Source: Paraburkholderia flagellata
Lineage (GTDB): Bacteria; Pseudomonadota; Gammaproteobacteria; Burkholderiales; Burkholderiaceae
Assembly (NCBI RefSeq): GCF_021390645.1
Contig: NZ_JAJEJT010000003.1
Span: 1,178,001-1,242,000, forward strand
DNA: 64,000 nucleotides
Reading direction: 5' to 3'
Shown here: one piece after another, positions 1 to 64,000 of the stretch
Layout of the letters: every line of letters starts with the position of its first letter
Numbering within the stretch: position 1 is the stretch's first letter
Program-made: the position numbers and the translations under genes
The notes under the pieces: model-generated
What the model was told of the DNA's origin: nothing
Seen by the model: only the letters and a program-made list of their open reading frames with translations
The model's database searches: none

Positions 1-2
1 AG

Positions 3-878
3 AACGTGCCCGAATCGGCCGATTCGGAGCGCGTGTTCCGCGATCTGGCGAGCAAGGGCAACAAGATTATTGTCGGCTCGAGTTTCGGTTTTCAGGACTT
101 CGAACTGAAAACCGCAAAGGATTATCCCGACGTCGTATTCGAGCATGCGACGGGATACAAGAAGGCCACGAACTTCGCAACCTATGACGTGCGCACGTAC
201 CAGAGCGCGTATCTCGCCGGGCTAGTCGGCGGCTATACGACGAAGACGAATACGCTCGGTTTCGTCGCCTCGGTGCCGGTGCCGGAAGTGGTGCGCAACA
301 TCAACGCCTTCACGATGGGCGCGCGTTCAGTCAATCCGAATGCGAAGGTCAAGGTCATCTGGATCAATAGCTGGTTCGATCCGGGTAAGGAGAAACAGGC
401 GGCCGAAACGCTGATCGGCCAGGGCGCGGACGTGCTGATCCAGAACACCGATTCGACGGCGACGATGCAGACCGCCGAGCAGAAGAAAGTGCACGCGTTC
501 GGTTGGGACTCCGATATGAAGAAGTTCGGCCCGAACGCCCAATTGGGCGCATGCGTGAGCTACTGGGGCGTGTATTACTCTCACCTGATCGAACAGGTGC
601 AAGCGGGCACGTGGACCAACGCGCCAACGTGGTGGGGTCTCAAGGAAAAAGCCATCGACCTCGCCGACATCAACACGACATCCGTGTCGCCTGCCGCGCA
701 AAAGGCGCTCGCGCAAAAACGCGACGACATCATTGCAGGCAAGTTCGATCCGTTCGCGGGGCCGATCAAGGATCAGAGCGGCGTGATCAAGGTGGCCGCC
801 GGCACGTCGCTGCCGGACGCCGAGTTGCTGCGGTTGAACTGGTTCGTACAGGGCGTGGACGGCGCGTTGCCGAAGTAA
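3..878 (+). CDS. BMP family ABC transporter substrate-binding protein (5' end outside window)
   Basis: Likely periplasmic binding protein of the BMP/PnrA (basic membrane protein) family, which captures nucleosides or purines for an ABC importer. About 290 residues are visible, in the order usual for the family: a GSSFGFQDF-type stretch near the start, then YQSAYLAGLVGGYTTK, an NTDSTATMQTAE segment and a C-terminal segment with FDPFAGPIKDQ. The signal peptide and the N-terminal part of lobe 1 are missing because the frame is open to the window edge; the GTG at 6 is probably internal. The next gene, a zinc deaminase 26 bp downstream, fits purine or nucleoside salvage. The family call is firm; the ligand is inferred. 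Confidence 0.88.
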   Translation, partial: NVPESADSERVFRDLASKGNKIIVGSSFGFQDFELKTAKDYPDVVFEHATGYKKATNFATYDVRTYQSAYLAGLVGGYTTKTNTLGFVASVPVPEVVRNINAFTMGARSVNPNAKVKVIWINSWFDPGKEKQAAETLIGQGADVLIQNTDSTATMQTAEQKKVHAFGWDSDMKKFGPNAQLGACVSYWGVYYSHLIEQVQAGTWTNAPTWWGLKEKAIDLADINTTSVSPAAQKALAQKRDDIIAGKFDPFAGPIKDQSGVIKVAAGTSLPDAELLRLNWFVQGVDGALPK

Positions 879-904
879 CACCGACAACAAGGAGGAGACA
901 CACT

Positions 905-1441
905 TTGAGCCTGACCATTCCCCCGCAACAGGACACATCGGCGTTTCCCGAGCAAGGGCTCGCGCCAACGCGCGAACAGATCGTGCGCCATTTGCGTCAC
1001 GCAAGCCGGATCGCGGAACGCGCGACACTGTTGGGCCATCACCCGTTTGGCGCCATTCTCGTCGGGCCCGATCAGGAGTCGGTTCTCATCGAACAGGGCA
1101 ATGTCGATACCGTCAATCATGCGGAATCGGTGCTAGCACGCACCGCCGCGCTCAACTTTACGCCGCAATACCTGTGGGGCTGCACGCTCTATACGACGGT
1201 CGAGCCGTGTTGCATGTGCGCCGGCACGGCCTACTGGGCGAACATTGGGCGCGTCGTTTTCGGCATGACGGAAGAGCGGCTGCTGCAAGCCACGGGCGAT
1301 CACGCGGAGAATCCGACGATGAGTGTGTCGTCGCGGTATGTCTTCGACCATTGCCAGAAGCGCGTTGACTTGATCGGGCCCGTGGCCGCGGTTGAGGAAG
1401 AAGTGATGCAGGTGCAACGCAGGTTTTGGGGGCATCGTTGA
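905..1441 (+). CDS. nucleoside/guanine deaminase-type zinc hydrolase
   Basis: A 178-residue member of the cytidine/deoxycytidylate deaminase superfamily. The zinc site is visible as H72-A73-E74 (HAE, with the proton-shuttle Glu) and P101-C102-C103-M104-C105 (PCxxC). The size and spacing match guanine deaminase or tRNA-adenosine deaminase-like proteins. I chose the TTG at 905 because GGAGGAGA lies at 891-898 and no ATG is suitably placed; the open frame runs further upstream inside the preceding gene. It follows a BMP-type binding protein by 26 bp, so deamination of an imported purine or nucleoside is the best guess. The exact substrate cannot be read from the sequence. Confidence 0.85.
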   Translation: MSLTIPPQQDTSAFPEQGLAPTREQIVRHLRHASRIAERATLLGHHPFGAILVGPDQESVLIEQGNVDTVNHAESVLARTAALNFTPQYLWGCTLYTTVEPCCMCAGTAYWANIGRVVFGMTEERLLQATGDHAENPTMSVSSRYVFDHCQKRVDLIGPVAAVEEEVMQVQRRFWGHR

Positions 1442-1537
1442 GCGCGAGTCTTTGGGGCGTAATCATATGAAATTGCGCTTTAAGTCACCTGACCTATGCT
1501 TAACGCACCGGCTTACGTTTGAACAGGAGAAAAGCAA

Positions 1538-1660
1538 ATGAAAGCTCGACGCGTTTTTGCAGCCCTGTTGGCGGTATCACTTGTCTTTGCGCTTCCGGCG
1601 ACCGCGAGTTACGCATGCGACGGGAGTGGTTATAACCAGCCAAACGGCACGGGTAAATGA
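1538..1660 (+). CDS. small secreted peptide, 40 aa
   Basis: Begins with ATG behind an AGGAGAAAAG ribosome site and encodes 40 residues. The first about 26 residues form a clear Sec signal peptide (MKARRVF, a hydrophobic stretch, then PATASYA). Cleavage would leave a mature peptide of about 15 residues beginning near CDGSGYNQP and ending NGTGK. It has a single cysteine but no lipobox. It stands alone between the deaminase and the ParA gene. The function is not recognised. The strong RBS and the signal peptide argue it is real, but the small size leaves doubt. Confidence 0.5.
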   Translation: MKARRVFAALLAVSLVFALPATASYACDGSGYNQPNGTGK

Positions 1661-1783
1661 AGCGGTCGTATAACTAGCCGCTGGCCAGGAAAACCGCCAC
1701 CAAAAATCCTTTTTGCACCGCCGCATCGGGTATGCTGAGCCCATCCGTCTCATTGAGTTGACGAGAAATAGGGGAGCGAAGAC

Positions 1784-2551
1784 ATGCGGCGTGTGGTGTT
1801 CAATCAGAAGGGTGGTGTAGGCAAGTCAACGATTGTTTGTAATCTCGCGGCGATCAGCGCGCATGAGGGGCAGCGTACGCTCGTCATCGACCTCGACGCG
1901 CAGGCAAATTCGAGCCAGTACCTGCTCGGGGCCGCTTCCACCGATGCGAAGCCCAACGTCGCGGATTTCTTCGAAACCGCGCTGACCTTCAGCTTCAAGC
2001 CCATCGACGTCACGTCGTTCATCCATTCCACGCCCTTCGAGAATCTGGACGTGATGCCCGCGCATGCCGATCTCGACACGCTGCACGGCAAGCTCGAGTC
2101 GCGCTACAAGATCTACAAGCTGCGCGATGCGCTCAAAGAACTCGACATGTACGATGCGATCTACATCGACACGCCGCCTGCGCTGAACTTCTACACGCGC
2201 TCCGCGCTGATCGCGGTCGAGCGCTGCCTCATTCCATTCGACTGCGATGACTTCTCGCGCCGCGCACTCTACACGCTGCTCGAAAACGTGAAGGAGATTC
2301 AGCAGGATCACAATGCCGCGCTCACCGTTGAAGGCATCGTCATCAACCAGTTTCAGCCGCGCGCGAGCCTGCCGCAGAAACTTGTCGATGAGCTCGTCGA
2401 GGAAGGGTTGCCGGTGCTGTCGTCGCGGCTGTCGTCGTCGGTGAAGATTCGCGAATCGCATCAGCAGGCCAAGCCCGTCGTTCACCTCGATCCCGCGCAC
2501 AAACTCACGCGCGAATTTGTCGCGCTCCATCAGGAATTGAGCGGGGCTTGA
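1784..2551 (+). CDS. ParA family ATPase (orphan)
   Basis: A 255-residue P-loop ATPase of the ParA/MinD class. The deviant Walker A is K9-G-G-V-G-K-S-T16, followed by VIDLDAQANSS and a Walker B-like YIDTPPALN. ParA proteins bind DNA non-specifically in the ATP form and position plasmids, chromosomes or protein cargo. No ParB gene lies beside it and it has no N-terminal helix-turn-helix, so it resembles the short chromosomal orphan ParAs. The next gene, 101 bp downstream in the same direction, encodes an unknown 451-residue protein that could be a partner. The ATG at 1784 follows a purine-rich GGGAGCGAAG. Confidence 0.9.
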   Translation: MRRVVFNQKGGVGKSTIVCNLAAISAHEGQRTLVIDLDAQANSSQYLLGAASTDAKPNVADFFETALTFSFKPIDVTSFIHSTPFENLDVMPAHADLDTLHGKLESRYKIYKLRDALKELDMYDAIYIDTPPALNFYTRSALIAVERCLIPFDCDDFSRRALYTLLENVKEIQQDHNAALTVEGIVINQFQPRASLPQKLVDELVEEGLPVLSSRLSSSVKIRESHQQAKPVVHLDPAHKLTREFVALHQELSGA

Positions 2552-2652
2552 AGGGCAAGGGCGGACATCACCGGTTTACGCCCTCTGCGGAGTGTGCAAG
2601 TATCCCTCGCAGCGAGTAGCACCGATGCTCTTGCTCTCTAGCGAGGTGCAGA

Positions 2653-4008
2653 ATGGACTGGAGGTTCTGGAAGACCGAGAAGCGCCAGGAGGAAGCGCGC
2701 AACTGGCCCACCGATACGCATGAATCGATACGCCAACTCCTGAGCATGTACCAGGGCGTTGGCACACAGCCGTTCGCGAACTGGGCCGCGCCCGGCATCG
2801 CGTTCATACCCGAGGTCGAAACCACCGCTCAAAATGGGGTCAAGGGCTATCAGCTTGCCCTTTGGTTCTGGCTGTTCGCCGAGAAGCACGGCAGCATCGC
2901 GGCGAGAATGGCGCGCGAATCGTTTTGCCTCCTTGCCGACGCCGCGCAGCCGTCGTCGGGAGACGCGATCGATGCGCTCCTCGACGAGGAAAATCGCCTG
3001 GCGCGTGCTGTCGAGACTCTTTCCGCCGATCAACGCATGTTCACACTGGAAGGTGTAAGCGTCGAGTTGCCGATGGAATTCTTTCTCGCCACCGGCACGC
3101 TGAGGCTTCGGCCCGAGTCGCCTTATGCGGGGGATGCGGGCGTCTCCCTGCAAGGCAACGACTACAAGCTGGCGGACTGCTTTCGCCACGCCACTGAAGA
3201 AGCGCTGGCTGTTTTCCGGCCGATGATCGAAGCGGTCGAATTCGACGCGAAATCGCTGCCCAACTGGAAATGGAGCGCCCGGCCCGGCGCGGCGGAGCGG
3301 CATCTGCAGCGGCGCTTCAGCAATCCGCTTTTCCCTCTGCACCGGCAAATGGTGACGGCCCACGACGTTCATGAAGCGCGGCTCGCGGACAACCAGGCGC
3401 TGCAGGATATTCGCAGCGAAGTCAATGAAGTGCGCCGCGCGTTTTTCGAAAAGCCGGAACTGCCGTTGAACTGGCTCGCGTACCTCGAAAGCTATCGGGA
3501 CGAAGTCGACAGACTCGATGAACGCCGCCTGGTAGCAGGTGGGCAAAACGCTGCGCTCGGCGAAGCGATAGCGGCGCTGCGTGCCGACATTCTTGCGCCG
3601 TGGCGCGCCGAGATTCAGAAGAGCCGCCACAGCCTCGCCTCGCTCGAGCAGGACGAAGCGCGCAGGGCCGAACGGCGCGCACTGCTGTACGGATGCGACT
3701 GGACCGCGCAACTGCTGAGTCACGGCTCGCTGATCCCGCCGGAGGAAGTCGTTCCTGCACTGCTCAGCGAATCACCGCCTGAGCTGGAGCGGGCGGTGAC
3801 CGGTCTGCAGTCTGAGCCGCGTTTGCATGAGACGCTGGCGCACTGCCGGGCCGTCGGGCATCGGCTCGTGAATGAGCTTCGCGCCGCAGGTCACAGCTTT
3901 CCCGAGATGACCGACAAGCTTCGCATTCTGGACGGCTCGTTCGACAGCCCGCCAAGCCGCCGCGAGGACGGGCCGCTCGACAGCACACCGGGGCAGGTGC
4001 CGGCCTGA
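2653..4008 (+). CDS. hypothetical protein, 451 aa, unknown family
   Basis: A long soluble-looking protein that I do not recognise. There is no signal peptide or membrane segment. It starts MDWRFWK and is rich in Trp, Glu and Arg. Residues roughly 270-350 are strongly charged and helical (many E/R/A, coiled-coil-like), and the last about 30 residues are polar and disordered-looking. No nucleotide-binding or metal motif is evident. It lies 101 bp behind the orphan ParA gene in the same orientation, so co-transcription is possible. It ends 35 bp before the convergent ABC permease gene. The coding call rests on length and natural amino-acid composition; a 361-codon open frame on the other strand looks like a GC shadow. 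Confidence 0.75.
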   Translation: MDWRFWKTEKRQEEARNWPTDTHESIRQLLSMYQGVGTQPFANWAAPGIAFIPEVETTAQNGVKGYQLALWFWLFAEKHGSIAARMARESFCLLADAAQPSSGDAIDALLDEENRLARAVETLSADQRMFTLEGVSVELPMEFFLATGTLRLRPESPYAGDAGVSLQGNDYKLADCFRHATEEALAVFRPMIEAVEFDAKSLPNWKWSARPGAAERHLQRRFSNPLFPLHRQMVTAHDVHEARLADNQALQDIRSEVNEVRRAFFEKPELPLNWLAYLESYRDEVDRLDERRLVAGGQNAALGEAIAALRADILAPWRAEIQKSRHSLASLEQDEARRAERRALLYGCDWTAQLLSHGSLIPPEEVVPALLSESPPELERAVTGLQSEPRLHETLAHCRAVGHRLVNELRAAGHSFPEMTDKLRILDGSFDSPPSRREDGPLDSTPGQVPA

Positions 4009-4043
4009 AGTTCGAGGCGCTCAAGCCGGCTGATTCGCTAACG

Positions 4044-4805
4044 TCAGGTTTTCAGCCGGTAGCCCGTCTTGAAGATCCACGCGGTGATCGCGAGGAACAC
4101 CGCGAGAAAGGCCGCTGTCATGCCGAGACTCACGCCAACGTCGACGTCCGCGAGCCCATAGAAGCTCCAGCGAAAACCGCTGATCAGATAGACGATCGGG
4201 TTGAACAGCGTGATCACCTTCCATGCGGTCGGCAGCATGTCGACTGAGTAGAATGCGCCGCCGAGGAACGTGAGCGGCGTGATGATCAGGAGCGGCACGA
4301 TTTGCAGCTTCTCGAAGTTGTCCGCCCAGATGCCGATGATGAAGCCGAGCAAGCTGAATGTGACCGCCGTCAGCAGCAGGAACAGCGCCATCCACACGGG
4401 ATGCTGGATCTGGATCGGCACGAAGAGCGCCGCTGTCGCGAGGATGATGAGCCCGAGCACGACCGACTTGGTCGCCGCCGCGCCGACATAGCTGACCACG
4501 ATTTCGAGGTAGGACACGGGCGCGGAGAGCAGTTCGTAAATCGTGCCCGTGAAGCGCGGAAAGTAGATGCCGAACGACGCGTTCGAAATGCTCTGCGACA
4601 AAAGTGACAGCATGATGAGGCCCGGCACGATGAACGCGCCATAGCTGACACCGTTCACTTCCTTGATGCGCGAACCGATCGCGGAGCCGAATACGATGAA
4701 GTAGAGCGAGGTCGAAATAACCGGCGCGACAATGCTCTGCATCAGCGTGCGCCGTGTGCGCGCCATTTCGAACCGATAGATGGCGCGAATTGCGTAGTGG
4801 TTCAT
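4044..4805 (-). CDS. ABC-2 type transporter permease
   Basis: A 253-residue integral membrane protein of the ABC-2 permease family (YadH/NodJ type). About six hydrophobic segments are visible. Family-typical stretches are the central [15 protein letters not shown] and the late [16 protein letters not shown] and [17 protein letters not shown]. It would form the membrane channel of an exporter with the ATPase encoded just upstream. The start codon overlaps the stop of the ATPase gene by 4 bases (ATGA), indicating translational coupling. The substrate is unknown; relatives export polysaccharide, lipid or drug-like compounds. Confidence 0.92.
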
Positions 4806-5818
4806 CGCGAGGTTACCTGTCCCTTTACTTGTCCTTTTACCTGTCCTTTGCCGTCTTCCGCGACCGCAGGTGCGGCGAATTGCGCAGCGGCTGGCGGGTC
4901 TTTATGGACAAGACTCACGAAGATGTCTTCCAGCGAACTCTGGCTCGTTTGCAGGTCAGTGAAGCCAATGCCGGCATCGTTCAGGTTCCTGAGCAGCGTG
5001 ATGATGTCGTTGCGTTCGTTTTCGCTGTCGTAGGTATAGATGAGTTCGCTGCCGCCGTCGGCCAGTTCCAGCCCCCAGGCGGCGAGCCCTTCCGGAATGG
5101 CGCTCAACGGGGCGTCGAGCTGCAACGTCAGTTGCTTGCGGCCCAGCTTGCGCATGAGCACGTCCTTGTGCTCGACGAGCATGATTTTGCCCCCGTTGAT
5201 GACGCCGATCCGGTCGGCCATCTCCTCTGCTTCGTCGATATAGTGGGTCGTCAGGATGATCGTCACGCCGTTCGCCTTGAGCCCGCGCACGAGTTCCCAC
5301 ATGTCGCGGCGCAGTTCGACGTCCACACCCGCAGTCGGTTCGTCGAGAAACAGGACCTGCGGCTCGTGCGCGAGCGCCTTCGCGATCAGCACGCGGCGCT
5401 TCATGCCGCCCGAGAGCGTCATGATCTTGTTGTTCCGCTTCTCCCACAGCGACAGGTCGCGCAGCACGCGCTCGACATACGCGGGGTTGGCCGGCTTGCC
5501 GAACAGGCCGCGGCTAAACGAGACGGTGGCCCAGACCGTTTCGAACGCGTCGGTGGTCAGCTCCTGCGGCACGAGGCCGATCAGCGAGCGCGCGGCGCGG
5601 TAGTCGGCGAGGATATCGTGACCGGCCACGCGCACGCTGCCTTCGCTCGCATTGACGATGCCGCAGATGATGCTGATGAGCGTCGTCTTGCCCGCGCCAT
5701 TCGGCCCCAACAGCGCGAAGATTTCGCCCCGCTGGATGTCGAGGTTGACGTTCGTGAGCGCCCGGAGTCCCGATGCATAGACTTTCGAGAGATTCTCGAT
5801 GGAGAGGATCGTTTGCAT
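4802..5818 (-). CDS. ABC transporter ATP-binding protein (ABC-2 exporter)
   Basis: A 338-residue ATPase with Walker [10 protein letters not shown] (near residues 38-46), signature LSGGMKRR, Walker [11 protein letters not shown] and the H-loop histidine in [14 protein letters not shown]. It belongs to the YadG/DrrA-like group paired with ABC-2 permeases and is in an operon with the permease (4-bp overlap). About 80 residues follow the nucleotide-binding domain. The extreme C-terminus is odd: three KGQV repeats encoded by a tandem 12-bp DNA repeat just before the stop, probably a slippage expansion. Substrate unknown. Confidence 0.93.
4815..4850. repeat. three tandem 12-bp units encoding KGQV
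   Basis: The plus strand reads ACCTGTCCCTTT, ACTTGTCCTTTT, ACCTGTCCTTTG in direct succession. On the minus strand this gives (KGQV)x3 at the C-terminus of the exporter ATPase. The units differ at a few third positions. Because each unit is a multiple of three, the copy number can change without a frameshift. Confidence 0.85.
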
Positions 5819-6116
5819 GTGCGTGACATTACCAGAAGCGGGTAAAACACACCGGGCGGACCCACGCGGGGCATCTCCAGGGAAAACCCTCTCACGTCAT
5901 TCCCGGTCGATGGGATGATCTCTGGGAGTGACGCGCCACGGCCAAGGTGGACGCGTGTCCGGCAACTGAGGGCGCCCGCGCCGACTGGCTCGTGCTTGAC
6001 GCGCAGCATCCGAACCTCGCGAAGCGGACACCGCAAACCTGGCTCTCCTCAGTAGTGCTCTGCGAGCAGTCAGCATTGCGCGCCGCTCAGCACGGGAAAG
6101 TACTCAGTTGCGTGGG

Positions 6117-6140
6117 CTACGATCGCGCTGCCGATCGTAG
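6117..6140. promoter_or_regulatory. 9-6-9 perfect inverted repeat upstream of amino-acid binding protein
   Basis: CTACGATCG and CGATCGTAG are separated by CGCTGC and lie 84 bp upstream of the next gene's ATG. It may be an operator or a hairpin in the leader. The rest of the 405-bp gap (5819-6223) shows no coding content I can support. Confidence 0.4.
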
Positions 6141-6223
6141 TATTCTCTAGCGACGCGGCCTCGGGGGGCGCTGATGTGCCATCGCGAAGCAGTCCAGACA
6201 TCCACATAAAGAGGGGAAGTTGA

Positions 6224-7027
6224 ATGAAGTTGACGAAGCTCCTGTTCACTAGCGCGCTTGCCGTATCGGCATTGGGATTTACCGCCGTTTCTGCCCATGC
6301 AGAAGATCTGCTGGATTCCGTGAAACAGGCCGGGGTGCTCAAGATCGGTCTGGAAGGCACCTATCCCCCGTTCGATTCCCGTGACAGCAAGGGCGAACTC
6401 GTCGGCTTCGACGTGGACGTCGCGAAGGCCGTGGCGGCCAAGCTCGGGGTCAAGCCCGAGTTCATTCCCACCGAATGGAGCGGCATTATCGCGGCGCTGC
6501 AGGCCGGCAAGTTCGACGTGATCGTCAATCAGGTGACCATCACGCCGCAACGCCAGCAGGCGCTCGACTTCAGCCAGCCGTACACGTACTCGGCGGCCCA
6601 GCTGATCCAGCGCGCCGACGACAAGCGCGAATTCAAGACGCTCGACGCGTTCAAGGGCGACAAAAAGCTCGGCGTGACGCTCGGCACCAACTATGACCAG
6701 ATGGCGCGCGCCGTGCCGGGCATCAACGTGCAAACGTATCCGGGTGCGCCGGAGAAGCTGCGCGACCTGGCCACGAAGCGCATCGACGCGACGATGGACG
6801 ACCGCCTGATGCTGCCGTACATCATCAAGACGTCGAATCTGCCGCTGCGTCCGGGCGCCGTGTTGCCGGGCGCCGATCAGGAAATGGCCATTCCGTTCCG
6901 CAAGGGCAATCCGAAGTTCGAGAAGGCGATCAACGACGCGCTCACCTCGCTCAAGCAGGACGGCACGCTCAAGAAGATCTCCATGCAGTGGTTCGGCCAG
7001 GACGTGACGCAACCGCTCGCTCACTAA
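6224..7027 (+). CDS. amino-acid ABC transporter substrate-binding protein
   Basis: A 267-residue periplasmic solute-binding protein of family 3 (polar amino acids). It has a Sec signal peptide with likely cleavage after SAHA, then the family hallmark GVLKIGLEGTYPPFDSRDSK, followed by GFDVDVAKAVAAKLGVKPEF, FDVIVNQVTITPQRQQ and a C-terminal KKISMQWFGQDVT. These residues line the ligand cleft in relatives of the cystine, glutamine or histidine binding proteins. A GAGGGGAAG ribosome site precedes the ATG. No permease or ATPase gene is adjacent, so it is an orphan here. The ligand cannot be fixed. Confidence 0.93.
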   Translation: MKLTKLLFTSALAVSALGFTAVSAHAEDLLDSVKQAGVLKIGLEGTYPPFDSRDSKGELVGFDVDVAKAVAAKLGVKPEFIPTEWSGIIAALQAGKFDVIVNQVTITPQRQQALDFSQPYTYSAAQLIQRADDKREFKTLDAFKGDKKLGVTLGTNYDQMARAVPGINVQTYPGAPEKLRDLATKRIDATMDDRLMLPYIIKTSNLPLRPGAVLPGADQEMAIPFRKGNPKFEKAINDALTSLKQDGTLKKISMQWFGQDVTQPLAH

Positions 7028-7033
7028 CGCTAC

Positions 7034-7094
7034 AGGCGCTTTGCTACAAGCGCCTTGCGACAATCGCGCCGACCGCATTCACGGCCGGCGCGAT
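7034..7094. terminator. two hairpins between convergent genes (putative bidirectional terminator)
   Basis: AGGCGCT/AGCGCCT (7034-7055) and ATCGCGCCG/CGGCGCGAT (7063-7094) are perfect inverted repeats in the 83-bp space between the stop of the binding-protein gene and the stop of the cytochrome gene on the other strand. There is no long T tract, so termination is inferred from position and stem strength. Confidence 0.55.
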
Positions 7095-7110
7095 CGCTTC
7101 AACATCCTTC

Positions 7111-8454
7111 CTAGCGTGCAGCCTGCGTCCTCGTGCGCATCTTCGCTACCTCTGCCGCACCCACCTCACCCGCCTTGTTGTTCCACCCCGCGCGAACGAA
7201 CGTGAGCACGTCGGCGATCTGCTTGTCGCTTAGGACATCTGCATAAGCGGGCATGGGGTACGGCGCGGGCATGCCCTGGATCACGAGATCGCGGGTGCCG
7301 TTGAGCGTGACGTTGATGAGCGACGACGCGTCCTTCTCCAGCACGTTCGGATTGCCCGCGAGCGGCGCGAACATCGGCGCGAAGCCGCGCCCGTCGGCGC
7401 CGTGGCAATGCATGCAATACGCCGTGTAGACGCGCGCGCCCGCATCGTTCGCCGGGCGCGAGAGCGACACTTTCGTCGCTTGCGCGTCATACGCATAGGC
7501 CGGTCCGCCATCGCCGCCTTTCGCCGGCAGCGACTTCAGGTAGGCCGCGATCGCGTTGACGTCCGCGTCGTTCATGGCCTGGGTGCTCTTGTTGATCACA
7601 TCGGTCATCGCGCCGAATGCCGAGGCGTGCTGGTTCGCGCCCGTCTTCAGGAACTGCGCGAGGTCCGCTTCGCTCCAGCGCCCGAGGCCCGTGTTGTGTT
7701 CTCCAGTCAGGTTCGAGGCGAACCAGCCGTCGAGCGCGGCGCCCGTGAGCCAGGCGTCGCCGCTTTCGTCGAGCGCCTTCTCGTTGAAACCGACGCCGCG
7801 CGGCGTGTGGCACGAGCCGCAGTGGCCCAGCCCCTGCACGAGGTACGCGCCGCGATTCCATGCTGCGTCCTTGCCCGCTTTGTCCTGGTAAGCGCCCTTC
7901 TCGAGAAAGACGGCGTTCCAGAGCTTGAGCGGCCAGCGCATGTTCATCGGCCACTTGATGTCGGCGTCGCGGTTGGTCTGCCTGACGGGTTGCACGCCCT
8001 GCATGAAGTACGCGTAGAGCGCGGCGACATCTTCGTTGCGCACCTTCGCGTACGAGGGATAAGGCATCGCCGGATAGAGGTTGTGGCCGTCTTTCGCGAC
8101 GCCCTCGCGCATGGCGCGCGCGAAGTCCGCCTGAGTGTAGCTGCCTATGCCGGTGTCCGGGTCGGGCGTGATGTTGGTCGTGTAGATGCGGCCCATCGGC
8201 GTGTTCATCGGCAGGCCGCCTGCAAACGGCTTGCCGTGCGGCGCCGTGTGGCACGCGGCGCAGTCGCCCACGGCGGCGAGATACGCGCCGCGCTGGATCG
8301 TGGCGGCGTCCGCCGCGTCCGCCGCGAGGGCGGGGCGCGCGCTCACGCATGCGAGCGTCGCGGCGGCCGCGAGGGCAAGCGCGAGCTTTCCACCGCCGCC
8401 GGCAGCGCGGCGCAGGCTGCGAGCGCGTTGGGATGCTTCGATCGTTTTCGTCAT
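7111..8454 (-). CDS. triheme cytochrome c, electron-accepting subunit of a dehydrogenase
   Basis: A 447-residue secreted c-type cytochrome with three heme-binding motifs: CAACH, CGSCH and CMHCH. It matches the cytochrome subunits of alcohol, gluconate and molybdopterin aldehyde dehydrogenases, which pass electrons from the periplasmic enzyme to the respiratory chain. A hydrophobic N-terminal segment ending in PALAADA acts as export signal. I chose the ATG at 8454, 15 bp inside a GTG at 8469, because GGAG sits 6 bases upstream of it. It is the last gene of the operon with the (2Fe-2S) and Mo subunits; the space to the Mo-subunit stop is 11 bp. Confidence 0.92.
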   Translation of the reverse strand: MTKTIEASQRARSLRRAAGGGGKLALALAAAATLACVSARPALAADAADAATIQRGAYLAAVGDCAACHTAPHGKPFAGGLPMNTPMGRIYTTNITPDPDTGIGSYTQADFARAMREGVAKDGHNLYPAMPYPSYAKVRNEDVAALYAYFMQGVQPVRQTNRDADIKWPMNMRWPLKLWNAVFLEKGAYQDKAGKDAAWNRGAYLVQGLGHCGSCHTPRGVGFNEKALDESGDAWLTGAALDGWFASNLTGEHNTGLGRWSEADLAQFLKTGANQHASAFGAMTDVINKSTQAMNDADVNAIAAYLKSLPAKGGDGGPAYAYDAQATKVSLSRPANDAGARVYTAYCMHCHGADGRGFAPMFAPLAGNPNVLEKDASSLINVTLNGTRDLVIQGMPAPYPMPAYADVLSDKQIADVLTFVRAGWNNKAGEVGAAEVAKMRTRTQAAR

Positions 8455-8465
8455 GGTTCGCTCCC

Positions 8466-10730
8466 TCACGCCGATTGCGCGGACGCGCCCGCGTTCACGA
8501 GCTGGCGGCCCACGGGCAAATGTCGCAGACGCTTGCCGGTCGCCGCATAGATCGCATTCGCCACGGCCGGAATGACCGCCGAGGTGCCGGGTTCACCGAT
8601 CCCGCCGGGCGCTTCGGTGCTCTTCACGAAATGCACTTCGATAACCGGCATCTGGTCGATGCGCAGCATGCGATAGTCGGTGAAGTTGGTTTGCGTGACG
8701 CGGCCGCGCTCGATCGTGATCTCGCCGTACAGCGCAGCCGTGATGCCGAACACGATGCCGCCCTGGATCTGCGCCTCGATGGTCTCGGGATTCACAGCCA
8801 TGCCGCAATCCACGGCGCACACCACGCGGTCCACGCGCACCTCGCCGTCGTTCACGGTGACGTCCGCGACCATGCTGAGGAAGCTGCCGAACGCGTGCAT
8901 CACCGAAACGCCGCGCCCCTGGCCCTTCGGCATGGGCGGCCCCCAGTTCGCTTCGCGTGTGGCCACGTCGAGCACGCCCAGCGCGCGCGGCGACTTGCCG
9001 AGCAGATTACGGCGGTAGGTGACCGGATCGGTTTTCGCCGCCACGGCCAGCTCGTCGACGAAGCTCTCCACCACGAACGTGCCGCGCGTCGGTCCGACGC
9101 CGCGCCAGAACGCGGTTGGCACCGCATGCGGCTCCTGGCGCACGTATTCGATCAACTGGTTCGGCAGGTCATAGGGCAGGTCGGCGGCGACTTCCACGGC
9201 GTCGGGGTCCACGCCGTGCTGGAAGGCGGGTGGCGCAAAGCGCGCCATGATCGAAGAACCCGAAATGCGGTGCTGCCAGGCCACGGGTTTGCCGTTCGCG
9301 TCGAGCCCGGCCGAGATGCGATCGTAGTAGTACGGCCGGTACATGTCGTGCTGAATATCCTCCTCGCGCGTGTAGAACACCTTCACCGGCACATTGAGCT
9401 GCTTGCCGATCTTGAGCGCCTGGGTGATCGCATCGACTTCGAGCCGCCGCCCAAAGCCGCCGCCGAGCAGGTGATTGTGCAGCGTGATCTGCTCGGGCTT
9501 AAGGCCGGTGACGGCCACGGCCGCATCCACGGCGCGCGTGGGCACCTGGGTGCCCACCCAGATCTCGCAGCCGTCGGGCTGCACGTGGACCGTGCAGTTG
9601 ATCGGCTCCATCGTTGCGTGCGCAAGGAACGGCTGCTGATAAACGGCATCGATGCGCGTTTTCGCGTTGCCGAACCCCTGCTGCACGTCGCCATCCTTGC
9701 GCGCGACGGCGCCCTCGCGCTGCGAGGCGCTCGCGAGATCGGCGACGATCTGCTGCATCGACACGTTCGCGCCCGCGCCTTCGTTCCATTCGATGACGAG
9801 CGCCGCCGCGCCTCGCTTCGCGGCCCACGTGTGCGCGCCAACCACGGCCACGGCGTTGTCGATCTTCACGATCTGCGTGACGCCGGGTACCTGCTTCGCG
9901 CGCGTGTCGTCGACCTTCGCGAGCGTGCCGCCGAACACGGGGCAGTTCACGATGGCGGCGTAGACCATGCCGGGCAGGCGCACGTCGAGGCCGAAGAGCG
10001 CCGAGCCGTCCACCTTCTCCGGCGAGTCGAGGCGCTTCGTGGGCTTGCCGACCAGCGTGAAATCTTTCGGGTCCTTGAGCGCCACCTTCTGCGGTACGGG
10101 CAGCTGCGCGGCCGCATCGACGAGCTGGCCATAGGCGATGCGCCGGCCGCTCGCGTCGTGCAGCACCTCGCCGGCCTTTGCGTGGCAACTGGCCGGATCG
10201 ACTTGCCACTGCTGCGCCGCTGCCTGAATCAGCACTGTGCGCGCGGCAGCGCCTGCTTCACGCATGGGCTGCCAGGCAAAGCGAATCGACGTCGAGCCGC
10301 CCGTGAGCTGGCCGCCCAGGAGCGGGTCGGTGAAGAGCTTCGCATTGGGCGGCGCGTGATCGACCGTCACGCTGTCGAGCGGCACTTCGAGTTCTTCCGC
10401 GATCAGCATGGGAATCGAGGTGTAGACGCCTTGCCCCATCTCCACCTTCGGGACGATGAGCGTGACCTTGCCCGAGCGGTCGATCTGCACGAACGCGTTC
10501 GGTTCGAACACGCCGTCTTGCGGGGCTTCGTTGCCATCGCCGCCGACGATAGATTTGCGCGTCTGGCTGTCGCCCTGTGCGCCGGCGGAAAAGCTGATGC
10601 CGAGCAGCAGCCCGCCGCCCGCTGCCGCGCCGAGCTTGAGGAAAGTGCGGCGCGAGAGCTGGGCGCTTGCGGCGTGTTGCGGCTTGCGTTGCGGCGCGCC
10701 GTTCTGCGCATCGAGGAGGCCCTGTGACAT
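8466..10730 (-). CDS. xanthine dehydrogenase-family molybdopterin-binding subunit (IorB-like)
   Basis: A 754-residue large subunit of a molybdenum hydroxylase of the isoquinoline 1-oxidoreductase/aldehyde dehydrogenase type. A Tat signal, S26-R-R-T-F-L-K32, is followed by a hydrophobic run, placing it in the periplasm. Family stretches include LLGGGFGRRLEVDAI, IWVGTQVPTRAVDAAVA, YYYDRISAG and the near-terminal GGIGEPGTSAVIPAVANAIY. The glutamate of GIGEPGTS is the usual catalytic base. The ATG at 10730 starts one base after the stop of the (2Fe-2S) gene and has GGAGG upstream; the open frame extends 57 bp further but without a site. The oxidised substrate is unknown (aldehyde or N-heterocycle). 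Confidence 0.93.
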   Translation of the reverse strand: MSQGLLDAQNGAPQRKPQHAASAQLSRRTFLKLGAAAGGGLLLGISFSAGAQGDSQTRKSIVGGDGNEAPQDGVFEPNAFVQIDRSGKVTLIVPKVEMGQGVYTSIPMLIAEELEVPLDSVTVDHAPPNAKLFTDPLLGGQLTGGSTSIRFAWQPMREAGAAARTVLIQAAAQQWQVDPASCHAKAGEVLHDASGRRIAYGQLVDAAAQLPVPQKVALKDPKDFTLVGKPTKRLDSPEKVDGSALFGLDVRLPGMVYAAIVNCPVFGGTLAKVDDTRAKQVPGVTQIVKIDNAVAVVGAHTWAAKRGAAALVIEWNEGAGANVSMQQIVADLASASQREGAVARKDGDVQQGFGNAKTRIDAVYQQPFLAHATMEPINCTVHVQPDGCEIWVGTQVPTRAVDAAVAVTGLKPEQITLHNHLLGGGFGRRLEVDAITQALKIGKQLNVPVKVFYTREEDIQHDMYRPYYYDRISAGLDANGKPVAWQHRISGSSIMARFAPPAFQHGVDPDAVEVAADLPYDLPNQLIEYVRQEPHAVPTAFWRGVGPTRGTFVVESFVDELAVAAKTDPVTYRRNLLGKSPRALGVLDVATREANWGPPMPKGQGRGVSVMHAFGSFLSMVADVTVNDGEVRVDRVVCAVDCGMAVNPETIEAQIQGGIVFGITAALYGEITIERGRVTQTNFTDYRMLRIDQMPVIEVHFVKSTEAPGGIGEPGTSAVIPAVANAIYAATGKRLRHLPVGRQLVNAGASAQSA

Positions 10731-10731
10731 G

Positions 10732-11187
10732 TCAGGCCTCCTTCGCGGCTTGCTTGATGGCGGCGCGAATGCGCGCATAGGTGCCACAGCGGCAGATATT
10801 GCCCGCCATCGCGGCGTCGATATCCGCGTCGCTCGGGTTCGGATTCGCGGCGATGAGCGCCGCCGCCGACATCACCTGCCCCGATTGACAGTAGCCGCAC
10901 TGCACGACGTCGATCTCGCGCCAGGCTTTCTGCACCTTTTGCCCCGCAGGCGTGGCGCCGATGGCCTCGATGGTCGTGATCTTGCGGCCCGCAACGGCCG
11001 CGACGGGCAGCACGCACGAGCGCGCCGCTTCGCCGTCGAGATGCACCGTGCATGCGCCGCACTGTGCAATGCCGCAGCCGAACTTCGTGCCGGTGAGGCC
11101 GACAATGTCGCGCAGGACCCAGAGCAGCGGCATGTCGGGCGGCGCGTCGACCGTATGGGTTTCTCCGTTGATTGTGAGCGTCGTCAT
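10732..11187 (-). CDS. (2Fe-2S)-binding subunit of molybdenum hydroxylase (IorA-like)
   Basis: A 151-residue iron-sulfur protein of the CoxS/IorA family. Cluster II-type ligands are seen in [17 protein letters not shown] and cluster I-type ligands in QCGYCQSGQ and [10 protein letters not shown]. It carries electrons from the molybdenum subunit to the cytochrome. It is the first gene of the operon and has no signal peptide, consistent with hitch-hiker export with the Tat-tagged large subunit, as known for this family. Confidence 0.94.
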
Positions 11188-11350
11188 GGAGCGGCTCTCC
11201 GAGAGTGGGGATTTGTCGTTCTCGATCGTGCAATCGAAACGTCCGCGCGCCGGCTGTTCCGCTTTGCCCGCCTAATGGGCGGGCCAAAGCGCAGGCCCGT
11301 GGGCACGGCCTTTCGACAACCGCCCGAGTGTAGCGCCGCCTTTAAATGCG

Positions 11351-11400
11351 TGCAGAAAACGAGCCACACCTGGTGGCTCGCAAACGAAACCTGTTCTGCA
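11351..11400. promoter_or_regulatory. nested inverted repeats upstream of the molybdenum hydroxylase operon
   Basis: An inner stem CGAGCCAC/GTGGCTCG with 5-base loop (11360-11380) sits inside an outer pair TGCAGAA (11351-11357) and TTCTGCA (11394-11400). It lies 165-215 bp before the operon's first ATG and could be an operator or a terminator-like cruciform. Confidence 0.4.
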
Positions 11401-11861
11401 TGCCTCGTCTAAGCTTCTGAAACTAAATGAATTGCAATTTTTACAGATGCACCCTAGTTGCAATGATTCTTGGCCCAAGGCGTGCTCGCTACATTTCTTG
11501 AGTAGCAATTGAAATTTATCCTCGCCCTGCAATCAAAGTTGTCTCACGTTTGTTGGCAAAGAAGGACCAACCTTCGGAAAGACACCTATCGCGCGTCTGT
11601 ATTGAGAAACGAAAGATTGTGCCCATGGGGCGCAGGTATTCTGACTGGGGGCGTGGTCTTCAGCCTCATTTGACGGGCAACGGCAATGAGCGCGGCACGC
11701 ACTGCCCGGCACAAAAAGCACGTGGGAGTCGGCGGCGCGAAGTGATCGAATCGGGCAGCGGCGCTAATGCAGTCGAGAGGCTGATATGGCCGCTTACTGA
11801 TGCGGATTCAACCGGTCGATGCAACACAATCAAAGCTGCGTCAGCAGCGGGAGTGTTGCAG

Positions 11862-11921
11862 ATGAAGTACAGAATCCGGATCTATTACAGCGAGAGCGAG
11901 AAGGCGTTGATGTGGGAGCGC
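11862..11921 (+). pseudogene. IS30-family transposase N-terminal fragment
   Basis: A 20-codon stretch encodes MKYRIRIYYSESEKALMWER, which resembles the start of IS30-family transposases. After it the frame runs into unrelated sequence. The surrounding 11188-12613 gap holds no intact gene, only this relic, a kinase relic and the inverted repeat near 11360. Identification is by memory of the family start, hence moderate confidence. Confidence 0.5.
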
Positions 11922-12086
11922 TCGCCGGGAGCGTCCCCGGAAGGCCGCCGCGGGGGCTTCGCCCGCGAAATACCACGATCCGAAGACCGGCGCCACCGGG
12001 TCGGGCCGGGGACGGGCGCCCGCTTGGATCAAGGGCGCAAAGAACCGCGACGGGTTTCTCATCCCGTCCTGACGCGCCGCGTCGGG

Positions 12087-12200
12087 ACGGCGCGGGCTTG
12101 GTGCTGGGGCTGTGTCTGTCCATCGCGCGACAGCTTGTGGCGGCGCACGGCGACGCGCTGCGGGTGACTTCGGATAACAATGGCACGACTTTCCTTGCCA
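12087..12200 (+). pseudogene. histidine kinase HATPase C-terminal fragment
   Basis: The reading frame gives GAGLVLGLCLSIARQLVAAH followed by GDALRVTSDNNGTTF, closely matching the G2-box end of sensor kinases (GLGLSIAR...HGG...S..G.GTTF). No dimerisation or N-terminal sensor part precedes it. The first glycine box is altered (GLVLGLCLS rather than GLGLGLS). It is the tail of a lost two-component kinase joined to the IS30-like scrap. Confidence 0.65.
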
Positions 12201-12613
12201 GTCCGCCTTGTGATACGACAGGACTCCTTGAGTCAGAGGGGCGCGCGGCCGAGCGGCGCTACTGAAGCGCGGCGAAGGGTGGCCGACGGACCTTGAACTA
12301 TCATTCGGCTTCCCGATTGGCGGCACGAACAATTATGCAATCCTAACAATTTAGAGGCGACGAAAAACGGTGGCTATGCGCAAACTGTTGCACAAAACCG
12401 CTCCACCGCGAAGCGAGTCATCCGCACGATTGGTGTCCTGGGCTAACCGCGCCGATCCGCTCCGAACCTGCGTTGCCATTTCAGCACCGCTTCCCGCCAA
12501 ACTTGGCAATTGTCACCTGAAAATTGGTTTCCTAAAATCCGCCCAACTCCTGCACCATGCCGTTTTCAGGGACATGTCGTGTGGGCTGGGAGTCAAACAA
12601 CGACAGGATTCTC

Positions 12614-13909
12614 ATGCAATCAGCCACGATGGGTCGCGAGATCGCGAGCAGCAAGCACGAAGCATCCCGAAGCGCCGTGGTCGCGGCCGTGATCGGCAAT
12701 GCGCTCGAGTTTTACGACTTTACGGTCTATGCGTTCTTTGCCGCGATTATCGGCAAGGCGTTTTTTCCCTCCGATAGCGCGTTGGGCGCGCTATTGCTTT
12801 CGGTCGCGGCATTTGGGGTGGGGTTTCTGGCCCGGCCGCTCGGGGGCATTGTCATTGGGCGCTATGCGGACCGTGCGGGCCGCAAACCGGCCATGCTCCT
12901 GACGCTCGCGCTAATGGCGCTCGGCATGGCGATTATCGCGCTGGCCCCGCCGTACGCATCGATCGGTGCGGCGGCGCCGGCCTTGATCGTGCTCGCACGG
13001 CTCATCCAGGGCTTTGCCTGGGGTGGCGAGGCCGGCCCCACTACCTCCTTCCTCGTCGAAACGGCTCCCGGAGGAAAACGGGCGCGTTACGCGAGCTGGC
13101 AGGTGGTCAGTCAAGGGCTCGCCGTGCTGGTTGCGGGCACGATCGGGGTGCTGGCTTCCGCAACGTTGTCCGCCGAACGCATGCAGGCCTGGGGCTGGAG
13201 AATTCCCTTCGCGCTTGGGCTCGCGGTGATTCCGGTCGGGCTCATCTTGCGCCGGAATATGCACGAAACAGCAGCGCCAGCCGACACCGCGCCGACTTTC
13301 GCGGCGGCAACGGCATCGATGCAAGGACGCTATCTGCGGTGCGTGACGCTTGCGACGTTAATCATCATTCCGAGCACCGTAACGGTCTATGTGAACAACT
13401 ACATGACCAGCTATGCGTTGACGCTCCTGCACTATCCCATGACGATGTCGATTGCCGTCACGATGATGGTTGGCGCGTGCATGGTGGTCGCCGCGTTAAC
13501 TGGCGGCATGCTGGCGGACAGGTTCGGCCGCAAGGTGGTCATGATCGTGCCGTGCACCTTGCTGCTGCTGATTGCTTATCCAGCCTTCGTTATCCTGAAC
13601 AGTTGGCATTCGCTGGTCACGCTGTTTGCCGTGCCCGCCGTGCTCGCGTTGCTGACCGGCTCGCACGCTGCGGCTGTCATCACCATTATTCCCGAAACGT
13701 TTCCGAAGACGCTGCGAAGCACCGGTCTTTCGATTAGCTACGCGATCGCCGCAACGGTATTTGGCGGCAGTACGCAATTCGTCGTGACCTGGTTGCTGCG
13801 TGTGACGGGCAATCCGCTTTCACCGGCGTTCTACATCATCGGCGCCTGCGCGCTGGGGTTGCTCGGCATGACGCTGTTGAGCGAAACGCGCGACACGGCG
13901 CTCGACTAA
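12614..13909 (+). CDS. MFS transporter, metabolite:H+ symporter (MHS) type
   Basis: A 431-residue 12-helix transporter. MHS features are NALEFYDFTVYAFFAAIIGK in helix 1, the RPLGGIVIGRYADRAGRKPA loop, and WGGEAGPTTSFLVETAP. Relatives import citrate, tricarballylate, proline/betaine or aromatic acids with protons. Three in-frame starts exist; I chose the ATG at 12614, just before the conserved N-terminus, over 12557. It is first in a co-directional run with the amidohydrolase (32 bp downstream) and the M20 peptidase, so it probably imports their substrate. Confidence 0.92.
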   Translation: MQSATMGREIASSKHEASRSAVVAAVIGNALEFYDFTVYAFFAAIIGKAFFPSDSALGALLLSVAAFGVGFLARPLGGIVIGRYADRAGRKPAMLLTLALMALGMAIIALAPPYASIGAAAPALIVLARLIQGFAWGGEAGPTTSFLVETAPGGKRARYASWQVVSQGLAVLVAGTIGVLASATLSAERMQAWGWRIPFALGLAVIPVGLILRRNMHETAAPADTAPTFAAATASMQGRYLRCVTLATLIIIPSTVTVYVNNYMTSYALTLLHYPMTMSIAVTMMVGACMVVAALTGGMLADRFGRKVVMIVPCTLLLLIAYPAFVILNSWHSLVTLFAVPAVLALLTGSHAAAVITIIPETFPKTLRSTGLSISYAIAATVFGGSTQFVVTWLLRVTGNPLSPAFYIIGACALGLLGMTLLSETRDTALD

Positions 13910-13941
13910 ACGAATCCGGCCCGAGGTATTGAGGAGTATTG

Positions 13942-14775
13942 ATGCTGATCGACGCGCACCACCATCTCTGGCGTATCGCCCGGAATGATTACGGCTGGCT
14001 GACCCCCGACACCGGCTTTCTTTATCGCGACTACGAACCGGCCGATTTCAAGCCGCTGCTCGACGCGCATGGAATCGAGCGTGCGGTCGCGATCCAGGCC
14101 GCGCCGACTCTCGCAGAGACAGACTTTCTGTTGTCGCTTGCCCACGCGCACCCGTATCTCGGCGCCGTAGTCGGGTGGGTGGATTTCGCTGCGCGCGACA
14201 CACCGGCGCAGCTCGACAGCTTGTCGAAGCATCCACGCTTTCGCGGCGTACGGCCGATGATCCAGGATATCCCGGACGACGACTGGATGTTGGGGCCGCA
14301 GTTGAATGAAACGTTCGTAGCGCTCGCGCAGCGTGACCTGAGTTTCGATGCGCTGATCCAGCCGCGCCATCTGCGAGCGTTGATCGAATTGGTGGAGCGA
14401 CACCCGTCATTGCAGATCGCGATCAATCATTGCGGGAAACCGGAGGTCCGAGACTGGCAGGTGGCTGGCGCCAACTTCCGGGCGTGGCAGGCCGGCATGA
14501 CTGAACTGGCGCGTCATCCGAATGTCTTTTGCAAACTCTCCGCGTTACCTACGCGTTCGGCCCCCAACTGGACGGCCGCGACCTTCGCGCCCTATGTCGA
14601 TGTGTTGATGCAGGCGTTCGGCGAAACCAGGCTGATGTGGGCGAGCGACTGGCCCGTTCTCGAACGCAACGGTCGCTACGGCGACTGGTTTCGGGTTGCC
14701 CGCCAACTCGTGCCCGAATCGGCGCACGCGCGCATATTCGGTGGCACGGCGCAAGCGTTCTATCGCATCGTATAG
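13942..14775 (+). CDS. amidohydrolase-2 family protein (TIM-barrel lactonase/hydrolase)
   Basis: A 277-residue metal-dependent hydrolase. The N-terminal MLIDAHHHLWRI is the HxH metal motif of the amidohydrolase-2 family. Other marks are AINHCGKPE (metal His) and the late LMWASDWPV with the catalytic/metal Asp. Relatives hydrolyse sugar lactones (fuconolactonase type) or 2-pyrone-4,6-dicarboxylate. GAGGAG at 13931-13936 sets the ATG at 13942; a TTG three bases earlier is less likely. It lies between the MHS transporter and an M20 peptidase. Confidence 0.9.
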   Translation: MLIDAHHHLWRIARNDYGWLTPDTGFLYRDYEPADFKPLLDAHGIERAVAIQAAPTLAETDFLLSLAHAHPYLGAVVGWVDFAARDTPAQLDSLSKHPRFRGVRPMIQDIPDDDWMLGPQLNETFVALAQRDLSFDALIQPRHLRALIELVERHPSLQIAINHCGKPEVRDWQVAGANFRAWQAGMTELARHPNVFCKLSALPTRSAPNWTAATFAPYVDVLMQAFGETRLMWASDWPVLERNGRYGDWFRVARQLVPESAHARIFGGTAQAFYRIV

Positions 14776-14823
14776 CAACGCCCCACCAGCGCGCCGCGTT
14801 GCAGGATTGACTGGAGAAATTGA

Positions 14824-16227
14824 ATGACCCGTGACACCGCAATCGAGTTTGTCGAACGCTATTTCGACGAGGGGCGTTTCCTCGATGATCTCGCGCGCCG
14901 CGTCGCCCGGCGCACGCAAAGCCAGCAGGCCGAAAGTGCAGCGGTTCTGCGGGCCTATCTGAGTGACGAAATGGAGGCCGCGTTAGGCAAGCTCGGCTTT
15001 ATCAGTGCGCTTTACGACAACCCGGTTGCAAACGGGGCCCCGTTTCTCATCGCAAGGCGCATGGAGAATCCGGCATGGCCCGCGGTGCTGATATACGGGC
15101 ACGGAGACGTGGTGCGCGGCCAGGACGAGCAGTGGACGCATGGGGCGGGCCCGTGGCAGGTTGCCATCGAGGAGGATTGTTGGTACGGGCGTGGAAGCGC
15201 GGACAACAAGGGCCAACACACGGTCAATCTCGGCGCGCTTGGAGCGGTGATCGAAGCGCGTGTCGAAGCGGGCCAGCCGCTCGGCTTTAACGTGACCGTT
15301 CTCATGGAAATGGGGGAGGAGGTCGGCTCTCCCGGACTCAACGATCTATGCGCGGCATTGAAGGAGGAGTTGCGCGCCGACGTGTTGATTGCGTCCGACG
15401 GTCCGCGTATCAGCGCGGCGCGGCCAACGGTATTTCTCGGCTCGCGCGGCGCGGCGAATTTCGAGTTGTCCGTGACGGCGCGCGCCAAGGCTTATCACTC
15501 CGGTAACTGGGGCGGTTTGCTGAGCAATCCGGCGGTTCGTCTGGCGCACGCGCTGGCGAGCCTCATCGACGAAAAAGGGCGGGTGCGAGTGGAGGGGTTG
15601 CGCGCCGCGCCGATCGACGCGCCAGTGGCCGTGGCCATTGCCGATCTCGAAGTGGGCACGGACCCGGGCGACCCGGACATCGATACCGAATGGGGAGAGC
15701 CCGGGCTGACGCCTGCCGAGCGTGTGTTCGGCAGCAATACGCTTGAGGTGCTGGCGATGGTGGCAGGCAATCCGGCGCAGCCAGTCGGCGCGATTCCGGC
15801 TGTTTCGCGCGCGTTCTGCCAGTTACGCTTCGTGGTGGGAACGGATATCGCGCGGCTCGAAGCCTGCCTTCGCACGCATCTCGATCAGCACGGCTTTCCC
15901 GATGTCGATGTTCGCGTGACGCTGGTCGCGCCCGCGACCCGCCTCGCACCCGATCATCCGTGGGTGAACTGGGCCGTGCGCTCCATCACGCAAACCACGG
16001 GAAAGAAAGTCGCGATCCTGCCCAACCTGGGCGGCACCATTCCGAACGACGCTTTCGCCGATGTGCTCGGTTTGCCGACCATCTGGATTCCCCATTCCTA
16101 TCCGGGCTGTGCGCAACATGCGCCGAACGAACATATGCTCGGGTCAGTCGCGCGCGAAGCGCTGCGATTGATGGCAGGATTGTTTTGGGATCTCGGCGAA
16201 GTGAGCGCTGCGAAGCTGCCGGCGTGA
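14824..16227 (+). CDS. M20 family metallopeptidase/deacylase
   Basis: A 467-residue dizinc amidohydrolase of the ArgE/DapE/carboxypeptidase G2 clan. Visible are the first metal motif YGHGDVVRG, the RGSADNKGQH bridging-Asp motif, and the catalytic Glu pair in MEMGEEVGSPG. A dimerisation lid domain starts around residue 200 and the last metal His is in IPHSYPGCAQHAPNEHM. It probably hydrolyses an N-acyl amino acid or dipeptide taken up by the upstream MHS transporter. GGAG precedes the ATG at 14824. Confidence 0.92.
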   Translation: MTRDTAIEFVERYFDEGRFLDDLARRVARRTQSQQAESAAVLRAYLSDEMEAALGKLGFISALYDNPVANGAPFLIARRMENPAWPAVLIYGHGDVVRGQDEQWTHGAGPWQVAIEEDCWYGRGSADNKGQHTVNLGALGAVIEARVEAGQPLGFNVTVLMEMGEEVGSPGLNDLCAALKEELRADVLIASDGPRISAARPTVFLGSRGAANFELSVTARAKAYHSGNWGGLLSNPAVRLAHALASLIDEKGRVRVEGLRAAPIDAPVAVAIADLEVGTDPGDPDIDTEWGEPGLTPAERVFGSNTLEVLAMVAGNPAQPVGAIPAVSRAFCQLRFVVGTDIARLEACLRTHLDQHGFPDVDVRVTLVAPATRLAPDHPWVNWAVRSITQTTGKKVAILPNLGGTIPNDAFADVLGLPTIWIPHSYPGCAQHAPNEHMLGSVAREALRLMAGLFWDLGEVSAAKLPA

Positions 16228-16256
16228 GTCGCGTGTTATTGCCCGGAAAGCGCTCG

Positions 16257-17204
16257 TTAATCGCGGGCCCGACGCGACGTTCGCGTCTCGCGCGCTATGC
16301 CCGGCATGCGCTTGAGTTCGGCCACCAGAAAGTCGGCGAACTCCCGCACCGCGACGGGTAGGGTGCGCCCCGTCATCGTCTGGACTTCGACGCGGCGCGG
16401 CTGCACTTTGCCCGCCAGCGGTACGGCGACGAGCGCATCGCTTTGCGGCTTGCCTCGAACCGTTAGCGCGCCGGAAAAGGTGATGGTGCCCGACAACTGC
16501 GCGTAGCGGTAAAGCGCCTGGCTATTGTTGGTCACGAATATGGGCGTGAGCGCGATACCTTCCGCACCGGCCGCGACATCGATCAGCGTGCGGATCGTGG
16601 TTCCGGGCTCTGACAAGATGAGTGCGTGCTCGGCGATTTCCGCGAGTGAGAGTTGCCGCCGTTTTGCCAGCGGATGATCGCTGCGCATCAGCGCGAACAC
16701 GGGGGCGCGGCAAGCATGGATGATGTTGACGCCGGTTTGTACCGTCAGACTGTAGGTGAGCGCTAGATCCGCGTCGCCAGTGCGCACGAGTCGGGTGGCG
16801 TCGGCGGGGCGAGTCACCGATAACTCGAAATGCACGCGCGGGTTGATCTGCCTGAAGCGGTGAATCAGCGAAGGCAGGAACTCGGTGGCGAAGCCCTCGG
16901 AGCACGCGAGTCTCACGACACTGGCCAGCGAATGCTGCGCACCGTCGATCTCGCGTACGATCTGTTCGGCTTCCAGCAGGCTTTTGCGTGCGTAACCCAG
17001 GAGCGCCTCGCCGGCACTACTCAATGTCATGCCGCGCGGCTGGCGATCGAACAACTGAGCGCGCACCTCGTATTCGAGCTTGGCAATCTGACGACTGATT
17101 GCCGAAGAGGCAACATGCAACCTTGCGGAGGCTTCGGCGATCGACCCGGTATTGGCCACTTCGACGAAGTAGCGCAACGCGGTTGAATGAAGGATGTGCA
17201 TCAT
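16257..17204 (-). CDS. LysR family transcriptional regulator
   Basis: A 315-residue LysR protein. The N-terminal winged helix reads LRYFVEVANTGSIAEASARL then SSAISRQIAKLE, followed by the substrate-binding domain. The start is set at the MM pair (17204/17201), where the family N-terminus begins; the open frame extends about 100 bp upstream without family similarity. It is convergent with the M20 peptidase gene and lies downstream of the Liv-type binding-protein gene on the same strand. It is a plausible regulator of the 12.6-20.3 kb cluster, sensing its substrate or an intermediate. Confidence 0.92.
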   Translation of the reverse strand: MMHILHSTALRYFVEVANTGSIAEASARLHVASSAISRQIAKLEYEVRAQLFDRQPRGMTLSSAGEALLGYARKSLLEAEQIVREIDGAQHSLASVVRLACSEGFATEFLPSLIHRFRQINPRVHFELSVTRPADATRLVRTGDADLALTYSLTVQTGVNIIHACRAPVFALMRSDHPLAKRRQLSLAEIAEHALILSEPGTTIRTLIDVAAGAEGIALTPIFVTNNSQALYRYAQLSGTITFSGALTVRGKPQSDALVAVPLAGKVQPRRVEVQTMTGRTLPVAVREFADFLVAELKRMPGIARETRTSRRARD

Positions 17205-17390
17205 GGATAGAGCGGTCCGCCGGGAAGGTTCTGTCGCGACCAACGCACCATTGCGTCGCAAGCCGGCCGTTGCCGCTGCGCGAATCGAGCTTCGGATCGG
17301 CCGCAAGGGGATCGCGCGATGAGGCTAGCACGAACTTTTTCTCAACGCGCTCGCCGCTTCCCGGCCCGGGCGTCAAACGCCCGGCTGCTT

Positions 17391-18527
17391 TCACCTGGAG
17401 ACAACTGTCTCCTGGATTTCCCATTTACCATGACGAACCTGATAGATGGTTGTGGCCGCAACCTTCAAGGCGCCGGTCTTGTCGAATTCGATAGGCCCCG
17501 AAACGCCCTGGAACTTTGCCATGCGCAGCTTGGGCAGGTAATCGGCGGGTTTCGACGAGTTGGCTTCCTGCATCGCCTTGATGACCACCCAGGTCGCGTC
17601 GTAACCCAGGGGAGCGTAGACCTGCATGTTCGAATTGAAGATCTTCCTGTACTTGCTCTCGAACTCCGGCCCGCGCGGCATTCTCGAAACAGGCAGCCCG
17701 TAGTCCAGACCTTCGACGCCCTCGGCACTCTCACCCGCGATTTGGATGAAATCCTCGGAAACCGTGCCGCCGCTACCCATCAACAGCGTTTTCATGCCGA
17801 GCAGCTTCATTTTCTTCGCAATGCCCGCGATCTGCGGACCCAGCCCGGAGAAGAACAGGAGATCGGCGTTGACACTCTTGATGTGCGTGAGCTGCGCGCT
17901 GAAGTCCATCGCTTTGTCGCTCGTGTACTGCTGGTCGACAATGGTTCCGTGCGCGGCCAGCACGGCTTTGCGAAACTCCTGCGCGGAACCCTGGCCAAAG
18001 GCGGTCTGATCGTCCATTATCGCGATCCGCTTGGCCTTGAGGGTGGTCACGGCGTAGGTGCCCGCACTGCCGGCGGTTTGCGCATCGGTCGGCACGACGC
18101 TGAACACCGTATCGAAACCTTGCTTCGTGATGATCGAATTCGAAGCTGCGGGCGTAATCATGGGAATGCCCGCGCTGGCATAGATCTTCGATGCCGGGAT
18201 GGTCGTGCCAGAATTCACATGGCCAATGACGGCGCTCACGCCTTCGTCCACCAGCCGTTGCGCCACCTGCACGCCCGTGCGTGGGTCGCCCTGATCGTCC
18301 ATGTATTCGGGTGCGAATTGCACAACTTTGCCACCGAGCGTGATCTTCTGCGCGTTGGCTTCATCGATGGCGATTTTCACGCCGTTTTCCATGTCCTTGC
18401 CGTAACTCGCGCCCGACCCGGTCAACGGGCCCACCACGCCGATTTTGACGCTAACCTGGGCATAGCCCGTCGTGCTCGCTGCCGCAAAGCACAGGGCTAC
18501 CACGGCAGCCAATTGATTCCGTTTCAC
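17391..18527 (-). CDS. branched-chain amino acid-type ABC transporter substrate-binding protein
   Basis: A 378-residue periplasmic binding protein of the LivJ/LivK class. The signal peptide ends near TGYAQ and is followed by VSVKIGVVGPLTGSGASYGKDMENG, the usual ligand-site entry, then AVIGHVNSGTTIPASKIYA and the late LGYDATWVVIKAM. No Liv permease or ATPase gene is nearby, so it must use a distant transporter. Together with the enzymes around it, it suggests uptake of an amide or amino-acid-like compound. A paralogue lies at 57223-58404. Confidence 0.93.
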   Translation of the reverse strand: MKRNQLAAVVALCFAAASTTGYAQVSVKIGVVGPLTGSGASYGKDMENGVKIAIDEANAQKITLGGKVVQFAPEYMDDQGDPRTGVQVAQRLVDEGVSAVIGHVNSGTTIPASKIYASAGIPMITPAASNSIITKQGFDTVFSVVPTDAQTAGSAGTYAVTTLKAKRIAIMDDQTAFGQGSAQEFRKAVLAAHGTIVDQQYTSDKAMDFSAQLTHIKSVNADLLFFSGLGPQIAGIAKKMKLLGMKTLLMGSGGTVSEDFIQIAGESAEGVEGLDYGLPVSRMPRGPEFESKYRKIFNSNMQVYAPLGYDATWVVIKAMQEANSSKPADYLPKLRMAKFQGVSGPIEFDKTGALKVAATTIYQVRHGKWEIQETVVSR

Positions 18528-18628
18528 TGCGTCTCCTCCTTGAAGCCTGATTGATGGTATGCGGCCGATAGTCGGTACTGTTACGTCGCGCGCGGCCGTC
18601 GTGGCTCAGTTTGGCTCACGCGCACGCC

Positions 18629-19429
18629 TCACGTGCCTGCACGGGCGCAGTTCACGCCGTTCGTTCCCAGGCCATCAACCTCGTAGTGCCAGACTTCGCC
18701 TTCCAGCGGAAAGCGGGTACGCACCACGCTCCCGGTCATGACGATTTCGCCCGCACGCAGGTGCGATCCTCTGAACGCCAGTTCTTGCGCCAGCCACGCC
18801 ACGGAAGCGAGCACATGCCGGTAATCGACCGCGCCAGTTTCTGCCTGCGGATTTTGCGGGTCTGGTGAAAATACGCGCCCTTGTCGAACGCCAAAATCGC
18901 TCGGTAGCGGTTGCCAGTCAGCCAGCACCACGCCGGCGTTCCATGAGTTGTCGGCGATCAGCGACGAGGCGTCGAGCGTGCTGTAGTCGGCATGGCGGTC
19001 GTCCACCAGTTCGAGTGCCGGGCAGATCGCCGCGGTGCATGCCGCGACATCTTCTGTCGACAGGGCCTTGCCGTTGGGCACGAGATCGCTGCTCAGCTTC
19101 ACCGCGATTTCGAATTCGAGGCCAAGGTGGATGTATTGCTTCAGATCGACGCGCGCGCCGCTGCGATACACCTGGTCGCCCAGAATCCGGCCGAAGACGG
19201 GCTTGCCTATGCCGCACATGGTCTGCATGGCGGTGGAGGTGAGCCCGATCTTGTAGCCGACGACATTGGCCTTGCGTGCGTGACGCAGCATGGCCACGAA
19301 TTCGTCCTGCACGTCGTATGCCGCTGCGGTATCGAGTGCCTTGCCTGCGGACCGAAGCGTGCTGAATGGCGCACGCGCCATATGTTGCTCGAAGAGCGTC
19401 TGTGCGAGTTGCTGGTTCGTCAAATTCAT
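18629..19429 (-). CDS. 2-keto-4-pentenoate hydratase family protein
   Basis: A 266-residue member of the MhpD/DmpE/HpaH hydratase and 4-oxalocrotonate decarboxylase family, whose members act on 2-hydroxydienoates at the end of aromatic meta-cleavage. Visible are VVGYKIGLTSTAMQTM, ILGDQVYRSG, GLEFEIAVKLSSDL (metal-site Glu residues) and the C-terminal GSVVRTRFPLEGEVW. No ring-cleavage dioxygenase is adjacent, so the substrate may be a non-aromatic keto acid. The start at 19429 gives a normal length; no good ribosome site is visible. The SDR gene upstream lies 49 bp away on the same strand. Confidence 0.88.
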   Translation of the reverse strand: MNLTNQQLAQTLFEQHMARAPFSTLRSAGKALDTAAAYDVQDEFVAMLRHARKANVVGYKIGLTSTAMQTMCGIGKPVFGRILGDQVYRSGARVDLKQYIHLGLEFEIAVKLSSDLVPNGKALSTEDVAACTAAICPALELVDDRHADYSTLDASSLIADNSWNAGVVLADWQPLPSDFGVRQGRVFSPDPQNPQAETGAVDYRHVLASVAWLAQELAFRGSHLRAGEIVMTGSVVRTRFPLEGEVWHYEVDGLGTNGVNCARAGT

Positions 19430-19478
19430 AGGGGTGTCGAAACCGTCGATTTGATTGAAGGCGATTCGGGCCCGACGC

Positions 19479-20255
19479 CTAGAACGTGCCGGGATACAGG
19501 CCGCCATCGAGCAGGATGTTCTGCGCGGTCATGTAGCCCGCGCTCCTGCTGCAAAGAAACGCACACACGTCACCGAATTCGGACGGACTGCCGAAGCGCT
19601 GCGCGGGAATGGTCAGGCGTTTTTGTTCGGATACAGGCACGTTTTCGCCAGCCTGGCTGTCCCAGCTCTCGAACATCGAGCGCAGCCGGTCAGTCAGGAA
19701 ATAGCCCGGCAGGAGGTTGTTGATGGTGACGCCGCGTGCGATCACTTCGCGCGCCACGGTCGCCACATAGCCGGTCAGCCCGAGGCGCGCTGCCGTCGAA
19801 AGGCCCAGCAGGGCTTGTGGCTGCTTGACCGTGACTGAGGTGATATTGACGATGCGGCCGTGGCCCTGTTCGAGCATGGCCGGCAAAAACGCCTTGATCA
19901 GAAAAATGCCGCTGAGCATGTTGGCTTCGAGCGCCGCGATCCAGTCTTCGTGTGACCAGTCGGCATACTGGCCCGGAGGCGGGCCGCCTGCATTATTAAT
20001 CAGGATGCCGATATTTTTCGCGTGGTTGACGATCAGTGCGCGGCCCGCTTCGGTCGAAACGTCCGCGGCGACCACATCCACCTGCGCGCCGCTGCTTTCG
20101 CGCAGCCGCGCGGCGGCGGCGACCAGTTCCGTCTCGTTGCGCGCCACCAGGGTGATCCGCGCGCCCTCGCGCGCGAGCGCTTCGGCGCAGGCGTAACCCA
20201 GTCCTTTACTCGCTCCGCAGACGACTGCGTGCTGATTTATCAAGCCAAGATCCAT
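19479..20255 (-). CDS. SDR family oxidoreductase lacking the canonical YxxxK
   Basis: A 258-residue short-chain dehydrogenase/reductase fold. The dinucleotide motif is GASKGLGYACAEALAREGAR and the NNAG motif is present as NNAGG. At the usual catalytic position the sequence is LLGLSTAARLGLTGYVATVA, where Tyr-x-x-x-Lys would be expected; Ser and Arg occupy the equivalent sites. A subgroup of SDRs with this change is known and some of its members have unclear activity. The start at 20255 is the ATG just before the Rossmann fold; the frame continues upstream without similarity. It is probably co-transcribed with the hydratase-like gene and is divergent from the Lrp gene at 20419. Confidence 0.88.
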   Translation of the reverse strand: MDLGLINQHAVVCGASKGLGYACAEALAREGARITLVARNETELVAAAARLRESSGAQVDVVAADVSTEAGRALIVNHAKNIGILINNAGGPPPGQYADWSHEDWIAALEANMLSGIFLIKAFLPAMLEQGHGRIVNITSVTVKQPQALLGLSTAARLGLTGYVATVAREVIARGVTINNLLPGYFLTDRLRSMFESWDSQAGENVPVSEQKRLTIPAQRFGSPSEFGDVCAFLCSRSAGYMTAQNILLDGGLYPGTF

Positions 20256-20418
20256 GCAATGCTCTCTTGAATAAGCCCTGATAGACGTACCGGGCCTCGC
20301 ACCCGGCAGTCGTTTTGTCAGCAAACTATACGCGGCATGGATGGAAATTGTTTGGCGGAAATTGCCGCTGCGGGCGTTTTGATTAAAATGAACGTTTCGT
20401 TGCCAGCCGGATTTTGAA

Positions 20419-20901
20419 ATGAACAATGCAGAACATGAGGTGGACCGAATCGACCTGCAGATTCTGAAAGCGCTGCAGCTCGACGCGCGGCTGTCGAGCG
20501 CGGAGCTAGCCGATCGCGTCGACTTGACGACCTCGCCGTGCTGGCGGCGGGTCAAGCGTCTCGAGCAGGAGGGGATCATCAGCGGCTATCACGCCGACGT
20601 GGATATGAAGAAGCTGGGCTTCCACGTGACGGCGTACGTGTACGTATCGCTCGACAAAAAGGACGAAAAGCACGTGAAGGCATTCGAAAACGCCGTCATC
20701 ACAAGTCCGCAGATCATCGCCTGCAGTTGCATTTCGGGCCGCTATGACCACCAGCTCACGGTGGTCGCGCGTACGCTCGACGAATTCGGCGAATTTGCCC
20801 GGCACCAGATTGGCGCGTTGCCGAACGTGAAGGAGGTTTATTCCGCTTTTGTCCTGAAGGAAGTCAAGTCGCGCAAACAGACGCTCGTCGACCTGGCATA
20901 G
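20419..20901 (+). CDS. Lrp/AsnC family transcriptional regulator
   Basis: A 160-residue regulator with an N-terminal winged helix (VDRIDLQILKALQLDARLSSAELADRV, then SPCWRRVKRLEQEG) and a C-terminal RAM ligand-binding domain (YVYVSLDKKDEKHV and later KEVYSAFVLKEVK). These proteins respond to amino acids as octamers. It is divergent from the SDR gene across 163 bp and may control that cluster. A second Lrp protein at 21387-21860 is clearly related. Confidence 0.94.
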   Translation: MNNAEHEVDRIDLQILKALQLDARLSSAELADRVDLTTSPCWRRVKRLEQEGIISGYHADVDMKKLGFHVTAYVYVSLDKKDEKHVKAFENAVITSPQIIACSCISGRYDHQLTVVARTLDEFGEFARHQIGALPNVKEVYSAFVLKEVKSRKQTLVDLA

Positions 20902-20939
20902 GCAGGCGGCCCGAACGTGCCGCCGCGGGGCCATGCTCG

Positions 20940-21205
20940 CTACGTGCGCCGCAGGTACGCACCGCACGATTCACGCAGGATCAATTCGGCGACCTGTTCG
21001 TTTCGACGCCCGATCGTGCGCAGCGCGCGATTTTCAATCTGCGCGAGCAGCACCACCATCGCCGCCTTGCCGCGTCCGATCGGATCCGTTCGCATGGTGG
21101 TCAACGGCGGGCTCGCGTAAGCGGTGAGGGGAATGTCGTCATAGCCCACCAGCGTAACGCCGTGGGGCACTCGCAGGCCGGCGCTCGCGAGCGTGATAGC
21201 GCGCC
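20940..21205 (-). pseudogene. LacI-family regulator, C-terminal fragment
   Basis: The reading frame shows GLRVPHGVTLVGYDDIPLTA, SPPLTTMRTDPIGRGKAAM and a terminal ELILRESC, the end of the LacI/PurR sugar-binding domain. The DNA-binding and most ligand-binding parts are absent and the frame runs into unrelated sequence near 21205. It is a dead 3' remnant between the two Lrp genes. Confidence 0.75.
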
Positions 21206-21234
21206 TGGATGTGCCGCGCGCACAAGGACTGCCA

Positions 21235-21395
21235 CACGGGCGCCATGACGGCTGGTACGAGACTGCGCTTGCGCTCATCAATCAACGTGTGACTCGCGAA
21301 GCGCTCCTGATGGCGTACAGCGACACGTTCCTGATCGCGGGTTCGGCCGTGCTGGCGTGTGTGGCGGGCGCCGTCGCCATCGCGATTCATAAGGG
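21235..21395 (+). pseudogene. MFS (DHA2/EmrB-type) transporter C-terminal fragment
   Basis: The plus-strand frame reads ALALINQRVTREALLMAYSD then TFLIAGSAVLACVAGAVAI, like the last helix of 14-helix drug transporters (REA.VMAY.D.F). Nothing upstream continues the protein. It abuts the LacI relic and slightly overlaps the end of the Lrp gene on the other strand. Confidence 0.5.
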
Positions 21396-21860
21396 AATGG
21401 GAATTTCGGCCATCCTGCCTTTGATTTCCCGCAGCGAGAAATAAGTCTGCAAGCGGGCGAGACCCGGCAGCCGATGCAGCTTGTCGTGCAGCAAATCAGA
21501 GAATGCTTCCAGATCCTTCGTGAGCACGACCAGAATGAAGTCCTCCGATCCTGAGATCGAGTGGAACATCACCACCTCGGGGATCTTCACGACAGCGTCC
21601 TGAAACTCCTGCAAACGGTCCGCGGACTGGTAGTCAATCGAAATCATCACGAAAACCATCGCCCCCAGCCCCACTATCCGGCGGCTCACCTCGGCGTGGT
21701 AACCGCGTATCACCCCCTCCGACTCCAGCTTGTTGACGCGCCGCCAGCATGGCGATTGCGAGAGGTTCACGCGCTGCGCCAGCTCCGCGGTCGTGAGGCG
21801 TCCGTTGGCCTGCAATTCGTTCAAAATCGCGAGGTCGGTCGAATCCAGCTCTTCAGACAT
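21387..21860 (-). CDS. Lrp/AsnC family transcriptional regulator
   Basis: A 157-residue Lrp protein. The helix-turn-helix is in LDSTDLAILNELQANGRLTT and SQSPCWRRVNKLESEGVIRGY; the RAM domain follows. The start ATG at 21860 begins the family N-terminus (MSEELD); the frame upstream has no similarity. It is divergent from the amino-acid permease gene across 127 bp, the classic arrangement for an Lrp regulator controlling uptake and catabolism of an amino acid. The likely targets are the permease, the aromatic aminotransferase and the aldolase. Confidence 0.93.
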   Translation of the reverse strand: MSEELDSTDLAILNELQANGRLTTAELAQRVNLSQSPCWRRVNKLESEGVIRGYHAEVSRRIVGLGAMVFVMISIDYQSADRLQEFQDAVVKIPEVVMFHSISGSEDFILVVLTKDLEAFSDLLHDKLHRLPGLARLQTYFSLREIKGRMAEIPIPL

Positions 21861-21987
21861 AAAAAAACCTATGAAATCTGATGTAGGGGTTGAAGTATGC
21901 AATTTTTGTAGAAAGAGGATATATATCATCCAGGAAGCGCGTTGTCGAATATAGAATCCATCTTCTTCAGCAGAACGACACCACAAA

Positions 21988-23382
21988 ATGAGAGACGAGA
22001 TTTCCAGACGCGAAGCGGGGTTGCAACGGGGACTGACGGCCGGCCAGATGGGCATGATCGCCATTGGTGGCGCGATTGGCACAGGGCTATTTCTCGGCAG
22101 CGGTTACGCGACCAATATTGCCGGCCCGAGCGTGCTGCTCAGCTTTGCGATTGGCGCCGTCATTTCGCTGTTGCTGATCGGCTGCCTGGCCGAAATGACG
22201 GTCGCCCATCCCACTGCGGGCTCGTTCGGCGCGAGCGCCGAACGCTATATCGGTCCCTGGGCAGGCTTTCTTGTCCGCTACACGTATTGGGCCGGCATGG
22301 TGCTCGCCATCGGGCCCGAAATCAGCGCCGTGGATACCTACATGCGCTACTGGACGCCGAACGCGCATCCAGGGCTCTGGGCCAGCGTGATTGCCGTAGC
22401 CCTCATCGCGGCCAACGCGCTCAACGTGAAGGTGTTCGGCGCGATCGAATATGTCTTCTCGTCGTTCAAGGTGGCGGCCATCATCGCGTTCATCCTCATC
22501 GGCTGTTTTGTGCTGATTTTCATGAACCATCCGGGCATGGGCTTCGCGAACTACGTGTCGAACGGCGGGTTCATGCCGCATGGTTTCGTGGGGACGTGGA
22601 ACGCCACACTTATCGCAGTGTTCAGCTACACCAGCATCGAGATGATCGCGGTCGCCGCCGGCGAAGCCGTGGACCCGCGCCGCGCCATCGTCACCGCTTT
22701 TCGGGGCACGGTGGTCCGCCTAGTGCTCTTCTATCTGCTTTCCATCGCGTTGATGCTCGCCATCGTTCCGTGGCAACAGGCCGGTGCGGGCGGCAGCCCG
22801 TTCGTGAAGGTCATGGAAATCATCAATATCCCAGGGGCCGCCGGCATTCTGAATTTCGTCGTGCTGATTGCGGCGCTTTCGGCGATGAACAGCTTGCTAT
22901 ACACCACGACCCGCATGCTGTTCAGCCTCTCTCGCGCGGGCCATGCGCCCGCGGCATTCAGCAAGCTCACGCGCCGCGGCTCGCCGGTTGCGGCACTCAT
23001 GCTGTCGAGCCTCGGCGGCGTGTTCGGCGTCGTGCTGACCGTCTTTTGGCCCAAGCAAGCGTTCATCTGGATGATCGCGATTGTGATGTTCGCGCTGATG
23101 TTCGTCTGGATGATGATTTTCGTCACGCACTTTTTCTTTCGCCGCAGCTGGAAGGAGCGCCATCAAACGCTGCCTTTTCGCATCAAGGGCTATCCGTACT
23201 GGACCATTGCAGGTTTGCTCCTGATGCTGAGCCTGATGATCAGCACGGCATTCTTCGACGATTTCAAGCTGACGCTCGCCACGGGCATTCCGTTTCTTGC
23301 CGCGCTGAGCCTGCTCTATTTCGTGAAGTACCGCCGAAGCGGTTCGAGCATCGCCGGCCGCCCCGCGACTCCAGAACTTTGA
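21988..23382 (+). CDS. amino acid permease (APC superfamily, AAT type)
   Basis: A 464-residue, 12-helix permease. The N-terminal GLTAGQMGMIAIGGAIGTGLF and later GNTIG-equivalent regions match the AAT family (GABA, proline, phenylalanine or lysine permeases); the consensus EMTVAHPTAGSF and YTSIEMIAVAAGEAVDPRRA are also visible. It is followed by an aromatic aminotransferase gene 49 bp downstream. Import of an aromatic or related amino acid is therefore likely. The divergent Lrp gene probably regulates it. Confidence 0.93.
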   Translation: MRDEISRREAGLQRGLTAGQMGMIAIGGAIGTGLFLGSGYATNIAGPSVLLSFAIGAVISLLLIGCLAEMTVAHPTAGSFGASAERYIGPWAGFLVRYTYWAGMVLAIGPEISAVDTYMRYWTPNAHPGLWASVIAVALIAANALNVKVFGAIEYVFSSFKVAAIIAFILIGCFVLIFMNHPGMGFANYVSNGGFMPHGFVGTWNATLIAVFSYTSIEMIAVAAGEAVDPRRAIVTAFRGTVVRLVLFYLLSIALMLAIVPWQQAGAGGSPFVKVMEIINIPGAAGILNFVVLIAALSAMNSLLYTTTRMLFSLSRAGHAPAAFSKLTRRGSPVAALMLSSLGGVFGVVLTVFWPKQAFIWMIAIVMFALMFVWMMIFVTHFFFRRSWKERHQTLPFRIKGYPYWTIAGLLLMLSLMISTAFFDDFKLTLATGIPFLAALSLLYFVKYRRSGSSIAGRPATPEL

Positions 23383-23431
23383 CTTTCACAAGACGTTCCT
23401 CTTAGCCCCTCATTGAGCGAGACAGTCAATC

Positions 23432-24637
23432 ATGTTCTCCAGTGTTCCGTTTTACCGTGGCGACCCGATCTATAGCCTGTTTGAAGAGTATGAAAAAGAT
23501 CCGCGAAAGCATAAGGTCAGCCTGAGCATCGGTGTGTATTGCGACGAAGATGGCCGAGTTCCGTACATGCAGGCCGTGAAGGCTGCTGAGGACGAAATCG
23601 CACGTAATCTCGGCGCGCGCCCGTATTTGCCGATGGAGGGCATGCGAGCGTTTCGCACCGCGGCCCAGCACCTGCTTTTCGGCGCCACGCAGGAGGCCGT
23701 GAAGAGCGGGCGCATCGCGACGATTCAATCGGTCGGTGCGACGGGCGCGGTGCGCGTCGGCGCCGAATTCCTGCGGGTCAATCTGAATACCGATACTGCG
23801 TGGATCAGCGACTTCACGTGGGAAACGCACCTCGACATCTTCGAGGCAAGCGGATACAAGGTTTCGCGCTATCCCTACTATGACGCGCGTACCGGTGGCG
23901 TGGACTTCGGTGCGTTCTGCGCCTGCCTCGACAAACTCCCGTCGGGTAGCGTTGTCGTGTTGCACGCGTGCGCTCACAATCCGACCGGCGCCGAACTCTC
24001 GAACGACGAGTGGACGAAGGTCGCCGAACTCATGGTGCGGCGCGGCCTGATACCGTTCCTCGACATGGCCTACCAGGGCTTCTCGAAGTCGCTCGAAGAG
24101 GATGCTTTCGCCATCCGCGCGCTGACCGACGCCGGTGCGTCGTTTCTGGTGGCAAACTCGTTCTCGAAGAACTTCGCGCTGTATGGCGAACGCATGGGCG
24201 CGCTGAGCGTAGTGTGCCCAGACGTTGCGCAGGCCGAAAACGTGCTCGGCCAACTGAAGGCGGCCGCGCGCCGTACATATTCGAGCCCGCCCACGCACGG
24301 CGCGCGCATCATCGAGAAAGTGCTGACCACACCGGCGCTCAACGCGTCGTGGCAGAGCGAACTGGAGTCGATGCGCGAACGCATCATGACGATGCGGCAC
24401 GCGCTGCACGACGCACTCGCGTTGAAGATCGGAGCTGAGCGCGTCAACTATCTGCTCGTGCAGAGCGGCATGTTCAGCTTCACCGGACTGGCGCCAGCGC
24501 AAATCGATATGCTGCGCAACGAGTTTGGCGTCTATCTCGTCAATACCGGCCGGATCTGCCTGGCCGGGCTCACTTCGAAGAACGTGGAGTACGTGGCAAA
24601 CGCTATGGCGCACGTCATCGAACACGTCAAACCATAA
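23432..24637 (+). CDS. aromatic amino acid aminotransferase (class I, TyrB-like)
   Basis: A 401-residue PLP enzyme of the aspartate/aromatic aminotransferase subfamily I-alpha. The start MFSSVPFYRGDPIYSLFEEY and VSLSIGVYCDEDGRVP are typical; HACAHNPTGAE and the PLP-lysine region SFSKNFALYGERMG follow. It moves the amino group of Tyr, Phe, Trp or Asp to 2-oxoglutarate. It lies between the amino-acid permease gene and an HpcH/HpaI aldolase gene, consistent with catabolism of the imported amino acid. The length and both ends fit the family. Confidence 0.94.
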   Translation: MFSSVPFYRGDPIYSLFEEYEKDPRKHKVSLSIGVYCDEDGRVPYMQAVKAAEDEIARNLGARPYLPMEGMRAFRTAAQHLLFGATQEAVKSGRIATIQSVGATGAVRVGAEFLRVNLNTDTAWISDFTWETHLDIFEASGYKVSRYPYYDARTGGVDFGAFCACLDKLPSGSVVVLHACAHNPTGAELSNDEWTKVAELMVRRGLIPFLDMAYQGFSKSLEEDAFAIRALTDAGASFLVANSFSKNFALYGERMGALSVVCPDVAQAENVLGQLKAAARRTYSSPPTHGARIIEKVLTTPALNASWQSELESMRERIMTMRHALHDALALKIGAERVNYLLVQSGMFSFTGLAPAQIDMLRNEFGVYLVNTGRICLAGLTSKNVEYVANAMAHVIEHVKP

Positions 24638-24693
24638 CGTTGCGATTGGCAGGGATGGCGGCGCTGTCCCTGTTCGCTGCAAACAGAAACGCC

Positions 24694-25443
24694 ATGCTGA
24701 AGAACTTGAAGGAAGCTGTACGCAATCGCGACCGTCTCGTCGGTTGCTTCGTGTCGATTCCGCATCCGGCCGCCGTGGAGGCGTGCGCGACAGACGATGT
24801 CGACCTGGTCTGCCTCGACGCCGAGCATGCGTCGATCGGCCGGGAAACGATGGAGCATATGCTTCGCGCCGCCGAATGCCGGCACGTGCCCGCGTTGGTG
24901 CGCGTTCCCGGCGCCACGAGCGGGTGGATCGGCTGGGCGCTGGACGCCGGCGCGCAAGGGGTCGTTGTTCCGCACGTGGAAACTGAGGACGATGCCAGGC
25001 AGGCGGTCAGCGCCGCGTATTACGCGCCGCGTGGCCAGCGCGGTGTGGGTATTTCCCGCGGCTCGTCCTACGGTGCCCAACTGCGCACCATCGCAGAGCA
25101 TGCGCACGAGCGGACCTGCGTGGTGGTGCAGATCGAAACGTTCGCCGGGGTGAGAAACGCCGCGCGGATTGCGAGCGTGCCGGGGATCGACGCGGTCTTC
25201 ATCGGCCCCTTCGACCTTGCCCAGAGCCTGCTCGCGCTGCCCGAGTCGGAGCGTCCCAGCCTCGACGAGGCCATTGCGTCGATCAAGGAAGCTTGCGACG
25301 CAGTGGGATGCAGCGTCGGGATATTTCGCCCCGACGACTCCGACCGACACAAGTGGAGCGGTTATCCGCTGCTCATCGTCGGGACCGATGTCACGTTTTT
25401 GCAAATGGGCATCCGGTCGTCAAGGTCGGCTCAGCATGCTTGA
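24694..25443 (+). CDS. HpcH/HpaI aldolase family protein
   Basis: A 249-residue class II pyruvate aldolase-type TIM barrel (4-hydroxy-2-oxoheptanedioate aldolase family). Visible are DLVCLDAEHASIGRETMEHM, ALVRVPGATSGWIGWALDAG, VQIETFAGVRN (metal Glu) and VFIGPFDLAQSL (metal Asp). It may cleave a 2-keto-4-hydroxy acid made downstream of the aminotransferase. I placed the start at the ATG 24694, where the family similarity begins; an in-frame TTG at 24640 overlaps the aminotransferase end region. No strong ribosome site supports either. The IS6 relic begins 20 bp after the stop. Confidence 0.86.
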   Translation: MLKNLKEAVRNRDRLVGCFVSIPHPAAVEACATDDVDLVCLDAEHASIGRETMEHMLRAAECRHVPALVRVPGATSGWIGWALDAGAQGVVVPHVETEDDARQAVSAAYYAPRGQRGVGISRGSSYGAQLRTIAEHAHERTCVVVQIETFAGVRNAARIASVPGIDAVFIGPFDLAQSLLALPESERPSLDEAIASIKEACDAVGCSVGIFRPDDSDRHKWSGYPLLIVGTDVTFLQMGIRSSRSAQHA

Positions 25444-25463
25444 GCTTATATCGCGCCGCCGCA

Positions 25464-25965
25464 GGCTGTGGTGCAAATTACGAGCACGAGCGAAAAACGA
25501 CGTGTTCACGATTGCACCGTCATGCTGAAAGAACTGCCTTCCAAACAGCGGTCGCAGTGGTGTCTTTGAGGCGCAACCGTGCGAGGTTGAACTGGCTTTT
25601 ACGAATGCGATGCATCAACCCCGACGCCCGATATCGTAATGGCCGCATTCCTGAAGTGTTTGAGGCCGAGCATTGCATTGACCCGGAACTTGATGTTGCG
25701 ATGATCCGGCTCGAACAAATTGTTCAAATCCCCAGCGCATGATCGTGGTGCGCGCCAGCGACAGCCCGCGCGCGGTCATTATTTCAACGAGGTCTCGAAG
25801 GCTGAGCTTGCAACGCAGGTACCAACGCACACACAGGACGATGACTTCGCGGCCAAAGTGGCGGCCGGTGAACAGCCTGTCGATGTCTCCCAGCTAACTC
25901 ATAGCCTGCTCGCGCTCGTCAAAACCCGAGCTTAACCTACCGGTGGCTCGATTTGCACCGGAGCC
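25464..25965 (-). mobile_element. IS6-family element, internally deleted relic (copy A)
   Basis: The ends are inverted repeats GGCTCCGGTGCAAATCGAG (left, at 25965) and GGCTGTGGTGCAAATTACG (right, at 25464), of IS6 type. Between them are the transposase start (GDIDRLFTGRHFGREVIVLC then RWYLRCKLSLRDLVEIM and TTIMRW) and, after an out-of-frame internal deletion, the C-terminal part (DHRNIK, MHRIRK, FNLARLRLK, AVWKAVLSA). Codon 3 is a stop. At 502 bp it is well short of the usual roughly 800 bp. The five bases CCGCA occur on both sides, but IS6 elements normally make 8-bp duplications, so this may be chance. Confidence 0.85.
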
Positions 25966-26193
25966 CCGCAGTTTATCCTCCTTCAGAGTAGCGAATTCCA
26001 GGGAGCATACGCGTTCGGTGTTGGCGAATTCTCGTGACCGGTAAAATATTGGTTTTTCCCCGGAATGAACCGAACCCCTGGCATCACGGAGAATCGGGCC
26101 ACTACCGGTTAACAGCAAACGGAGCAGGTGCGATAGTACAGGCAAGACAACACCGCACGTAGGAGCAACGCGCCGCGCACGTAAAGGCGAAGA

Positions 26194-26472
26194 TTGAGGC
26201 TTTGCGTCCGGGAGAAGCTGGTGTGCGGTGCATGGAAGACCGCATTCAGCGATCTCGACGCGCTCGACAGGCGAAGCATGGCGGGTATCCAGGCTGCATT
26301 CGGCGGCATCTGTCCGTCGTTCGGGGAGACGGTGCTGTCCTTCAGCGGCGAGAAGGACGCCGTCGCGAATGCCCTGCTGGCGTGGCAGGACGCGATGGAA
26401 AATGAAGGCAAGCTCGGCAAGCAATCGTCGACGGGTGAACACGTATCCTTCTATGAACAGGAAGACTCGTGA
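26194..26472 (+). CDS. hypothetical protein, about 92 aa
   Basis: An open frame with natural composition (GAWKTAFSDLDALDRRSMAG, then FGGICPSFGETVLSFSGEKD and a polar end). Its start is a TTG at 26194 without a clear ribosome site; an ATG at 26278 would give 64 residues. I do not recognise a family. It sits in a relic-rich gap (25966-26985), so it may itself be a fragment. No other gene is supportable in that gap. Confidence 0.3.
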   Translation: MRLCVREKLVCGAWKTAFSDLDALDRRSMAGIQAAFGGICPSFGETVLSFSGEKDAVANALLAWQDAMENEGKLGKQSSTGEHVSFYEQEDS

Positions 26473-26563
26473 CGGTTCGTAGTGACCCTGGCCCAGAAAA
26501 CCGTCTCATTTGAAACTGGAAAATTCCGGCATGGTGTTGATACCTCGGCCAGGAGGTCATGCC

Positions 26564-26626
26564 GTGAAGAAGAGCAAATTCACCGACGAGCAGATTGCCT
26601 GCGCATTGAAGCAGGTCACTGCTTAG
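26564..26626 (+). pseudogene. IS3-family orfA start fragment
   Basis: Behind AGGAGG, a GTG opens a 20-codon peptide MKKSKFTDEQIACALKQVTA that ends in TAG. It matches the first residues of IS3-family (IS2/IS401/IS407-like) OrfA transposases. The remainder of the element is missing. The sequence just upstream (26490-26560) is likely the element's left end. Confidence 0.7.
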
Positions 26627-26735
26627 CACGTTGGCGTTCACGCATTCCGGCCGACCAATGGCGACGACAGCCAGATGAGCCATTAGTTGGCTCGCGGCAC
26701 CGCTCCTAAACGCGCACAATTCGCATGTGACGTGC

Positions 26736-26761
26736 AATGACGTTGCACATGCAACGTCATT
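26736..26761. promoter_or_regulatory. 26-bp perfect palindrome (12-2-12) containing TGACGT
   Basis: AATGACGTTGCA, CA, TGCAACGTCATT form a perfect inverted repeat. A further TGACGTGC precedes it, giving a partial direct repeat. It lies 225 bp before the MmyB-type regulator gene. The half-site TGACGT recurs in the inverted repeat before the aldehyde dehydrogenase gene (27829-27874), suggesting the same regulator binds both. Confidence 0.6.
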
Positions 26762-26985
26762 TGCTGACCCGCGCCGCACGACAAGGCCATTGTGTAGCGT
26801 GTACTGCCGGTGATTTTTTCCTGACCACGACACGCGTTAGGTGTGCCCCAGTCGGAACACTTCCAGGCGGATTTTATTCCAATTCAGGCATGATCGAATA
26901 TGAAATTTGATCTGTGTATCAATCTATCGAAGATGACGTAAACGCATGCGACGATATCGTATGCCTTTTTTCCTTTGAATGAAAA

Positions 26986-27789
26986 ATGAAGAGACCAACT
27001 CCAGAACAACGGCGTGAGCTTGGCGCGTTCCTTTCGAGCCGTCGCGCCAGATTGAAGCCCGCAGAATATGGTTTGCCGGATGGTCCACGTCGCACTCCCG
27101 GCTTGCGACGAGAGGAAGTTGCGGTGCTGGCAGGCGTAAGCGTAAGCTGGTACACCTGGCTCGAGCAAGGGCGCGACATTCAACCGTCCGCTGACGCGTT
27201 GCGAAGGATTTCCAGCGTGCTCAAGCTCGATAGCATCGGATCGGCTCATCTGTTTGCGCTGTCCTCGCGTGAACTCTCACAGGTACCGACCGGTGGCGGC
27301 GTAAGCGAAGGCCTGGAACTGCTGGTTCGATCGATCAACGTGCCCGCTTACGTCCGTAACACCCGCCTTGACATCCTTGCCTGGAACGACGCGATCGCAG
27401 ACCTGTTTGTCGACTATGGTTCCTTGCAGCCGCATGAACGCAATACTTTGCGCCTGCTGTTCTTGTACAAGCCGTATAGAACGCTGATTCTCGACTGGGA
27501 GCAGATGACCCGGGGCATGATCTCCGCATTTCGCGCTGCTCGCGCCCAGTCACAGGACAAAGCACCGTTTGACAGCCTAGTTGATGAACTTACGGAGCTA
27601 AGTCCCGAGTTTCGTGCCTGGTGGCAAGATATCGATGTCAAGGGGTTCGACGAAGGCGACAAACGACTTCGCCATCCAAATGGCGGCCACATCGAATTTA
27701 CCTACATCGCGCTGACGCCGACGGGCAGACCCGACCTGTCGGTCGTCACGTACATCCCCCGACACTCTGCCAGTGACTCCGACTCATAG
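26986..27789 (+). CDS. MmyB-type helix-turn-helix transcriptional regulator
   Basis: A 267-residue regulator. The XRE-type helix-turn-helix at about 8-85 reads RRELGAFLSSRRARLKP, then TPGLRREEVAVLAGVSVSWY and TWLEQGRDIQPSADALRR. The C-terminal part (from about residue 105, VPAYVRNTRLDILAWNDAI, then NTLRLLF) is the MmyB-like ligand-binding domain. It is followed after 98 bp by the aldehyde dehydrogenase and OYE genes in the same orientation, which it probably regulates. In this family such regulators often sit beside the oxidoreductase genes they control. Confidence 0.93.
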   Translation: MKRPTPEQRRELGAFLSSRRARLKPAEYGLPDGPRRTPGLRREEVAVLAGVSVSWYTWLEQGRDIQPSADALRRISSVLKLDSIGSAHLFALSSRELSQVPTGGGVSEGLELLVRSINVPAYVRNTRLDILAWNDAIADLFVDYGSLQPHERNTLRLLFLYKPYRTLILDWEQMTRGMISAFRAARAQSQDKAPFDSLVDELTELSPEFRAWWQDIDVKGFDEGDKRLRHPNGGHIEFTYIALTPTGRPDLSVVTYIPRHSASDSDS

Positions 27790-27828
27790 GATCACAAGAC
27801 GCCTTCTTCGCCCGATTTGATTTGCCTA

Positions 27829-27874
27829 AAGTGACGTCACTGCAGCGACTTTCCCACTGCTTTTAACGTCACTT
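27829..27874. promoter_or_regulatory. TGACGT inverted repeat upstream of the aldehyde dehydrogenase gene
   Basis: A 12-bp palindrome AGTGACGTCACT (27830-27841) plus a second half-site ACGTCACTT (27866-27874) pair as AAGTGACGT/ACGTCACTT. The block ends 13 bp before the dehydrogenase ATG, overlapping where a ribosome site or transcript start would be. It is a probable repressor operator sharing TGACGT with the 26736 palindrome. Confidence 0.5.
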
Positions 27875-27887
27875 CACAGAGGCAAAC

Positions 27888-29288
27888 ATGTCGAACTTGA
27901 ACATCCCCTTTACCGTCGGCGCAACTTCGCGTAACCCCGCAACTGACGAAGTCATTGCCCATTATGGGTTCCAGACTGCGGACGAAGTCGAACGCATGCT
28001 TGAGGACAATGCCGCGGCCTTCCGGCTGTGGCGCGCCACCCCGATGGCCGTGCGGGTCGCGACCTACCGACGTCTGTCTGCCACGTTGCGTGATCGCTCG
28101 GAAGCGCTTGCATCCGTGATCACCTCTGAGATGGGCAAAACGCTTGCAGCCGCACGAGCGGAGGTTGAAAAGTGTGCTGCGGCGATCGACTGGATCGCTG
28201 AGCACGGTCCTGCCTTTCTGGCCGACGAGCCGGCTCCGGTCGAGGGTGACGAGGTGCACATCTCGTATTTGCCGATCGGCTCAATCCTCGCGGTCATGCC
28301 GTGGAACTTCCCGCTGTGGCAGGTAATTCGCGCCGCAGCTCCGATCATGCTGTCGGGCAATGGCTTTATCCTCAAGCACGCACCCAACGTGATGGGTTCG
28401 GCATTTGCATTGCAAGAGGCTTTCGAAGTCGCAGGCTTCCCAATTGGCCTCTTTGTGAATCTGAATGCCGACAACGAGACGGTTGCTCGTGTGATCGAAG
28501 ACCCCCGTGTCGCGGCAGTCACCCTGACGGGCAGTATGCGTGCGGGTGCAGCCGTCGCCTCCACGGCGGGCCGCGCGCTCAAGAAAACGCTTCTGGAACT
28601 CGGCGGAGCTGACGCCTTCATCGTGCTCGCCGATGCCAATATCGACCTTGCCGTCAAAGCTGCGATCGAGGCACGGTTTCAAAATGCCGGCCAGGTCTGT
28701 CTTGCCGCAAAGCGCTTCATTGTCGAACGACCTATCGCCGAGGAGTTCACCCGCAAGTTTGTCGCAGCAGTTCGGCAGATTATAGCCGGTGATCCGCGCG
28801 ACCCCGCGAGTATTATTGGACCAATGGCGCGCGCCGATCTGCGCGACGAACTGCACCTTCAGGTCGAACGCACAATCGAGGCAGGTGCGACGCTGCTTCT
28901 CGGTGGCAGAAAGGTCGAAGGTGTTGGCAATTACTATGAGCCGACCGTAATTGCGGATGTCGTGCCGGGTATGGCCGCATTCGATGAAGAGACTTTTGGT
29001 CCGGTTGCCGCAGTCACCGTGGCCGATAACGTCAACCACGCGATTGAACTCGCCAATACGAGCGACTACGGGCTTGGTGGAAGCCTCTGGACCCGCGATG
29101 TCGCACGTGCCCAGCGAATCGCGCGTCGCCTTGAAACGGGGGGCGTATTCATCAACGGTTTCTCCGCTTCGAACCCGCGCATCCCTGTCGGCGGCGTCAA
29201 GAAGAGCGGATACGGACGGGAGCTTTCGCATTTTGGTCTGCGCGAGTTCACCAACGCTCAAGCTGTGTGGGCTAAAACAGTCGACTGA
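27888..29288 (+). CDS. NAD(P)-dependent aldehyde dehydrogenase (succinate-semialdehyde type)
   Basis: A 466-residue aldehyde dehydrogenase superfamily enzyme. The cofactor/Glu motif is LELGGADAFIVL and the catalytic Cys is in NAGQVCLAAKRF; PWNFPLWQV and GGVKKSGYGRELS are also typical. It resembles the YneI/Sad branch (short N-terminus, no GabD-like lead). With the OYE gene 56 bp downstream and a secreted hydrolase gene, it forms a module for aldehyde or electrophile removal under the upstream MmyB-type regulator. A second, more GabD-like dehydrogenase lies at 45775. Confidence 0.92.
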   Translation: MSNLNIPFTVGATSRNPATDEVIAHYGFQTADEVERMLEDNAAAFRLWRATPMAVRVATYRRLSATLRDRSEALASVITSEMGKTLAAARAEVEKCAAAIDWIAEHGPAFLADEPAPVEGDEVHISYLPIGSILAVMPWNFPLWQVIRAAAPIMLSGNGFILKHAPNVMGSAFALQEAFEVAGFPIGLFVNLNADNETVARVIEDPRVAAVTLTGSMRAGAAVASTAGRALKKTLLELGGADAFIVLADANIDLAVKAAIEARFQNAGQVCLAAKRFIVERPIAEEFTRKFVAAVRQIIAGDPRDPASIIGPMARADLRDELHLQVERTIEAGATLLLGGRKVEGVGNYYEPTVIADVVPGMAAFDEETFGPVAAVTVADNVNHAIELANTSDYGLGGSLWTRDVARAQRIARRLETGGVFINGFSASNPRIPVGGVKKSGYGRELSHFGLREFTNAQAVWAKTVD

Positions 29289-29344
29289 TTCGTGTATCTC
29301 GACATTCCTGAGCAAATTTGCGTCACCAATCTGGAGATCCGATT

Positions 29345-30457
29345 ATGAAAACGGCATCCGTTAGTTCCGTACTGAACCCAGTTACTATCGGCAATCTGCA
29401 ACTGAAGAATCGCATTGTCATGGCGCCGATGACTCGCAGCCGCTCCGACGATGCAGGCGTGCCACCCGACTACGCGGCTGACTATTATGCGCAACGTGCC
29501 GGCGCCGGTCTGATTATCACTGAAGCGACCAACATCTCGGCGCAGGCTCGCGGTTATCCTCGCACGCCGGGAATCTGGACCGAAGAGCAGGTCGCTGCCT
29601 GGAAGCGCGTCACTGACGCCGTCCATCGACGCGAAGGGAAAATCTTCCTGCAGCTCTGGCATACAGGACGCATGTCCCACCCTGACATGCACAATGGCGG
29701 GTTGCCCGTCGCACCTTCCGCCATCCGGCCGCGGGGCCAGATACGCGTGCACGATGGCATGAAGGACTTCGTCACTCCCCGCGAGCTGCATGCTGAGGAG
29801 ATCCCGCGGATTGTTGAAGATTATCGCCATGCTGCCGCAAACGCGAAGCTTGCGGGCTTCGACGGGGTCGAAATTCACTCTGCCAACAACTACCTGCTTG
29901 AGCAGTTTGTTCGTGACAGTACCAATCACCGTACGGATGAGTACGGTGGTTCGATCGAGAACCGGCTGCGCTTCCCGTTGGCGGTCACCAAAGCCGTAAT
30001 CGAAGTTTGGGGTAGCGAACGCGTGGGTATCCGCATCTCGCCAGTGACCACGTCGCCGGGAGAGACGCCGCCTGATAGCGACACCACGGCGACCTTCGGA
30101 GCGTACGTGGACGCTTTGTCGGAGCTGCGACTGCTCTATATCCACGACATCGAAGGCGAGACCCAGTTGAGCCGGGAAACAGACAGGGCAGTCAGCTTCG
30201 CAGCGCTGCGTAGCCGATTCAAAGGCGCGTACATCGCAAACAATCAGTACACACTTAGCTTGGCTGAAGAAACGCTGGCGGCAGGCAACGCCGATCTGTT
30301 CAGTATCGGCCGCCCCTTTATCGCCAATCCGGACCTCGTTGATCGCCTTCGCGTGGGCGCTCGCCTCGTAGAAGCGCCCAAACAATACTGGTATGGCGGC
30401 GATTCGACCGGTTACTCAGACTGGCCTGATATGCATCGTTCGGCTATCGAGGCTTGA
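29345..30457 (+). CDS. Old Yellow Enzyme family alkene reductase
   Basis: A 370-residue FMN flavoenzyme that reduces activated C=C bonds (enones, maleimides, nitro compounds) with NAD(P)H. Visible are IVMAPMTRSRSDDAGVPPDY, QLWHTGRMSHPD, the substrate-binding His/Asn in EIHSANNYLLEQF, RTDEYGGSIENRLRF and the phosphate loop SIGRPFIANPDL. GGAG at 29333 sets the ATG at 29345. It follows the aldehyde dehydrogenase and is paralogous to the OYE at 47269-48414; both sit just after an ALDH gene. Confidence 0.94.
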   Translation: MKTASVSSVLNPVTIGNLQLKNRIVMAPMTRSRSDDAGVPPDYAADYYAQRAGAGLIITEATNISAQARGYPRTPGIWTEEQVAAWKRVTDAVHRREGKIFLQLWHTGRMSHPDMHNGGLPVAPSAIRPRGQIRVHDGMKDFVTPRELHAEEIPRIVEDYRHAAANAKLAGFDGVEIHSANNYLLEQFVRDSTNHRTDEYGGSIENRLRFPLAVTKAVIEVWGSERVGIRISPVTTSPGETPPDSDTTATFGAYVDALSELRLLYIHDIEGETQLSRETDRAVSFAALRSRFKGAYIANNQYTLSLAEETLAAGNADLFSIGRPFIANPDLVDRLRVGARLVEAPKQYWYGGDSTGYSDWPDMHRSAIEA

Positions 30458-30526
30458 GCAATCCGAAATATCTGCCGATCGCGTCGAAGACACGTACTCA
30501 ATCATTCTGCATTCCTGGAGTCTGCA

Positions 30527-31297
30527 ATGAAAATTATGAAAAATATTCGCCGCATTGCCACTGCCGTAGCCTTCAGCGCAACGGGACTTGCCGCGCAGGC
30601 CGCTATGGCCTCTCCCGTCAAAAACGTCGTGCTGGTCCACGGGTACTTTGCCGATGGATCCGGGTGGCAAGCCGTATCCGAGATCCTGACCCGGGACGGC
30701 TATAAGGTCTCAGTGGTCCAAATGCCTGAGACTTCATTTAAGGACGATATCGCCGCGACAAAACGGATCGTCGACGCTCAGGACGGCCCGACTATTCTCG
30801 TAGGTCACAGTTATGGCGGAGCAGTGATCACCGAGGCGGGCAACGATGCTCGTGTTGCAGGTCTCGTGTACGTCGCCGCTTTTCAACCGGAGGCCGGCGA
30901 AAGCCTGCACAGCCTGACTGAGAAGATGCCCGCGACGACGAAGGCGATCAAGTCGACCCGCGATGGCCACTTATATCTCGAGCCTTCACACTTCAGGGCC
31001 GACTTTGCCGCTGACGTGCCGGAGGCTGAGACTGCGTTTATGGCAAGCTCACAGGTTATGCCGGCTGTCGAGTCGTTCACCGCGCCAGTAACGCAGCCTG
31101 CCTGGAGAGCAAGACCGAGTTGGGCCATCGTCGCTAGCGCGGATCGAACCGTAAATCCGAACCTCGAACGCTGGATGGCCAAGCGAGCGAATAGCGCGAT
31201 CGTTGAAGTTGCGTCGAGCCATGCAGCTTACCTTTCCCATCCATCCGACGTGGCTGGAGTGATCGAACGCGCAGCCACCGAGACTGGCAACCGATGA
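30527..31297 (+). CDS. secreted alpha/beta hydrolase
   Basis: A 256-residue hydrolase with an N-terminal signal peptide (hydrophobic stretch ending LAAQAAMAS). The alpha/beta-hydrolase features are NVVLVHGYFADGSGW (oxyanion loop), the nucleophile elbow GHSYGG, and the terminal catalytic His in SSHAAYLSHP. It resembles the EstC/pyrethroid-hydrolase or salicylate-esterase group. GGAG precedes the ATG. It is third in the ALDH-OYE module; an ester- or lactone-splitting role in the same detoxification path is inferred. Confidence 0.9.
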   Translation: MKIMKNIRRIATAVAFSATGLAAQAAMASPVKNVVLVHGYFADGSGWQAVSEILTRDGYKVSVVQMPETSFKDDIAATKRIVDAQDGPTILVGHSYGGAVITEAGNDARVAGLVYVAAFQPEAGESLHSLTEKMPATTKAIKSTRDGHLYLEPSHFRADFAADVPEAETAFMASSQVMPAVESFTAPVTQPAWRARPSWAIVASADRTVNPNLERWMAKRANSAIVEVASSHAAYLSHPSDVAGVIERAATETGNR

Positions 31298-31349
31298 GTG
31301 CATTTGCCCGGACTTCTCTCGCGAGGTTAATAAACAACTGGTCAACTCG

Positions 31350-31580
31350 GTGTTTAGATTCCTGCGCGCGAAAGCAGACACATTTCGAACCTCCCGCGAC
31401 ATCGGAAAGAGCATCATCGACGTCGGCCTAAACGAGGTGTTGGCGGAGTCCGGGCTCCGTCAAGTCCAGACTCTACGCGTATCTGTTTTACGCAATGACG
31501 CGAACTTTGCTGCCGCTCTTCGGGCGATAAATCGTTATCTTAAGGACTCTAGATTTCACTACCCTGGCAAGGTACGCTAG
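31350..31580 (+). pseudogene. degraded TetR-like regulator fragment
   Basis: A short frame from a GTG reads DVGLNEVLAESG, and after a one-base shift KSRLYAYL, like the TetR helix-turn-helix (VGLNEVLA..G..K.S.Y.Y). The rest is not recognisable. It occupies most of the 300-bp gap between the hydrolase gene and the STAND regulator gene. The assignment depends on a frameshift and is tentative. Confidence 0.35.
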
Positions 31581-31597
31581 CCGGACTAGCGGACAAA

Positions 31598-33076
31598 TTA
31601 GCGCTTATATGGAGTCCGCTCGCTGAGATAGAGCTTATGCCGCTCGGAAATCGTGGAGATCTCGCCTTCGGCGAACAGTTTCTCGCGGCCGTAGGCGCGA
31701 GCCGGCGCTGATAGACGGTATTTCACCTCCGAGCCTTCGAATTGAATCTCGATGAGTGATTTGTCGACCAGTTCGCCGACACAATCCATCACGGCTTCAT
31801 TGGTAAGCGTGGCATCGCGTACGATTGTGCACGCCGCCTCCAGGCTGAACGCGCGATTGAACACGCTCAGACGCCTGAATACGATTCGCTCGGCGGTATC
31901 GAGCATCTCGAAGCTCCAGTCAAATGTGGCCCGCAAGGTCCGATGTCTGGGCTGGGCGGTGCGATAGCCGCCGGCAAGATAGAGCAGAGGTTCGTCGAGG
32001 CCCTCACAGATGCCTGTCAGACCGAGTACGGAAGCTCGTCCGGCCGCCAGTTCAAGCGCGAGCGGTATGCCCTCAAGACGTCGGCATATCTCTTCGACGA
32101 CTCGGAGTCGTTCGTCGCTTACGTCGGCATGCACGCCGTTCGAGAAGAACCGTGTCAAGAAGAGACTGATTGACGGGGAGCGGAGCATGGCGTCCCGGCA
32201 GTCGGCAGCGTAGGGGAGTGAGAGCGGGCCGACACGATAGACGGCTTCGTGAGGCACACGTAGACGGAACCGGCTGGTGATGAGAATCCGGACTTGGGGA
32301 TTGGCATGGCTGATCATCCCGACGAGTTTGGCGACGTGCTCAACGACATGCTCGGCGTTGTCGATGACGAGCACACCGCGCATGCTGGCCAGCGCACTCG
32401 CCACGCTGCGCAGGTCCGGATTTACCTCGGTAAAGGGGCGGTCGCAGACGTCCGCGAACGCACGGACGACAGCACTTTGCGTGCCGTGCGCGACGAATTC
32501 GACAAGGCGGACGTCGACAGCCTGTTCCGCAGCGAGCCGGTGCGCGATTTCCATTGCGATTCTCGTCTTGCCGATGCCGCCTGCGCCGACGAGCGTCACG
32601 ACGCGAGTCGAGTCGATCATCGAACGTATTTCAGCGATTGCGGCTTCACGCCCGAACAACGTTTCGCGTACGGGCAGGCAATCGGGCTCGGGTGTTGCCC
32701 CAAATCCGTGTTGCGACGACGGCATGATCGGCGTTTCGGGCACAGCCGCAGCAAGTTGATAGCCACGCCCCGGTACAGTTTGTATCAGATTGCGGTCCGT
32801 GCCCAGTGCCTTGCGGATCGCTGAAAGCTGTACATCGATGTTGTTTTCCTTGACGATCGTGTCGGGCCAGGCCGCCTCCAAGAGTTCTCTTTTGGAGACA
32901 ATACGTCCTTCCGCCAAGGCCATGGTGGCGAGAACATCGAAGGCGCGCGATCCGAGACTCACCACATTGCCGCCGCGGCGTAGCGCCCTTACGCGGAGGT
33001 CCAGCTCGCATTCGCCAACCTGAATGACGGGTGCGTGGGGATTGATCGATCGGGAGTCTGCTATCGGGTGATTCAT
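31598..33076 (-). CDS. winged-helix DNA-binding protein with STAND ATPase domain (short form)
   Basis: A 492-residue regulator. Residues about 18-110 are an OmpR/CadC-type winged helix (FDVLATMALAEGRIVSKREL, then TVPGRGYQLAA). A P-loop ATPase of the STAND/NB-ARC kind follows, with Walker A G164-A-G-G-I-G-K-T171, Walker B-like VLVIDNAEHV and sensor ILITSRFRLR. It ends shortly after the winged-helix-like part of the ATPase module and lacks the long repeat-rich C-terminus of its neighbour at 34817. The inducer is unknown. It is transcribed away from the 33.1-33.9 kb gap. Confidence 0.9.
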   Translation of the reverse strand: MNHPIADSRSINPHAPVIQVGECELDLRVRALRRGGNVVSLGSRAFDVLATMALAEGRIVSKRELLEAAWPDTIVKENNIDVQLSAIRKALGTDRNLIQTVPGRGYQLAAAVPETPIMPSSQHGFGATPEPDCLPVRETLFGREAAIAEIRSMIDSTRVVTLVGAGGIGKTRIAMEIAHRLAAEQAVDVRLVEFVAHGTQSAVVRAFADVCDRPFTEVNPDLRSVASALASMRGVLVIDNAEHVVEHVAKLVGMISHANPQVRILITSRFRLRVPHEAVYRVGPLSLPYAADCRDAMLRSPSISLFLTRFFSNGVHADVSDERLRVVEEICRRLEGIPLALELAAGRASVLGLTGICEGLDEPLLYLAGGYRTAQPRHRTLRATFDWSFEMLDTAERIVFRRLSVFNRAFSLEAACTIVRDATLTNEAVMDCVGELVDKSLIEIQFEGSEVKYRLSAPARAYGREKLFAEGEISTISERHKLYLSERTPYKR

Positions 33077-33454
33077 GTCTGTTCAGCCGACTATGCGGCG
33101 ATGTGTTGCTGCTAAGGATTCGCAACGGCGAGTATTCGAGTATTACGCTCGTCCCGTTAGTGAGCTGTGAGAAAAGAGGTGTAGACATGCACTTTATGCA
33201 TTCTCGCTGCACGGGAATGAGATCGCCTATTCGATTACTGCAAAGCCAGTACGGTTTGTGCAGAATGGAACCTCTAAATTTAATTCCCGCTGCAGTTCAG
33301 TCCTGAATTTGGCAGTCCGGAAACCAGGGAACGGAAGAAAGGTGACCCCCTGGGTAGCCTGTGATGACTTTGCAGACGGAATTTCCATCATTGAGCGTCG
33401 AGCAAAATGCCATATAGTTTCGCGATGGGGCGTTCTGGGCGTCAGTAAGTGTGA

Positions 33455-33679
33455 CCGCGATTTTACGTAGAGCGCACGGGCATAACGCTGGCGCGCGCAA
33501 TTGAGCGGTTGCGTATCGAACGTTCGTGCAATTTGATCGAGTCGCGGCGCATCTCGATCAAGGCCGTTTCTGTGCAACGCGGATTCTCTTCCGAGGAGGT
33601 CATGCGGCGCAGTTTCATGCGAAGCTTGTATGTCGGCCCGGCCGACTATCGAAAGCGATTTTTCGCGTTTCAGACCTAA
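33455..33679 (+). pseudogene. AraC/GlxA-type regulator, C-terminal DNA-binding fragment
   Basis: The plus frame reads PRFYVERTGITLARAIERLR and, later, QRGFSSEEVMRRSFMRSLYV and GPADYRKRF before TAA, a clear match to the end of GlxA-type AraC regulators (second helix-turn-helix). A TGA at 33452 closes the frame upstream and no N-terminal domain exists. The remainder of the gap 33077-33884 shows nothing coding. Confidence 0.8.
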
Positions 33680-33884
33680 TTGTTTTGACGGGCGTCCTGG
33701 TAGTCGGTTTCCGGTGGCATCATGTACCGCCCCGCATTGGAACATTTGCCAGAAGTCGCTGTCTATTGTGAATCCCTAACGCTGTACCGGTTTGAGTTTT
33801 TAAACCAAGCCGTCTCGCTGAGCGAGCCACCCCTCAAATTCACACCCATTTGACACCTATTTATTGGGTGATAGATTCGACCTG

Positions 33885-34874
33885 ATGACCGACTCCCGAT
33901 TCACTGTGCGTAATCTGGCTTCGCATGAGCTGGACGAGGCGCGCGACCTCGTCGCCGCGATTTTTTCTGATCATAGTCTGACCCTGAAACGGCGTGGCAG
34001 CACTCTGGACTATACCCACCGGCATATCCAGCTCGACACATGCAGCTTCAACTTCATCTCTTATGGGCCGCGGGTCTGCATCAATGCCAAAGGGCTTGAC
34101 GCCAACGTAATGGTGCAGTTGACGCTGTCCGGATACGACTACTTCCGACTCGGAAAGCGCGAGGTCCTCAGCACTCCCGAGGTTGCTACCATCAGCGGAG
34201 TCGATGAACCATTCGCGATGTGCTTGAGTGAGAATTGCCTCAAACTGGCAATCCTGCTCGACCGCGCGGAGCTTGAGCGCCATGCGGCTGGGATGATCGG
34301 CGCGCCGTTGCGCCGACCGCTCGAATTCCAGCATGTCATGGATACGGGTTCGCGTGGCGGATTCGTCTGGATGCAGACCGTGCAGCAGATCATGGCCGAT
34401 TCCGGTCAGGGTCTAGCCTCCCTTTTGAGCTTTCCGTTGGTGCGTGCTCAGTTTGAACAGATGCTGTTTTCTGGGCTGCTCGCATGGCAACCCAATACCG
34501 CAATCGAACAACTGCAAAGCATGCGCGGCCCTACGCCAGACGCTCGGCCTCGCCACGTACGCATCGCCGACGACTACATGCGCGCCCACCTGGACGCTCC
34601 ACTCACCGTCGAAAAGCTGGCCGAAGAGGCTCAGGTAAGTGTGCGCTTGCTATACGATGGCTTCGCCAGGTTCCTCTGCACCACGCCTATGCGCCACCTT
34701 CGCGCATTGCGTCTGGAAAGGGTTCGCATGGAATTGCTGGACCCGACCCAACCTCATAACGTAACCAGCGTCGCGCTACGCTGGGGCTTTAGTCAACTGG
34801 GGCGCTTTGCTGCCGCCTACCATCGCCAGTACGGCGAATTGCCCAGCGAAACTCTGCGCCGGACGCGCGCCTGA
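33885..34874 (+). CDS. AraC family transcriptional regulator
   Basis: About 329 residues. The N-terminal half is an AraC-binding-domain-2-like sensor (TLDYTHRHIQLDTCSFNFIS and later VQLTLSGYDYF). The C-terminal HTH pair is in RIADDYMRAHLDAPLTVEKL, then VRLLYDGFARFLCTTPMRHL and ALRWGFSQLGRFAAAYHRQY. ATG 33885 is preferred; a TTG at 33864 is also open. Its last 58 bp overlap the end of the convergent STAND regulator gene. The target is not obvious; the neighbouring regulators suggest it belongs to the stress/detoxification region. Confidence 0.9.
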   Translation: MTDSRFTVRNLASHELDEARDLVAAIFSDHSLTLKRRGSTLDYTHRHIQLDTCSFNFISYGPRVCINAKGLDANVMVQLTLSGYDYFRLGKREVLSTPEVATISGVDEPFAMCLSENCLKLAILLDRAELERHAAGMIGAPLRRPLEFQHVMDTGSRGGFVWMQTVQQIMADSGQGLASLLSFPLVRAQFEQMLFSGLLAWQPNTAIEQLQSMRGPTPDARPRHVRIADDYMRAHLDAPLTVEKLAEEAQVSVRLLYDGFARFLCTTPMRHLRALRLERVRMELLDPTQPHNVTSVALRWGFSQLGRFAAAYHRQYGELPSETLRRTRA

Positions 34875-37798
34875 TCAGGCAGGCAAGGATACCAGGGCGT
34901 AGCACTCACGCGGGCATTCGGAGCAGCCGCTGCGCTGAGCCGCTGGCGGAGTTGGCCAAGACGCTTGATATCGGGTGCCGGCGAGCTGAGGTCGATGAGG
35001 GCGTCAAACTGCGCAAGAAGCACCACGGCCTGAGCGACCTCGTCTCTTTCGATGTGATACGTGGCGAGGTCGAGCGCGGCGCGCAATTTCCACATCACCG
35101 CGCCGTGTTCGCTCGCTAGCGCCATCGCAGTGTTCAGAAAGTGGCGTCCTTGCAATTCGCAATGCATGCGCTCCTCGTGCGCTGAGCCATCCAGCGCGCG
35201 CGCGTGCTGGAGCTCCACCCAGCCTCTGGCCCGAAGCAGTTCGGGCAAGAAATAATATTCGCTGTGGGTTTCGCTGCGCTTGATCGCGTCGTCCAGTCTC
35301 GCACGGGCCTCCGCAAAACGGTGGGCGTTCGCGAACGCCTCGGCACTCAACACAATGAATGGCGCAATTACGCGCCGGAAGCCACGCGTAACAAGTCGCT
35401 GCAGGGCAGGCTCGAGCCTCTCGAGTGCTGGCGCTTCAGCGTCGGACTGAAGATCGATCTGGATGGACAGACATTCCGCGTAGTCTTCCCAGGCCGCGAA
35501 GTGGTGGGTCGCCACTTGCGAGCGCAATAGGGCGAGATACCGCGATGCGGCCAGCAAGTCGCCACATTGAAGCGCGATCGGCACGGCCACGGCGGCAAGT
35601 AGATGGCTGAGCGATGGCTCCAGCGTATCCCGGCGGGCCAGGTTAAGCGAGGATTGCACGAGCTGCAATGCGTGCGCAGGCTTCCCCTGAAGCCAGGCAA
35701 GGCGAGCAAGCGTGCCCTTGCAGAACGTGAGCGGGTCCACGCCGCGCGCGCCGCGGGGCAACGGCTCCGAGCCCGGTTCATCGAGCGCAGCAACGGCGAC
35801 CTCGAGGCGTTCCCGGGCTTGCTCGTGCTCGCCGAAGCAATGGAGCGAAATGCCCAGCATTGCGCCCGCCAGCAGCCGCTCGCCGCGTGGATCGCCATGC
35901 TCAGTGGCCTGCTGCATGCGTGTGGCGTAGCAAATCGATGCGCGAATATCGGCGATCAACAGCGCAGTGTTCCAGAGACCCCACAGGGCTCGAGTCACAA
36001 ACGCGTCATCGCGCCTTGCTTGCGCGAGTCGCAACACGCGTTGCCAAAACGATATTGCAGTCTCGACATGCTCGCCCGCGTACACGAGCGCGGAAGCGTA
36101 GGCTGCGCACAGTCGCATTTCGTAGACAACGTCGACGGAGCCGGTCGGCAGGGTGTCGAGCACATCTAGCGCGCGCCGTGCCCGTTCGCAGCATTCACGG
36201 AAGAGCGATGCATCGTGCAGCGTACCGACCAGCACCCCCGCGAGCGCGATGCCCTGGGCCGGGTCGCCGTTCTCGGAGAAGGCCCGGTCGTATTCGGCGC
36301 GAGCTTCGTCAAGCGAAAGACGCGCTTTGAGATCCGTGCCGTGCCAGCTGACTTCCGCGTGTATGAGTCCGTTCGCTTCAATCCGCTTGTTCATGTAGCG
36401 AATGTGCCGGGAAGCGAGGACGTGCACTTCTCCTTCGTCGCGCAGTTTCTCCATCGCGTAGGCGCGCGTGCTCTTGGTCAGCCGGTACGTTGCGATTGGA
36501 CCGTGAAACTCTACGTTCAAAAGCGACTTGGTCGCGAGTTCCCCGAGAGTCGAAACGACCACTGCGATCGACACGCCGGGGTCCGCCGCGACGGCGCAGA
36601 CCGCATCGAACGTGAAAGTGTCCGTAAAATACCCGAGGCGGCGGAAGAGGATACGCGATGGCGCATCGAGCAGCGCGTAGCTCCACTCGAACGTCGCGCG
36701 CAAGGTTTGGTGCCGCGGCAGTGCAGAACGCGGGCCACCGGTGAGAAGGTCCAATTGTAGGTCGAGCCGCGAAGCCACGCCCTCGACACCGAGAGTCGCC
36801 ACCCGTGCCGCAGCGAGTTCAATGGCAAGCGGCAGACCGTCGAGCCGCCGGCAGATGTCGGCGGCCAGTATGATGCTCTTTTCGTCGGAGGCGCAGTCCA
36901 TTGCGAGTGATCGGGCACGGCACAAGAACAGTTCGACCGCTGAATGTGCGAGCATCTCCTGTGTTGTTAGTCCGGTTTTGGGGACGGCAAGCGGTTCGAG
37001 GCGCAGCACGGATTCAGTGCGAATGTGCAGGGTTTCGCGGCTCGTCACGAGCACGCGCATTGACGAATTGCGCGCCACCAGTGCCTCCACGAGCCGGGCC
37101 ACGACTTCGATCACATGCTCGGCGTTGTCGAGCACCAGGAGGCCTATGGACTCGGCGAAGACATCGTATAGCGTGTCCGTGCGGCGCTGTCTACCATCCA
37201 TGGGAAACTTCAGCGCGTCAGCGAGGATGTCGGAGACATCCTCGCTGGATGACGCCATGGCAAGTTCTACGAAGCATTTCGCCCCGCCGCTTCGACAATG
37301 GACTTCATTGGCAACGTGAAGGGCGAGCGCGGTCTTGCCGACGCCGCCCGCGCCGACGATTGTCGTGACCTGTCCTTGTTCGAGGTGGTCGCGGAGTCGT
37401 TCGATCTCTGCGGCGCGCCCGATCAAGGGCGAGACAAGCGGAGGGAGTGCGGGCAGCTGAAGTGCGGTTACGGTTTGCGGACCAGCCTCGCCCGCATCGG
37501 TCGTCTGAGCGTGCCCGGCGATCAACAGATAACCTCGCCCCGGTACGGTCTTGATCAGATCGCGTTCGGCGCCGAGCAGCTTGCGCAATGCCACGATATG
37601 CACCTGCAGTCGATTCTCTTCGACGATCTGGTCCGGCCAGACCGCCTCCATGATTTCGTCTTTCGACAAAATGGCGCCATTGGCACGATAAAGTACTTCG
37701 AGAATATCGAAAGCGCGCGTGCCAACTCGCAGCGAACGGCCATTCTGCTGAATGTTTCGCTGATCGAAACTGACCTGCAACGATCCTATTTGAATCAT
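34817..37798 (-). CDS. winged-helix DNA-binding protein with STAND ATPase and TPR-like C-terminus (long form)
   Basis: A 993-residue regulator. The winged helix (residues about 5-93, FDILEVLYRANGAILSKDEI, then TVPGRGYLLIA) is followed by a STAND ATPase with Walker A G149-A-G-G-V-G-K-T156, LLVLDNAEHV and VLVTSRETLH. From about residue 480 the sequence is an alanine/leucine-rich helical repeat region of TPR character. The N-terminal 470 residues are paralogous to the 492-residue protein at 31598. MalT/LuxR-like signal-integrating activators have a comparable ATPase-TPR plan. The inducer is unknown. Confidence 0.91.
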   Translation of the reverse strand: MIQIGSLQVSFDQRNIQQNGRSLRVGTRAFDILEVLYRANGAILSKDEIMEAVWPDQIVEENRLQVHIVALRKLLGAERDLIKTVPGRGYLLIAGHAQTTDAGEAGPQTVTALQLPALPPLVSPLIGRAAEIERLRDHLEQGQVTTIVGAGGVGKTALALHVANEVHCRSGGAKCFVELAMASSSEDVSDILADALKFPMDGRQRRTDTLYDVFAESIGLLVLDNAEHVIEVVARLVEALVARNSSMRVLVTSRETLHIRTESVLRLEPLAVPKTGLTTQEMLAHSAVELFLCRARSLAMDCASDEKSIILAADICRRLDGLPLAIELAAARVATLGVEGVASRLDLQLDLLTGGPRSALPRHQTLRATFEWSYALLDAPSRILFRRLGYFTDTFTFDAVCAVAADPGVSIAVVVSTLGELATKSLLNVEFHGPIATYRLTKSTRAYAMEKLRDEGEVHVLASRHIRYMNKRIEANGLIHAEVSWHGTDLKARLSLDEARAEYDRAFSENGDPAQGIALAGVLVGTLHDASLFRECCERARRALDVLDTLPTGSVDVVYEMRLCAAYASALVYAGEHVETAISFWQRVLRLAQARRDDAFVTRALWGLWNTALLIADIRASICYATRMQQATEHGDPRGERLLAGAMLGISLHCFGEHEQARERLEVAVAALDEPGSEPLPRGARGVDPLTFCKGTLARLAWLQGKPAHALQLVQSSLNLARRDTLEPSLSHLLAAVAVPIALQCGDLLAASRYLALLRSQVATHHFAAWEDYAECLSIQIDLQSDAEAPALERLEPALQRLVTRGFRRVIAPFIVLSAEAFANAHRFAEARARLDDAIKRSETHSEYYFLPELLRARGWVELQHARALDGSAHEERMHCELQGRHFLNTAMALASEHGAVMWKLRAALDLATYHIERDEVAQAVVLLAQFDALIDLSSPAPDIKRLGQLRQRLSAAAAPNARVSATPWYPCLPDQARVRRRVSLGNSPYWRW

Positions 37799-38463
37799 GG
37801 TCGTCTCCGGCTGGCCAGAGCGTGATTATCTTGACGGTGCATCCGATCGATCGTAGGCGAAGCAGCGAGAGGCCCCCAATGCAGAGCCATTTTTGCGTTC
37901 CGGGTCTGCCGGGACGCGAATGAGCGTTGCATCGCATCTTTCAATGTGACGATCCGCACGGCGAAGTGTAAGCAAGGATTAGTGAGACGTCTTGAACAAA
38001 AATGCGCAGATCAAGGCGAATAGATTGGCCTCAAACTCGCCAGAGAGCCGGTATCGTCTGTTTTACTCATAGTCGCGCAGCGCGGTACGCGGCATTGGCG
38101 CTTGTCAGGCAGCATGTATAAATGTCACGCGAGAGCCGGTTTTTTCGTAACGTGGCGATGGAGCCGCTTGTAACTCGTACCACACACGATTTCACTTGTC
38201 CGGAGTGCTGGATTGACGAAAGGCAGCTTGAGGACACCGTGACGACGAACGGCGCAAGCGAAAACGTCAAGTACGTCTTCCTGCCATATGAGCGGAATCC
38301 AGACATGCCGCAAGAGGGGCGAGACCGGAAGGAAGGCGCCTCCGCCCTCGAATCGGTCACCGTACGTCAAGCGGGGGAGCGAAGTCGTGAGCGGGGCTGC
38401 CGCCTGTCCCCGTGTTTCGTCGCGTGTTGCGCACGGCGTCGCGGACCTCGACGGAAATACCGG

Positions 38464-38931
38464 TTAGTGCTCCAGTTCGAATCGACGGGCCGATGCCAAA
38501 TGAACATCGAGCCCCCCGGAGGACTCCAGCACGCTAGCGAGAATTGTGTGGTTCGCGTTGCCCGGCTGGGTGCCACGCCGAGAGGGGCGGTAGACGGGGT
38601 CGCCACGGTTGACGGTCCTGCCCGTCAGGGTGCAAACCGTCTTGTGGCGCGAACGGGTGCGTTTCCAAAGTTGATCCGCGTAATGGCCGCACGTGGCGTC
38701 ATACCAGCAGAGCGAGACAACTGTACTCGAAACGCGTTCGAGTATGCGGATATGGCCAGAAAACGGAACGTGGGAAGCCGATCGAGCTGTCCCATGCCGC
38801 GTCCGCCCGCGATCCGTTTTGCGCGTTGCGCTTTCCTGATGCATGGCCTCGATGTCCGCGGACGCGCGAGAGGCTCGTTCGAGTGAGACGATGGTTTGCT
38901 TCCACGGGTCGTCGTTTGCGCAGGGGGCCAT
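38464..38931 (-). CDS. DUF3331 domain-containing protein
   Basis: A 155-residue protein of a small family I recall mainly from Burkholderiaceae. The characteristic core is HIRILERVSSTVVSLCWYDA, then TCGHYADQLWKR, CTLTGRTVNRGDPVYRPSRR and NANHTILASVL, with conserved CxLTG and RGDPVYRP motifs. The function is unknown. The ATG at 38931 begins the likely protein (MAPCAND); the frame stays open about 90 bp upstream into a sequence repeated at 52853-53012. A decayed relative lies beside that second repeat. Recognition is by remembered family pattern. Confidence 0.7.
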   Translation of the reverse strand: MAPCANDDPWKQTIVSLERASRASADIEAMHQESATRKTDRGRTRHGTARSASHVPFSGHIRILERVSSTVVSLCWYDATCGHYADQLWKRTRSRHKTVCTLTGRTVNRGDPVYRPSRRGTQPGNANHTILASVLESSGGLDVHLASARRFELEH

Positions 38932-39076
38932 TTGGTCAGTTCTGTATCGTAAGTAAGCATGCGATTGGGGACAGGCAAGGCCGCCTGGGCGTGTTGCCGT
39001 TCCGGGCGCCACGCGGGACAACATCGCGTTGAGGCCGCACAGGTGACGCTATTGTGGATCGCTACTGCTAAAAGGT
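38911..39076. repeat. dispersed direct repeat R2, copy 1 (DUF3331 gene 5' region)
   Basis: From CGTTTGCGCAGGGG to ACTGCTAAAAGGT this block closely matches 52853-53012 in the same orientation, with several small indels. It covers the start codon region and upstream sequence of the DUF3331 gene. The rest of 37799-38463 and 39077-39167 holds no gene I can support. Confidence 0.85.
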
Positions 39077-39167
39077 CCTGCGCAGGAAGGTAAAAAAAAC
39101 TGAACCGCCGAAGGCGCAGCAAGGGCGCCAGCCGGCAACAGCCCGCTGGCCGCATGTCACTGCGATG

Positions 39168-39353
39168 TTAGTTAGGGATGGATACAAAGGCCGGATAGCC
39201 GATATGGCTTGGCCCGTTGCCGCTAAAGAATGTGTCCAGGCCGGCCATGTTGAGGCGCAGCGCGGCACGCAAATATGCAGAGCGGTTTGGGTTGGCGATG
39301 AACGGGCCGCCGGACGCGAAGAGATTCGCGCCGCCGCTTTCGAGCGAACTCGG
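39168..39353 (-). pseudogene. Old Yellow Enzyme C-terminal fragment
   Basis: The minus frame reads SSLESGGANLFASGGPFIAN then PNRSAYLRAALRLNMAG and SHIGYPAF before the stop. This is the flavin phosphate loop and C-terminus of an OYE (compare GRPFIANPDL and YGG..GYTDYP in the intact genes). The catalytic barrel is missing. It lies between the two repeat elements R2 and R1. Confidence 0.75.
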
Positions 39354-39389
39354 CAACGCAGATCATGGGTGGCCTTAGCCGGCAACCGG

Positions 39390-39508
39390 AGCCCTGCCGG
39401 CATCTGACTGAGGCATTAAGCATATTTAAATGCCGGAAAAGGATCTTTTATTTCCGCGCCACTAAGCTTCGTTCCCGATGCAGGGTGTGGCCCGCTTGCA
39501 TCGTGGAC
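39390..39508. repeat. dispersed direct repeat R1, copy 1
   Basis: The block contains GCATATTTAAATGCCGGAAA and ends CTTGCATCGTGGAC; it matches 54069-54193 at roughly 80-85 percent by eye, same orientation. GCATATTTAAATGC is a near-palindrome and AT-rich, so R1 may be a promoter or operator. It lies about 65 bp before the haloperoxidase-like gene. Confidence 0.8.
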
Positions 39509-39573
39509 AACAGCAACGTGCGGACTCATCACGCGCCACCGCGCGTAGGGGTATGCAACGAGGGAGAACAAGG

Positions 39574-40557
39574 ATGAGTTTGCAAGAGAGTACGATCGCG
39601 CCGTCGCGGACGCGACGCAGAATTCTTTCGGTTGGCGCAGGCGTGGTCGGTACGGTCGCCATGTCGGGTCTGCCCGCGGTGGCGTCGGCTGCCGGCGGCA
39701 CGGCCTCGCATACTGCCAACGAGCATCAGCGTAACGGCAGCTACGTGAAGGCCAAGGATGGCACCGAGATCTACGTCAAGGCCTGGGGCACGGGCGCCCC
39801 GGTGGTCTTCTCGCACGGCTGGCCGCTTTCGGCGGATGCGTGGGATCCGCAGATGCTCTATCTGGTAAGTCAGGGATATCGCGTGATCGCACATGACCGT
39901 CGCGGGCACGGCCGCTCGGGCCAGCCATTTGCCGGAAACGATATGGATACCTATGCAGATGATCTGGCGGCTGTGCTCGACGCGCTCGATGTGCACAACG
40001 CCATGCTCGTCGGCCATTCGACGGGCGGCGGTGAGGTCGCGCACTACATCGGCCGGCACGGTTCGAAACGGGTGACAAAGGTAGTGTTGATCGGTGCCGT
40101 GCCGCCGCAGATGGTCAAGTCGGCGACCAATCCCGGTGGCCTGCCCATGCCCGTTTTCGACGGCATTCGCGACGGCGTAGCAGCCAATCGCTCGCAGTTC
40201 TATCTCGACCTCGCAACGCCGTTCTATGGCTTCAACCGCCCTAACGCAAAGGTGTCGCAGGGTCTCGTTCAGGACTTCTGGCGGCAGGGCATGCAAGGCT
40301 CGATCAAAGGCCAGTACGAGTGCATCAAGCAGTTCTCCGAGGTCGACTACACGGAAGACCTGAAGAGGATGGACATGCCAACCCTCATCCTCCACGGCGA
40401 CGATGATCAGATCGTGCCGATCGATGATTCTGCGCGTCTGTCGGTGAAGCTCATCAAGCACGCCACCCTCAAAGTCTATCCGGGCGCGCCGCATGGTATG
40501 TGCAGCACGCATTTCGCCCAGGTGAACGCGGATCTGCTGGCGTTCCTGAGGGCATAA
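39574..40557 (+). CDS. alpha/beta hydrolase, non-heme haloperoxidase-like, Tat-exported
   Basis: A 327-residue protein. The N-terminus has a twin-arginine-type signal ([20 protein letters not shown], then A-rich region). The mature part is the cofactor-free chloroperoxidase/esterase fold: [15 protein letters not shown] (oxyanion), nucleophile elbow [19 protein letters not shown] (acid) and YPGAPHGM (His). Such enzymes act as esterases and, with organic acids, as perhydrolases. ATG 39574 follows AAGGATG and GGGAG. It opens the peroxide/electrophile-stress block. Confidence 0.92.
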
Positions 40558-40718
40558 GGCCGGTTTCGAGGAAAGCTGTCCGGAGGCTCTTCGGCTGCGC
40601 CGGCACGCATTGCAAAGGCGAGGCCAGAGTCGTCCGAAAAGCGCGCGAACTCGAACCCCGTGGAGAGACCGATAGCATTCGCTCGCGCATCGCGACAGGC
40701 GTGGGCAAGGAGCGCGTC

Positions 40719-41417
40719 ATGAAATATGAGCTTGCGGCAACACCGGACGAAGTGGCGGGCGTGTGTATTCCGCGCACCGCGCTCGCGGCGCTCGCCGTCG
40801 AGAACGTCTGCGCCGTGCTCGATCCGGTTCTGGTGGGACACGCTCATCGTGTGTTCGTGTTCGCTGCGCTCGCCGCCCTTAGCGAGCGGCATGCATGCGA
40901 CGCCGAAATCCTCTACGTGAGCGCGATGTACGCGAACATGGGCCTGAGCCCAGCCTATGCGCACTCGAGCTCGCGTTATGAGGTGGACAGCGCGGACGCG
41001 GCGCGCGTGCTGCTTGCGGGGGTCTCGCCGCGCGTGGCCGAGGACGTGTGGCGTGCGATCGCGCTGCACACCACGCCGGGCATTCCAGAGCATGTTTCGC
41101 CACTTGCGCGGCTGCTGGCGCGAGCCGCGGGGACCGATCTAGTCGGTGCGAACTATGACGCTTATACGTGCGCCGAGCACGCGGCCATTCTCGCAGCCTA
41201 TCCGCGCGGAGCCACGTTCAGCGAAGACGTGATCCGGGCGATAGGCAGCGGTGTCGCCCATCGTCCGCAGACGACGAGCGGCACGTGGAGCGCGGACATT
41301 CTTGCCCGCCTCGATCCCGACTACTGCCGGCTGAATTATTGCGGGCTCATTCTCGGCTCGCGCTGGACTCAGCCGGACAACAACTTTTTTTCTCACTCAA
41401 GAAGACATAAATCATGA
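40719..41417 (+). CDS. HD-domain (cyanamide hydratase-like) protein with degenerate HD motif
   Basis: A 232-residue protein resembling bacterial HD-domain/cyanamide hydratase-like hydrolases: HAHRVFVFAALAALSERHAC, then EILYVSAMYANMGLSPAY and ALHTTPGIPEHVSPLARLL. In the family the second block reads AALLHDLGL, with the His-Asp metal pair; here it is SAMYANMGL, so both residues are replaced (Ala-Asn). Metal-dependent phosphohydrolase or hydratase activity is therefore doubtful. AAGGAG precedes the ATG. Its last bases overlap the BON gene start (ATGA), so the two are translationally coupled. Confidence 0.8.
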   Translation: MKYELAATPDEVAGVCIPRTALAALAVENVCAVLDPVLVGHAHRVFVFAALAALSERHACDAEILYVSAMYANMGLSPAYAHSSSRYEVDSADAARVLLAGVSPRVAEDVWRAIALHTTPGIPEHVSPLARLLARAAGTDLVGANYDAYTCAEHAAILAAYPRGATFSEDVIRAIGSGVAHRPQTTSGTWSADILARLDPDYCRLNYCGLILGSRWTQPDNNFFSHSRRHKS

Positions 41418-41809
41418 AGCACTGTTTCATTCCGATGCTGGCCGCACTCGCATTTACAAGCGTTCAGGCCTTGGCCGCCGATGCGGCAACGTCTTATTCG
41501 CCGCCTGTCGTGGCGCAAGTGCCGTACGCCGCGTCGGGTGCGGCACAGGATAAAGCGGCGCGCAAAGCGGCTCACAAGGCAGCGAAACTCGCTGACCGCC
41601 ATCTGGCGGCAAACGTGCGCAAGGCGCTGACGAAGCAGCGCGATGTGGCAATGGCAAACGTCGTCGTGCTCGCGAAAACGGGTGTTGTCACGCTCACAGG
41701 ATCGGTTCCCGAGACTACCCAGATCGCGGCCGCGCAGCAGCACGCGCAAGACGTGGAAGGCGTGAGCCAGGTCGTCAACCGACTGACATTGCGCACGCCG
41801 GGCAACTGA
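41414..41809 (+). CDS. secreted BON domain protein
   Basis: A 131-residue protein with signal peptide (ending QALAADA). A basic, Ala-rich linker (AARKAAHKAAKLADRH) precedes one BON domain (VRKALTKQRDVAMANVVVLA, then GVVTLTGSVPET and GVSQVVNRLTL). BON proteins such as OsmY sit in the periplasm and bind membranes or stabilise envelopes under stress. It overlaps the HD gene by 4 bp. A related BON protein lies at 54495-54854, just outside the other repeat copy. The gap to katG (41810-42341) holds an operator-like repeat but no supported gene. Confidence 0.88.
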   Translation: MKHCFIPMLAALAFTSVQALAADAATSYSPPVVAQVPYAASGAAQDKAARKAAHKAAKLADRHLAANVRKALTKQRDVAMANVVVLAKTGVVTLTGSVPETTQIAAAQQHAQDVEGVSQVVNRLTLRTPGN

Positions 41810-42077
41810 GCGGCCATGAGGCGGTGGACGTATGCGCTGCGGAGCTGCCACGGCGTGAGTCCGGCATCCGGTCAGGCGCATGCTGCCCGAAAGCTCAGCC
41901 GGCTTTACGCCGGCTTGCGCGGATTGCGGGGCGACTCGTTGAACGTATGGAGTACGCCATTCAGGGAGGTGGCAAATTTTTGGGCGATTCACGCGTCGAT
42001 ATCCTCGGGCACCCGCAGGGCGTAAATCCACTTGTGTGGCTCCGTCAACTTGACTAGCGGACCTGGCAATACTCAAA

Positions 42078-42110
42078 ATTGAATAGGTATGAGTAGGTAT
42101 CCTAATCAAT
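42078..42110. promoter_or_regulatory. operator-like imperfect inverted repeat upstream of katG
   Basis: ATTGAATAGG and CCTAATCAAT (9 of 10 paired) flank two tandem decamers GAATAGGTAT and GAGTAGGTAT. The block is about 230 bp before the chosen katG ATG. OxyR sites are built from ATAG/CTAT half-sites, so an OxyR-like role is conceivable but unproven; no oxyR gene is in the window. Confidence 0.4.
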
Positions 42111-42167
42111 TTATAAAAACCGTCCATACAGCTGTCCATCCATACCATGCGGCGATGCGTATCTTGA

Positions 42168-44522
<2,355 letters not shown>

Positions 44523-44671
44523 AGCGGGGCAGCGGGTAACCGGCTGCCTGGCGCCTGCCATCGAGGCTGGCGCAGCGGAAGGTTCGCTGTCGGTCGAAGG
44601 CGCGCCCGACGCCGCTGCGCAAAGCCTTTACCTACTTAATCGTTTTTTCACTCTCAACCTGGAGAAGCAAC

Positions 44672-45358
44672 ATGAAAGTCCTGATGGTTCTGACCTCGCA
44701 CGACCAGCTCGGCAACACCGGCCGCAAGACCGGCTTCTGGCTCGAAGAACTGGCCGCCCCTTACTACGCTTTCAAGGATGCCGGCGCGCAGATCGTGTTG
44801 GCCTCGCCCAAGGGCGGCCAGCCGCCGCTCGACCCCAAGAGCAACGAACCGGCCTTCCAGACAGAGGAAACCCGCCGCTTCGAGGCCGACGCGCAGGCAA
44901 CGGCTCAACTGGCTGCGACCGTGCGTCTGGACAGCGTGAACCAGGCTGACTTCGATACGGTGTTCTATCCGGGCGGCCACGGCCCGCTGTGGGATCTGGC
45001 CGAAGACGGGCACTCGATCGCGCTGATCGAATCCTTCCTCGCGGCGCGTAAGCCGATCGCGCTGGTCTGCCACGCGCCGGGCGTACTGCGCCATGTCAGG
45101 AAGCCCGATGGCAGGCCGCTGGTCCAAGGCAAGAAAGTCACCGGCTTCACCAACACCGAGGAAGCTGCGGTGCAACTCACCGACGTGGTGCCGTTTCTGG
45201 TCGAAGACGAACTCACGGCTCTGGGCGGTAACTTCACGCGCGGCGATGACTGGGCCTCGTATGTGGTGAGCGATGGTCTGCTGATTACTGGCCAGAACCC
45301 CGGTTCCTCTGCCGAGGCCGCGAAATTGTTGCTCAAGCAACTCAGTGCAGGCAGGTAA
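44672..45358 (+). CDS. DJ-1/PfpI superfamily protein (type 1 glutamine amidotransferase-like)
   Basis: A 228-residue protein of the Hsp31/YhbO-like class. The nucleophile elbow is IALVCHAPGVL; the acid region is TVFYPGGHGPLWDLAED and TGQNPGSS closes the domain. Relatives are chaperones, proteases or glyoxalase III-type enzymes that remove methylglyoxal and protein glycation. The gene is 150 bp after katG with a GGAG site, and 2 bp before a DUF1330 gene. A role in carbonyl or electrophile stress is inferred from context. Confidence 0.9.
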   Translation: MKVLMVLTSHDQLGNTGRKTGFWLEELAAPYYAFKDAGAQIVLASPKGGQPPLDPKSNEPAFQTEETRRFEADAQATAQLAATVRLDSVNQADFDTVFYPGGHGPLWDLAEDGHSIALIESFLAARKPIALVCHAPGVLRHVRKPDGRPLVQGKKVTGFTNTEEAAVQLTDVVPFLVEDELTALGGNFTRGDDWASYVVSDGLLITGQNPGSSAEAAKLLLKQLSAGR

Positions 45359-45360
45359 TC

Positions 45361-45666
45361 GTGAGCGCCTACGTGGTGATGATCCGCGAGCGCGTGACGA
45401 ACCAGGCAGCGATGGACACCTACGCCAAATTGGCCCCGCTCGCGCGTGAAGGACACAACATTGAACGTCTGGCTTTCTACGGCGAGCTGGACATGCTGGA
45501 AGGTGCGCCCGTCGACGGCGTGGTCATCAACCGCTTCGCGACGATGGAAGACGCCCGTCGCTGGTACGACAGCTCGGCTTATAAGGCTGCACGCGTTCAC
45601 CGCCAGCGCGGCGCGAACTACCGCGTTTTCATCGTCGAAGGCGTCGACGCGAAACCGGTGGCTTGA
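45361..45666 (+). CDS. DUF1330 domain-containing protein
   Basis: A 101-residue protein of the dimeric alpha/beta-barrel DUF1330 family: YVVMIRERVTNQAAMDTYAK, then GVVINRFATMEDARRWYDS and YRVFIVEG. The biochemical function of the family is not established. It begins with GTG two bases after the stop of the DJ-1-like gene, so both are very likely co-translated. Confidence 0.88.
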   Translation: MSAYVVMIRERVTNQAAMDTYAKLAPLAREGHNIERLAFYGELDMLEGAPVDGVVINRFATMEDARRWYDSSAYKAARVHRQRGANYRVFIVEGVDAKPVA

Positions 45667-45774
45667 TGGCCGCGACACAACATGGAAAGTCCTGGCGGTG
45701 TGGTTGCCCGGATGCAACCGCATCAGCGCAGGGCTGAGGCGATAACTTTCTCTAACAGAAAAGAGGTGATTGTG

Positions 45775-47232
45775 ATGCTGGAACGTATCAAATCCGCCGG
45801 CTGGTTGCGCGAAACCAACTTCATCAACGGCCAATGGGTCGCCGCAGATGACGGCTGCATCGTGGCCGTGGAAGACCCTGCCACGGGCAACCAGATTGGC
45901 ATCATTGCTCGATCTGGTGCTACTGAAACGCATCGCGCCATCGACGCCGCCCACGCGGCGTTCACGAACTGGTCGATGACCACGGCCGCCGAGCGTGCGG
46001 AACTGCTGCAAGCGATTGCGCGTACAGTGCGCGAGAACATGGACGAACTGGCCGCCATGCTCACGCTGGAGCAAGGCAAGCCGCTGGCCGAAGCCCGCAC
46101 GGAAATGAAACTCGGCGCGGACTATATCCAGTGGTTCGCCGAAGAAGCCAGGCGCATCAACGGCGAGATTATTCCGTCGCCGTGGAAAGATCGGCAAATC
46201 TTGGTGACACGCGAGCCGGTTGGTGTGGTCGCAGCGATTTCGCCTTGGAATTTTCCGTTCTCGATGCTGGCGCGCAAGGTTGCCCCGGCGCTGGCGGCGG
46301 GCTGCACCATCGTGGTCAAGCCGGCCGATCTCACGCCGTACTGCGGTCTGCTGTGGGGCGTGCTGGCCGAAAAGGCGGGCATTCCGGCGGGCGTGGTTAA
46401 TGTGGTGACAGGCGATGCCGCGGCCATCGGTGGTGAACTGACCGCCGATGCGCGTGTGCGCAAGCTGACCTTTACCGGTTCCACACGGGTCGGCAAGCTG
46501 CTTTACGGACAATCCGCCGAGACGGTGAAGAAACTTTCGCTGGAATTGGGCGGCAATGCGCCCTTCATCGTTTTCGACGATGCCGACATCGATGCGGCCA
46601 TCGAAGGCGCGCTGGCCTCCAAGTACCGCAACAGCGGACAGACCTGCATCTGCACCAATCGGTTCTACGTGCAAGACGGCATCTACGACGAGTTCGCCCG
46701 TCGCTTTGCCGAGCGAGTGCGTGCAATCAAGGTCGGCAACGGCTTCGAGCCGGACGTGCAGCAAGGCCCCCTTATCAACGTCGCTGCGGTGCAGAAAGTC
46801 GAGAGCCACGTTAGCGATGCGCAAGCCAAAGGCGGAAAGATTCTCGCTGGCGGCAAGCGTCATGCACTCGGCGCGACGTTCTTCGAGCCGACCGTCATCG
46901 CCAATGCAACCGACGACATGCTGATCGCTAACGAAGAAACCTTCGGCCCGGTGGCGGCGCTGTTCCGCTTCAAGAATGAGCAGGAAGCCATTGAAAAGGC
47001 CAATGCCACCGAGTTCGGGCTGGCCGCGTATTTTTATACCCGCAACCTGTCTCGCGTGTTCCGCGTGTCGCGTGCGCTGGAGAGCGGCATGGTCGCCGTC
47101 AACGCGGGCCTGGTCACGACCGAGGTTGCACCGTTCGGCGGCGTCAAGGACAGCGGCATCGGCAGTGAAGGCTCTTCGCACGGCATCGAGGAATACCTCC
47201 ACCTCAAATACATCAGCCTCGGCGGCGTGTAA
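45775..47232 (+). CDS. NAD(P)-dependent succinate-semialdehyde dehydrogenase-type ALDH
   Basis: A 485-residue aldehyde dehydrogenase, GabD-like: ISPWNFPFSMLARKVAPALA, LSLELGGNAPFIVFDDADID, the catalytic Cys in NSGQTCICTNRFYV, EETFGPVAALFRF, and the C-terminal GGVKDSGIGSEGSSHGIEE. It oxidises succinate semialdehyde or related aldehydes. An AAGAGGTG site lies before the ATG at 45775. It is followed by an OYE gene (36 bp), as is the other ALDH in this window. A role in clearing aldehydes during oxidative stress is inferred. Confidence 0.94.
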   Translation: MLERIKSAGWLRETNFINGQWVAADDGCIVAVEDPATGNQIGIIARSGATETHRAIDAAHAAFTNWSMTTAAERAELLQAIARTVRENMDELAAMLTLEQGKPLAEARTEMKLGADYIQWFAEEARRINGEIIPSPWKDRQILVTREPVGVVAAISPWNFPFSMLARKVAPALAAGCTIVVKPADLTPYCGLLWGVLAEKAGIPAGVVNVVTGDAAAIGGELTADARVRKLTFTGSTRVGKLLYGQSAETVKKLSLELGGNAPFIVFDDADIDAAIEGALASKYRNSGQTCICTNRFYVQDGIYDEFARRFAERVRAIKVGNGFEPDVQQGPLINVAAVQKVESHVSDAQAKGGKILAGGKRHALGATFFEPTVIANATDDMLIANEETFGPVAALFRFKNEQEAIEKANATEFGLAAYFYTRNLSRVFRVSRALESGMVAVNAGLVTTEVAPFGGVKDSGIGSEGSSHGIEEYLHLKYISLGGV

Positions 47233-47268
47233 ACGCGAACGGGCAACAGATCTCGCAAGGAACACACC

Positions 47269-48414
47269 ATGCATCATCCATCGCTGTTCACGTCCGTGAC
47301 GCTGGGACGTCACGCATTGAAGAACCGCATCGTACTGCCGCCTCTGACGCGCCAGCGCAGCGGCCAACCCGGCAACGTGCCGACCGATCTTATGGCCTGC
47401 TATTACCGGCAGCGTGCCGGCGCCGGCTTCATGATCAGCGAAGGCACGCAGATCGAACCGCGTGGCCAAGGCTACGCCTGGACGCCGGGCATCTACAGTC
47501 AGGCGCAGATTGATGGCTGGCGAAAGGTGACCGAGGCCGTCCATGCCGAAGGCGGCATTATCTTTGCGCAACTCTGGCATGTCGGCCGCGTCTCCCATAC
47601 GGCCTTGCAGCCGAACGGTGATGTACCTGTTGCGCCATCCGCCATTCAAGCGAAAAAGGTCAAGTCCTTCATCGAAACCGGCCGTGGCGCCGGCACGCTA
47701 GTCGAACCGTCTGTTCCGCGTGAACTTTCGGTCGCCGAAATCAAGCAGCTAGTAGCGCTCTATGCGCAGGCCGCGAAGAACGCGCTGGCCGCGGGCTTCG
47801 ACGGCGTCGAGATCCATTCGGCCAACGGGTATCTGGTCAACCAGTTCATCTCGACGCACGCCAATCATCGCACCGATGAATACGGTGGATCGTTGCAGAA
47901 CCGCCTACGGTTCCTGCGCGAAATCGTTGAGGGAGTTGGTGAAGTCGTTGGACCGGATCGGCTGGGCGTGCGGTTCACTCCGCTGTTCACCAGCACCGAT
48001 CAGGACAGGGTCTACATCGGCTTCGTCGAAGACGATCCGCACCAAACCTACATCGAAGCAATCAAGGTACTGGAAGCGGCAGGTGTCGCTTATGTGTCGA
48101 TTGCCGAGGCCGATTGGGACAACGCGCCTGATCTCCCCGAGGACTTCCGGCGCGCGGTACGGCAAGCGTTCAGTGGGCGGATTCTCTATGCCGGCCGCTA
48201 CACCGCCGAACGAGGTGCCCGACTGGTGGATGCCGGCCTGGCCGACCTCATCGCTTTCGGACGCCCATTCATCGCCAATCCTGACTTGCCCGAGCGCATT
48301 GCCAACGGCTGGCCTCTGAACACCCTCGATCCAGTTACGATCTACGGCGGCGAGGAACAAGGGTTCACTGATTATCCGGTGTACGCGCAAGCATCCGGAC
48401 TTACTACGAAATAG
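47269..48414 (+). CDS. Old Yellow Enzyme family alkene reductase
   Basis: A 381-residue FMN enoate reductase: RIVLPPLTRQRSGQPGNVPT, QLWHVGRVSHTA, the active-site EIHSANGYLVNQF, RTDEYGGSLQNRLRF and LIAFGRPFIANPDLPER. It reduces electrophilic alkenes such as N-ethylmaleimide or enones. The intact active-site His/Asn pair and full length contrast with the OYE tail at 39168. It sits between the ALDH and SDR genes (6 bp before the SDR ATG), so it is in an operon. Confidence 0.95.
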   Translation: MHHPSLFTSVTLGRHALKNRIVLPPLTRQRSGQPGNVPTDLMACYYRQRAGAGFMISEGTQIEPRGQGYAWTPGIYSQAQIDGWRKVTEAVHAEGGIIFAQLWHVGRVSHTALQPNGDVPVAPSAIQAKKVKSFIETGRGAGTLVEPSVPRELSVAEIKQLVALYAQAAKNALAAGFDGVEIHSANGYLVNQFISTHANHRTDEYGGSLQNRLRFLREIVEGVGEVVGPDRLGVRFTPLFTSTDQDRVYIGFVEDDPHQTYIEAIKVLEAAGVAYVSIAEADWDNAPDLPEDFRRAVRQAFSGRILYAGRYTAERGARLVDAGLADLIAFGRPFIANPDLPERIANGWPLNTLDPVTIYGGEEQGFTDYPVYAQASGLTTK

Positions 48415-48420
48415 GTTCCC

Positions 48421-49161
48421 ATGAACAACGGTATTGAAAACAAAGTCATCCTGATTACGGGTGGCAGCACTGGACTTGGCGCCGAGACGGCGCGCCTTCT
48501 TGCAACACGCGGCGCAAAGGTGGCTGTGGCCGCACGGCGCAAGGCGAAGCTCGATGAAGTGGTCGCCGACATCGCTGCCAGCGCCGGCACGGCCCGCGCG
48601 TACGCGCTTGACGTGACGGACAAGGCGCAGGTCGAAGCCGTCGTTGCCGCCGTAGTGGCGGATTTCGGCAAGCTCGACGTGCTCATCAACAACGCCGGCC
48701 TGATGCCGATTCGCCCGATGGCGGAAGTGAACACAGACGAGTGGGACGCAATGATCGACGTGAACCTCAAGGGCACGCTTTATGGAATCGCTGCTGCACT
48801 GCCACGTTTCATCGCGCAAGACAGCGGCCACATCATCAACTTGAGTTCGGTCGCCGGCATCAAGGTGTTCGCGCCGGGTGGCACGGTGTATTCGGGCACC
48901 AAGTTCGCGGTGCGGGCGATTTCCGAAGGGCTGCGCCAGGAAGTCGGCGAGAAGATCCGCGTCACGTCCATCGAGCCGGGTGCTGTCGACAGCGATCTTA
49001 AATACAGCACGTCCGGCAATGCCGCCGAAACGGTGCTGAATTTTTACAAGACCGCCATCCCAGCCGATTCGGTCGCACGCGCTATCGCCTTTGCGATCGA
49101 GCAACCCGCGGACGTGGACATCAACGAGATCGTGCTGCGGCCCACGAAGCAAGAGTTTTGA
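48421..49161 (+). CDS. SDR family oxidoreductase
   Basis: A 246-residue short-chain dehydrogenase with intact motifs: nucleotide binding [24 protein letters not shown], catalytic Ser in INLSSVAGI and YSGTK (Tyr/Lys). It starts 6 bp after the OYE gene. The function is likely NADPH reduction of a carbonyl. Its 3' half has been duplicated as a decayed copy at 49661-49980, and a 30-bp scrap of its C-terminal coding sequence recurs at 54205-54234. Confidence 0.94.
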
Positions 49162-49196
49162 TTTGCGAGTGTTCTGAATTATCAAAGGAGTCTGTC

Positions 49197-49622
49197 ATGT
49201 CGATCGAAAAAGTTCTCTACCGCGCCCATGCTACCGCTGCGGGTGGCCGCGATGGCCGGGCCACCGTATCCGAAAGCAGTCTGGACCTGAAGCTCGTCAC
49301 GCCGCGTGAACTGGGCGGCGCTGGCGGTGCCGGCACCAATCCCGAGCAGTTGTTCGCCGCCGGTTACAGCGCCTGCTTTCTTGGTGCCATGAAATTCGTC
49401 GCGCATCGCGACGGCATCGCTATCCCGGCGGACGTGTCGGTGGCTGGAAGCGTGGGCATCGGCGCCATTCCGACGGGTTTTGGCATCGAGGTCGAACTTA
49501 AGATTTCGCTGCCGGGACTCGATCGGGCAATAGCACAAACACTGGTCGAGCGCGCTCACATCGTCTGCCCGTACTCGAACGCGACGCGCGGCAACATCGA
49601 CGTAACGCTCACACTGATCTAA
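49197..49622 (+). CDS. organic hydroperoxide resistance protein (Ohr type)
   Basis: A 141-residue OsmC-superfamily thiol peroxidase. The two redox cysteines are in [12 protein letters not shown] and [29 protein letters not shown] is the Ohr signature. The enzyme reduces organic hydroperoxides, using lipoylated proteins in known relatives. AAAGGAG at 49184 sets the ATG. No OhrR-type regulator gene is adjacent. Together with KatG it gives the block both hydrogen-peroxide and alkyl-hydroperoxide defence. Confidence 0.93.
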
Positions 49623-49660
49623 ACGTTCACGACTCGTTCAACACTTCTATCGATTCGGAA

Positions 49661-49980
49661 TCGCCGGCATCAAGGTGTTCGCGTCGGGTGGCATGGTGTA
49701 TTCGCGCACCAGGTCCGCGGTGTGGGCGATTTCCGAAGGGCTATGCCAGGGAACTGGCGAGAAGATCCGCGGCATGTGTCAAGCCGGGTGCTGTGGACAG
49801 CGATCTTAAATACAGCACGGCCGGTAAAAATGTCGAAACGGTGCCGAAATTCTAGAAGAGCGCCATCTTGGCCAATTCAGTTGCACGGGCCATCGCCTTT
49901 GAGGTCGAGTAACCAGCAGGCGTGCACATCAACCAGATCGTGGTGCGGCCCACGAAGCAAGAGTTTTGGTTTTACGAGTA
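49661..49980 (+). pseudogene. decayed partial copy of the SDR gene 3' half
   Basis: The sequence tracks 48855-49180 for about 320 bp (for example ATCAAGGTGTTCGCG, TGTATTCG, GCGATCTTAAATACAGCACG, AAGCAAGAGTTTTG), with frame-breaking indels and stop codons. The copy lies just after the Ohr gene, so the duplication spans or jumps over it. It fills most of the gap 49623-50041. Confidence 0.9.
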
Positions 49981-50041
49981 ACCGGGAAGGCAGTGAGCCG
50001 CACTCGCATGGCTAATATGACGGTTTTTGACGAAAGCATGG

Positions 50042-51145
50042 ATGGCTTCAACACACGCGAATAAGTCCCCTCAGTGGCGCAAATATTTCTCTCTTGCGCC
50101 TCGCTTCATCGACGAAATGGAGTGCGTCATCGCGGTGTTGTTGGCGATTGGAATGGGACATTATGTCTGCACCAGCAACGTTTCGTGGGCGGCGTTCTCC
50201 GGCTACATGGTGATGCGAGGCCATGTAGCCGACAGTTTTTCCCGTGGATTCATGCGTATTGTCGGCACCGGCTGCGGTGCCGGTTTGGCTGTGTGTCTTA
50301 TTCCCGCAGTTGCATCATCGTGGCTACTGGCGTCACTGGCTGGTGGTTTGATTGCCGGTGTCTCTCTATATGGCGCGATGACGCAGCGTCACGCATATGC
50401 GTGGCTGTTCGTTGGCCTGACTTTCGGCATGGTGATGCTTGATGCGATGGAACACCCCAGCCATTCACCCGTTCGGTTTTCTACTGAACGTGTTTTCGAA
50501 GTCGGAGCCGGAACCGTAGCTTGCATGCTCGTCAGCGCGGTATCGAATTGGACGGTGCGTCGCCGCTGGCCGGCTGAACGTGCTTCACCGACCCGAGAAT
50601 TCCGCTGGCATCCGGGCGCAGCATTTCATGCGATGCAAGGCGCCACCGCGATTGCACTGCTACCGATGATCTCGCACTTTTTCCGAGTCCCGGCCTTGTC
50701 GCAAGGCGCAGTCAGCATCATGGTCGTGATGTTCGTTCCACTCGCAAGCATCGCTCGTTGCGGCTTGGTACCGGTCAGCCGACGATTGGTCCTGAGGCTC
50801 ATTGGTTGCGTTGCCGGATGCGCGCTGGCAACACCCGTGCTGTTGGCCGCACATGGGAGTGCCATCATTCTAATCGTCGGCACCATCGTTGGCGTCATGC
50901 TTGGCCGCCATCTGGAGAACAGTGGAAATGCGTTTTCTTATGCAGGCACCCAATTCACGCTGGCCATTCTTGTGATTCTCGTTCCCGATAACTACGCGCA
51001 TGCTGAACTGACGCCCATATTGACGCGTTTGGCGGGCATTGTTTTAGGTTTTGTATTGCTGGAAGTGGTATTGGTTATTTGGTGCTTGTTTGAATGGCTA
51101 CTCAAACCGGATAAAAAAATTTCATGGATATTTGATGATAGGTGA
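50042..51145 (+). CDS. FUSC family membrane protein
   Basis: A 367-residue integral membrane protein with two blocks of hydrophobic helices, residues about 30-160 and 195-355 (VSWAAFSGYMVMRGHVADSF, then GGLIAGVSLYGAMTQRHAYA and, later, SIMVVMFVPLASIARCG). This resembles the fusaric acid resistance/aromatic acid exporter (FUSC, AaeB) membrane domain duplicated in one chain. It may export an aromatic or acidic compound. No membrane-fusion partner gene is adjacent. ATG 50042 is chosen; a TTG at 50027 is also in frame and neither has a clear ribosome site. Confidence 0.8.
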   Translation: MASTHANKSPQWRKYFSLAPRFIDEMECVIAVLLAIGMGHYVCTSNVSWAAFSGYMVMRGHVADSFSRGFMRIVGTGCGAGLAVCLIPAVASSWLLASLAGGLIAGVSLYGAMTQRHAYAWLFVGLTFGMVMLDAMEHPSHSPVRFSTERVFEVGAGTVACMLVSAVSNWTVRRRWPAERASPTREFRWHPGAAFHAMQGATAIALLPMISHFFRVPALSQGAVSIMVVMFVPLASIARCGLVPVSRRLVLRLIGCVAGCALATPVLLAAHGSAIILIVGTIVGVMLGRHLENSGNAFSYAGTQFTLAILVILVPDNYAHAELTPILTRLAGIVLGFVLLEVVLVIWCLFEWLLKPDKKISWIFDDR

Positions 51146-51418
51146 GGGTGGTGGAAAAATAAGATTTTATATCGTTACTGATTTAAGTTATTCTCGATAA
51201 ATTTCATTTTTACGCATGCGGATGAACGCTTTATATTGAGAATCTCCCTTAATCTCGCTGTGTCCCGTTGTGCGAATAACTATGAACAAGCCTGACATCA
51301 ATTCCGTAGTCGGACTCACAGAGCCGGACCGACGCTAACGCAGGATGAGTTTGTGGGTCATTGAGGCGAGCTACTGAAGACCCTGAACAATGTCGACGTG
51401 AGCTTGGCTTCAACGGAC

Positions 51419-51499
51419 CGTTACATACGTGACCACGACGCCGCGTTCGAGCAACAACCCTTCGACGTCGCGCAGGCTTAGGCAGAACCGAAAATACCA
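51419..51499 (-). pseudogene. IS6-like transposase fragment
   Basis: Twenty-seven minus-strand codons read WYFRFCLSLRDVEGLLLERG followed by VVVTYVT, matching the conserved WYLRY.LS.RDVEELL.ERG segment of IS6-family transposases. Nothing else of the element is intact. It is a different family member from the copies at 25464, 55189 and 59537. The remainder of 51146-51631 shows no gene. Confidence 0.65.
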
Positions 51500-51631
51500 G
51501 CTAACTAACAGTGCAACTAACGACCACGACGCGAAAGTCGCGCCCGTGGTAAGGCGATTTCGTCTTTTTCAATGCCTCATTCTACTGTTGCCTGAGGCGC
51601 ACTAACTTGGCGGAGTCCAGTTCGAAGTAGG

Positions 51632-52492
51632 TCAACTGATTGACTGAGGAAAATACGCGACCCCACGAAGAGCCGAGCGGGTGGCGCCCCCTATCCAAAT
51701 TCCATCAGAGGTGTTGTCGACTCGAATCTGGCACGGACGTTTAAGAACAGTTCCCTGGCTGAACGCGTAAGCTTTGGGTGTGCTATCGTCAAGCGCGAGT
51801 CGCTGCGCCACGCCCGCGACAAGACTGCCTGTAGCAGGATCTTCCGGTACGCTGTCTCCGGCAATGAATGCCCTGATCTCGTAACTGACTTCTGTACTCG
51901 GTGGATCCTTTTTCCAAGGTGCCATAACACCGACCGCTAGTCCCTCAAGCATTGCATAGTTGGGCTTGAGCGATAGAAGCTTTTCGCGGTCATCTATCGC
52001 GATAACCATCCACCCGGCGCCGTTGTCAACCCATTGCGCGCTCGTTACAGTGGCTCCAGCGGCTTCCAAACACAGTCCTGCGCAAACGCGACGCAGCACT
52101 CGCTCATCGACCTCGCCCGACACGACAAGGGGGGGCGCGCGGAAAGCGAGGCCATCCGCGAATTTGCGCACTGTGACCAGGCCTACGCCACACTCCTGGA
52201 CAAATTCGTTTCTGTTAGCAATATGGTTTTTTTCTATCCAAGCGTGACACGTGCCCAATGTAGGATGTCCAGCGAAATCGAGTTCGCGCAGCGACGAAAA
52301 GATTCGTACCCGATAGTCGGCACGCGAGTCCAGCGGATTCATGACGAAGACGGATTCGCTAAGATTGATCCATCGTGTGAATGCGATCATCTCGGAGTCC
52401 GTAAGCTTATCGGCATCAAATACGACAGCGACGGGATTTCCGCCGAATGCAACGTCACTAAAGACGTCGACCACGCTATAGGGAAGCTGCAC
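51632..52492 (-). CDS. PhzF family isomerase/epimerase-like protein
   Basis: A 286-residue PhzF-fold protein: VVDVFSDVAFGGNPVAVVFD at the N-terminus, the catalytic Glu in NLSESVFV, IFSSLRELDFAGHPTLGTCH and the second-domain IRAFIAGDSVPEDPATGSLVAG. The family includes the phenazine enzyme PhzF (an isomerase) and many uncharacterised homologues. There are no phenazine genes here, so it is a generic PhzF relative. It is convergent with the 50-51 kb FUSC gene. Confidence 0.92.
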   Translation of the reverse strand: MQLPYSVVDVFSDVAFGGNPVAVVFDADKLTDSEMIAFTRWINLSESVFVMNPLDSRADYRVRIFSSLRELDFAGHPTLGTCHAWIEKNHIANRNEFVQECGVGLVTVRKFADGLAFRAPPLVVSGEVDERVLRRVCAGLCLEAAGATVTSAQWVDNGAGWMVIAIDDREKLLSLKPNYAMLEGLAVGVMAPWKKDPPSTEVSYEIRAFIAGDSVPEDPATGSLVAGVAQRLALDDSTPKAYAFSQGTVLKRPCQIRVDNTSDGIWIGGATRSALRGVAYFPQSIS

Positions 52493-52536
52493 GCAAGGCC
52501 TATTATTTTGATCGGGTTGACCGGGCTCGAACCGTC

Positions 52537-52874
52537 TTAGCGCAACGGGAGAAGCAAACTGCCCGGGGCATGTCGGAGTCCATCGGCCTTGGCGCTACGC
52601 CGTCCGCGTGAGTAGCGCCTGGTTCCGAATATCGGCGACCTCTGCGTCAATTGACGACACATACCCCTGCCATCCGACGCCTTGTGAAGCACTCGCTTGA
52701 AATTACCTTGTGCTGACAACCATGCACAGCAGTCACGGGACAACCAACACGATGATTGACCTGCTCAGTGTTCTTTACATGAGGTACTGCCTGCTTGAGG
52801 GGAAGTGCTCCGTAGCCTAACTGGGATGCGTCACTGGAAGCAGAGACCGCTTCGGCGTTTGCGCAAGGGTCCAT
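52537..52874 (-). pseudogene. decayed DUF3331 gene (second copy)
   Basis: The minus strand begins MDPCANAEAVSASSDASQLG, parallel to MAPCAND of the intact DUF3331 gene, and shares its upstream repeat. Downstream, two frames would be needed to follow the family (CRQLT...RRYSRGRR resembles CxLTG...VYRPSRR). Frameshifts and stops make it a pseudogene. The first part is supported by nucleotide similarity, the latter part only weakly. Confidence 0.5.
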
Positions 52875-53012
52875 TGGTCAGTTCTGTTTCGTAAGAATGC
52901 GATTGGGTCCAGGCAACGCCGCCTGGGCACATTGGCGTTCCGGGCGCCGCGCGGGACGACATCGCTGAGGCCGGACATGTAACGATATTGTAGATTGCGA
53001 CTGCTAAAAGGT
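52853..53012. repeat. dispersed direct repeat R2, copy 2
   Basis: It runs from GGCGTTTGCGCAAGGG to ACTGCTAAAAGGT and matches 38911-39076 in the same orientation with small indels. It lies between the DUF3331 relic and the AraC gene end at 53017. Confidence 0.85.
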
Positions 53013-53016
53013 GGCA

Positions 53017-53925
53017 TCACGCCGCTCGACGTCGCCATGCGCCAGGAGACACGCCGACGATCCTGTGGAACACGCGGCTCAAGTGGCTTTGATCCGCAAA
53101 GCCGCAGGACGCCGCGATCGCCGCAAGCGTCATGTCCGTGGCGTCCATGAGCCGTCGCGCCTGCTCCGTGCGCTTTTCCAGCACCCACTGATGCGGCGTC
53201 TGCCCCGTTTCCTTCGTGAATGCGCGGATGAAATAGCCGCGCGACAAGTTGCATTCGCGCGCGACGTCTGCGATCGAGAGACCGTTTCGAGAAAAGTCGA
53301 GCAGCATTTCTTTCGCGCGGGCTGCGCAGGCACGCGAGAGTGCCCCCTTTACGCGTTCGTCGGCGGCCCGCAGGTTGCCATATTGACGCGAGAGATGCGT
53401 GCCTATCGCCACGCCGAGCTGTTCGATGAGCAGCGTGTTGGCCGGGCTGGACGTTTCGAGGCTGATAGTGAGCGCGCGCGAGAGATGGCCGAGCACCATG
53501 TCTTCCTGGTCGACCGCGCAGGTCAGCCCTTGGACAGGAGGCACGTTGTGCTCGTCGGTCAGGTGACTCAAGAAAGCGTGAGACAACTCGACCAGCAGAA
53601 AGTCAAAATTGCCGTACAGATCGGCCCGGAAATTCTCGGAGAAGTCGCGAATATAGATCGAGTTGTCATGAAAGCGCCGATCGCTTGTCCGCGCCCCGCG
53701 GAAGATCTTGCGCCGGTGGCCGCTTCGCAGCGAGATGCCCACGAGAAAGCCACGCTCGCATCCGGGCATCGCGATACGTTCCAGCTCCAGCTTGTCCATG
53801 CGCTTGCGAAAGAATGTCATGCCGCCGTTATCGACTTGCAAATCCTGGCGCAGATTCGTGCAAACGCACCCGAGCGAGTCTTTCGAACCGGTTGATGTAT
53901 TCGACATGAGCGGTGATGAATTCAT
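53017..53925 (-). CDS. AraC family transcriptional regulator
   Basis: A regulator of about 302 residues. The C-terminal HTH region is SIADVARECNLSRGYFIRAF and TLAAIAASCGFADQSHLSRV, ending FHRIVGVSPGAW; the N-terminal 200 residues are a variable sensor domain. Two in-frame ATGs (53925, 53907) are possible starts without clear ribosome sites; the frame runs further upstream into repeat R1. It occupies the space between R2 and R1 where copy 1 carries an OYE tail. The target is unknown, possibly the stress genes. Confidence 0.88.
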   Translation of the reverse strand: MNSSPLMSNTSTGSKDSLGCVCTNLRQDLQVDNGGMTFFRKRMDKLELERIAMPGCERGFLVGISLRSGHRRKIFRGARTSDRRFHDNSIYIRDFSENFRADLYGNFDFLLVELSHAFLSHLTDEHNVPPVQGLTCAVDQEDMVLGHLSRALTISLETSSPANTLLIEQLGVAIGTHLSRQYGNLRAADERVKGALSRACAARAKEMLLDFSRNGLSIADVARECNLSRGYFIRAFTKETGQTPHQWVLEKRTEQARRLMDATDMTLAAIAASCGFADQSHLSRVFHRIVGVSPGAWRRRAA

Positions 53926-54068
53926 CGGAGTGATCTGTACGTCTGATAGGGCGTGGTAGCGGTAACACTTCTTGATTATGCCGCAGAACGGATGAGTGCG
54001 TTGGCCGCGCAGACGCAAAAAAGTGGGCGCAACTTCGGGGTATCGACTTGTTTTATTGTTCAGCGTCC

Positions 54069-54193
54069 GGCCGGCACCTTGCCGACATCTGAATGTGGAA
54101 TTAAGCATATTTAAATGCCGGAAAAGGACCTTTCAGTTCCGCGTCAGTAAGCTTTGTTTCCGATGCAGTGCATGGCTTGCTTGCATCGTGGAC
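54069..54193. repeat. dispersed direct repeat R1, copy 2
   Basis: It contains GCATATTTAAATGCCGGAAA and ends CTTGCATCGTGGAC, matching 39390-39508 in the same orientation. It lies upstream of the AraC gene on one side and beside a scrap of SDR coding sequence on the other. Confidence 0.8.
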
Positions 54194-54204
54194 AGAGCGA
54201 CCCG

Positions 54205-54234
54205 AAGACGTGGACATCAACGAGATCGTGCTGC
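54205..54234 (+). pseudogene. 30-bp scrap of SDR C-terminal coding sequence
   Basis: GACGTGGACATCAACGAGAT and the next 8 bases are identical to the C-terminal coding part of the SDR gene (near 49109-49137; peptide DVDINEIVL). It follows repeat R1 copy 2 directly, so the rearrangement that placed R1 also carried an SDR gene end. The rest of 54235-54494 has no supported gene. Confidence 0.75.
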
Positions 54235-54494
54235 TTCAACCCGACCTCTGTGCTCTCGGGAAAAGGATATCGCTTCACCCTCCGTCTGGAGTGACGTCCT
54301 GTTCAATGAGTGCCGTATCGCTATTTATTGAAGGTATCTCCGTCCAACCCACTATTTGCATCAGATCCGTCATTTGAGTCCGCATGGGAGTGCGTTCCGA
54401 AGATCTGATGAAGCCCAATGAGTCGAAGCCTCCAAGCTTCGATAGTGAGAATTAAGCTGTAACTATTCGATACACAACCTCAAGAGGTGATTCC

Positions 54495-54854
54495 ATGAAG
54501 TTTTCGTGCAAAGCACTCGCGGGCGCTTTCGCTGTGCTGCTCTCTTCGGCTGCCCTCGCGCAGACCACGGTACCCAGCGCAAACACTCCGACCATGGAGC
54601 AGATCCGCGCAGAGATGCGCGCCGACAAGGCCGCAAACCGCGCGCTCGCAAAGAAAGTTAAGCAGGCCATCTACCACACGAAAGGTCTGTACGATACCAA
54701 CATAGCCGTCTTCGCCAAGGCGAGAACGGGAGAGGTGATCCTTGCGGGCTTGATCATGGGCGAGCCGCAGGATCAGATCGCCCAGAGCGTCGCGTCGAAG
54801 GTCCAGGGCGTCCAGTCCGTGACCAGCAAGCTCACGGTGTATGAAGCTCCCTGA
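54495..54854 (+). CDS. secreted BON domain protein
   Basis: A 119-residue protein with a signal peptide ending SAALAQ. A charged helical stretch (MEQIRAEMRADKAANRALAK) leads into one BON domain (VKQAIYHTKGLYDTNIAVFA, then GEVILAGLIM and GVQSVTSKLTV). AAGAGGTG precedes the ATG. It is a paralogue of the BON protein at 41414, with the same order of signal, basic linker and BON domain. A role in envelope protection under stress is inferred. Confidence 0.87.
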   Translation: MKFSCKALAGAFAVLLSSAALAQTTVPSANTPTMEQIRAEMRADKAANRALAKKVKQAIYHTKGLYDTNIAVFAKARTGEVILAGLIMGEPQDQIAQSVASKVQGVQSVTSKLTVYEAP

Positions 54855-54941
54855 CAAGACCTTTGGTAGCGCAGCGCAACTATCGACCTCGACTACCGCT
54901 CGGTAATGCGTCGACAAGACGACGCCACGAGCCTAGGTAGC

Positions 54942-54968
54942 CCGCCTGGCCCGTCATGGGCCCGGCGG
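54942..54968. terminator. strong hairpin downstream of the BON gene
   Basis: CCGCCTGGCCC and GGGCCCGGCGG (10 of 11 paired) flank a GTCAT loop, about 90 bp after the BON stop. No T tract follows, so the terminator call is tentative. Confidence 0.35.
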
Positions 54969-55091
54969 ACTCTTGGCACTTTCTGTGGATCCACATTGAG
55001 TCGCGGTTATCAGCGTCAGTTCCAAGCATGCCTAATTTTCCCTGGCGCGATGGTTGTTGCCTCTGATGGAGATTCAATCTTACATACACAG

Positions 55092-55178
55092 CATTCTGTA
55101 ACGCAGGTACCAACGAACGTGCAAGACGATGACTTCACGGCCGAAACGTTGGCCTTTGAGCAAGAGGGATGCGGACAA
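55092..55178 (-). pseudogene. second IS6-like transposase fragment (5' part)
   Basis: The minus frame reads LLKGQRFGREVIVLHVRWYL then RYRM and a stop, homologous to LFTGRHF..EVIVLCVRWYLRYK of the neighbouring IS6 relic but clearly divergent. It is a separate element of the same family, placed head to tail with copy C. Confidence 0.65.
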
Positions 55179-55188
55179 GATCCTCCCA

Positions 55189-55375
55189 TTATTTCAACGA
55201 GGTCTCGAAGGCTGAGCTTGTAACGCAGATACCAACGCACACACAGGACGATGACTTAGCGGTCAAAGTGGCGGCCGGTGAACAGGCTGTCGATGTCTCC
55301 CAGCTTACTCATAGCCTGCTCGCGCTCGTCACAACCCGAACTTAACCTACCGGTGGCTCGATTTGCACCGGAGCC
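55189..55375 (-). mobile_element. IS6-family relic, left end only (copy C)
   Basis: The left inverted repeat GGCTCCGGTGCAAATCGAG lies at 55375, followed on the minus strand by the transposase start MSKLGDIDSLFTGRHFDR, a TAA codon, then VIVLCVRWYLRYKLSLRDLV. It stops at EIM near 55189. The TAA is at the same codon as in copy B (59537), whereas copy A has Glu there. The element faces the carbamoylase gene with its left end. Confidence 0.88.
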
Positions 55376-56657
55376 CTCTCAAGCATCCAGCACTCTCCAG
55401 CACCACCTGGAGCAGCACGTTGGCGCCAGCCTCGGCCCATTCGGGCGTGATGGCCTCGGCTTCGTTGTGGCTGAGCCCGTCGATGCACGGCACGAAGATC
55501 ATGCCCGTGGGCGCGACGCGCGCGAGATAGCAGGCGTCGTGTCCTGCACCCGAAACGATATCGGCATGCGGCAAGTCCAGGGTCACCGCCGCGCGCCGCA
55601 CAGCGTCGATGCATGCAGGCGCGAACGGGACCGGTGCGTAGTCGAAGATCTGCGTGATCGTGTGAACAAGCTGCGCTTTCTGCGCCACACGCGCAAGTTC
55701 AGCGCGAAGTTGCGTATCGAGCTCGGCCAGCACGCCCGAGTCCGGATGACGAAACTCCACCGTGAAAAAGCATCGCCCCGGCACCGTGTTGCGCGAGTTG
55801 GGCCTGGCCTCGATCATGCCGACCGTGGCGCGCCCATGAGGCGCGTACTTGCGCCCCAGCGCCTCGACGAACGTAATCATGCGCGCCGCGCCGGCCAGCG
55901 CGTCGCGGCGCAGGTCCATCGGCGTGGTGCCCGCGTGCGCGTCCACGCCAACGAGCTCGATTTCATACCAGCGCTGCCCCTGACCCGCCGTCACAACACC
56001 AATGGTCTTGCCGCTGCGCTCGAGTATCGCGCCCTGCTCGATGTGCAGTTCATACGCAGCATGCACCGGCGTGCCGCCTACCGGTTCGTCGCCCGCGTAG
56101 CCGATCCGCGCGAGCGCCTCGCCAATCGTCGTGCCCGAGGCATCGGTGCGCGAGAGCCCGTATTCGAGCGCATACACGCCCGCATAGACGCCCGACGCGA
56201 TCATCGCCGGCGCGAAGCGCGAGCCTTCCTCGTTAGTCCAGATCACGGCCTCCACCGGGTGCTCGGTCTGCACGCCGGCGTCGTTGAGCGCGCGGATCAC
56301 TTCGAGCCCGCCCAGCACGCCGTAAATGCCGTCGTAGCGGCCGCCGGTCGGCTGGGTGTCGGCGTGCGAGCCGGTCAGCACGGGCGCGGCGTCGGGATTG
56401 CGTCCCGCGCGCCGCGCGAAGACGTTGCCCATCTTGTCGACGCGAATCGTGCAGCCCGCCTCGCGCGCCCATCGCACGAACAGGTCACGCCCTTCGCGGT
56501 CGAGCTCGGTGAGCGCAAGGCGGCACACGCCGCCCTTTTTTGTTGCGCCAATCTGCGCCATACGTTCGAGCGAGTCCCATAGCCGCGCGCCGTTCACGCG
56601 CAACGCGGCCAGGTCAAACGCGCCGTCCGGCGCGGCATGTTGTGAGCACTCAGTCAT
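55347..56657 (-). CDS. N-carbamoyl-L-amino-acid hydrolase / hydantoinase-carbamoylase (M20) family amidase
   Basis: A 436-residue dizinc amidase. Marks are GSHADTQPTGGRYDGIYGVL, the catalytic Glu pair in EEGSRFAPAM, the EQGAILERSG segment, GVDAHAGTTPMDLRRDALAG (substrate-binding) and SGAGHDACYLARVAPTGM. It removes the carbamoyl group of N-carbamoyl amino acids. Its start overlaps the ATC-hydrolase-like gene stop by 8 bp. The last nine codons (GLRCKSSHR) and the stop come from the IS6 end at 55347-55375, so the original C-terminus has been replaced, although catalytic residues are untouched. Confidence 0.92.
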   Translation of the reverse strand: MTECSQHAAPDGAFDLAALRVNGARLWDSLERMAQIGATKKGGVCRLALTELDREGRDLFVRWAREAGCTIRVDKMGNVFARRAGRNPDAAPVLTGSHADTQPTGGRYDGIYGVLGGLEVIRALNDAGVQTEHPVEAVIWTNEEGSRFAPAMIASGVYAGVYALEYGLSRTDASGTTIGEALARIGYAGDEPVGGTPVHAAYELHIEQGAILERSGKTIGVVTAGQGQRWYEIELVGVDAHAGTTPMDLRRDALAGAARMITFVEALGRKYAPHGRATVGMIEARPNSRNTVPGRCFFTVEFRHPDSGVLAELDTQLRAELARVAQKAQLVHTITQIFDYAPVPFAPACIDAVRRAAVTLDLPHADIVSGAGHDACYLARVAPTGMIFVPCIDGLSHNEAEAITPEWAEAGANVLLQVVLESAGCLRGLRCKSSHR

Positions 56658-57195
56658 CGGCGCATTCCACTGCCACCGGCTTCGCAACGCGCATGCGATA
56701 GCGGAAATCGCAGCGCTTGCCGCCTTGCATGATGGTGCTCGTTCGCGTGAGCTCGACCCGCGGGTCATAGCCCGAAATGAATTCGCTGTCGCGCGCGCAA
56801 CTCAGCAGATGGCCGATTTCGCCAAGGCCCATGGCGTGATACATCTCGGCGTAGGCGCAGCGATGCACGTCGTAATCGTAGGCTTCGTCGTCGGCGCGCA
56901 GCGTTTCCACGTCGAGCGCGTCGTCCTTTTCCCAGAGCACCTGGAGCGCGACGAACGATGCGATGCTCGTGCCATTCGGTTCGCGCGCCGCGAACTGGCG
57001 GCCCGCATCGATAGCCGCGCCGCGCACGGCCTCGGCAATCGCGGCCTGGGCGCGCTCGATGCCGAAATCGCGCTTGAGGATCTCGTAGATCGGCTTGATG
57101 ATTTCCGCTTCGATGCGCCTGCGCGCCAGAATGCCGAGCGTCTCGCCGTTCACGCCACTCTCGTCCGCGACGGCTTCGCGTTGTTGCTGTGTCAT
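56650..57195 (-). CDS. L-2-amino-thiazoline-4-carboxylic acid hydrolase family protein
   Basis: A 181-residue protein that I assign to the ATC hydrolase family: ARRRIEAEIIKPIYEILKRD near the start, then AYDYDVHRCAYAEMYHAMGL and LSCARDSEFISGYDPRVELT, TIMQGGKRCDFRYRM. In Pseudomonas, ATC hydrolase opens the thiazoline ring to carbamoyl-cysteine, and an N-carbamoyl-cysteine amidase then frees L-cysteine. Here the next gene, overlapping by 8 bp, is exactly such a carbamoylase. The family has many members of untested substrate, so the actual ring compound is inferred. Confidence 0.82.
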   Translation of the reverse strand: MTQQQREAVADESGVNGETLGILARRRIEAEIIKPIYEILKRDFGIERAQAAIAEAVRGAAIDAGRQFAAREPNGTSIASFVALQVLWEKDDALDVETLRADDEAYDYDVHRCAYAEMYHAMGLGEIGHLLSCARDSEFISGYDPRVELTRTSTIMQGGKRCDFRYRMRVAKPVAVECADD

Positions 57196-57222
57196 CTTCG
57201 TCTCCTCGTTACATCGTTTCGT

Positions 57223-58404
57223 TCAACGGGCTGCGGTCTTCGTTGGCGTCTTCGCGGGCACGCCACCGCCGAGCACGTCCACCACGGCCCATTTGCCGTC
57301 CTTCACCTGGTAGATCGTATAAGCGGGATCCACGAGATTGCCTTGCGCATCGAAGCCGATCGTGCCGGTCACGCCGTCACGGCGAATCGAATGCAGCACC
57401 GCGACGATTTTCTTCGGCGCGACGGAATTGGCCTGCTGGGTAGCGGCGATGAGTGTCGCTGCCGCGTCATAGGCGAACGGCGCGTGCAACTCGATCGGCG
57501 CATGCCAGCGCGCACGGTATTCCGCGTCGAACGCCTCGCCGCCGGGCATACGATCGAGCGGACTGCCTGGCTCCAGCGCCGTCACGCCGTCGCCCGATGC
57601 TCCGGACAGCGTGAGGAAGGTCTGGCTCACGAAGCCGCCCGCGCCGAGCAGCTGCGCCTGGATATGCAGCTGGCGCATGCGGCGCACGAGCGGCGCGGCC
57701 TGGGCGTCGAGACCGCCAAAGAAAATCAGGTCGGCACGCTTCGCCTTGATGGCCGTGAGTACGCCGCTGAAATCGAGCGCCTTGTCGGTCACGTATTCGT
57801 GATCGATCACCGTGCCGCCGTTGGCCTGCACGCCCTTAATGAACTGGTTCGCGAGTCCCGCGCCAAACGCGGTCTGATCGTCGATCACGGCAATGCGCTG
57901 CGCCTTCAGTGTTTTCACGGCATAAGCGCCGGTGTAGGCGCCGCCATCGTCGTCGTGGCCCATGATCCGAAACGCGGTGTCGAAGCCTTGCTGCGTGTAT
58001 TGGTGGCCTGTCGAAGCCGGCGCAATCTGCGCGATGCCCGCATCGTGGTAGACGCGCGCGGCCGGCACGCTGCAGCCGGTGTTCCAGTGGCCGACCACGC
58101 CAACCACGTGACGGTCGACGAGCTGCTGCGCAACCGTGACGGCAGTGCGCGGGTCCGACTGGTCGTCGCCGCTCACAAGCTTGTAGACCACAGGCTTGCC
58201 GGCGATGGTCGGATGCTTCGCATTGGCGTCGTCGACGGCGAGCTGCGCGCCGTTTTCCAGGTCCTTGCCGATGCGCGCAGATGCGCCGGTCAGCGGCGCG
58301 GCGAGCCCAATCAGCACCACCTGTTCGTCCTGGGCGTGCGCAACGCCCGTGAAAAGCGACGCCGCAAGTGCGGCGACCGGCAACAGCAGAGCTTTCTTTT
58401 TCAT
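57223..58404 (-). CDS. branched-chain amino acid-type ABC transporter substrate-binding protein
   Basis: A 393-residue Liv-type periplasmic binding protein. The signal peptide ends GVAHAQ; the ligand-entry motif VVLIGLAAPLTGASARIGKD and VVGVVGHWNTGCSVPAARVY are present. It precedes the ATC hydrolase-like gene by 27 bp, in the same orientation, so it probably delivers the ring compound or its carbamoyl product. No permease or ATPase genes lie in the cassette. It is divergent from a LysR gene (230 bp) and related to the protein at 17391. Confidence 0.93.
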   Translation of the reverse strand: MKKKALLLPVAALAASLFTGVAHAQDEQVVLIGLAAPLTGASARIGKDLENGAQLAVDDANAKHPTIAGKPVVYKLVSGDDQSDPRTAVTVAQQLVDRHVVGVVGHWNTGCSVPAARVYHDAGIAQIAPASTGHQYTQQGFDTAFRIMGHDDDGGAYTGAYAVKTLKAQRIAVIDDQTAFGAGLANQFIKGVQANGGTVIDHEYVTDKALDFSGVLTAIKAKRADLIFFGGLDAQAAPLVRRMRQLHIQAQLLGAGGFVSQTFLTLSGASGDGVTALEPGSPLDRMPGGEAFDAEYRARWHAPIELHAPFAYDAAATLIAATQQANSVAPKKIVAVLHSIRRDGVTGTIGFDAQGNLVDPAYTIYQVKDGKWAVVDVLGGGVPAKTPTKTAAR

Positions 58405-58598
58405 GCTTATCGATTCCGATGAGCCTGTGTGTGGAGGCGGTTGCATGCGCGCCCCGAGGATCCAAGGCGCGAAGCCTTAAATAGTGAGGAAGATTAGCTT
58501 TTTGTGTGCCGTGACCTAAATTACGTTTGGTTTCATAGATATGCCACCGCTTCAATAACCCTCTTAACTAACTGTTTTATATGGAAAAATCGAATGGA

Positions 58599-58626
58599 AA
58601 ATGTGTTGGGCACATTTCGATATAAT
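58599..58626. promoter_or_regulatory. LysR promoter: 7-5-7 inverted repeat and TATAAT
   Basis: AAATGTG-TTGGG-CACATTT (58599-58617) is a perfect inverted repeat, immediately followed by TATAAT (58621-58626). The ATG of the LysR gene is only 7 bp after TATAAT, so its mRNA would be leaderless or nearly so. The repeat is a candidate LysR (T-N11-A type) autoregulatory site in the divergent 230-bp promoter region. Confidence 0.5.
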
Positions 58627-58633
58627 TCGACAC

Positions 58634-59533
58634 ATGAATAAAATTCAATCCATCGCCGACGATCCGCCCCTGCGGGCAGTGCGCGCGTTCGAGTCGTTCG
58701 CGCGTCATGGCTCGGTCGCGGCTGCCGCGCGCGAACTCGAGATCACCGCTTCGGCCGTGAGCCATCAGCTCCAGGTGCTCGAATCGTTCGTGCAAACGCC
58801 GCTGACGATTCGCCGTGGCCGCTCGCTCGTGCTCACCGACGAAGGCCGTGACTACTATCGCTCGATCAGCACGGCATTTTCGGTGCTGCGTAGCGCCACG
58901 GGTTTCGTGCGCGAGCGCTCGTCGCGGCGCCAGATCACAATCAGTCTGATTCCGCTCTTTGGCATGGGCTGGTTCATTCCCCGGCTGCACGACTTTCTGG
59001 GGGCCAATGACGATGTGGACGTGACGGTGCTCTACGCGAATCACCGCAACTACCGCAGCGACGCCGCCGATTTGTCGATCCGGTTCGGCACCGGCGACTG
59101 GACCGGCTATACGAGCACGCCGCTCATGTCCGGCGCGGTCGTGCCCGTATGCACGCCGCGCTTTTTGAAGCGCTACGGGCCGCTGCGCAAGCCTGCGGAT
59201 CTTGCGGGCGTGCCGCTCGTACACGATGAGGACCGCAGTACGTGGGCGAACTGGCTGCAAAGCATGGGTGTGCGCCACATTGCGCGCACCGAGGGGCCGC
59301 TCTTCGAAGACGGCCAGCTGACCTTGAGCGCCACGCTCGCCGATCTGGGCGCGGCGCTCATGCGCGCGCCGCTTGTCTCCCGCGAGCTCGCGTCAGGTGC
59401 GTTGCGCAAGCTCTTCGATCACGAACTCGACGACGGACGACACTACTACCTGTGCTGGCGCGCCGGCGCCGAAATGCCGGACGGCGCGCAGCGGCTCGCG
59501 CAATGGCTGCTGGAATCGACGAAAACGCGTTGA
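58634..59533 (+). CDS. LysR family transcriptional regulator (GcvA-like)
   Basis: A 299-residue LysR protein. The winged helix is PLRAVRAFESFARHGSVAAA then ITASAVSHQLQVLESF; the effector domain contains LADLGAALMRAPLVSRELAS. The GcvA-like branch often controls amino-acid or sulfur-related genes. It is divergent from the Liv-type binding-protein gene and is the probable activator of the 55.3-58.4 kb operon. Its stop is 3 bp before the IS6 relic, so the right boundary of the cassette coincides with the gene end. Confidence 0.93.
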   Translation: MNKIQSIADDPPLRAVRAFESFARHGSVAAAARELEITASAVSHQLQVLESFVQTPLTIRRGRSLVLTDEGRDYYRSISTAFSVLRSATGFVRERSSRRQITISLIPLFGMGWFIPRLHDFLGANDDVDVTVLYANHRNYRSDAADLSIRFGTGDWTGYTSTPLMSGAVVPVCTPRFLKRYGPLRKPADLAGVPLVHDEDRSTWANWLQSMGVRHIARTEGPLFEDGQLTLSATLADLGAALMRAPLVSRELASGALRKLFDHELDDGRHYYLCWRAGAEMPDGAQRLAQWLLESTKTR

Positions 59534-59536
59534 TGT

Positions 59537-60032
59537 GGCTCCGGTGTAAATCGAGCCACCGGTAGGTTAAGCTCGGGTTTTGACGAGCGCGAGCAGGCTA
59601 TGAGTAAGCTGGGAGACATCGACAGCCTGTTCACCGGCCGCCACTTTGAGCGCTAAGTCATCGTCCTGTGTGTGCGTTGGTATCTGCGTCTCACCGCGCG
59701 GTGCGCGAAATGAAGGCGGAGCAGTTTCTGCCCGCGGACACAACGTTGCGATCGTCCAGGTATTTGAACAATTTGATCGAGCCGGATCATCGCAACATCA
59801 AGTCCCGGGTCAATGCAGTGCTCGGCTTCAAACGCTTCAGAAATGCGGCCATTACGATATCGGGCGTCGAGTTGATGCATCGCATTCGCAAAGGCCAGTT
59901 CAATCTCGCACGGTTGCGCCTCAAAGATGAAGATGCCACTGCGCCCGCTGTTTGGAAGGCAGTTCTTTCAGCATGACGGTGCAATCCTGAACACGCCGTT
60001 TTTCGCTCGCGCTCGTAATTTGCACTACAGCC
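59537..60032 (+). mobile_element. IS6-family element, internally deleted relic (copy B)
   Basis: It begins GGCTCCGGTGTAAATCGAG and ends in the complement of GGCTGTAGTGCAAATTACG. The transposase start MSKLGDIDSLFTGRHFER is followed by TAA, then VIVLCVRWYLRL and, after a different internal deletion than copy A, the C-terminal part (AVREMKAEQF, NNLIEPDHRNIKSRVNAVLG, MHRIRKGQFNLARLRLK). The 496-bp length and the stop make it inactive. No 8-bp target duplication is visible at its ends. Confidence 0.88.
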
Positions 60033-60164
60033 CGACCGACGGCGCCCGGCCGATCGCTGCCCGATGCGCCCAGCCGTAGTCGAGGTGCGACTGCCGGTCA
60101 TTTGGGCGAACGCATTCGTCCCGGCGCTATCCGTCGCCCGAAGCGATCGCTCGCTCGAACTACA

Positions 60165-60923
60165 TCACCATGGGATTGGTTTGTTTTCCCAGCGCGTGAA
60201 ATTCCCTGTCGGGCTGTCCGGGCCCAGCAGCGCAACGCGCACCGCCTCGCGTGCGCCTTCCTCGACAGTCTCCGTGCCGGCATAGCCGTTGAGGTTCGTG
60301 CTGGTATAGCCCGGAGAAACGGCGTTGACTTTGATACCCTCAGGCTCCAGCTCGATTGCCATGGCGACTGTCAACGCGTTGAGCGCCGTCTTGGATGCCG
60401 GGTAGACGGGGCCGAAAATCGCGCGGTAGGCGAAAGCCGGGTCCGAATTCGTCGTCAGCGACCCAACGCCGCTCGACACGTTGACGATGCGGGCCGCCGG
60501 CGCCTCGCGCAGGAGCGGCAGCATTGCCTGGTAAACGGCGAGGACGCCAAATACGTTGGTGTCCCACACTGCGCGCATTTCGGCGAGGGGCACGTTGCTC
60601 GGACGGGTCGTCCTCGCGTACGCCTCGACGGACTGGCCGGGCTGTCTGTTCGTATTCGAGATCGCCGCGTTGTTGATGAGCACATCGAGACGACCGAACT
60701 CATTGCGAATGCGCTCCGCCGCAGCGTCGATCGAAGCCTGATCCGTCACGTCGAGCTGAAGCGCGCGTGCGTGCGGCCCCACCTCCGTCGCCGCAGCCTC
60801 GCCGCGCTCGAGATTGCGCGAGCCGAGCAGCACGGTGAATCCGTGAGTCACGAGATCCTTGGCAATCTGAAGGCCGATTCCCTGGTTTGCCCCGGTGACC
60901 AGAGCGATAAGTTTGTCCTGCAT
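60165..60923 (-). CDS. SDR family oxidoreductase
   Basis: A 252-residue short-chain dehydrogenase: ALVTGANQGIGLQIAKDLVT, VLINNAAISN, catalytic Ser in NVSSGVGSL and YPASKTALN (Tyr/Lys), then VSPGYTSTNLNGYAG. Close relatives are carbonyl reductase-like (plant menthone or bacterial SDRs). GGGAG is 6 bases before ATG 60923. It follows the second SDR gene by 47 bp and is probably co-transcribed with it from the promoter opposite the AraC gene. Confidence 0.93.
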   Translation of the reverse strand: MQDKLIALVTGANQGIGLQIAKDLVTHGFTVLLGSRNLERGEAAATEVGPHARALQLDVTDQASIDAAAERIRNEFGRLDVLINNAAISNTNRQPGQSVEAYARTTRPSNVPLAEMRAVWDTNVFGVLAVYQAMLPLLREAPAARIVNVSSGVGSLTTNSDPAFAYRAIFGPVYPASKTALNALTVAMAIELEPEGIKVNAVSPGYTSTNLNGYAGTETVEEGAREAVRVALLGPDSPTGNFTRWENKPIPW

Positions 60924-60970
60924 GGCAGTCTCCCAGTTGTATTGCGTCATAGCGTGGCCCTGAAAGTCAA

Positions 60971-61720
60971 TCAGCGGACCTCGGCCGCCCAGGCTTCGGC
61001 GTCGGCGCCGGCCGGGATATGCATCGGCGATGACGGGTCGGTCGCCGCGCGCCACACGGCTTCGGCGACGTCCTGTGCGTGGGTAATCGGGGAAGACGTA
61101 TCCTCCAGCCGCGCGACGACCGCCCTGGCGAGATCGGCATAGGCCTCGTGGTCAAAGCCATGTATGTGGTCGCGCGCGTTCTCGCCGAAGCGGGTGTCGG
61201 GCGCGCGGCCCGGCAGCACCAGGTGTGCCCGGATGCCGAACTGCGCGAGTTCCAGCGCCATCGACTCGGTGAAGGCGTTCACGGCCACCTTGCTCGCACG
61301 GTACGCGGCGAGCAGGGGGAGTGCCTTCAACGTCACGCTCGACGTGACGTTCACGACGACACCGGCCTTGCGCTGCCGGAACTGGGGCAACACCGCCTGC
61401 GTCAATGCGATCGTGCCGAAGGTGTTGGTTTCGAAGAGCTCGCGCACCGTCGCGAGCGGCACGAGTTCGGCCGGGGAAGCCGCGCCGAAGCCCGCGTTGT
61501 TCACGAGGACGTCGATCGGGCCGGCGAGCTCGACCGCCTGGCGAACGCTCTCCGGATTCGTGACGTCGAGCGCCAGTACGCGCAGGCGTTCCGACGGCGG
61601 CAGTACGTCGGCGCGCGGCGTGCGCATCGTGGCGACGACCTGCCAGTCGCGGGCCAGAAAGTAGCGGGCGATCTCGAGGCCGAAACCGGAAGAGCAGCCG
61701 GTGATCAGGACGGTTTGCAT
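60971..61720 (-). CDS. SDR family oxidoreductase
   Basis: A 249-residue classical SDR: VLITGCSSGFGLEIARYFLA, LVNNAGFGAA, Ser in NVTSSVTLKA and YRASKVAVNAF (Tyr/Lys). It resembles the retinol dehydrogenase/17-beta-HSD-like oxidoreductases of bacteria. Start 61720 is the ATG at the fold's beginning. It is divergent from the AraC gene at 61822 across 101 bp, which likely activates it. Confidence 0.92.
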   Translation of the reverse strand: MQTVLITGCSSGFGLEIARYFLARDWQVVATMRTPRADVLPPSERLRVLALDVTNPESVRQAVELAGPIDVLVNNAGFGAASPAELVPLATVRELFETNTFGTIALTQAVLPQFRQRKAGVVVNVTSSVTLKALPLLAAYRASKVAVNAFTESMALELAQFGIRAHLVLPGRAPDTRFGENARDHIHGFDHEAYADLARAVVARLEDTSSPITHAQDVAEAVWRAATDPSSPMHIPAGADAEAWAAEVR

Positions 61721-61821
61721 GGGCGATCCTATGCAGTGGTTCGTGTGATCTCCTACGATAGGTGCCAAGGGCCGTACTTGCTACAATCAATAATCCGAAT
61801 ATCGTTCGCGAGAGTCCGGCG

Positions 61822-62739
61822 ATGATCGATCCGTTGGCCGACGTGGTGATGCTGCTTCAGCCGGGTGCCCGGTTCTCGAAACTCGTCCACTGCGCGAGCC
61901 CCTGGCGCACCGGTCGTTCGAATGCCGGGCAGCCGTTCTATTGCGTGATCCTCGAGGGCGGGTGCCGCATCGCAATCGACGGACACGAACCCATCAAACT
62001 CCTGTCGGGTGACTTCGTCCTGATTCCCGCGGCATACGGCGTCGCGATGTCCAGCCTCGAGCCGCCGCCGGGCATGGAAACGCCGGCGCCCGTCGCGTTG
62101 GGCAACGGTGAATTCAGAATCGGTCCCCTCGGCAATCCGGTCGACGCGCGAATGATGGCGGGTCATTGCAGCTTCGGTTCGCCGGATGCACCGCTGCTGG
62201 TTTCGCTGCTGCCGCAACTCGTCCATGTGCGCGGCGAACAGCGGCTGGCCACGCTCGTGCAACTCGTGCGGGAGGAATCCCGCGAGCAGCGGCCCGCGCG
62301 CGAAGTCGTGCTCTCACGGTTGCTGGAAGTGCTGCTCATCGAGGCGCTGCGTTCCACGGCAGGAGGGACGAACGCGTCACCGGGTCTCGTAAGCGGGCTC
62401 GCCGACTGCCGCCTCGCGGCCGCGATCCGCGGGATGCACGCCCTCCCGGCGCATTCGTGGACGGTCGCCGAGTTAGCGAAGGAGGCCGCGCTTTCGCGCT
62501 CGACCTTCTTCGAGCGCTTCAGCCGTGCGCTCGGCGTCGCGCCGATGGAATATCTGCTCACCTGGCGCATGGCGCTCGCGAAGGATCTGCTGCGCCGTAA
62601 CGAAGGGCGGGTCGCGGAGATCGCGGAGCGCGTCGGCTATAGCTCCGCCAGCACCTTCAGCGTGGCCTTCACCCGACACGTTGGCCGGCCGCCGACGCGA
62701 TATGCGCGTGACGAACAGGCGGCCGCGAACGGCGCATAA
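61822..62739 (+). CDS. AraC family transcriptional regulator (cupin N-terminus)
   Basis: A 305-residue regulator. The N-terminal sensor is a cupin (AraC cupin_6 type): SNAGQPFYCVILEGGCRIAI, LLSGDFVLIPAAYG. The C-terminal HTH pair is AELAKEAALSRSTFFERFSR, ALGVAPMEYLLTWRMALAKD and VGYSSASTFSVAFTRHVGRP. The start is ATG 61822. It is divergent from the two SDR genes and should control them, as is common for this group of AraC-SDR pairs. Confidence 0.93.
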   Translation: MIDPLADVVMLLQPGARFSKLVHCASPWRTGRSNAGQPFYCVILEGGCRIAIDGHEPIKLLSGDFVLIPAAYGVAMSSLEPPPGMETPAPVALGNGEFRIGPLGNPVDARMMAGHCSFGSPDAPLLVSLLPQLVHVRGEQRLATLVQLVREESREQRPAREVVLSRLLEVLLIEALRSTAGGTNASPGLVSGLADCRLAAAIRGMHALPAHSWTVAELAKEAALSRSTFFERFSRALGVAPMEYLLTWRMALAKDLLRRNEGRVAEIAERVGYSSASTFSVAFTRHVGRPPTRYARDEQAAANGA

Positions 62740-63551
62740 CACGGCGCACATAGCCTGTTGCTGGATCTGGATACGCGCCCTGAATCTCGGCTCAGGTACA
62801 TCCTGAGCCTCTTTCTTGTACCCGTATCAGGATATCCGCGTTTCACACGACTTACGTGCGGACACACAATTCGTTGTTTCAGCACCATCAGTCAGCGAAA
62901 GCGTCTATATCGCCCAAGCTAACTGCCGAACTCATTGGAAGGCCTACCCCAGAGAAGCTTCTCTCTTTGACTGGCAGGTCGACGTCGGATGCGCGTTGGA
63001 CAACGTACCACGTCTACCAATGGCGAATCCGTGATGAACGTTATCAGGTGTAGCTATCCATTCGCTGGCATCAAAACCCACAATCGCCGGCCTCCGCTTT
63101 TCGAGTTCGCTTACTTCTGCGGGGAAGGTCAATGTGGGCGATGGCAAGAAGGGTTGCCATCTAGTCAGTCTTGCTCGAGCTTTCCGGCCTCCGGATATGA
63201 AAACTCCGTAGTAGATGGTGCGGTCGTGCCTTGAGCGCGACGTCCACGCCGTTCGGATAGTCGCTCCTTACCAATGGGGCGTTGAAAGTGAAGGGCGACT
63301 TGCGGAGAGGGGCACGCGACACCTTCAACGCAAAGCTCCTGCGCTCGCGCAACTTCGTCCCTACGCAGGTGACCAGCGGCAGTCGAAGCTAAGAAGATCG
63401 CTCCTCGCCACCCGTCACCAGAGCGATCTGCCAGAACTCCCCTCGAGGCACTGAATTGACTATTTGGGGCTGTTTTTTTGGAGGGGTCCGCGCGATCCGC
63501 GAACTGGGCTCCCGCTGGCGCCGACTCTAATTCCACTCTCGAACGCGAACT
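62740..63551. other. gap without a supported gene
   Basis: About 810 bp. A 65-codon plus-strand frame at 62856-63053 ends in KLTAELIGRPTPEKLLSLTG and WRIRDERYQV, which looks protein-like and may be a fragment, but I recognise no family. Other frames look like noise. Confidence 0.4.
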
Positions 63552-64000
63552 TCATACAGGCTGCGGAAGTTCCGCATCATCCGCCTTGACAAATTCGCCA
63601 TTCGCCAATTCCGCATCCGCAAAACAATCGCGGCACTCATCAGATGTCGGAGGCCGACATTTGCGACAGAGGACTGCCAAGTAGTCTATGTCCACGGTTC
63701 TCCGAATGAAGCCGCTCACGTGCACTTCGTGGCTCTCTACGTAAGTGAGATGGAACTCGTCCATTTCCACGGGCGCACGACACTTTGCGCAGAGTTCGAG
63801 GGGCCCGATGCCAGGGCAGCGAATTGGGACACCTTCCTTAACCATCACGAGGTGACGCCGGGCCGCAGCGCAGGCTTGGCTGCAGTAGCATTCGAGACCG
63901 TAGCTGCCCACAATTTCGACCGAGGGCATTTCTCCGCGGTAATCGACACGCTCCCACTCTCTGGAGATAGAGAACACAGAGACGCGGAATCTTCGCTTGC
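63552..64000 (-). CDS. cysteine-rich (zinc-ribbon-like) hypothetical protein, possibly running off the window
   Basis: At least 141 residues from a GTG at 63977; the frame stays open to the window edge, so the true start may lie outside. Four pairs of cysteines, CYCSQAC, CAKC, CRKC and CRDC, suggest two zinc ribbons. The middle (PVEMDEFHLTYVESHEVHVS) is neutral. There is no signal peptide. I know no family; its neighbours do not help. An internal ATG (MPSVEIVGSYG) would give 125 residues. Confidence 0.6.
   Translation of the reverse strand, partial: KRRFRVSVFSISREWERVDYRGEMPSVEIVGSYGLECYCSQACAAARRHLVMVKEGVPIRCPGIGPLELCAKCRAPVEMDEFHLTYVESHEVHVSGFIRRTVDIDYLAVLCRKCRPPTSDECRDCFADAELANGEFVKADDAELPQPV

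Follow-up and report, generated by a model that had tools for sequence, protein, structure and literature searches.

We suggest that a tandem duplication of at least 10 kb, followed by deletions, produced the paired direct repeats in the 64,000-nucleotide stretch of Paraburkholderia flagellata DNA analyzed here (the window), that one repeat is probably the control region of a hydrolase gene, and that an AraC-family regulator retained in the second copy could act on that gene in trans; we give this reading a probability of about 0.77. The duplicated segment would have run from a DUF3331 gene to at least the 3′ end of an SDR gene, inside the locus that we call W. After deletions, copy 1 (W1) would have retained DUF3331, repeat R1, the hydrolase and the stress genes and lost AraC, while copy 2 (W2) would have retained a DUF3331 stub, AraC, R1′ and 40 bp of SDR and lost the hydrolase and the stress genes. 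Tandem segmental duplication followed by reciprocal gene loss is a known kind of event, and the window resembles it in that the copies are collinear and diverged and each retains what the other lost; it differs in that the split parts a regulator from the gene it presumably controls, with both copies retaining the intergenic region they share. A history traced by duplication and deletion replaces the reading of the region as a mobile stress island, and offers a natural case of a regulator parted from its presumed target in which the survival of trans control can be tested.

The locus reads, in order, winged-helix/STAND regulator, DUF3331, OYE, AraC, R1, alpha/beta hydrolase, HD and BON. The window holds it as the rearranged copy W, P is a fuller copy elsewhere on this contig, and six genus relatives have it with some genes missing. 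W and P lie in opposite orientation (dS 0.26–0.37; pairwise dN/dS 0.30 for DUF3331, 0.21 for AraC and 0.14 for the hydrolase), and the W copies of AraC and hydrolase have no internal stops. The left part of W is the gene for a 993-aa regulator with an N-terminal winged helix (Trans_reg_C) and an NB-ARC/STAND ATPase by Pfam (34817–37798, − strand; 87% DNA identity to P 642320–639216), followed by the copy 1 DUF3331 gene (38464–39024, − strand; 186-aa ORF, PF11811 2e-21), a family for which a literature search returned nothing. A deletion scar (39346–39386, + strand) marks where OYE-side genes and AraC are missing relative to P; the stretch 39345–39399 aligns with P 627279–627226, past the AraC 3′ end. 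Beyond it on the + strand lie the alpha/beta hydrolase (39574–40557; Pfam), called haloperoxidase-like at first pass and with an N-terminus that looks Tat-like, an HD-type protein (40500–41417), which has homologues in P and relatives, and a BON-domain protein (41414–41809; Pfam), after which W homology to P stops at 42034. The W AraC gene (53017–53907, − strand; 296 aa from ATG 53907; Pfam), absent from the first-pass annotation, is 87% identical to that of P, and the C-terminal HTH matches of its 363-aa ORF (Pfam HTH_AraC 3e-26, HTH_18 4e-25) place it in the AraC family.

Pairwise alignment of the window bore out two repeat pairs in the order and orientation first reported, all on the + strand. 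R2 (38909–39076 versus 52852–53012) is 83% identical over 168 columns (E = 2e-42) and R1 (39386–39509 versus 54071–54194) is 85% identical over 124 bp (E = 9e-33); chance composition does not explain them, the observed scores being reached by 0/1,975 (R2) and 0/1,977 (R1) random window pairs of the same size. R2 is, as proposed, the 5′ part of the DUF3331 gene (PF11811) with its upstream edge, and its second copy, R2′, ends inside the DUF3331 upstream element, where it abuts the AraC 3′ end. R1 corresponds to the intergenic region between AraC and the hydrolase: copy 1 lies upstream of the hydrolase, AraC lies between R2′ and R1′, and the hydrolase formerly downstream of R1′ is now missing. 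In the R2 alignment, W1 has +1 and +4 bp relative to six other aligned copies. Beyond these two elements we found a third, a 40-bp SDR 3′ end joined to R1′ (54195–54234, + strand; 93% to 49099–49138), whose sole strong match in the genome besides itself is the SDR of the block. The suggestion of an old segmental duplication is thereby strengthened, with three collinear elements rather than two: R2, R1 and the SDR 3′ end have identical order and orientation in both copies.

Trees of the repeats, which included P and relatives G083, G044, G078 and G132 (G084 and G012 were excluded because their matches were short or missing), place W1 and W2 as sisters on R1+R2 (support 99/96) and on R2 (96/93), with 78/77 on R1 alone. 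On R1+R2 the alternatives W1+P and W2+P are each rejected (p-AU 0.021), and W1 and W2 share derived sites in both elements (four in R2 and two in R1, gapped columns skipped). An independent insertion of R2′-AraC-R1′ next to W, whether transferred a second time from P or brought in from a different strain, would fit the separate breakpoints of copy 2, the absence of AraC from copy 1 and the R1 tree, which alone leaves W1+W2 unresolved (W2+P p-AU 0.22). We consider such an insertion improbable given the sister placement on R1+R2 and an SDR 3′ end after R1′ whose strong match in this genome is to the block SDR only. For the tandem duplication itself, neither 49973–52851 nor 54235–54494 has residual homology to the compared parts of copy 1, which lowers certainty about the extent of the duplicated unit, and the SDR tail that supports it spans just 40 bp.

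The origin of W as a whole is a separate matter, and acquisition of the entire locus from a related species, rather than by copying P within the genome, is compatible with later tandem duplication. Among gene trees of W, P and relatives (relatives with <60% cover dropped), those of AraC and hydrolase do not resolve the three and that of HD-BON places W nearer relatives (92/93), so that an unsampled lineage is a possible source of W; W branches also exceed P branches in length by a factor of 1.5 to 4. Against this, the winged-helix/STAND gene tree joins W and P as sisters (100/100), R2 groups W1+W2+P (98/97), and W is absent among the matches listed in 143 genus relatives, which leaves acquisition as a minority reading, unlikely but deserving weight.

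Could the block instead be a stress island that excises or amplifies by way of the repeats? The first-pass annotation had proposed that recombination between them might delete, amplify or move the block, and direct repeats of 124–168 bp do flank 14–15 kb, with a single 29-bp identical run in R1. However, the repeats are 83–85% identical rather than nearly identical, and their longest identical runs are 14 bp (R2) and 29 bp (R1), a divergence that speaks against ready excision; no integrase was found among the ORFs scanned, and the repeats are fragments of an established locus. Neither this arrangement nor a collapsed form was seen among the matches listed in the 143 genus relatives, in searches that scored about two stretches per genome and could miss a weak second copy; relatives carry R1 and R2 once each, within a P-type locus. 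In the genus search, the three genomes nearest by rpoB (G059, G002 and G045, 98%) gave no match to an AraC-R1′ query. Megablast against a plasmid collection returned no record covering 80% of the block. We reject an excisable island as the best reading and hold it to be very improbable. Two copies of each element within 15 kb might also suggest a small mobile repeat, an idea that copy number and position render scarcely credible, and we reject it: R1 and R2 each have one further copy genome-wide, both in P (C3:625.8–636.9 kb), giving three copies each in 9 Mb, all within one homologous locus, and the R1 core is similarly placed before the hydrolase in relatives.

The stress genes between the repeats look like separate modules. 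Pfam and NCBIfam support the list of alpha/beta hydrolase, BON, KatG, DJ-1, DUF1330, ALDH, OYE, SDR, Ohr, FUSC and PhzF genes reported at first pass, with the exception of HD, whose best support is a weak NCBIfam match that falls below the cutoff (cyanamide-hydratase family). KatG catalase-peroxidase (42177–44522, + strand) is the sole KatG found in the genome and sits in rearranged DNA adjoining an unrelated locus; its true start may lie downstream, since the alignments of most homologues begin near residue 50. It is followed on the + strand by DJ-1, DUF1330, ALDH, OYE and SDR (44672–49161), a DJ-1-OYE-SDR module with DUF1330 and ALDH between. The SDR 3′ part (48846–49164, 319 bp) is repeated at 84% identity as a truncated SDR (49654–49972), with an Ohr peroxiredoxin (49158–49622; TIGR03561) between the SDR repeats; all three lie on the + strand, and the SDR repeat pair did not figure in the first-pass annotation. 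A FUSC-like protein (50027–51145, + strand) and a PhzF-like protein (51632–52492, − strand) complete the block by Pfam/NCBIfam. Examination of P-type stretches did not reveal the KatG-to-PhzF genes, which in W follow hydrolase-HD-BON. That these genes might form one functional system fares poorly: DJ-1-OYE-SDR is its own conserved module, the nearest KatG relatives stand without other block genes, and a single stress regulon was rejected as none of five matches to a two-mismatch control motif (below) in the 64-kb window lies before KatG or DJ-1. Paraburkholderia clusters of DJ-1, old yellow enzyme and SDR have the same order and strand in G035, G127, G138, G103, G036 and G108, whereas in the window DUF1330 and ALDH are inserted, followed by ohr and a truncated SDR. 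The SDR of G036 has an internal gap, and the DJ-1 of G035 matches in two pieces.

R1 contains a direct repeat, AGGA-N1-2-TTT twice with units 21–22 bp apart, and the conservation of this element upstream of the hydrolase suggests that R1 is probably the hydrolase control region. Its conserved core, with imperfect direct repeats about 22 bp apart, lies at 39415–39449 (+ strand), 125–159 bp before the hydrolase ATG, and a decayed direct-repeat element lies upstream of DUF3331 at 39070–39104 (− strand), 46–80 bp before ATG 39024. The pattern was defined after the first loci had been viewed, and its two-mismatch form was fixed before the held-out result was seen. The held-out set comprised 23 regions from 22 genomes, all previously unused, with at least 78% identity, from G107 down to G103 among the matches listed; they are orthologues, not independent draws. 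The strict repeat occurs before the hydrolase in 7/23 (0.00 expected from shuffles) and the two-mismatch repeat in 18/23, with 5/23 missed (0.30 expected). The strict form is also present beside DUF3331 in 7/7 canonical loci, and it has no match in 24 control loci (413 kb), in the window or in G113. Among 17 divergent homologues, part of a much longer list, no direct repeat was found (0/17), and 29 short AraC neighborhoods gave one match, an already known site. Of the five two-mismatch matches in the window, one is at 63332 and the other four fall on R1/R2 elements, with R1′ accounting for two that overlap. Relative to the hydrolase ATG, with several ATG positions extrapolated and no hydrolase match in 2/23 held-out regions, the repeat starts at −152 to −155 in W1, P, G011, L098, L099, L100, L108 and L119 (L119 extrapolated), whereas for a further seven, some by extrapolation, the start is at −169 to −192; the remaining regions are absent or unreliable. 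In a scan of G044 with an R1 matrix, 1/8 shuffles scored above the DUF3331 site. General promoter and terminator scans gave counts near chance (6 versus 5.8 and 19 versus 16.4) and so were not used; no Rfam match was found in 38000–56000 and no tRNA in the window.

From sequence, a local regulator, either AraC or the winged-helix/STAND protein, is predicted probably to bind the R1 repeat. Copy 2 AraC and its P paralogue share their recognition stretches, and in that case could still be active at the hydrolase promoter over a distance of 14 kb. More tentatively, at somewhat less than even odds, R1 and the R2 edge would carry a candidate direct-repeat operator with units two helical turns apart, a conserved element obtained from this analysis, through which AraC or the winged-helix/STAND protein controls DUF3331 and hydrolase in many Paraburkholderia. 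Under such control, duplication would have left three R1-form operator sites and two araC genes, so that regulator and target would here be parted but still wired in trans.

AraC-family regulators divergent from a target operon are a known arrangement, and such divergence of AraC and hydrolase from R1 occurs in P, G083, G044, G078, G132 and G084, whereas in G011 and G113 almost 4 kb separates AraC from the hydrolase. A second likeness is to Streptomyces SARP/AfsR systems, whose operators are direct repeats with a spacing of 11 or 22 bp, equal to one or two turns of the helix (PMC10936776); the 21–22 bp spacing and the large protein with N-terminal winged helix and STAND-type ATPase both recall them. 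An operator of SARP type would lie near −35; the repeat here, a predicted binding site, is about 155 bp before the ATG. The BTAD domain defines SARPs in that text (PMC10936776), and the regulator at 34817–37798, with Trans_reg_C and NB-ARC, showed no BTAD among its Pfam matches and is not assigned to them. An anti-phage library searched with four proteins gave only weak TRIP13 matches, for a 492-aa STAND protein. In a family-wide search of 398 genomes, 58 matched at 1e-20; those outside the genus did so through the AraC part only, at up to 72%.

The two repeat pairs that the first-pass annotation read as bounds of a peroxide/electrophile-stress block are present: R2 (38909-39076 and 52852-53012) aligns with its second copy R2′ at 83% identity and R1 (39386-39509 and 54071-54194) with R1′ at 85%, scores matched by 0/1,975 and 0/1,977 random same-size window pairs, respectively. 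Each has one additional copy in the 9.0-Mb genome, both within a paralogous locus on the same contig (P, C3:625.8-636.9 kb in contig coordinates). Judged by gene order, R1 corresponds to the intergenic region between AraC and hydrolase and R2 to the 5′ region of DUF3331, because P and six genus relatives show the locus frame that holds them. P is fuller than the window's locus (W) and opposite in orientation, with the order 993-aa winged-helix/STAND regulator, LysR, DUF3331, OYE (old yellow enzyme), flavoprotein/amidohydrolase/symporter genes, AraC, R1, alpha/beta hydrolase, HD, and BON. This frame recurs, with gaps, in G083 (P. silvatlantica), G044 (P. heleia), G078 (P. sacchari), G132 (P. 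susongensis), G012 (P. bannensis), and G084; most genes of the OYE-to-AraC interval are missing in G083 and G044, the hydrolase was not found at the P-type position in G012, and HD and BON matches were not found in the stretch of G084 read. An AraC-R1′ query gave zero matches in the three relatives closest by rpoB (98%), so the sequence comparison indicates that locus distribution is patchy. A second winged-helix/STAND protein (492 aa, 31598-33076) is 85% identical in DNA to P 653852-652387; the gap between the two winged-helix/STAND genes is ~10 kb in P versus ~2 kb in the window.

The window holds two reduced copies. Copy 1 (W1) runs from the winged-helix/STAND regulator through DUF3331 (with R2) to a scar at 39346-39386 in place of the OYE-side genes and AraC, and continues with R1, hydrolase, HD, and BON; its homology to P reaches 42034. 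In copy 2 (W2), AraC adjoins an R2 stub (junction 53012/53015) and is followed by R1′ and 40 bp of SDR 3′ end. The SDR within the block gives this tail its sole strong genome match beyond itself, at the gene's 3′ end (49099-49138; 93%, E 9e-10; next match E 0.04). R2, R1, and the SDR 3′ end occur twice in the same order; a simple explanation is a tandem duplication of 10 kb or more with subsequent deletions. Trees of R1+R2 make W1 and W2 sisters (99/96) with P next (95/94), and W1+P and W2+P groupings are each rejected (p-AU 0.021). R2 alone agrees (W1+W2 96/93), and R1 alone is indecisive (W1+W2 78/77; W2+P p-AU 0.22). The old segmental duplication proposed earlier is thus supported and refined by a third repeated element and the sister copies, while the proposed excisable island finds no support. 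The third repeated element and a putative conserved direct-repeat control element are new here.

W could have arisen by copying of P or have been acquired from an unsampled near relative. The winged-helix/STAND gene tree groups W with P (100/100), AraC and hydrolase trees give no resolution among W, P, and relatives, and the HD-BON tree places W nearer the relatives (92/93). Across six genes, pairwise W-P dS is 0.26-0.37 and dN/dS 0.14-0.41, with no internal stop in the W genes compared. AraC dN/dS is higher for W-P (0.21) than for P-G083 (0.12), so W evolved more quickly yet appears constrained. The two AraC proteins share 87% identity and do not differ in the stretches we take to be recognition helices.

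The R1 core (39415-39449; 54100-54134) is nearly invariant in seven copies. With a matrix from R1 cores only, the best non-R1 site was the DUF3331 upstream edge in P, W1, and all six relatives with the frame, at modest scores (in G044, 1/8 shuffles exceeded it). Sites of both kinds have two AGGA-TTT-like units spaced 21-22 bp apart. A direct-repeat pattern, written from these sites plus those of G137, G138, and G011, had 10 strict (mismatch-free) matches in 297 kb (window plus 12 related stretches; shuffle mean 0.0), seven adjoining DUF3331 and three upstream of the hydrolase; it was absent from G113 and from the window, and had zero matches across 24 control loci (413 kb). Among 23 previously unused hydrolase upstream regions from 22 genomes, 7 carried the strict and 18 the two-mismatch form (shuffle expectation 0.00 and 0.30), and divergent hydrolase homologues carried neither (0/17 each). 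In W1, P, G011, and five of these held-out regions the repeat starts 152-155 bp ahead of the hydrolase ATG; in others it starts further upstream. Within the window the two-mismatch form occurs only at the R2 edge, R1, R1′ (two overlapping matches), and 63332; R2′ is truncated within the element. These patterns suggest a conserved control element upstream of hydrolase and DUF3331. Two-turn direct repeats fit AraC-type sites. The spacing also fits SARP sites, described as direct repeats spaced by 11 or 22 bp (PMC10936776; see also PMC5930380). Pfam finds no BTAD in the 993-aa protein beside its winged helix and STAND ATPase, and the protein was therefore not assigned as a SARP.

The joint peroxide/electrophile system suggested for the block is not supported. 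DJ-1-OYE-SDR is a separate conserved module in six relatives (G035, G127, G138, G103, G036, and G108; SDR internally gapped in one, DJ-1 split in two in another), and except for a 38% ALDH in G111 no other block genes were found in the surrounding 10-17 kb examined for the seven closest KatG relatives. G093 has a DJ-1-ALDH pair. In the window's module, DUF1330 and ALDH are inserted between DJ-1 and OYE, and ohr lies between two SDR 3′ ends, flanked by a 319-bp repeat (48846-49164 and 49654-49972; 84%), as if ohr had arrived together with the second SDR end. KatG (42177-44522) is the sole KatG found in the genome; relatives above 80% identity occur in 7/143 genus genomes, most others are at 62-73%, and 39/144 genomes have no match at 1e-30.

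IS6-family relics lie at 25453-25966, 55097-55376, and 59537-60045 (96-97% identical over 153-190 bp); the last matches PF13610 (DDE_Tnp_IS240), and plasmid matches are annotated IS6. Those ending at 25966 and 55376 run in the same direction and enclose the whole W locus. The 4.15 kb at 55387-59536 (M20 peptidase, periplasmic binding protein, LysR) is found at 86-90% in G019, G078, G118, and G133, with homology bounded on either side by the IS6 relics in the stretches read. A small ORF (54495-54854; weak, below-cutoff BON and DUF4148 matches), 300 bp past R1′, could now be read from R1′.
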